From a virus, in the IMG/VR virus record IMGVR_UViG_3300022833_000344, positions 1 through 23,536 of that record: a stretch of DNA of 23,536 nucleotides; one strand, given 5' to 3'. Below the pieces are notes generated by a model. It was not told the origin of the DNA and did not search any database. It saw only the letters and a program-made list of their open reading frames with translations. The translations under genes and the position numbers were made by a program. Below, piece after piece: positions 1 through 23,536 of the stretch; positions within the stretch are counted from its first letter, which is position 1; each line of letters opens with the position of its first letter.

Positions 1-423
1 GGTTGGGTTGGGGTATTAGCTAGTATGTTGTTCCAAAGTTCAATTCCCATAAAAAATATTCGTAGCGTTGACATCGATCCAACATGCGAATCTATTGCTA
101 CTATGATGAACAAGCAAGAAGAGATGGTTGGTAGATTTCGTGCGGTAACCGCAGACATGTGCGAGATACGTAGCGATGCTGATGTTATTATTAATACCAG
201 TTGCGAACATATTACACAAGACGAATTTGACTTGTGGAAAACCGGAGTGCCATACGGTAGTTTATTAGTATTGCAAAGTAATAATTATGACATTCCAGAA
301 CATGTACGTACTGCAAGCTCGTTAGAGGAGTTTAAACAACAGTGCGACATTAATGTGATATGGGCAGGAGAATTAGAATTGCCCTTATACACAAGGTTTA
401 TGGTTATAGGTCGTAATGTTTAA
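1..423 (+). CDS. SAM-dependent methyltransferase, 5'-truncated by window edge
   Basis: The reading frame is open from base 1, so the gene begins outside the window; the internal ATG at 25 is probably not the start. The visible part looks like the second half of a class I Rossmann methyltransferase. A glycine-containing GWVGVLAS stretch (motif I-like) is followed by an acidic strand end VDIDP (motif II, ribose-binding), then TADMCEI, then ADVIINTSCEHI (motif IV-like). The substrate cannot be told. The stop overlaps the next gene by 8 bases, so it is the upstream member of a plus-strand operon with two radical SAM genes. Methyltransferase fold is likely from the motifs; the specific role is unknown. 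Confidence 0.7.
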   Translation, partial: GWVGVLASMLFQSSIPIKNIRSVDIDPTCESIATMMNKQEEMVGRFRAVTADMCEIRSDADVIINTSCEHITQDEFDLWKTGVPYGSLLVLQSNNYDIPEHVRTASSLEEFKQQCDINVIWAGELELPLYTRFMVIGRNV

Positions 424-1495
424 TTTTAATCAACTACAAGATATACATTTTGAAATAACTAATCGCTGCCAAGCAAGTTGCCCGATGTGTAGTCGTAACT
501 ATCACGGCGGCCTAGAGAACCCGCTAATAGAAAATCGTGATTGGACTGTAGAAGATTTTAAAACTATAGCGTCTGATAAAGTATTGAATCAATTAAACGG
601 ATTTTATTTCTGCGGCAACTTCGGCGATCCTATTATCAACGATGATTTGATTGAGATGATTGAACATGCAGTAAGTGTAAATCCAAAATTAAATATACGT
701 GTACACACAAACGGTAGTGCAAGAAAAACACAGTGGTGGGAACGGTTAGCTAGTGCCCTGCCCGAAAGACATAATGTAGTGTTTGCAATTGATGGATTAG
801 CAGATACCCACCAGTTATATCGTATAGGTACGCAGTATAATACTATTATACGAAACGCAACAGCATTTATAAATGCTGGCGGCCATGCAGAATGGTGCTT
901 TATAAAATTCAAACACAACGAACATCAAGTAGAAGAAGCACAACATAGAGCTACTAAATTAGGGTTTTCTAGATTCACAGAGAAAAATAGTTCAAGATTT
1001 ATAGGTGAGCCAAAGTTTCCCGTTTACAACAAAGACGGTGATACAATTTATCATTTGGAGCCTCCGTCGACGTCAGAACTCCCATACATTTCTAACAAGC
1101 TAGTAAAGAATTACAAGGAAATACTAAAAGATATCGAAATAGAATGTTATGTGCAGCAAACAAAAGAAATATATATTGATGCGTACAGGAAAGTTTTTCC
1201 TTGTTGTTTTTTAGCAAGTGCGCCTTATAACTATGTTAAATTAAATGATATAATTGCGCCAGTGCGTAAAGACATGTTAGATCAATACAATAGTCTAGTT
1301 GACGATCTTGGCAATACAAATGCATTAGAAAAAACATTAGAAGAAATAATCGATTCGCCTGCTTGGCAAACTGTTTGGAAACAGTACTGGAAAGAAAATA
1401 AATTAATCACCTGTGCAAAGACTTGCGGTAAGTTAAAAGAAATACCTAGGCCTAAAGATCAGTTTATTAACATAATAGGATTAAAGAATGAATAA
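416..1495 (+). CDS. Radical SAM protein with C-terminal twitch-like domain
   Basis: A 359-residue radical SAM enzyme. The [4Fe-4S]-binding CX3CX2C motif is C18, C22, C25 (context NRCQASCPMC). Instead of the usual GGE motif it has FCGNFGDPII near residues 65-74, then a HTNG strand at 97-100. The C-terminal half has C244, C263, C264 and C333, C337, a spacing that fits an auxiliary cluster in a twitch/SPASM-like domain. Twitch and SPASM families act on peptides, proteins or sugar-alcohol substrates; this one cannot be assigned. The ATG lies 8 bases inside the methyltransferase gene, and its own stop overlaps the next radical SAM gene by 8 bases. The fold is secure, the substrate unknown. Confidence 0.88.
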   Translation: MFNFNQLQDIHFEITNRCQASCPMCSRNYHGGLENPLIENRDWTVEDFKTIASDKVLNQLNGFYFCGNFGDPIINDDLIEMIEHAVSVNPKLNIRVHTNGSARKTQWWERLASALPERHNVVFAIDGLADTHQLYRIGTQYNTIIRNATAFINAGGHAEWCFIKFKHNEHQVEEAQHRATKLGFSRFTEKNSSRFIGEPKFPVYNKDGDTIYHLEPPSTSELPYISNKLVKNYKEILKDIEIECYVQQTKEIYIDAYRKVFPCCFLASAPYNYVKLNDIIAPVRKDMLDQYNSLVDDLGNTNALEKTLEEIIDSPAWQTVWKQYWKENKLITCAKTCGKLKEIPRPKDQFINIIGLKNE

Positions 1496-2897
1496 AGATT
1501 GGTACAACCCGCCTGATAGCCAATTAGGAAAATATCAACGAGAGTTGGAACAAGTTGCAGGATCTTCAACATTCTGTGTACTACCGTGGATACATTTTGC
1601 AACTAGACCCAACGGTGACATGCGATTGTGCTGTAGTGCTAACGCTAGCGGTGCTGGTGATGACCATGAAGTTGGCCTAGTAAAAATGGAAAATGGAAGT
1701 CCAGCAAACTTTGGTAAACATACTCCGATGGAAGCATGGAATAACGACTATATGAAAAGTGTGCGTACAACTATGCTTAAAGGAGAAATACCTGCAAGTT
1801 GCCGCAAATGCTATAAAGAAGAAAGTGTTGGAGTTGTTAGTAAACGCATTTGGGAAACGCTAACCTGGCACAATGACGATGTTGATATTCCAGAACTTAT
1901 CCGACAAACTAAAGAAGACGGAACAGTACCAGAAACATTAGTATACTTAGATCTACGATTAGGTCACACTTGTAATATTAAGTGCGTGATGTGTAGCCCG
2001 CACGATTCAAGTAGATGGGTTGCAGATCATAAAAAGTTAATTCCGATACTACAAGATCCTGAAGTCAAAAGACAAATGCAATGGGACCAAAAAGAGTTTA
2101 ATAATAAGTGGCATGAGAAAGATACGTTCTGGGAAGAAATGTATAGACAAATCCCTAACCTAAAGCAAGTTTACTTTGCAGGCGGCGAACCGTTAATGAT
2201 CAAAGAACATAAGAAATTTATTGAAGAAATTATCCGACAAGGATATCAAGATAAGATTTTACTAAGATACAACTCGAACGGATTACTAGTAGATGAAGAT
2301 CTACTTGAGTTATGGAGTAAATTTAAAAAAGTTAAGTTTGCAGTTAGCATGGATGCAAGTCATGGCCGTGATGAATATATAAGATACCCTACAGATTTTA
2401 AAACGGTAGAGCGTACATTACGTCTATTGGACAATACTCCTGATAACATTCAAACTAGTCTTGCAACAGCAATACAAGTATTCAATGTAAAACATCTGCC
2501 GGACTTTATGAAATGGAAACTAGAAAGCGGATTTAAAAAACTAAACAGCGGCAATGTCCCAGGCAATGTACAAATGGGAGGAGGACTAGTGAACATGCAC
2601 TTGTTATACATTCCAACATTCCTAAGCATACAGATATTGCCTAAAGAAGATAAGCAGGAAGTTGAAGAACGATTTATGGACTTCAAAGACTGGTTGTGGA
2701 AAAACTACAGACAGGATAACGACTACTGGAAAGTTAATCCGTATGGTTGGAAACGTTGGGAAGCAGTTCTTAAACATATGAATGCTGCCGACAACAGTCA
2801 TTTGCTGCCCGGATTTAAAGAATATGTAAACAAACTAGATGCTATCCGTGGGTTAAATGCCGCAACAGTATTTCCAGAACTAGCACACTTATTATAA
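1488..2897 (+). CDS. N-terminal twitch / radical SAM protein
   Basis: A 469-residue protein with the auxiliary-cluster domain in front of the radical SAM core. The N-terminal part has C30, C48/C49 and C105-X2-C108 with a MEAWNNDYM strand between, the usual twitch pattern. The radical SAM CX3CX2C is C162, C166, C169 and the GGEP motif is at 232-235. This matches the N-twitch radical SAM architecture known from marine phages and bacteria; related copies are at 4637-5905 and 16370-17296. AGGA seven bases before the ATG at 1488 is a plausible ribosome binding site, and the start overlaps the upstream gene by 8 bases. It ends the plus-strand operon and overlaps the convergent gene by 6 bases. Substrate unknown. 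Confidence 0.88.
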   Translation: MNKDWYNPPDSQLGKYQRELEQVAGSSTFCVLPWIHFATRPNGDMRLCCSANASGAGDDHEVGLVKMENGSPANFGKHTPMEAWNNDYMKSVRTTMLKGEIPASCRKCYKEESVGVVSKRIWETLTWHNDDVDIPELIRQTKEDGTVPETLVYLDLRLGHTCNIKCVMCSPHDSSRWVADHKKLIPILQDPEVKRQMQWDQKEFNNKWHEKDTFWEEMYRQIPNLKQVYFAGGEPLMIKEHKKFIEEIIRQGYQDKILLRYNSNGLLVDEDLLELWSKFKKVKFAVSMDASHGRDEYIRYPTDFKTVERTLRLLDNTPDNIQTSLATAIQVFNVKHLPDFMKWKLESGFKKLNSGNVPGNVQMGGGLVNMHLLYIPTFLSIQILPKEDKQEVEERFMDFKDWLWKNYRQDNDYWKVNPYGWKRWEAVLKHMNAADNSHLLPGFKEYVNKLDAIRGLNAATVFPELAHLL

Positions 2898-3755
2898 TCT
2901 GCTTATAGGCGGATGATTAAATTCTTCTGGCATTATATTTTTTGTTACAATAGATTGAACAACCTGTTCCCAACATGCTGTAAACTTTCTAGCATGTTGG
3001 CTTAGTGTATTATCTGGATATATAGCATCTATATATTGTAAGTGTTCTAACGGAGTACAATGTGCATCACCAAAATTTGCGGTGGCTCTTTTATACGCAT
3101 GTCCGTCTCTAATTACATCTATTATTGAGTATTCAATTTTACCGTATACTTCTCTATATAGATTTAATACATCTACATCACATGCATATACCTCTGTAAT
3201 TTCTCTATTGTCGCATAGATCTCTGTTCAGCTGAACATATCTTGCAACGAAATAATCTAAATCTCTTTCGTAAGTATAAGCATCTCTGAGAATAGCCTCT
3301 TCGTCGATATTACAAATAGAGTACATGCTAAAGTTAGCCCAGTCTACATTTTTAGAATTTAAAAATTCCTGAGTAGCTTTTATATAAGCCATGTCTCTAA
3401 TTAAATTCCCGCGGCGATCTTGTCCAAATTTCTTAACCCATGCTTTGCCGTATGTTTTTTCTTTAGTTTGTGGTGGATCACAAATCCAATCAAAGTTGAT
3501 ATACCTATCTTCTCTATCAGGGCCTGACCACATTACTAATATTATATCATCAGCAGTAAACTTATTTTTAGCATCACATTCCATAATAGAATTAAAAATG
3601 AAATGATTGCCTGCGCCGGGTTTACCCCAGTTTTCGTAATACGGCACATCTTGTCCGATAATATCAGCCCATGTCGGCCAATGGTATCTAGTATAGCTAC
3701 ATCCAAATACAAACATTCTTTTGTATTTTTCTATTACTAGATTATTAATTTTCAT
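2892..3755 (-). CDS. SGNH/GDSL-like hydrolase
   Basis: A 287-residue protein with SGNH-hydrolase features. The nucleophile block is FVFGCSYT with Ser20. A Gly-rich block ends in GAGN (47-50). A C-terminal GDAHCTP supplies Asp230 and His232 like the catalytic DxxH of block V (here DxH; His238 is also near). Such enzymes hydrolyse esters, including O-acetyl groups on glycans or lipids. The start at 3755 overlaps the upstream radical SAM gene by 11 bases; Met14 just before the strand is an alternative. It is the last gene of a four-gene minus-strand operon. The family call is moderate because the Asp-His spacing is atypical. Confidence 0.6.
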   Translation of the reverse strand: MKINNLVIEKYKRMFVFGCSYTRYHWPTWADIIGQDVPYYENWGKPGAGNHFIFNSIMECDAKNKFTADDIILVMWSGPDREDRYINFDWICDPPQTKEKTYGKAWVKKFGQDRRGNLIRDMAYIKATQEFLNSKNVDWANFSMYSICNIDEEAILRDAYTYERDLDYFVARYVQLNRDLCDNREITEVYACDVDVLNLYREVYGKIEYSIIDVIRDGHAYKRATANFGDAHCTPLEHLQYIDAIYPDNTLSQHARKFTACWEQVVQSIVTKNIMPEEFNHPPISRL

Positions 3756-4644
3756 AATTTGTTTTTGTTAGAGGTATATCAGCAGCACATGTACAGGAGT
3801 TTCGAGTGCATACTACCTGCTCACAGGGAACAATAAAACTTCCATTGTATATGTTACCTAAACTACCACCTACTCTACAAGTAGCACGATGAACATCACC
3901 GTCCCAGTTAATCATTAAGCTCTCAAGACCAGCATTGCATGACCAGCCCTTAAAGTTGTTCTTATGCAATTTAATAACATCGTTTGCATGAATAACTTCG
4001 CCACCATCTATTCTACAGTTAGGTTTGGCAGTTGCGTCTTGTGCAATAATCCATTCTAAATCCTTGCCGGCGTAGCGCATATCGTCGAACACATTGTGAT
4101 CACCTTCGGTCCATCGTATTCTACGCACAGCAAACTTAATACCCTTCTCGCGGAACTGGTTAACTACCTTACGAACATCTTCCATATGTTCGTGGTGTGC
4201 CATTACATTGACAAAGAAATCTGTTTGAGTCTCATCATAAAACTGGTTAATTGTTCTAACTACACGTTGCCAATCATATTCGAAGTGTAAACTAAAAACT
4301 AAGTGATTAAAATACATTTCGTTATTTAAATACCAACGTGCTGGTCGTGTTCCGTTAGTTGTTAAGTTAACCCAGAAAATATTCTTACGTCTAAAGTAGT
4401 CAAGCAGGTCTTCTATGCCAGGGTGTACACACGGCTCACCGCCTGTTAAACTAATACGTAAGGGTTTACCTATTTCAGACAATTTGTCCACAGTTGCTTC
4501 TAATACCGTAATGTCAGTGTGTGGACTAAAGTTATCGTGTATACTGCTAGGGCAATATGTACAGTCGTAGTTACAACGTTTTCCTAGATTCCATTCAACC
4601 TTGAGTTGGTCTTGATGTGGCCAGCTGCTGGTTATTTTATACAT
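3745..4644 (-). CDS. Radical SAM protein with SPASM-like C-terminus
   Basis: A 299-residue radical SAM protein. CX3CX2C is C24, C28, C31 (context RCNYDCTYC) and TGGEP is at 67-71, with LTTNGT following. The C-terminal part carries seven more cysteines (C210, C236, C256, C274, C279, C284, C286) around a NWDGDVHRATC...GNIYNG pattern typical of SPASM auxiliary-cluster domains. I chose ATG 4644 over the upstream GTG at 4668: it gives an 8-base overlap with the preceding gene, the same spacing seen at many junctions here, and leaves the fold intact. It sits beside a QueC-like gene, but the SPASM extension and length argue against QueE. Substrate unknown. Confidence 0.87.
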   Translation of the reverse strand: MYKITSSWPHQDQLKVEWNLGKRCNYDCTYCPSSIHDNFSPHTDITVLEATVDKLSEIGKPLRISLTGGEPCVHPGIEDLLDYFRRKNIFWVNLTTNGTRPARWYLNNEMYFNHLVFSLHFEYDWQRVVRTINQFYDETQTDFFVNVMAHHEHMEDVRKVVNQFREKGIKFAVRRIRWTEGDHNVFDDMRYAGKDLEWIIAQDATAKPNCRIDGGEVIHANDVIKLHKNNFKGWSCNAGLESLMINWDGDVHRATCRVGGSLGNIYNGSFIVPCEQVVCTRNSCTCAADIPLTKTNYEN

Positions 4645-5905
4645 AATTTTTAAATTCCGGCACAACACTTAATAAATTTTGATTACGAGTAGAGTCTAAT
4701 GCAAAATTAAAATCTAAAAAGTCTCGCCACAAATTGTTCTGATCCTTTGATTGCAAGTAGTTAATATTGTCTTGTATTTGTTGATGAGTAACTTTAGCAA
4801 GTAATGAGTTATTCTTAATAGCTTCCCAAGTATCAACTTGTAACCTAACTGCTTCTAAACGTGCAATTGCTATATTTTTTAACTCTTGTGGTAGTACCTG
4901 TGCTGACAAACAGTTAGGATAGCTAACACGATGACTATAAAATACTATACCTAGTTTGTTGATAAAATAATCAATGCATTCGGCAGCTTGCAATATGTTG
5001 CCAGCTTGAGCAGTAAATGCACCTACTACGCGACTCACATTAGGAATTTTTTGTATTTCTCTAATGTTAGCTTCCACTTGACGGAAATCTCCGTTACCGC
5101 GAATGTAATCGTAAACATCATGGATGCCGTCAATGCTTACATTAACAGCAACGGATCTAAAATGCGGCCAATAGTTATGTATAGTTCTTCCTTTGCTTAT
5201 TCCCAGCGTGGTACCATTAGTGGCATATTTAATCTCAATGTTCTTACCGTAGGGCTTTAACATATCAAGTATTTTGTAATGTCCGGGATCCATTAATGGT
5301 TCACCGCCTGCAAATTCTACTCTTCGAAAATGAGGAAGTAATTTTTCAAAACTTTCCCACCACTTGGCAGTATCATCAAATGGTCCAATATATTGACCTG
5401 GCTTGTTAACTAATCTCTCAACTGTTGGAACAAGATAGTTATTTTCTTTTTTATAAAACGGTACAACTTTATCCCAGTCTTTCCAGTTTGTGCTATCCAA
5501 TGGATTGCACATACGACATTTTAAATTGCACAAGTTATTAAGTTTAATTTCCATTGTGGGAAATTCAAAGGGCATTGTGTAGTTGTCAGTTAAGGTGTCA
5601 AGAGCATTTGGATACAAATTAATCCGAGCTTCTGGAATAACGCCGTTGATATGCCGTTGTCGTAAACTTTCTACTCCTTGGTCTTCTAGATCAAAACAAG
5701 GTTTACAAACTGCTGGACGCTCGTTATTTAATACTTGCCTACGTACCTCGAGCATAGCATCACCATTCCAAACTTCTTCTAAACTTTCTTTCTGTATCCA
5801 CCCAACAGGTTGGCTGCGGCAGCATACTTTAATTGCACCGTCTTCTCTAGTAGCAAGCCCTGTAAAAGGGTGCATACAAAATGTACAACTATTTGTTTTG
5901 GTCAA
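4637..5905 (-). CDS. N-terminal twitch / radical SAM protein (TTG start)
   Basis: A 422-residue paralogue of the protein at 1488-2897. The N-terminal twitch cysteines are C7, C10, C28/C29 and C67-X2-C70; the radical SAM CX3CX2C is C126, C130, C133; an AGGEP motif follows in EFAGGEPLMDPGH. The only nearby ATG (5875) would remove the first cysteines, so a non-ATG start is needed. TTG at 5905 has AAAGAGAG just upstream and a 17-base overlap with the QueC-like gene. The other TTG, at 5956, would run 68 bases into that gene, through its zinc-ligand codons. Second gene of the minus-strand operon. Fold secure, function unknown. Confidence 0.87.
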   Translation of the reverse strand: MTKTNSCTFCMHPFTGLATREDGAIKVCCRSQPVGWIQKESLEEVWNGDAMLEVRRQVLNNERPAVCKPCFDLEDQGVESLRQRHINGVIPEARINLYPNALDTLTDNYTMPFEFPTMEIKLNNLCNLKCRMCNPLDSTNWKDWDKVVPFYKKENNYLVPTVERLVNKPGQYIGPFDDTAKWWESFEKLLPHFRRVEFAGGEPLMDPGHYKILDMLKPYGKNIEIKYATNGTTLGISKGRTIHNYWPHFRSVAVNVSIDGIHDVYDYIRGNGDFRQVEANIREIQKIPNVSRVVGAFTAQAGNILQAAECIDYFINKLGIVFYSHRVSYPNCLSAQVLPQELKNIAIARLEAVRLQVDTWEAIKNNSLLAKVTHQQIQDNINYLQSKDQNNLWRDFLDFNFALDSTRNQNLLSVVPEFKNYV

Positions 5906-6566
5906 TTGCCCACTCTCTTTCTTTGCACCAAAAACAATTTCTGCAGATGGGAACAAATTGTCCTGGAGTATATGTTGTATAATCTAATCCACTAACCTCG
6001 CCTTCGCAGCTACGAGTGATATTTAATAACTCTGTAATATTATTTTCATAATACTGTTTTATAATTTCATCTTTCATAGTGAGTACAAACGGGTGTAATA
6101 TATCAACTCCCATATGTACCATGTGTAACGGCAATACTCCGTTGTTGCGTTCGGCCAATGCACCTGGAATCGCAATGTTAGGATTTTTATTAACAGCAGC
6201 AAACCAAGCATCTAAATTATAGGTATGTGCAACCCATTCATTATGCGCTCTAAGTATAATTCTATTACCTGGTTTTGCTGCACCATATTCGTCGGTAATC
6301 AACGGACTTGTGGGCTCTTCTAATTCAGGAGGAATAAATCCTTCTATATGTTCTATACGATTATCAAATCTGTTACGGAACCATTCTACTACTCCTAGTG
6401 CAACGTAACGCTGCCAAGGACGAGTTTTCCACATTCTTATTTGTGTAGTAAAGTAGATATTAGCATCAGTTTCTTTTAAAATAAGATACGCCAGTAACGC
6501 ACTATCTGCGCCACCGCTCAGGCTAATACCAATACGTTTCCAATCAGGATTCAAGAACAGTTGCAT
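5889..6566 (-). CDS. QueC-like PP-loop ATPase
   Basis: A 225-residue protein of the adenine-nucleotide alpha hydrolase (PP-loop) superfamily. The PP-loop SGGADS is at 17-22. The C-terminus has C187 followed by C208-X2-C211-X2-C214, the same zinc-binding arrangement as QueC (7-cyano-7-deazaguanine synthase). QueC converts 7-carboxy-7-deazaguanine to preQ0, but no queD, queE or folE partner is visible, so it may use another substrate by the same adenylating chemistry. I start it at ATG 6566, not 6572: 6566 lies 5 bases after the GATAAGTA box, the spacing seen at the other divergent junctions, while 6572 lies inside the box. It leads the minus-strand operon. Confidence 0.72.
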   Translation of the reverse strand: MQLFLNPDWKRIGISLSGGADSALLAYLILKETDANIYFTTQIRMWKTRPWQRYVALGVVEWFRNRFDNRIEHIEGFIPPELEEPTSPLITDEYGAAKPGNRIILRAHNEWVAHTYNLDAWFAAVNKNPNIAIPGALAERNNGVLPLHMVHMGVDILHPFVLTMKDEIIKQYYENNITELLNITRSCEGEVSGLDYTTYTPGQFVPICRNCFWCKEREWAIDQNK

Positions 6567-6571
6567 ACTCA

Positions 6572-6588
6572 TACTTATCAGTTAAATA
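6572..6588. promoter_or_regulatory. Back-to-back late-promoter-like boxes, copy 1
   Basis: The 17-bp element TACTTATCAGTTAAATA lies between the QueC-like gene and the hydroxylase-like gene. Read on the minus strand it gives GATAAGTA (6579-6572), 5 bases from ATG 6566; on the plus strand GTTAAATA (6581-6588), 4 bases from ATG 6593. The boxes resemble the T4 late -10 sequence TATAAATA. It matches elements at 13264 and 16336. Promoter function is inferred from position, repetition and resemblance; an operator or translation element is possible. Confidence 0.65.
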
Positions 6589-6592
6589 GTGC

Positions 6593-7240
6593 ATGTTAGA
6601 AAGAACTGAATATAAAATAAAGATACCAAAAATTACTGACAATTTTAATAATATAAAAACGTCAATTAATCAAGCGACTGGTAATTTTTTTTATGATCCT
6701 TGGAAAATTAAACCTGAATATAAAGGAACAGTTTGGGAAGAACTACTCAATAGTTTACCAGAGCCCCATGGCGAAGCAAGAATTATCGCAATGCAGCCTG
6801 GAGCGACGTATATGTCACATGCAGACATTGACAATCGTTGGCATCTAAGTTTGCAAGGGGAGCAGAGTTATTTGATAGATTTAGAAAATTTAGACATGCA
6901 CTTATTAACTCAAGATGGACACTGGTATTATATGGACGCTGGAAGAATACATACTGCATCAAATTATGGCAGTATTCCTAGAATACAATTAGTAGTTAGA
7001 CAGTTATTAACAATAACTAAAGAACCTAAGTTAGTAACAGCGGTTATTGAACCTAGTGTGCCACAGCATGATTATAGATATAAATTTGATAATATTGTTA
7101 GTCCTTGGTTAAACTATGCAAATACAAATAACAAAATGAAAGATTTTCATTTTGAAAACAATATAGTTAAGTTCAAGATTGTATTAACTGAATTAGACTC
7201 GTTAAAACTAACAAATGATTTTAGGATTACCGTAGAATGA
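6593..7240 (+). CDS. Asp/Asn beta-hydroxylase-like 2OG-Fe(II) protein
   Basis: A 215-residue protein with the metal triad of double-stranded beta-helix hydroxylases: H76-A-D78, distal H120 in RIHTASN, and R130 ten residues later as the likely 2-oxoglutarate anchor. The context (MSHADIDNRWHLSL and DAGRIHTASNYG) resembles the aspartyl/asparaginyl beta-hydroxylase family, though the substrate could be a small molecule. The C-terminal 75 residues are not recognised. No Shine-Dalgarno site precedes the ATG, which is 4 bases from a promoter-like box, so a leaderless message is possible. It leads an eight-gene plus-strand operon and overlaps the epimerase gene by ATGA. Confidence 0.78.
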   Translation: MLERTEYKIKIPKITDNFNNIKTSINQATGNFFYDPWKIKPEYKGTVWEELLNSLPEPHGEARIIAMQPGATYMSHADIDNRWHLSLQGEQSYLIDLENLDMHLLTQDGHWYYMDAGRIHTASNYGSIPRIQLVVRQLLTITKEPKLVTAVIEPSVPQHDYRYKFDNIVSPWLNYANTNNKMKDFHFENNIVKFKIVLTELDSLKLTNDFRITVE

Positions 7241-8154
7241 AAATATTAATGACAGGAAGTTCTGGATTTATTGGATCGCATCTTTCAGAACGTCTATCAA
7301 ATCATACACTGCATCATTTGGTAAGTGACTTAAGAGATCACCTCAGTGTAACTAATGAAGTAATAGCTGCAAAACCAGATATAATTATTCACTTAGCAGC
7401 ACGTACCGAAGTAGAACAAAGTTTTTATGAACAGATTACATTTAGTGAAATTAACTATGTAGGTACAGTGAATTTAATTGAAGCTGCAAGTAAAGTTAAA
7501 AATTTAAAAAACTTTGTGTTTGCTAGCACTATGGAAGTTTATGGTTGGCAACCGATTTCAGATGAAATTGAAAAATTTGGAAAGCCTAGTGTACCTGTTG
7601 CATTTGATGAAAATACGCAACCTAATCCCAATGCACCATATGCAGTTGCAAAATATGGTTGCGAAAAATATTTAGAATACGCACATCGTTGTTTAGATTT
7701 GCCGTTTACTGCATTGCGACAAACTAATTGTTATGGCAGAAAAGATAACGAGTTTTTTGTTACAGAACAAATTATTAGTCAAATGTTAACTAATCCAGCA
7801 GAATGTAATTTAGGGTACGGCGATCCTTATCGCAATTTTATATTTGTAGATGACATGCTAGACGCTTGGCAAGCTGTAATTGAAAATCCTGATAAATGTA
7901 ATAATGGTAATATTTTTACTATTGGTCCCGATAATCCTATTAAGATTAAAGATTATGCACAAATGATTGCTAAGAAATTAAACTGGCACGGTAAAATTAA
8001 TTGGGACACTAAACTCCATCGCGCAGGGGAAATTTACTGGTTAAATTCTAATAACAATTTAATTAAAGAAAAATTAGGTTGGGAGCCTAAAGTAAGTTTG
8101 GATGAGGGCTTGGACAGAACTATTGAAATTTGGAAGAACAGATATGGTCAATAA
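7237..8154 (+). CDS. NAD-dependent epimerase/dehydratase (extended SDR)
   Basis: A 305-residue extended short-chain dehydrogenase, usual length for nucleotide-sugar epimerases and dehydratases. The NAD-binding TGSSGFIG is at 6-13, HLAA at 52-55, the serine/threonine of FASTMEVYG at 97-98, and the catalytic YxxxK is Y135-A-V-A-K139. The C-terminus ends in the LGWEPKVSLDEGL pattern typical of sugar-nucleotide members. It probably acts on a nucleotide sugar, giving the operon a carbohydrate link. The start overlaps the hydroxylase gene by ATGA. Which sugar cannot be told. Confidence 0.88.
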   Translation: MKILMTGSSGFIGSHLSERLSNHTLHHLVSDLRDHLSVTNEVIAAKPDIIIHLAARTEVEQSFYEQITFSEINYVGTVNLIEAASKVKNLKNFVFASTMEVYGWQPISDEIEKFGKPSVPVAFDENTQPNPNAPYAVAKYGCEKYLEYAHRCLDLPFTALRQTNCYGRKDNEFFVTEQIISQMLTNPAECNLGYGDPYRNFIFVDDMLDAWQAVIENPDKCNNGNIFTIGPDNPIKIKDYAQMIAKKLNWHGKINWDTKLHRAGEIYWLNSNNNLIKEKLGWEPKVSLDEGLDRTIEIWKNRYGQ

Positions 8155-8842
8155 CAAATGGGAACCGTATCTTAAATTAGACACTAATGGGCTACCTTGC
8201 ATGGCACAGCAAACCTATGAGCCATTAGTAAGTAGTGACGGGAAGACGTTTTGTAAAAATTATAGTTTTCCAAATGAATATCAATACATGAATAGTGCAG
8301 ATCGACCTTTGTATACTACAGAAGTTGTTAATTGGTTTTGGTCTAACGAGCTAATGTGGATCGAACATTTTAAAGATAAGCCCTATGCTCCTGAAATATT
8401 AGATATAGATTTAATCAACAAACGAATATACATCAAGTGGTACACAGAAAGTTGTAACCAGATAATTTATAGCGGTAAGGATTGGCCTCAACAACACTGG
8501 CGTAAACAGATTAGAGATATCATTGTGGATCAGTATAATGAAGGGGTATATAAGTTAACTATGTATCCTCATTGTCATTATATCAGCGACGATGGAAATA
8601 TGCGAGCTATCGATTGGTACGGATGTGTGCCGGTTAACGATCCGTATATAGAAGAAAAATATATGCAAGGTATTATTCACGAAACAGCACAGTTTAGATT
8701 AGACGAAACTGGCAAACCTCTAGACGGAAAATTAAATTTAGAAATGATGTTTGAACGCAGTTTATCAACGCACGTGATGTGGGGCAATCATAACATGAAT
8801 TACATTTATGATGAGATATTTACACGGGTTACAAATGCCTAA
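8144..8842 (+). CDS. Kinase-fold protein, probable pseudokinase (copy 1)
   Basis: A 232-residue protein that reads like a small aminoglycoside-phosphotransferase/protein-kinase fold: a Lys-containing KTFCKNY strand, a helix with Glu (E69 in WSNELMWIEHF), PEILDIDLINKRIYIKW like the strand before the hinge, and a catalytic-loop region at 138-158. Aligned with the usual D-L-H-P-G-N loop, Asp becomes T139 and Asn becomes C144, while the later metal Asp (ID157W) is kept, so phosphotransfer is doubtful. ATG 8144 is chosen over 8102: GGAAG precedes it and the overlap with the epimerase falls to 11 bases. Paralogue at 12563-13258. Fold is inferred from pattern only. Confidence 0.55.
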   Translation: MVNNKWEPYLKLDTNGLPCMAQQTYEPLVSSDGKTFCKNYSFPNEYQYMNSADRPLYTTEVVNWFWSNELMWIEHFKDKPYAPEILDIDLINKRIYIKWYTESCNQIIYSGKDWPQQHWRKQIRDIIVDQYNEGVYKLTMYPHCHYISDDGNMRAIDWYGCVPVNDPYIEEKYMQGIIHETAQFRLDETGKPLDGKLNLEMMFERSLSTHVMWGNHNMNYIYDEIFTRVTNA

Positions 8843-9398
8843 GCACATTGGAAAAACTGCAGGAATAGATTGGAATGCTATTATTGACCTCTGTAAAAAT
8901 AGCAACGGAGATCATAACACGGTAACTAGTGTGGTTGACCGTAGCGAGGCCGAAGCAGATGGTCCGTTGCTAAAATCATATCGAGAAATTATTTCTACAT
9001 GGCAAAAAGCAAAATACGATTTAAATCTGATTGAATGGTGGGATTATTATCCTGGAGAACATTTTGATATAAGCGTACAAGACAGATTTGCAGAAATTGT
9101 AAATGCTGATCCTCTGCGTGTATTTGTGTCTGAAGTAATGCCCGGACACAGTGTCCCGTATCATTGGGATGTTGAAGATAAAGAAGAGGAGTGGCTAGCA
9201 CAAGGCAAACTTGTTCGATATGTTTGTTTTATGGATAAACCTAAATTTGCACAGGTTCTTATACTACAAGACCACTGCTTCTATAATATAGATCAAGGCG
9301 AAATATATCAGTGGGATGATTATAGAAATTTCCATGCAGGAACTAATGCTGGAGAAGGCCCATATTATCTTTTTCATTTTTTAGGAAGACCGCGATGA
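8835..9398 (+). CDS. Hydroxylase-like DSBH protein, tandem copy A
   Basis: A 187-residue protein with H110-W-D112 and distal H167 (NFHAGTN), the metal triad of 2OG-Fe(II) beta-hydroxylase-like proteins. The position ten residues after the distal His, normally Arg or Lys for binding 2-oxoglutarate, is Y177. It is a clear tandem paralogue of the next gene: both share WD-X3-PG-X-H-[FY]-D-X-SVQD and the PGH...HWDV block. ATG 8835 overlaps the kinase-fold gene by 8 bases and is preferred over 8808. The missing anchor suggests changed co-substrate use or loss of activity. The family is fairly certain, the activity not. Confidence 0.72.
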   Translation: MPKHIGKTAGIDWNAIIDLCKNSNGDHNTVTSVVDRSEAEADGPLLKSYREIISTWQKAKYDLNLIEWWDYYPGEHFDISVQDRFAEIVNADPLRVFVSEVMPGHSVPYHWDVEDKEEEWLAQGKLVRYVCFMDKPKFAQVLILQDHCFYNIDQGEIYQWDDYRNFHAGTNAGEGPYYLFHFLGRPR

Positions 9399-9967
9399 TT
9401 AAATTTTTAGGAAATACAAGTTTGCTAATAAACTGGGACGATGTCATTGCCGATCTAGAGAGATGCGATTATGGAAGTCATCCAGGAAATGAGCCTATTT
9501 CAGACACGGGCCCTACACACAAAACAGGTGATCCTATTCCGTTGTTAACTCAAGTTACAGATATCTGGAACAAAGAAGGATATAAAACTGTTGAGACAGG
9601 CGGTACAGTACGATGGGATATGTTTTTTCCCGGAAAGCATTACGACCAAAGTGTTCAAGATAAATTTTGCGAAATGTTTGAACTTACACCTAACTCAACT
9701 TCTTGGATTAGTAGAATATGGCCAGGGCACCAAGCACCGATACATTGGGATGTACACGACGAAGAAGAAGAATTATTAAAAAAACCCGACGCTCTACGCT
9801 GGCACTGTCATATTGGTAAACCAGCATTTGGACATGTATTTGTATGCGAGAATGAAATATTCTATAATAGGCAACAGGGAGACGCATTCCAGTGGGATTC
9901 CCGTCGCTACTGGCATGCAGGATCTAATTGTGGATTAGTTCCTAAATATTTGTTCAATCTTTGGTAA
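9395..9967 (+). CDS. Hydroxylase-like DSBH protein, tandem copy B
   Basis: A 190-residue 2OG-Fe(II) hydroxylase-like protein with H117-W-D119, distal H174 (YWHAGSN) and K184 ten residues later, so the complete triad plus a likely 2-oxoglutarate anchor is present, unlike its tandem neighbour. The two overlap by ATGA and share blocks over most of their length, indicating duplication followed by divergence. The first 60 residues differ most and may set substrate choice. The stop and the next start are interlocked as TAATG, implying translational coupling. Substrate unknown. Confidence 0.76.
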   Translation: MIKFLGNTSLLINWDDVIADLERCDYGSHPGNEPISDTGPTHKTGDPIPLLTQVTDIWNKEGYKTVETGGTVRWDMFFPGKHYDQSVQDKFCEMFELTPNSTSWISRIWPGHQAPIHWDVHDEEEELLKKPDALRWHCHIGKPAFGHVFVCENEIFYNRQQGDAFQWDSRRYWHAGSNCGLVPKYLFNLW

Positions 9968-11004
9968 TGAGTATGGAAACAGGAATAGTACAATGGTACA
10001 ATGATGCCAAAGGATTCGGATTTGTAAAAACAGATGTTGGCGATCAAATTATTTGTGAAAAATGGCATCTTACACACGAACCTAAAACTCTAAAGGAAAG
10101 ACAACGTATTAGCTTTAGAAGAGACCAATGGCAAGGTAGAGATGTTGCAAGAGAAATAACAGTATTAGAAAATGATGCTATCACTGCTCCTCTTCTTAAT
10201 ATGAATCAAGGTAAAGTTTATAGTAAATTTCCTTTAATTATTGTATTTGAAAATGCAGTTTCAGAAGAAATATGCGATGAGATAATGGCAAAGCATCTTG
10301 CCGACGGAATGAACTTTGACGCAGGAAAGCAGTCACGTCGAGAAAGTTATACGCAGGTAACAGAAGATGTGGAACAACGCGGTATTAGTTTGGGAATGGA
10401 TCCACATCACTACAACATTATTGCAAATAGCATCGTGGACAACTGTGGGTTTCCTCATTCATTTATTGAAGCAATTGATATTTACAATTACGATACTGGA
10501 AGATATTTAGACTTGCATCACGATTATCCTTATTTTCCAGACAAGATTAACTATTACTCACACGGTAATAATGATAGAGTTGGTACTAGTATTTTATATC
10601 TAAATGATGATTACAAAGGCGGCACTACATATTTTCCTAAATTAGGTGTAGATATAAAACCTAAAAAAGGAAGTATGCTGTATTTTAAACAGTGCTATGA
10701 TGAACCTACAAATTGGAGTACTATACACGAGAGTACAAAAATTATCGAAGGAACTAAGTGGATTGCTAGTTGTTTCTTTAGTGAAAGAGAGCGAGTAGGA
10801 TACACGAATAGAGAGGACTTTATGCTAGAAGAAAATCCAACATTTACAGAACTGTTTTATGTTAAGAAGTTTATGGAGATACAGAGAGGCAATGTACAGC
10901 TATATCGCAAACTTAAAAATTTAGAAGAAAGTGACTTGCGAACAGTAATTGAAAGTAAATTGGGTGTAGACTTCTTTAATAACCTAGACGACTTAATAAA
11001 GTGA
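9967..11004 (+). CDS. Cold-shock domain fused to prolyl-4-hydroxylase-like oxygenase
   Basis: A 345-residue two-domain protein. Residues 1-70 match a cold-shock domain: ETGIVQWYNDAKGFGFVKTD contains the RNP1 motif KGFGFV, and a later LKERQRISF strand and DVAREITVL end the barrel; the RNP2 position (usually VFVH) is replaced by IICEKWHL. Residues 90-275 match prolyl-4-hydroxylase: H184-H-D186, distal H254 and K264 ten residues later, with GGTTYFP and KKGSMLYF strands. Cold-shock domains bind single-stranded nucleic acid, so RNA-guided or ribosome-associated hydroxylation is possible. ATG 9967 (TAATG overlap) is preferred to TTG 9961. Both domains are recognised confidently; the combined role is unknown. 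Confidence 0.85.
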   Translation: MSMETGIVQWYNDAKGFGFVKTDVGDQIICEKWHLTHEPKTLKERQRISFRRDQWQGRDVAREITVLENDAITAPLLNMNQGKVYSKFPLIIVFENAVSEEICDEIMAKHLADGMNFDAGKQSRRESYTQVTEDVEQRGISLGMDPHHYNIIANSIVDNCGFPHSFIEAIDIYNYDTGRYLDLHHDYPYFPDKINYYSHGNNDRVGTSILYLNDDYKGGTTYFPKLGVDIKPKKGSMLYFKQCYDEPTNWSTIHESTKIIEGTKWIASCFFSERERVGYTNREDFMLEENPTFTELFYVKKFMEIQRGNVQLYRKLKNLEESDLRTVIESKLGVDFFNNLDDLIK

Positions 11005-11444
11005 AATTTTATATAACTGGTAGTACACGGGGACTAGGAAAATATCTAGCAGAACACTTTAATTGCGAGTGCTTAGATCGACCAATTGATTTGAATATGG
11101 ATATAAACTCAGTTGCCGACAGTATAGAAGAAGGCAGTACTGTAATATTAAACGCTCATGCTTCACAGCTAGAATATGTGCATAAGTTAAAAGACAAGTG
11201 TAAATTAGTTATTTGCGGAAGTGTTGCCGCAGTAAATACTGATCCTACTATGACGGAATATAGCGAACAAAAGTATAATTTAGAAAAAACAGTAACTAAA
11301 CTAGCATTAGAAAGTAAGTATCCGATATTGTATTTGAGGTTAACTAGCAGCAGTTATAGGAACGAGCACCTAATTGCTAAAAGCATACAATTTTGGATAG
11401 ATACTCCAGACGTTACATTTATAGGATATAATATTAATGAGTGA
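11001..11444 (+). CDS. Minimal SDR-like protein (GTG start)
   Basis: A 147-residue short-chain dehydrogenase-like protein, well below the usual 230-260 residues. It keeps TGSTRGLGK near the N-terminus (dinucleotide-binding), a serine in VICGSVAA and the YxxxK pair in EYSEQKYNL, then stops soon after, so the C-terminal substrate-binding region is missing. GTG at 11001 is read as the start because GTGA overlaps the previous stop; no ATG is available upstream. It is followed by a second SDR overlapping by 8 bases; the two may form a heterodimer. Reductase or dehydrogenase activity is plausible but the truncation leaves doubt. Confidence 0.72.
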   Translation: MKFYITGSTRGLGKYLAEHFNCECLDRPIDLNMDINSVADSIEEGSTVILNAHASQLEYVHKLKDKCKLVICGSVAAVNTDPTMTEYSEQKYNLEKTVTKLALESKYPILYLRLTSSSYRNEHLIAKSIQFWIDTPDVTFIGYNINE

Positions 11445-12039
11445 AAAGAAAATTATAATCACTGGTCACACTAGTGGAATTGGTAAAGCAATTTACGACA
11501 AGTTTAAAGAGATAAGTTGTAGAGAAATTGTAGGTATGAGCCGTAGCAACGGGTATGACATTGAAAAAGACTTTGATAAAATTGTAGAAGAGGCAACTGG
11601 CGCAGAAATCTTTATCAATAATGCATATCGTGATAGCCAACAACTTAAACTAGTTGACGCACTAAAAGACAAAGTTGACATGATGGTGGTTATGGGCAGT
11701 GTTAGCCGATTCTATCCAGAACTTATTCCCACTAACTATGTACACGACAAACAAGCTCTAGCAGAAGCATGTAGACTTATTAGTTTGAATCCGACCGGTA
11801 TTCCTCTATTACACTTAGATTTGGGATTCATTGAGGGAACGGAACTTAATAGCAATGATCCAACAGCCTTTACTAGTGACTACACTACCACTAAAGAAGA
11901 TATAGTTGATACAATTATATTTTGGGCAGGTAAACCGTCAATTAGACAAGTTGAGTTTAGATGGAAATTAACATCTCATGTTAAGTCAGAATTAGAGCGT
12001 ATCAATCCTAACTTAGATCCATCGAGGATACAGATTTAA
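11437..12039 (+). CDS. SDR-family oxidoreductase
   Basis: A 200-residue short-chain dehydrogenase. It has TGHTSGIGK for dinucleotide binding near the N-terminus, an INNAY strand (the NNA motif), serine in VMGSVSR and the catalytic pair YVHDK. It is shorter than typical SDRs but longer than its upstream neighbour, whose order of motifs it shares. NAD(P)-dependent reduction or oxidation of an alcohol or carbonyl is expected, substrate unknown. It closes the plus-strand operon, and its last 27 coding bases overlap those of the convergent gene. Confidence 0.82.
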   Translation: MSEKKIIITGHTSGIGKAIYDKFKEISCREIVGMSRSNGYDIEKDFDKIVEEATGAEIFINNAYRDSQQLKLVDALKDKVDMMVVMGSVSRFYPELIPTNYVHDKQALAEACRLISLNPTGIPLLHLDLGFIEGTELNSNDPTAFTSDYTTTKEDIVDTIIFWAGKPSIRQVEFRWKLTSHVKSELERINPNLDPSRIQI

Positions 12040-12570
12040 GTTTTCTAAAAACTTATCAGGATGTATTTGCCACACGGTTTGATCTGTGTTTCGATAATGT
12101 GCTTCTTTAATTTTTGTAACAATACCTAGTTTTTCTAATGTAGGAAAATAGTAACTATGGACTAGGCGTTGACTAGCTTCTTTTGAAGTATTGCTAGTTG
12201 CATACATGTTGCCATGCCCTGCCCATTTAATGCATTGCGGAAGTAAAAATTGATCTGTTAGATTTTGATGTTCCGCAATTAACCGTTTGGGAGTAATTAA
12301 TCCTTTACTGGGTCTTGATTCGGCAAATGTACAGACTCTTGTAAGTATCCTATAACTGTTAGGGCCCATTACGCCGTCAAAACTGTGTGCAGCAACACTG
12401 CCTATTGCTCGATCATTATCATATAATATCCAAGCAGACCATTCTTTCTCGTTCCGAAAGCAGTCTATCATCGCCTTCTGACTTGAATTATTTACAAATC
12501 CTCTACGAGCAGCTTCTGAATAAAATTCAGTTAAGTCTAAACTCGGAGTCCACTCTATTACCTTATGCAT
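12013..12570 (-). CDS. GNAT-like protein (putative acetyltransferase)
   Basis: A 185-residue protein resembling GNAT acetyltransferases: an N-terminal helix pair, then SAWILYDNDRAIGSVAAHSF, like the usual strand-turn-strand with the V/I-G motif. I cannot see a clear acetyl-CoA Q/RxxGxG/A loop, so the assignment is tentative. ATG 12570 gives an 8-base overlap with the upstream kinase-fold gene and is preferred over 12627. The partnership with the kinase-fold gene in a two-gene divergent operon is the main clue to its role. It could be a hypothetical of another fold. Confidence 0.5.
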   Translation of the reverse strand: MHKVIEWTPSLDLTEFYSEAARRGFVNNSSQKAMIDCFRNEKEWSAWILYDNDRAIGSVAAHSFDGVMGPNSYRILTRVCTFAESRPSKGLITPKRLIAEHQNLTDQFLLPQCIKWAGHGNMYATSNTSKEASQRLVHSYYFPTLEKLGIVTKIKEAHYRNTDQTVWQIHPDKFLENLNLYPRWI

Positions 12571-13258
12571 AGATTGCTTTTGCTTCTTCCATAACATCAT
12601 CCGGAAAGTTAGTTTTAAAACTTTCAAATGCCAGCATTTGTATTTGCTTATGCGGAGTTGGCATATCTACATCTAGTCCCATAGCAGACATTTTAGGAAA
12701 CAAGTCTGCTTGTCTATCTTCACTGATATGACTCATTACACTACGCAAACTAATCATGGGATCGATATCTCTATAGCAGAAAAAATAATTAATACTTTTA
12801 AGTTTTCCATCTACAACAAAGTAACTACTAGGATGCAAGCTGTACTTGTAAATGCCTAAAGACTTGTGAGCTCGAAAAATGTCTAACATTTGTTCGCGCC
12901 AATTAGGAAGTATATTATCGTATGTACAGTTATTGTCCAATGTTTGTTGCCAAAAATCTACACCTTGTACTTCCATGTAGAGCTTTTTAGAATACATATC
13001 TACCTGTGTAATGTTTGGAATCATATCTGGGAACTTGTTCCGCATCTGTGTAATGTGATTTACTTCTCGCATCCACTTTTCTTCCATCAGTGACGGATTG
13101 ACTACTTGGTTCTGACCTTTATGATACTCAGTGTCATTAACATAGTGTTGACAGAATAAAGTTTTAGACTTATTAATCAAACTAGTGTAAATTAGATTGT
13201 TACGGCAAAGGCCCTTGTCTGGCACGTTATTGTAGTAGTAATCAAACTCGGTGTTCAT
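12563..13258 (-). CDS. Kinase-fold protein, probable pseudokinase (copy 2)
   Basis: A 231-residue paralogue of the protein at 8144-8842. The catalytic-loop region YSLHPSSYFVVDGKLKSINY (139-158) lines up well with the APH/kinase pattern D-L-H-P-G-N-I-L-V-D...I-D-F, but the catalytic Asp is S140, the metal Asn is S145 and the second metal Asp is N157. Loss of all three strongly suggests a pseudokinase that binds rather than phosphorylates. A helix with EEKWMREVNHI precedes PNITQVDMYSKKLYMEV, like the hinge strand. Start 13258 is chosen because it sits 5 bases after the GATAAGTA box, while 13264 lies inside it. The fold is inferred by pattern. Confidence 0.55.
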   Translation of the reverse strand: MNTEFDYYYNNVPDKGLCRNNLIYTSLINKSKTLFCQHYVNDTEYHKGQNQVVNPSLMEEKWMREVNHITQMRNKFPDMIPNITQVDMYSKKLYMEVQGVDFWQQTLDNNCTYDNILPNWREQMLDIFRAHKSLGIYKYSLHPSSYFVVDGKLKSINYFFCYRDIDPMISLRSVMSHISEDRQADLFPKMSAMGLDVDMPTPHKQIQMLAFESFKTNFPDDVMEEAKAIYA

Positions 13259-13263
13259 GCACA

Positions 13264-13280
13264 TACTTATCAGCTAAGTA
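13264..13280. promoter_or_regulatory. Back-to-back late-promoter-like boxes, copy 2
   Basis: TACTTATCAGCTAAGTA, with perfect 6-bp inverted arms (TACTTA/TAAGTA). The minus strand reads GATAAGTA (13271-13264), 5 bases from ATG 13258; the plus strand reads GCTAAGTA (13273-13280), 5 bases from ATG 13286. It is the second of three such divergent junctions and the most symmetrical. Promoter role inferred. Confidence 0.65.
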
Positions 13281-13285
13281 GTTAC

Positions 13286-14101
13286 ATGATACGAGGTATT
13301 GGCGGAACGCCTTATATAAATTTAGATCCTTACTTAGATATAGAAGGATTTAAAAACTTACATCCAGAAATATGTAAGGGCTTTGCTTTGGCAAGAGAGT
13401 ACGCCAAAGAAGGCACTTGGATGACTCCTGGGTTTGATTGGAAAGACTCTAGTTACACTCTGAATTGGAAACCTATTTACAAGGCATGGCAAGAATATCA
13501 AGACTTGCCGATTGACCATCCTATTAAACTAGAAGGCAATACCATATTGCCAACTAACTTCGGTGATTACAAGCAGAGAAATATTTTTACTCGTTATCTT
13601 AAAGCTACATTAGGTGCAAACGATCCTTACATTTATTACTTTTTATGGAATGAAGGCGATTGGAACGAAAGAAATGCACAACGACAAAAAACTGAAGAGT
13701 CGGTATATTTTCCAGGCATTGTTAACTGGGTAGAAAAATTGCAGACAGATGGCATAATTGATCGTATTGGTCGCGTTATATTCTTTCACTGCGATCACAA
13801 TGGCAGAGCGTTTGAACATAGAGACCTAGATGCAAACAACGGCGTACATGATGATAAGCAGTACAGTCCGCACAACGATGAATTCATACATATACGTTAT
13901 CGTACAAAGAGGGGATTTTACATTTGGGATCCCGAGAGCGAGAATAAACATTACCTAAACTGTAATGCAGCATTTTGGAATGACCAAGATTGGCATGGCG
14001 GCGAAGAATCCAAAGAAGTTGAGTACGGTCTGCGTATTGATTGTAAATTTACAGATTACTTTAGAAAAAAGATTGGTATAGGACACTTGGACCACTATTG
14101 A
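13286..14101 (+). CDS. 2OG-Fe(II) hydroxylase-like protein
   Basis: A 271-residue protein with the metal-binding pattern H178-R-D180 (FEHRDLDANN) and distal H237 (DWHGGEES); Arg250 lies 13 residues later rather than the usual 10, and Tyr occupies the +10 position. The IHIRYRTKRGFYIWD segment between them fits the central strands of the barrel. The N-terminal 150 residues are unrecognised. No clear ribosome binding site precedes the ATG, which lies 5 bases after the divergent box. It interlocks with the next gene as TGATG. Membership in the beta-hydroxylase group is moderately supported. Confidence 0.65.
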   Translation: MIRGIGGTPYINLDPYLDIEGFKNLHPEICKGFALAREYAKEGTWMTPGFDWKDSSYTLNWKPIYKAWQEYQDLPIDHPIKLEGNTILPTNFGDYKQRNIFTRYLKATLGANDPYIYYFLWNEGDWNERNAQRQKTEESVYFPGIVNWVEKLQTDGIIDRIGRVIFFHCDHNGRAFEHRDLDANNGVHDDKQYSPHNDEFIHIRYRTKRGFYIWDPESENKHYLNCNAAFWNDQDWHGGEESKEVEYGLRIDCKFTDYFRKKIGIGHLDHY

Positions 14102-14592
14102 TGGAATACGTTGGCAACTTTAATTTTATGCAGGATGAATGGCTAGAAGAAATACTGTCAACTGAAGGACAAGCTCGTCCTAGAGATTGGCCTCCTTCTA
14201 ATGCCGTGGAAAGTGCAGAATATGCACATTACAAAAATGCCGGATATAGCTTAGAAGCAGTTAATTGGTGGGTATATGAAAAACAAGATGTAAGTTTTGA
14301 CATTGTGCCACCTTGGACTACCAATAACTATCATTGGTGGATAACAAAATTGTACCCTGGACAATACATGCCAATGCATACCGATCCGCATACACACGAC
14401 AGTCCGTGTAAACGATATTGGATGCCGCTACAAGATTATCAACCTGGACATATCTTTATATACGAGAACAATCTAGTAAAAGATTACAAAGCAGGTGATG
14501 TGTACTCTTATATTAAATCACAGGATATGCACGGAGCTGCTAACATAGGGCATACTCCGAGGGTAGTATTACAAGTTACTGAATTTATTTAA
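14101..14592 (+). CDS. Small 2OG-Fe(II) hydroxylase-like protein
   Basis: A 163-residue protein that is almost only the barrel: H93-T-D95 (MPMHTDPHTH), distal H144 (DMHGAANIG) and R154 ten residues later, the complete set for iron and 2-oxoglutarate. It closely resembles the protein at 21822-22325 in size and motif style (KLYPGQYMPMHTD against KMLPGMILPYHTD). ATG 14101 is chosen over the in-frame TTG at 14098 because of the TGATG interlock. Its last 24 bases overlap the convergent gene. Substrate unknown; the compact form suggests a small-molecule or exposed-residue target. Confidence 0.78.
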   Translation: MEYVGNFNFMQDEWLEEILSTEGQARPRDWPPSNAVESAEYAHYKNAGYSLEAVNWWVYEKQDVSFDIVPPWTTNNYHWWITKLYPGQYMPMHTDPHTHDSPCKRYWMPLQDYQPGHIFIYENNLVKDYKAGDVYSYIKSQDMHGAANIGHTPRVVLQVTEFI

Positions 14593-15675
14593 ATGCCCAG
14601 CATCTGCTTCCAACGAAAAATTTATAGTTATATTATTAAATTTATTTAATTTATTAACTAGATTATTTTGTGCAGTTAACCGATGCTCTAAAGAATAAAA
14701 AGCAGCAGTTCCTTCATAACAAAATATATTTGATAAATTAACTAAGGTTTTTAGATTAGGATCTATATAATTAACTAACTCTGTACTATTAAGTAAATCG
14801 GTGTTGATAAACTTATAAGTATTACTTTCTTTTCTAGGACAATGTTCTTGCCAGTAGTCTAATGCTTTTTGATTATAATCATAAAACATAACTGTGCCGT
14901 GTTCGACTAAATCTAGATATAGTGTGCCACTTGCCGGTAACACTAGTTGCTCGTACCGTTCAGTTATTCCGGATGAGTGTTCTGTATTTGCAGTGTGAAC
15001 AAACTCTTCTTTACAATACTCGACCTTATAACCAATGTATATTGCTTCCTTATAATAATCCTGTTCACTTTCTGGATAGTAATGCTTCTTATTATACCTA
15101 ATGCTTTCATTAAACACCAGCACTGGCAAATTGTTTTCAAATGCTATTCTTAGCAAGTTCCAACCGTGACATCGATTAGCATATCTATGTTCTTGTGTGC
15201 CGCTGTTTACAAACTTAGGAGTGTAGTCATCATGCCAGTTCTCTGCACTGCGTCTAGGTTCTGTCTGAGTATGTGGCATGCACTTTTCTAATACGCCTAC
15301 TGTAGGGTGTTGTAGTGCGTTGTAATGCGCCATGTTAACTACGTAGCACTGATGATGTAGTTCGTAGTAAGCATCGTACATTGTTCTGTCTAGTACGTGT
15401 CCTGCAACAAAGAACTCTTTATTCACTAGTTCCTCGAGAGCTTCAAAAAACGCAGAACCATTGATATATTCTGTGCCCGGACTCATCACTACTGCATAGT
15501 TGTAATCTTTTACATATTGTAAAAGTTTATCTTCGTCTTGATCCAGAAATACATCATATCCTTTAGCATATAAGTTTGAAATTGTAAAGTCACAAATATT
15601 TCTAATGGTAGTTTGTATTTCGCTAGTAGCGTATGTGCTAATATCGTCCACGATACAAAACGCTATTTTAGACAT
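14569..15675 (-). CDS. Two-domain protein with methyltransferase-like C-terminus
   Basis: A 368-residue protein of uncertain function. The N-terminal half looks like an alpha/beta nucleotide-binding fold (MSKIAFCIVDD, then YAVVMSPGTEYINGSAF and FFVAGHVLDR), possibly glycosyltransferase-like. The second half contains LVLPASGTLYLDLVEHG followed by VMFYDYNQKALDYW, which fits a class I methyltransferase glycine loop and the acidic end of strand 2. Neither active site is fully diagnostic. ATG 15675 overlaps the upstream hydroxylase gene by 8 bases and is preferred over 15699. It is the second gene of a two-gene minus-strand operon. Confidence 0.5.
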   Translation of the reverse strand: MSKIAFCIVDDISTYATSEIQTTIRNICDFTISNLYAKGYDVFLDQDEDKLLQYVKDYNYAVVMSPGTEYINGSAFFEALEELVNKEFFVAGHVLDRTMYDAYYELHHQCYVVNMAHYNALQHPTVGVLEKCMPHTQTEPRRSAENWHDDYTPKFVNSGTQEHRYANRCHGWNLLRIAFENNLPVLVFNESIRYNKKHYYPESEQDYYKEAIYIGYKVEYCKEEFVHTANTEHSSGITERYEQLVLPASGTLYLDLVEHGTVMFYDYNQKALDYWQEHCPRKESNTYKFINTDLLNSTELVNYIDPNLKTLVNLSNIFCYEGTAAFYSLEHRLTAQNNLVNKLNKFNNITINFSLEADAGHLNKFSNL

Positions 15676-16330
15676 GGCTCTTTCTGTAACTTCTAGCAAT
15701 TAGTTCCACAAATTCATCTTTGTGTTTACCGGGCCTACCGTGTGCTATTAGATGTATTCTACGTTGATTAGAGTTATTAAACACACTATGGACATTGCGT
15801 ATGTTTATAATGAATGCTTTACCTTCTGAAAACGGAACGGTGCCATGCCCTTCTAAATGCATATTGCAATCATCTGGATGAATAATTGCAATATTGATTG
15901 GAACTCCAAAGTCTAACATATCTAATCCTTGCTCTCCCGGTAAGCGTCCAGGAGCGTCACTGTGTGGATTAATTTTTCCACCAGGTTCTAGTTCCATAAA
16001 CCGTATACGCCTGTAACTTTCATAAGGAAACGCTTGCCAAAACTTTTTTATACTAGGAGTGTGGTCGCTTATACTTGTCCACTTATAAGGAACATCTTCT
16101 TCTTTGGTCCAATCTCCATAGTGTGTCCATGCTCCGGTTTTCTCTACGTCAATACCGTGTATGCAACTACTGTTCCATCCTGGATGATCGTCTCCTCGAT
16201 GATTAACAAATTGCGCAGCAACAGTTTCCTGCTTCCAAGCGTCTAAATCAAACTCGATATCTAGTGCTAACCAGCCAAAATTGCTTTTGTTTAGTAACCA
16301 ATCTGCTATTTTATAATCTGCATTGTCCAT
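15668..16330 (-). CDS. Asp/Asn beta-hydroxylase-like protein
   Basis: A 220-residue protein with the best aspartyl/asparaginyl beta-hydroxylase signature in the window: H123-S-D125 in a KINPHSDAPGR context, VPINIAIIHP, a GTVPFSEGKAFIIN strand, distal H181 (RNVHSVFNNS) and R191 ten residues later. Family members hydroxylate Asp/Asn or small substrates using 2-oxoglutarate. The ATG is 5 bases after the minus-strand GATAAGTA box, with no Shine-Dalgarno site. It pairs with the two-domain protein downstream. The family is likely; the target is unknown. Confidence 0.82.
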   Translation of the reverse strand: MDNADYKIADWLLNKSNFGWLALDIEFDLDAWKQETVAAQFVNHRGDDHPGWNSSCIHGIDVEKTGAWTHYGDWTKEEDVPYKWTSISDHTPSIKKFWQAFPYESYRRIRFMELEPGGKINPHSDAPGRLPGEQGLDMLDFGVPINIAIIHPDDCNMHLEGHGTVPFSEGKAFIINIRNVHSVFNNSNQRRIHLIAHGRPGKHKDEFVELIARSYRKSHV

Positions 16331-16335
16331 ATACG

Positions 16336-16352
16336 TACTTATCTGTTAAGTG
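16336..16352. promoter_or_regulatory. Back-to-back late-promoter-like boxes, copy 3
   Basis: TACTTATCTGTTAAGTG. The minus-strand box GATAAGTA (16343-16336) lies 5 bases from ATG 16330, exactly as in copies 1 and 2. The plus-strand arm ends in G instead of A (GTTAAGTG) and is 17 bases from the next start; a separate TATAAATA further on holds the usual position. Function inferred from the repeated layout. Confidence 0.6.
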
Positions 16353-16356
16353 CGCA

Positions 16357-16364
16357 TATAAATA
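16357..16364 (+). promoter_or_regulatory. Exact T4-type late promoter box TATAAATA
   Basis: TATAAATA is identical to the T4 late -10 consensus and lies 5 bases before ATG 16370, the same spacing as the other divergent boxes. In T4, transcription begins about 6 bases after this box, so the message would start at about the initiation codon and be leaderless. AT-richness makes chance matches possible, but the position argues for use. Confidence 0.6.
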
Positions 16365-16369
16365 ATTAT

Positions 16370-17296
16370 ATGAAAAAATGTGCCGCTTTTTGGAATCATA
16401 CAAATTTACGTAGTGAGAACAGGATTTATCCTTGTTGTAGATTTAAGGAACCTGTGCAATCGTTTAATGGTGATGTAGGAAGTATATTACACAGTGATCA
16501 GTATGAAATTTTAAGAAATACAGATGTTACTACGCTGTCGTCTTGTGCAAAGTGCATGTATGAAGAAGACAATGGCAAGGAAAGTTTGCGCCAGCAATTT
16601 AATAAACAATATAATATCGACAAAGTGGAATTACAATACTTTGAAGTAGGGTTTGATAACATATGCGATTTAGCATGTGACGGATGTTGGGGAGAATGGA
16701 GCCATACTTGGGCATTAAAAAACAATCCGACTGCAACACTTAAACAAGTAATTGTAAGCACTGATGAGTTGTTTAATATACCTAGCAGTGTTAATAAAGT
16801 ATTATTTTTAGGAGGCGAGCCATTAATGACAAATCGTCATAGACGCTTTTTAAAAAATCTCAAAAATTTAGAAAATTTAGAAGTAATTTACAATACTAAC
16901 GGTATGCACAAGTTGCAACAAGAAGATTTCGATATATTAACTAAATGTAAATCTGTTAAATTCATTGTTAGTGTTGATGGTTACAATACACTAAACGAAA
17001 CGGTAAGATCTAATAGCATTTGGAGCATAGTTGTAAAAACAATAGAACAGATTTCGGATAAATTTGATATGACTATACATACTACTATACATAAAAACAA
17101 TTGGCACGGAATTGCAGATATGCACGCATGGGTATCTAAAAATAATTATGCATGGACTACTAATATTTTAACTTATCCACTACGCCTAGATATTGTTAAT
17201 TTGACTAGTTTAGAAAAAGAGTCGTTTGCAAATATGCTCGGAGAATACAATATACCTAATTCGAAATATATAAAGGAGCACCTCAATGGTAGTTAA
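16370..17296 (+). CDS. N-terminal twitch / radical SAM protein
   Basis: A 308-residue, shortened member of the N-twitch radical SAM group. The twitch cysteines are C4, C22/C23 and C59-X2-C62; the radical SAM CX3CX2C is C99, C103, C106 (ICDLACDGC); LGGEP is at 147-151. It is about 115-160 residues shorter than the relatives at 1488 and 4637, mainly after the core, so the barrel may be trimmed. It leads a four-gene plus-strand operon from the TATAAATA box and overlaps the next gene by 11 bases. Fold secure, substrate unknown. Confidence 0.86.
   Translation: MKKCAAFWNHTNLRSENRIYPCCRFKEPVQSFNGDVGSILHSDQYEILRNTDVTTLSSCAKCMYEEDNGKESLRQQFNKQYNIDKVELQYFEVGFDNICDLACDGCWGEWSHTWALKNNPTATLKQVIVSTDELFNIPSSVNKVLFLGGEPLMTNRHRRFLKNLKNLENLEVIYNTNGMHKLQQEDFDILTKCKSVKFIVSVDGYNTLNETVRSNSIWSIVVKTIEQISDKFDMTIHTTIHKNNWHGIADMHAWVSKNNYAWTTNILTYPLRLDIVNLTSLEKESFANMLGEYNIPNSKYIKEHLNGS
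17273..17278 (+). promoter_or_regulatory. Strong ribosome binding site AAGGAG
   Basis: AAGGAG lies 7 bases before ATG 17286, inside the end of the upstream radical SAM gene. It is the clearest Shine-Dalgarno match in the window apart from 19627 and fixes the start of the hydroxylase-like gene. Confidence 0.75.
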
Positions 17297-17831
17297 AGGT
17301 AATATACCTATAACATGGGACACCGAATGGCAAGCATTTGAATGGAATGAAACTCTAATGACAAATGAGATACCTAAGGATGATATTTGGAATACTTCTG
17401 CAACTCGTAAAAAATTAGAACTCGAAAAACTGTATGCAGAATTAAAAATTCCTGCAGAGTGTACTAAACATTATATGAGTATTCGTCCTCCTCTTACTCC
17501 TGGTCTACATGCCGTACTAGACCAATACAATACAGTAGACCACAACTATAATTTTTTAAAACTTACAGCAGGACACAATGTTATTAAGCATTATGACAGT
17601 TATGCTACATTTATTAAGTTTAACAACATCTTAGAAGATAACCATAACTTAATTAAACGCACTATCGTTATGATGACAGATTGGAGTTTTGGTCAAGTAC
17701 TTCAAGTCGAAGATCGAATCGAAACTCATTGGAAAGTCGGAGATACTTATACATGGCAAGGAGATTCTTGGCACGGGTTGGGTAATTTTGGATTTGATGA
17801 TTGCGTTGTAATGCAGGTAACATGGTTATGA
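17286..17831 (+). CDS. Hydroxylase-like DSBH protein lacking the 2OG anchor
   Basis: A 181-residue protein with H102-Y-D104 and distal H163 in a SWHGLGNFG context, aligned with the other small hydroxylase-like proteins here (for example MHGAANIG in 14101-14592). The residue ten after the distal His is Cys173, not Arg or Lys, so 2-oxoglutarate binding may be altered. RTIVMMTDWSFGQVLQV and WKVGDTYTWQGD give the barrel strands. The start is fixed by AAGGAG, and the ATG overlaps the radical SAM gene by 11 bases. Hydroxylase fold is likely; catalysis is uncertain. Confidence 0.7.
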   Translation: MVVKGNIPITWDTEWQAFEWNETLMTNEIPKDDIWNTSATRKKLELEKLYAELKIPAECTKHYMSIRPPLTPGLHAVLDQYNTVDHNYNFLKLTAGHNVIKHYDSYATFIKFNNILEDNHNLIKRTIVMMTDWSFGQVLQVEDRIETHWKVGDTYTWQGDSWHGLGNFGFDDCVVMQVTWL

Positions 17832-18733
17832 GCAAATACGAATACGATAAGAGAGCATTAAGATTTGGCCATTCAACTGCAATTGATGATGCAGATGTAA
17901 TTGATCACATTAAAAATTTTAAAATTGATATGCATACTGTTTTATCTACTGACAGTTCAGCATATATTGAAACATTTTTAAATTGGATTAATAGTTCTAA
18001 AAATAATTCATTAAAAGGATTAGACGAGTTTAAACATGCTGTCTACTCTAATGGTACAACAGAAGGCTTTGAAAAATTTTATTGGCAGAATCAAACTCGA
18101 CGATTTCGTTGTTTTAAAGGCGAATACTTATACCATAAATTGGCCTGGAGAAATCGTGATTGGAAATTCTTAGAAGATGACGAATTAACGTATAATGATG
18201 CAGTTATTATAAGTCTACCATTTGCCGATACAGGATGTAAGCATGAACAGATGGACTTAGTTCTCAAACGATGTGAACTATTAGGTATACCGGTCCTGCT
18301 TGATGCATGTTATTTTGGTATAAGCAACGGTATGGAGTATAATTTTAATTATAAATGTATTACTGATATAACTTTTAGTTTGAGTAAAGTATTTCCAGTG
18401 GCTCATGCTAGGATAGGTCTTCGACTAACTAGAGAAGATACTGACGATATGTTACTTGTCTATCACAAAAACTCATACAATAATAGACTAGGTGCAGAGT
18501 TAGGTGTACATCTAATGAATGAATTCGGCGCAGATTACATATATAACAAATATAGATATAAACAAGAAGAGTTTTGTAAGATTCTAGAGGTATCCCCAAG
18601 TGATACTGTCATATTTGGTGTAGGTGATAGTAAATGGTCTGAGTATAATAGAGGAACTAATACAAATAGATTAGGTTTTCAAAAGTATTTGCACTTACCA
18701 GTAGACAGTTTTAAGCATAATAATGAAACATAA
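17828..18733 (+). CDS. PLP aminotransferase-like protein (fold type I)
   Basis: A 301-residue protein with the marks of class I/II aminotransferases in reduced form: SNGTTEGF (phosphate-cup region) at 74-81, D159-A-C-Y162 (pyridine-N Asp and Tyr), and TFSLSKVFP with K187 as the likely Schiff-base lysine, followed by ARIGLRL. It is roughly 80-100 residues shorter than typical enzymes, with the C-terminal domain cut back, so activity is uncertain. Transamination or a related PLP reaction on a keto-sugar or amino acid is the natural guess. ATG 17828 (ATGA overlap) is preferred; 17801 and 17822 are in-frame alternatives. Confidence 0.7.
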   Translation: MSKYEYDKRALRFGHSTAIDDADVIDHIKNFKIDMHTVLSTDSSAYIETFLNWINSSKNNSLKGLDEFKHAVYSNGTTEGFEKFYWQNQTRRFRCFKGEYLYHKLAWRNRDWKFLEDDELTYNDAVIISLPFADTGCKHEQMDLVLKRCELLGIPVLLDACYFGISNGMEYNFNYKCITDITFSLSKVFPVAHARIGLRLTREDTDDMLLVYHKNSYNNRLGAELGVHLMNEFGADYIYNKYRYKQEEFCKILEVSPSDTVIFGVGDSKWSEYNRGTNTNRLGFQKYLHLPVDSFKHNNET

Positions 18734-19553
18734 GATAAAATATCTTCAGTTCTATATAGGCAATGTGTGCAATCTAACATGCCCTAACTGTGCTAGCTTT
18801 AACAACTATGCATTTAAGGGACAGTTTGATTGGAAAAATACTGAACCGTTTGCAAAGCAATGGAGTGAAATATTAGAACCAATTGAGCTTGCAATATTAG
18901 GCGGAGAACCGTTTACTAATATTAATCTCGATGAATGGGTACACGGATTGTTAAAATATTTTAAGGCACCTGACTTTAGAATAACAACTAATGGAACATT
19001 CATTGAAAGAGATATAGAAAGAATTTTGCAATACACACACCTAGGAGTGAATATAGAAATTAGTTCACACTCTTATGAGCATTATTGTCAGCAAACAAAA
19101 TTTATAGAACAATTTTACCCAATAGTATCTGTGTTAGAAGACAGACGTATCTATAAAAATGATTCTCCCGGCTTTATCGAAGTACGTGATGCTAGCAGTT
19201 TTTTCAATATCAGTATTAAAAATGTTGCAAATAAAACTTTCTATATGCACAACAGCGATCCTATTAAAGCGCATGCCGCATGTCTTGTATCAGATTGCCA
19301 TTATGTAGTTCACGGAAGATTATATCAATGTGTATTAACTGGAACTGCTGCATTATTTGCAGAACAGTTTAAATTAGATGACTACAGTACCGATCTAGTA
19401 TCAAAAATCAATAGTATATCGCCATTTGATAGTAAAGAAACTGTAGATACTTTTTTAAATAATATAACCTCACCGTGTGCCCAATGTGCTCTATGCCCTG
19501 AACAGTTAGAAATGACGCAGTTTGTTTTGCCAATTAAAAAACAAAAAATATAA
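18723..19553 (+). CDS. Radical SAM protein with short SPASM-like tail
   Basis: A 276-residue radical SAM enzyme: C16, C20, C23 (NVCNLTCPNC), LGGEPF at 59-64, TTNGTF downstream. The C-terminal third has AACLVSDCHYVVHGRLYQC and CAQCALCPEQ, cysteine-rich segments compatible with one auxiliary cluster. It overlaps the aminotransferase-like gene by 11 bases and ends the operon 85 bases before the amidinotransferase start. The pairing of a PLP-type gene and a radical SAM gene suggests two steps on one substrate. Substrate unknown. Confidence 0.85.
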   Translation: MKHKIKYLQFYIGNVCNLTCPNCASFNNYAFKGQFDWKNTEPFAKQWSEILEPIELAILGGEPFTNINLDEWVHGLLKYFKAPDFRITTNGTFIERDIERILQYTHLGVNIEISSHSYEHYCQQTKFIEQFYPIVSVLEDRRIYKNDSPGFIEVRDASSFFNISIKNVANKTFYMHNSDPIKAHAACLVSDCHYVVHGRLYQCVLTGTAALFAEQFKLDDYSTDLVSKINSISPFDSKETVDTFLNNITSPCAQCALCPEQLEMTQFVLPIKKQKI

Positions 19554-19601
19554 TTTGGATTAAACTTTAATTCAGTCTTGTAATTAATATTATCACAACT
19601 T

Positions 19602-19609
19602 GTTAAATA
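19602..19609 (+). promoter_or_regulatory. Late-promoter-like box GTTAAATA
   Basis: GTTAAATA lies 29 bases before ATG 19639, in the longest non-coding gap of the window (85 bases). It is the same sequence as the plus-strand box of the first divergent element. Unlike those, it leaves room for a leader with a Shine-Dalgarno site. Confidence 0.6.
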
Positions 19610-19626
19610 CTCCTATATACCTATAC

Positions 19627-19632
19627 GGAGAG
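19627..19632 (+). promoter_or_regulatory. Ribosome binding site GGAGAG
   Basis: GGAGAG lies 6 bases before ATG 19639 and decides the start of the amidinotransferase. An in-frame TTG at 19600 overlaps the promoter-like box and adds residues unlike the family N-terminus. Confidence 0.8.
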
Positions 19633-19638
19633 AGTTTA

Positions 19639-20691
19639 ATGATAAGTTCGCATAATGATTGGGATCCCCTAGAAGAAATTATTGTTGGGACTGCTGATCA
19701 TGCAGTTTTACCAACCATGAACAAAAGTGTGCAATCGTTTAGTTACGCAGAATACAGCTTAGAAGAATTGAAGAATTTACAAGGCCCGCATGACCAGCAA
19801 ATTATTGATGAGTGTAATGAAGATTTAGAAATACTTTCTAGTACTTTAACAGGATTAGGAGTTAAAGTACATCGTCCTAATAGTATTGACCATAGTAAAG
19901 AGTTTAGTAGTCCAGATTGGAAGACGACTGGTTGGTATACATTTTGTCCACGTGACTTGCTATTACCATTAGATAACTTAATTATCGAAACTCCGAGCCC
20001 TATGAGAGCTCGTCAGTACGAAACTCGTGCATATTATGATTATCTATATCAGCAAGTCGAAGAAGGTGTAGAATGGATTAATGGCCCAACACCAATTTTA
20101 TTAGATAGCTTGTATCAAACTGAAAACTTGAAAATACCTACTACATTGAATCACGAAATAGTTTTTGAAGCACCAAACATTGTAAGACTAGGTAAAGATT
20201 TACTGTATCAAGTTTCGAACAGTGGAACACTATGGGGATACAAATGGCTCAAAAGTATTTTAGAGAAACGAGGCTATAATCTACATCTTGCAGAAGGATT
20301 TTATTTTTTCGCACACTTTGATTCAACGGTAATTCCTCTTCGACCAGGATTGGTTGCATTTAATACTGCTAGACTTAGCCCGGATCACTATCCACAAATT
20401 TTCAAAGACTGGGATAAGATTTGGGTTACTCCAGAAATGATGGTACAAGTTCCTGCTAATCTCCCAGGCGGGATTCCTCCATGTAGTCCGTGGATTGGCA
20501 TGAACATGCTAAGTGTTTCTCCGGAGCTAGTAATTATTGATGAAAACCAAGACGAAATGCGTCGAGTATTAGCAAAGCATGGCATTGACACTATTGGCCT
20601 TCCATGTCGCCAGGCTCGTACAATGAGCGGTGGGTTTCATTGTCAAACATTGGATGTTAAACGTAAAGGAAGTTTAGAAAGTTATTTTTAA
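19639..20691 (+). CDS. Amidinotransferase (glycine/inosamine-phosphate amidinotransferase family)
   Basis: A 350-residue amidinotransferase that would transfer the guanidino group of arginine to an amine acceptor. The GGFHCQTLDVKRKGSLESY block (331-349) is nearly the family consensus, with nucleophile C335; HFD at 226-228 supplies the catalytic His; DWKTTGWYTFCPRDLLL matches the N-terminal conserved region. The catalytic Asp of the FDAAD motif in glycine amidinotransferase aligns with Glu177 (FEAPNIVRLGKD), a variant to check. Family members make guanidinoacetate or guanidino-cyclitols (StrB1 in streptomycin). The start is fixed by GGAGAG. It leads a four-gene operon. Confidence 0.9.
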   Translation: MISSHNDWDPLEEIIVGTADHAVLPTMNKSVQSFSYAEYSLEELKNLQGPHDQQIIDECNEDLEILSSTLTGLGVKVHRPNSIDHSKEFSSPDWKTTGWYTFCPRDLLLPLDNLIIETPSPMRARQYETRAYYDYLYQQVEEGVEWINGPTPILLDSLYQTENLKIPTTLNHEIVFEAPNIVRLGKDLLYQVSNSGTLWGYKWLKSILEKRGYNLHLAEGFYFFAHFDSTVIPLRPGLVAFNTARLSPDHYPQIFKDWDKIWVTPEMMVQVPANLPGGIPPCSPWIGMNMLSVSPELVIIDENQDEMRRVLAKHGIDTIGLPCRQARTMSGGFHCQTLDVKRKGSLESYF

Positions 20692-21825
20692 ATGTTAAAT
20701 GAATTACAAGTCCATTGGGATAATAAAACTGTAGATTACAACTTAGAAAAATACAACTGGCCTGCTTGGGCGTTAAGTATTATTCAAGAAGTTGCCCCAC
20801 AGATTAAGGAGTTAGAAACTTTACACGAGTTTCTAACCCCTGCAGAAATTGTTAGGGTAGGACAGCACGTACAGAATGCATGTAGTCGTAAAGACTTTAT
20901 GGAACGATTTGATGCATTTGCAGCAGAGATAGTTCCTCAACGGATAAACGGTAAACGATATTTAATTCAACGTCAAGGGACATTGCGTGTTGTAATACCA
21001 CAGCAAGCAAAAGCTGGACGTAAGTTAGCATTTCATCAAGGTATATTTGTTGGCAATGGTCGAGGATGCAGAACTATTTGGACACCGTTTACTCGTGCAG
21101 AAAAAACTAATACTATGTGGATGTTAGATCTTGATATAAGTCAAGAAATTACTAAGCGTGTATTAGAAGAAAAATGGACACTAGAAAAGTTTGAAGAAGA
21201 AAGTTTAAAACATGCTTGGCCAATAACACTAGATCCAGGCCAAAGTCATTTGTTCTTTCAAGAACATATTCACGGTAATGTTAACAACGAAGAAGGTTAT
21301 ACTCGTGTTAGCATGGATATGCGTATTTTAATTGAAGGCGAGGAATGGGGCCGAAGATTACCAGGTGGCTTTATGCGTCTTCCAGGCGACTACGAAGTTG
21401 CTGAGCCCATGGAGTACTCAAATAAAAAATTTATTACTTATGCAGGATGGAACAGCATTTTTAGCAAAGATATACCGCTACCTATGCAACGAGCTATTAT
21501 AGAACCATACTGTGTTAAAAATAAAATTAGTTACAATAGTTATGAATTTGAAAATGAACATATGGATTGGCAACCTGGATTAGAATATTATATCAAAGAA
21601 CGCCCAGACGGTATTGTAATGTGCAGTATGTACAGCTTAACTGATGATGTTCAGAGAAGAAGCGAGCTACTACAGTTAGCAGTAGATTGCGGAGTAGAAT
21701 TACATTTTGCTAACGAATTGTGTTCTTTAAAAACTATAGATGATTTAGAAAAAATTGAAACTTATCTAAATTTTGCTGTACCTAAAAAAGGTCTTCATAT
21801 TTGGGAAGATGGGTGGACTAAATGA
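20692..21825 (+). CDS. Fused StrG-like 2OG oxygenase and LIC12192-type protein
   Basis: A 377-residue protein joining two families usually encoded separately in sporadic carbohydrate clusters. Residues 1-235 resemble the 2OG-Fe(II)/StrG-like oxygenase: RKLAFHQGIFVG then IWTPF, and HIHGN (192-196) with TRVSMDMR. The first metal motif reads H115-Q-G117, so the usual Asp is Gly; the distal His is H194. Residues 245-362 resemble the LIC12192-type family (ITYAGWNSIF, FENEH, IVMCSMYSLTDD). The neighbouring amidinotransferase recalls streptomycin-type clusters. The start ATG directly follows the previous stop. Family recall is from memory; the HxG feature is seen. Confidence 0.68.
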   Translation: MLNELQVHWDNKTVDYNLEKYNWPAWALSIIQEVAPQIKELETLHEFLTPAEIVRVGQHVQNACSRKDFMERFDAFAAEIVPQRINGKRYLIQRQGTLRVVIPQQAKAGRKLAFHQGIFVGNGRGCRTIWTPFTRAEKTNTMWMLDLDISQEITKRVLEEKWTLEKFEEESLKHAWPITLDPGQSHLFFQEHIHGNVNNEEGYTRVSMDMRILIEGEEWGRRLPGGFMRLPGDYEVAEPMEYSNKKFITYAGWNSIFSKDIPLPMQRAIIEPYCVKNKISYNSYEFENEHMDWQPGLEYYIKERPDGIVMCSMYSLTDDVQRRSELLQLAVDCGVELHFANELCSLKTIDDLEKIETYLNFAVPKKGLHIWEDGWTK

Positions 21826-22325
21826 TTCAGGGCAATATAGACCTAAGCCAGTTTGACAATTGGCATAGAGAACTAACCTACAAAGCACATTATGCTCCGC
21901 TTACAGGGTTCCAATTTGTTGATCCTTATGATTATGATAGATATAAACACGAATCAATAATTGCACATATACATAAAGGTTTAGATTTAGAAAAAGAAAA
22001 CTATTTTAAGAAGCAGTTTTCTAAATCTAAAAACCCTTTATTTGCAATTCATAAGATGCTGCCCGGAATGATACTACCGTACCACACGGACCAGTACGCT
22101 TACTTTCTCAAAACTAATCCTGACATCACTATAGATCAAGTATATAGAATAATAGTATTTTTAGAAGACTGGAAACCTGGGCATATATCAGAGGTTGAAT
22201 ATGATTCTCATACTAAATGGAAAGCTGGTGATTGGTTTTTTTGGTTAGGCAAAACACCCCACATGGCTGCTAATTTTGGACACATTGATCGTTATACTTT
22301 ACAAATAACAGGATATATTGAATGA
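21822..22325 (+). CDS. Small 2OG-Fe(II) hydroxylase-like protein
   Basis: A 167-residue barrel protein with H88-T-D90 (LPYHTDQYAY), distal H147 (PHMAANFGH) and R157 ten residues later, so the complete motif set for iron and 2-oxoglutarate is present. It is closest in style to the 163-residue protein at 14101-14592. It overlaps the fused oxygenase gene by ATGA and the next gene by ATGA, so it is tightly coupled in the amidinotransferase operon and probably acts on the same product. Substrate unknown. Confidence 0.8.
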   Translation: MIQGNIDLSQFDNWHRELTYKAHYAPLTGFQFVDPYDYDRYKHESIIAHIHKGLDLEKENYFKKQFSKSKNPLFAIHKMLPGMILPYHTDQYAYFLKTNPDITIDQVYRIIVFLEDWKPGHISEVEYDSHTKWKAGDWFFWLGKTPHMAANFGHIDRYTLQITGYIE

Positions 22326-23497
22326 GCAAGGCACCATTAATAAATTTTGAATTATGGTATACTAACGACGATGCGCAAGATCAACATAAAATATATAGCA
22401 CATTAGAACACTTAATTTATAAAGACATCGACAGAGCAATACCTATTGATACAATATTTGGGTTACTGCTCTGCGAAGGATTTTTATATAGAAACAATGA
22501 AGACTTTTATGCACTATTAAGTAGAGTTGAACGCTATGCTAAGTCTAAAGGTGTGAAAAAATTATATCTCATTGCCGGTATTTGTGAACAATATCAACAA
22601 GAATTAGATGAAAGAAATTTAGATTACACAATAATATTTTGGGACTATAGTGTTGGCTGTGTTTGGGAAAGTTATAAAAATAGATTAGATCAAACATTAC
22701 CTTGGAACCCTTATGCTAATAAATTTTTATTTCTCACTGGTGTTCCATCTAGACCTAACAGGATAGGACTGTTAAGTAAGTTTTATGATAAAAAATTATT
22801 ATCAAGCAGTATGTGGAGTTTTTTCCCTCCATGGACTGACGAAGATAAACAATGGTGCAGGAATCACTTAACAAAGTACTCTGATATAGAATACGACGAG
22901 TTTATTAATTTTTGTGATCAATCTGTTGACGATTTGTACAAAGATGCTAAAGAGTATAGTAGATTAACAGGCAAGCAATGGGCAGAAGGGTCTATAAAAG
23001 ATAAAAATTTTATAAAAGATCCTAATTGGATAGATCCAGATATCTTTTGGAATTCTAATCTAAGCGTAATATCTGAAGGCCACGTATACCCTCCTGCTAA
23101 TGATAGTAAATTTTTAACTGAAAAAACTTGGAGAGCTGTAGTTAATAAGCATCCAATTTTGCTTGCAGATTCCACCGACCGATATGTTTATTTGCAAGGC
23201 AGGGGGTTAAAAACAATTGATAAATATCTAAGCGTACCAAATTATGCATATTTTGATAATTATGATTTAAGAATGGATGCTGTAACAGTTAATGTAGAAT
23301 ATTTTTTAAATCATGCTACCGAACATCAAGAAGAAATAGAAAAAGATATAGATCACAATTTTTTAAGATTTCTTAAAATTGTTAAGGAAAATGAAGTTAC
23401 GCTTAAATGGCTTAACACTGATTTTTTAATAACAGAAGATGAAATTAAAAAATGGTTTAGGCAATCTGGATTTACACATTTATTTAGAGAACCATGA
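22322..23497 (+). CDS. Putative glycosyltransferase-like protein
   Basis: A 391-residue protein. The segment SVISEGHV, FLTEKTWRAVVNKHPILLAD and LQGRGLKTID resembles the C-terminal pattern (S/TEKT...hPfi...L..LGFKTF) of glycosyltransferase-like proteins common in phages and surface-glycan clusters. KFLFLTGVPSRPNRIGLLSKF fits the Rossmann segment before it. I see no diagnostic catalytic residue, so it could be another alpha/beta enzyme. It ends the operon, overlapping the upstream hydroxylase gene by ATGA. If correct, it links the guanidino/oxygenase steps to a glycan. Confidence 0.5.
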   Translation: MSKAPLINFELWYTNDDAQDQHKIYSTLEHLIYKDIDRAIPIDTIFGLLLCEGFLYRNNEDFYALLSRVERYAKSKGVKKLYLIAGICEQYQQELDERNLDYTIIFWDYSVGCVWESYKNRLDQTLPWNPYANKFLFLTGVPSRPNRIGLLSKFYDKKLLSSSMWSFFPPWTDEDKQWCRNHLTKYSDIEYDEFINFCDQSVDDLYKDAKEYSRLTGKQWAEGSIKDKNFIKDPNWIDPDIFWNSNLSVISEGHVYPPANDSKFLTEKTWRAVVNKHPILLADSTDRYVYLQGRGLKTIDKYLSVPNYAYFDNYDLRMDAVTVNVEYFLNHATEHQEEIEKDIDHNFLRFLKIVKENEVTLKWLNTDFLITEDEIKKWFRQSGFTHLFREP

Positions 23498-23518
23498 AAA
23501 CTATAACAAATGATATAT

Positions 23519-23526
23519 TCTAAATA
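23519..23526 (+). promoter_or_regulatory. Late-promoter-like box TCTAAATA
   Basis: TCTAAATA follows the stop of the last operon by 21 bases and has the same form as the boxes at 6581, 13273 and 19602. It probably drives the next gene, beyond the window. Only 39 bases follow the last stop codon, so no leader or start can be seen. Confidence 0.5.
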
Positions 23527-23536
23527 CTTACATATA

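Follow-up and report, generated by a model that had tools for sequence, protein, structure and literature searches.

Opposed T4-type late boxes placed five bases from start codons: candidate leaderless promoters at the divergent operon junctions of a virus fragment

How are two opposed operons switched on when almost no DNA lies between their first codons? The question is raised by a fragment of a T4-like aquatic phage that makes up a whole IMG/VR record (23,536 bases; the entire stretch is analysed here and referred to as the window). The fragment is without core genes, and its 29 called genes are arranged in alternating operons. Its divergent junctions number three only, and all of them carry a 17-bp near-palindrome, from which an earlier note had concluded that one palindromic element drives each pair of operons, possibly as leaderless messages. 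The three copies are present as it had written them: TACTTATCAGTTAAATA at 6572-6588, TACTTATCAGCTAAGTA at 13264-13280 and TACTTATCTGTTAAGTG at 16336-16352, with near-palindromic symmetry seen in copies 1 and 2. The distances claimed for them are also borne out (Table 1), as all three minus sides read GATAAGTA-N5-ATG and the TAARTA boxes of the plus sides lie 4, 5 and 5 bases from the ATG. The palindrome's right half (TTAAGTG) does not serve as the rightward promoter in copy 3; the candidate box on that side is TATAAATA, located 13 bp past the leftward box. The convergent junctions are likewise three (2892-2897, 12013-12039 and 14569-14592), and the 3' ends overlap at every one of them, leaving no room for intergenic terminators between operons.

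Table 1. Promoter boxes, lead genes and associated elements of the window
Feature	Position	Strand	Remarks
Box GATAAGTA, copy 1 leftward	6572..6579	-	5 bases from ATG 6566
Box GTTAAATA, copy 1 rightward	6581..6588	+	4 bases from ATG 6593; 1 bp from leftward box
Lead gene, leftward operon 1	5889..6566	-	Distant QueC-like; start = second ATG
Lead gene, rightward operon 1	6593..7240	+	Asp/Asn beta-hydroxylase-like
Box GATAAGTA, copy 2 leftward	13264..13271	-	5 bases from ATG 13258
Box GCTAAGTA, copy 2 rightward	13273..13280	+	5 bases from ATG 13286; junction kept in most orthologous loci
Lead gene, leftward operon 2	12563..13258	-	No Pfam or PHROG match
Lead gene, rightward operon 2	13286..14101	+	No family match; 227 IMG/VR relatives
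Box GATAAGTA, copy 3 leftward	16336..16343	-	5 bases from ATG 16330
Element TTAAGTGCGCATAT, between and running into copy-3 boxes	16346..16359	.	Also in the wide-spacing junction of L312
Box TATAAATA, copy 3 rightward	16357..16364	+	5 bases from ATG 16370
Lead gene, leftward operon 3	15668..16330	-	Asp/Asn beta-hydroxylase-like
Lead gene, rightward operon 3	16370..17296	+	Radical SAM
Contrast box GTTAAATA, leadered	19602..19609	+	29 bases before ATG 19639; Shine-Dalgarno (SD) GGAG 19627-19630

At copies 1 and 2 the longest minus-side reading frame begins at an ATG that overlaps the last A of the box (6572 and 13264). The start at copy 1 was taken as 6566 because tblastn matches to relatives begin at that methionine, and the start at copy 2 as 13258 because the CAT-N5 spacing is kept in orthologous junctions. 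Eight TAARTA-N4/5-ATG sites occur in the window; six are the divergent starts and the remaining two are intragenic, both with an A preceding the ATG. The chance of all six starts carrying a box, estimated from box frequency, is about 3e-15, an approximate figure that assumes two ATG candidates per start. By itself the 8-mer TACTTATC is no rarity (3 copies in the window versus 1.4 expected), and its signal is placement, not mere occurrence. Over full records, ATAAATA-N5-ATG was counted 47 times, compared with 4 for reversed-pattern controls. The placement of boxes near starts is no chance effect.

The same arrangement is found in relatives. From the relatives of gene 13286-14101, 80 loci were fetched, and in most of them the gene is divergent and its junction has the form CAT-N5-(box)(box)-N5-ATG, the letters varying and the spacing staying constant between orthologous junctions. 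In a few loci the orthologue comes after a co-directional gene and has either no box or a TAAATA box further off with AGGAG. A table of motif-to-ATG distances, proposed in the earlier note as a check, was compiled over relatives and peaks at exactly 5 in both sets used. For 53 dereplicated loci, in which each TAAGTA or TAAATA was measured against the in-frame ATG that follows it, the peak comprises 80 and 78 cases, respectively. The main set, eight T4-superfamily genomes or fragments with the window included, has 76 genes at a box-to-start distance (d) of 5, 23 at 4, 7 at 6, 17 at 7-14 and 192 at 15-40. A scan of IMG/VR for exact 17-mers gave an ATG at 4-5 on both sides in 7 of 70 cases, a count diluted by chance hits, and the commonest ATG distance was still 5. 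The consensus of the boxes is RATAARTA, mostly GATAARTA; their first two positions favour R.

The genes at d = 5 differ from the others in their start context as well. All 76 have a pyrimidine before the ATG, as do 12 of the 23 at d = 4, compared with a background of 643 among 1421 ATG starts (45%), and SD-like sequence accompanies only 4 of the 76 versus 124 of the 192 at d = 15-40. At the leadered late boxes a pyrimidine at box+5 is not general (Y 0.48), so the -1 pyrimidine would be a trait of the putative leaderless class and not of the promoter. Together with those of HTVC008M, the d = 5 genes amount to 87 in 50 families, 49 of them pyrimidine-only, and the class is therefore not made up of copies of one family. 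The window contains a leadered box of its own before gene 19639, which follows its clearest co-directional gap (Table 1).

In relatives, the genes headed by exact-5 boxes include those for terminase, portal, tail tube, baseplate wedge and head-tail adaptor. The cultured Pelagibacter phage HTVC008M has 11 exact-5 genes; in the annotation of its stretch 5500-20500 the depositors' start codons are the exact-5 ATGs, and a back-to-back pair leaves 26 bp between the ATGs of its DNA end protector and head completion genes. In HTVC008M 6280-19456 (L380), the genes preceded by exact-5 boxes include structural, curli (CsgF) and cyclase genes. The pattern is absent from T4, Syn9 and the part of GAP32 that was searched (1, 0 and 0 exact-5 genes, respectively).

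Of 30 records, 7 encode the T4 Gp23 capsid protein, among them all six longer than 150 kb, and the capsid protein of one relative shows 70-78% identity to its closest counterparts, those of jumbo T4-superfamily phages. A gp55-like sigma (phrog_234) is encoded by 9 of 11 large relatives in open frames of ~270-300 aa, and the window's own phage presumably has gp55 too. The T4 system also has gp33 and gp45; neither family was detected in the 11 large relatives, the gp45 search being one without a positive control, and gp33 was found in HTVC008M. The T4 clamp mechanism is therefore not assumed here, and activation may differ. Neither the window nor gene 13286-14101 had a near DNA match or a protein match in 50,697 phage records.

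Judged from these sequence features, it is probable that the boxes are T4-type late promoters giving leaderless messages. Each box would be read by the host RNA polymerase carrying the phage gp55-like sigma. In the T4 register, where the 8-bp box begins at -13, initiation would fall on the sixth base after the box; here this base is the A of the ATG, and the pyrimidine before it would provide a Y-A initiator step. The message would begin with 5'-AUG and its translation would be leaderless, without SD. At divergent operon heads two boxes would act back to back, with a gap of 1 bp in copies 1 and 2 and of 13 bp in copy 3, so that a stretch of 26-39 bp would start both operons in the late phase, and opposed polymerase orientations would have to exclude each other at any moment; the bidirectional geometry of these predicted promoter pairs fits overlapping polymerase sites. 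A start on the A, translation without a leader, expression in the late phase and mutual exclusion are what we infer from the arrangement, and the exact-5 class would most likely be late because the same boxes precede virion genes in relatives. Both suggestions made earlier on this point appear well supported: that of T4-type late promoters by the TAARTA core at a predicted -11 to -6, the gp55 homologues and the virion genes behind the boxes, and that of leaderless or nearly leaderless messages, indirectly, by the exact 5-bp spacing, the invariant pyrimidine, the lack of SD and the existence of a separate leadered class.

Start-site choice is often imprecise, and the promoters could be late ones at which initiation is scattered or displaced by a few bases, yielding very short leaders and no true 5'-AUG. 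The 23 genes at d = 4, where the ATG misses the T4 start register by one base, as it does rightward of copy 1, would agree with this, but the sharp peak at 5 and the absolute -1 pyrimidine do not, nor does the division from leadered boxes, which lie 15-40 bases off, mostly with SD, and leave few cases between. Short leaders of this kind thus seem unlikely. A dimeric regulator could instead use the 17-bp near-palindrome as an operator for both operons, with transcription starting elsewhere, as the symmetry of copies 1 and 2 and the retention of the near-palindrome at divergent junctions might suggest. However, a lone half-site occurs at the same 5-bp distance before co-directional portal and terminase genes, the separation of half-sites varies (0, 1, 13-15 or 28 bp) while the ATG distance does not, and 26-27 bp between ATGs offer little room for a separate promoter; matches resembling sigma-70 promoters were no commoner than in shuffles. 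We consider an operator very improbable. The sigma-70 scan itself (58 hits versus 66 in shuffles) was discarded as promoter evidence. That TAARTA, adjoining start codons as it does, is a translation signal or an A/T-rich start context in longer mRNAs and no promoter at all is scarcely credible, given that the same motif lies 15-40 bases upstream together with SD, as in T4, and is missing from most intra-operon genes.

If the boxes are late promoters, as we prefer to read them, their opposed pairs still have a geometry that calls for explanation. Among 143 divergent junctions in the 53 loci, boxes at a distance of 4 or 5 face both operons in 76 and one of the two in 32, proportions that do not represent a genome-wide rate, as the loci were picked through two window genes; whole or near-whole relatives have 1-3 both-sided junctions among 4-22, and several divergent junctions of these genomes have no box on one or both sides. 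ATG-to-ATG spacing in the both-sided junctions is 26-27 in 36, 38-40 in 26, 53-54 in 11 and other in 3, and the discreteness of spacing between opposed candidate leaderless genes is evident at divergent junctions in L004-L089 and L297-L376. The spacing of 39 is shared by nine different gene-family pairs (families joined by BLAST). For the QueC-like pair, 40 of 42 distinct both-sided cases belong to the three spacing classes, which are scattered over the QueC-like protein tree, with at least 9, 9 and 4 changes for the 39, 54 and 27 classes, counting those forced by well-supported branches; gene exchange between phages could be another source of this scatter. Helical phasing does not fit the spacing classes, box centres being 8-9, 21-22 or 36 bp apart.

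Of the single bidirectional element proposed earlier, the conserved geometry stands, but the element consists of two abutted boxes with a varying gap and not of one fixed palindrome, the rightward box of copy 3 is separate, and boxes also occur singly at co-directional genes. The suggestion that the boxes spread with divergent cassettes finds only partial support: partners change around the boxes, but intra-operon genes mostly lack one, which indicates that the box tracks operon-head position.

The wide-spacing class has a conserved middle, TTAANTGCGNA, in place of which copy 3 of the window has TTAAGTGCGCATAT. A TTAANTGCGYA-like central element (TTAANTGCG) lies between the boxes at window 16346-16359 and in L312, L306, L300 and other wide junctions. 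It is tempting to speculate that the fixed geometries, arrived at more than once within a single gene pair, together with the central element often present in wide forms, make up a modular switch between the two directions, the choice of the operon to be fired resting with a third site or with the direction of replication-coupled activation, though we hold this to be rather doubtful. Upstream of the QueC-like gene in L347 and L356, the opposed gene seems to show ATA behind its box where the leaderless ATG would be expected; the start may have moved, or AUA may itself serve as the start codon. Copy 3 might have arisen from an older start whose ATG became ATA, and an in-frame ATA 12 bases upstream fits this idea, but it is unsupported by relatives, in which the orthologue mostly has no preceding box.

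The window has five or six genes of the radical SAM type, SPASM being present in some of them, at 416-5956 and 16370-19553; accompanied by oxygenase-like genes, a QueC-like gene and an epimerase, they form a dense modification island with one common promoter type. At 9967-11004 a cold-shock domain and a 2OG-Fe(II) oxygenase domain are fused in a single protein. The boxes suggest a temporal class for the radical-SAM and oxygenase genes of the island, whose promoter type is common with virion genes. In a survey of pelagimyophages, attempts to predict middle and late promoters are reported to have failed (PMC7029224); the exact-5 class, which HTVC008M displays, supplies a sequence rule for finding late promoters where such prediction failed, and this rule also fixes start codons. 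These phages may in addition offer a natural system for asking if late infection favours leaderless translation.

The closest known counterpart is the T4 late promoter (gp55/gp33/gp45; TATAAATA), an 8-bp TATA box that begins at -13, roughly a helical turn ahead of the start, and is not accompanied by a -35 element (PMC2988020). The boxes described here resemble it in length, register, lack of a -35, association with virion genes and gp55 homologues in relatives, but prefer G at -13, allow A or G at -8 and would place the start codon on the start site, whereas in T4 itself a single gene lies at d = 5 and most are leadered and carry an SD. The cyanophage late motif NATAAATA (PMC2984593) is similarly a T4-type late box in marine phages, although cyanophage Syn9 has zero genes at 4-6 bases. 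Bidirectional bacterial promoters, described by Warman, Grainger and colleagues, usually place their opposed starts at a distance of 18, 10 or 23 bp and are subject to mutual exclusion (PMC12825309); short pseudo-symmetric sequence, opposed transcripts and exclusive polymerase orientations, the last two predicted in our case, are features in common, but those promoters use a common sigma-70 -10 element, whereas here two separate boxes abut and the ATGs lie 26-27, 38-40 or 53-54 bp apart. In Deinococcus-Thermus, a -10 box adjoining the ORF leads to leaderless expression (PMC12340547), which parallels the promoter box next to the ORF and the leaderless mRNA predicted here; these are, however, the bacterium's own promoters, with no phage late sigma, and abutted divergent pairs are not reported in the part of that account consulted. 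No paper on leaderless T4-type late promoters was found in a search that was thin on subscription journals, which makes this weak evidence of absence. T4-type late boxes, bacterial bidirectional promoters and leaderless bacterial messages from a -10 box beside the ORF are each already known separately; that search gave no account of their meeting in pairs such as those proposed here for the window and many relatives, candidate late promoters between opposed genes from which transcription is predicted to start on the start codon itself, with no need of a leader or SD.
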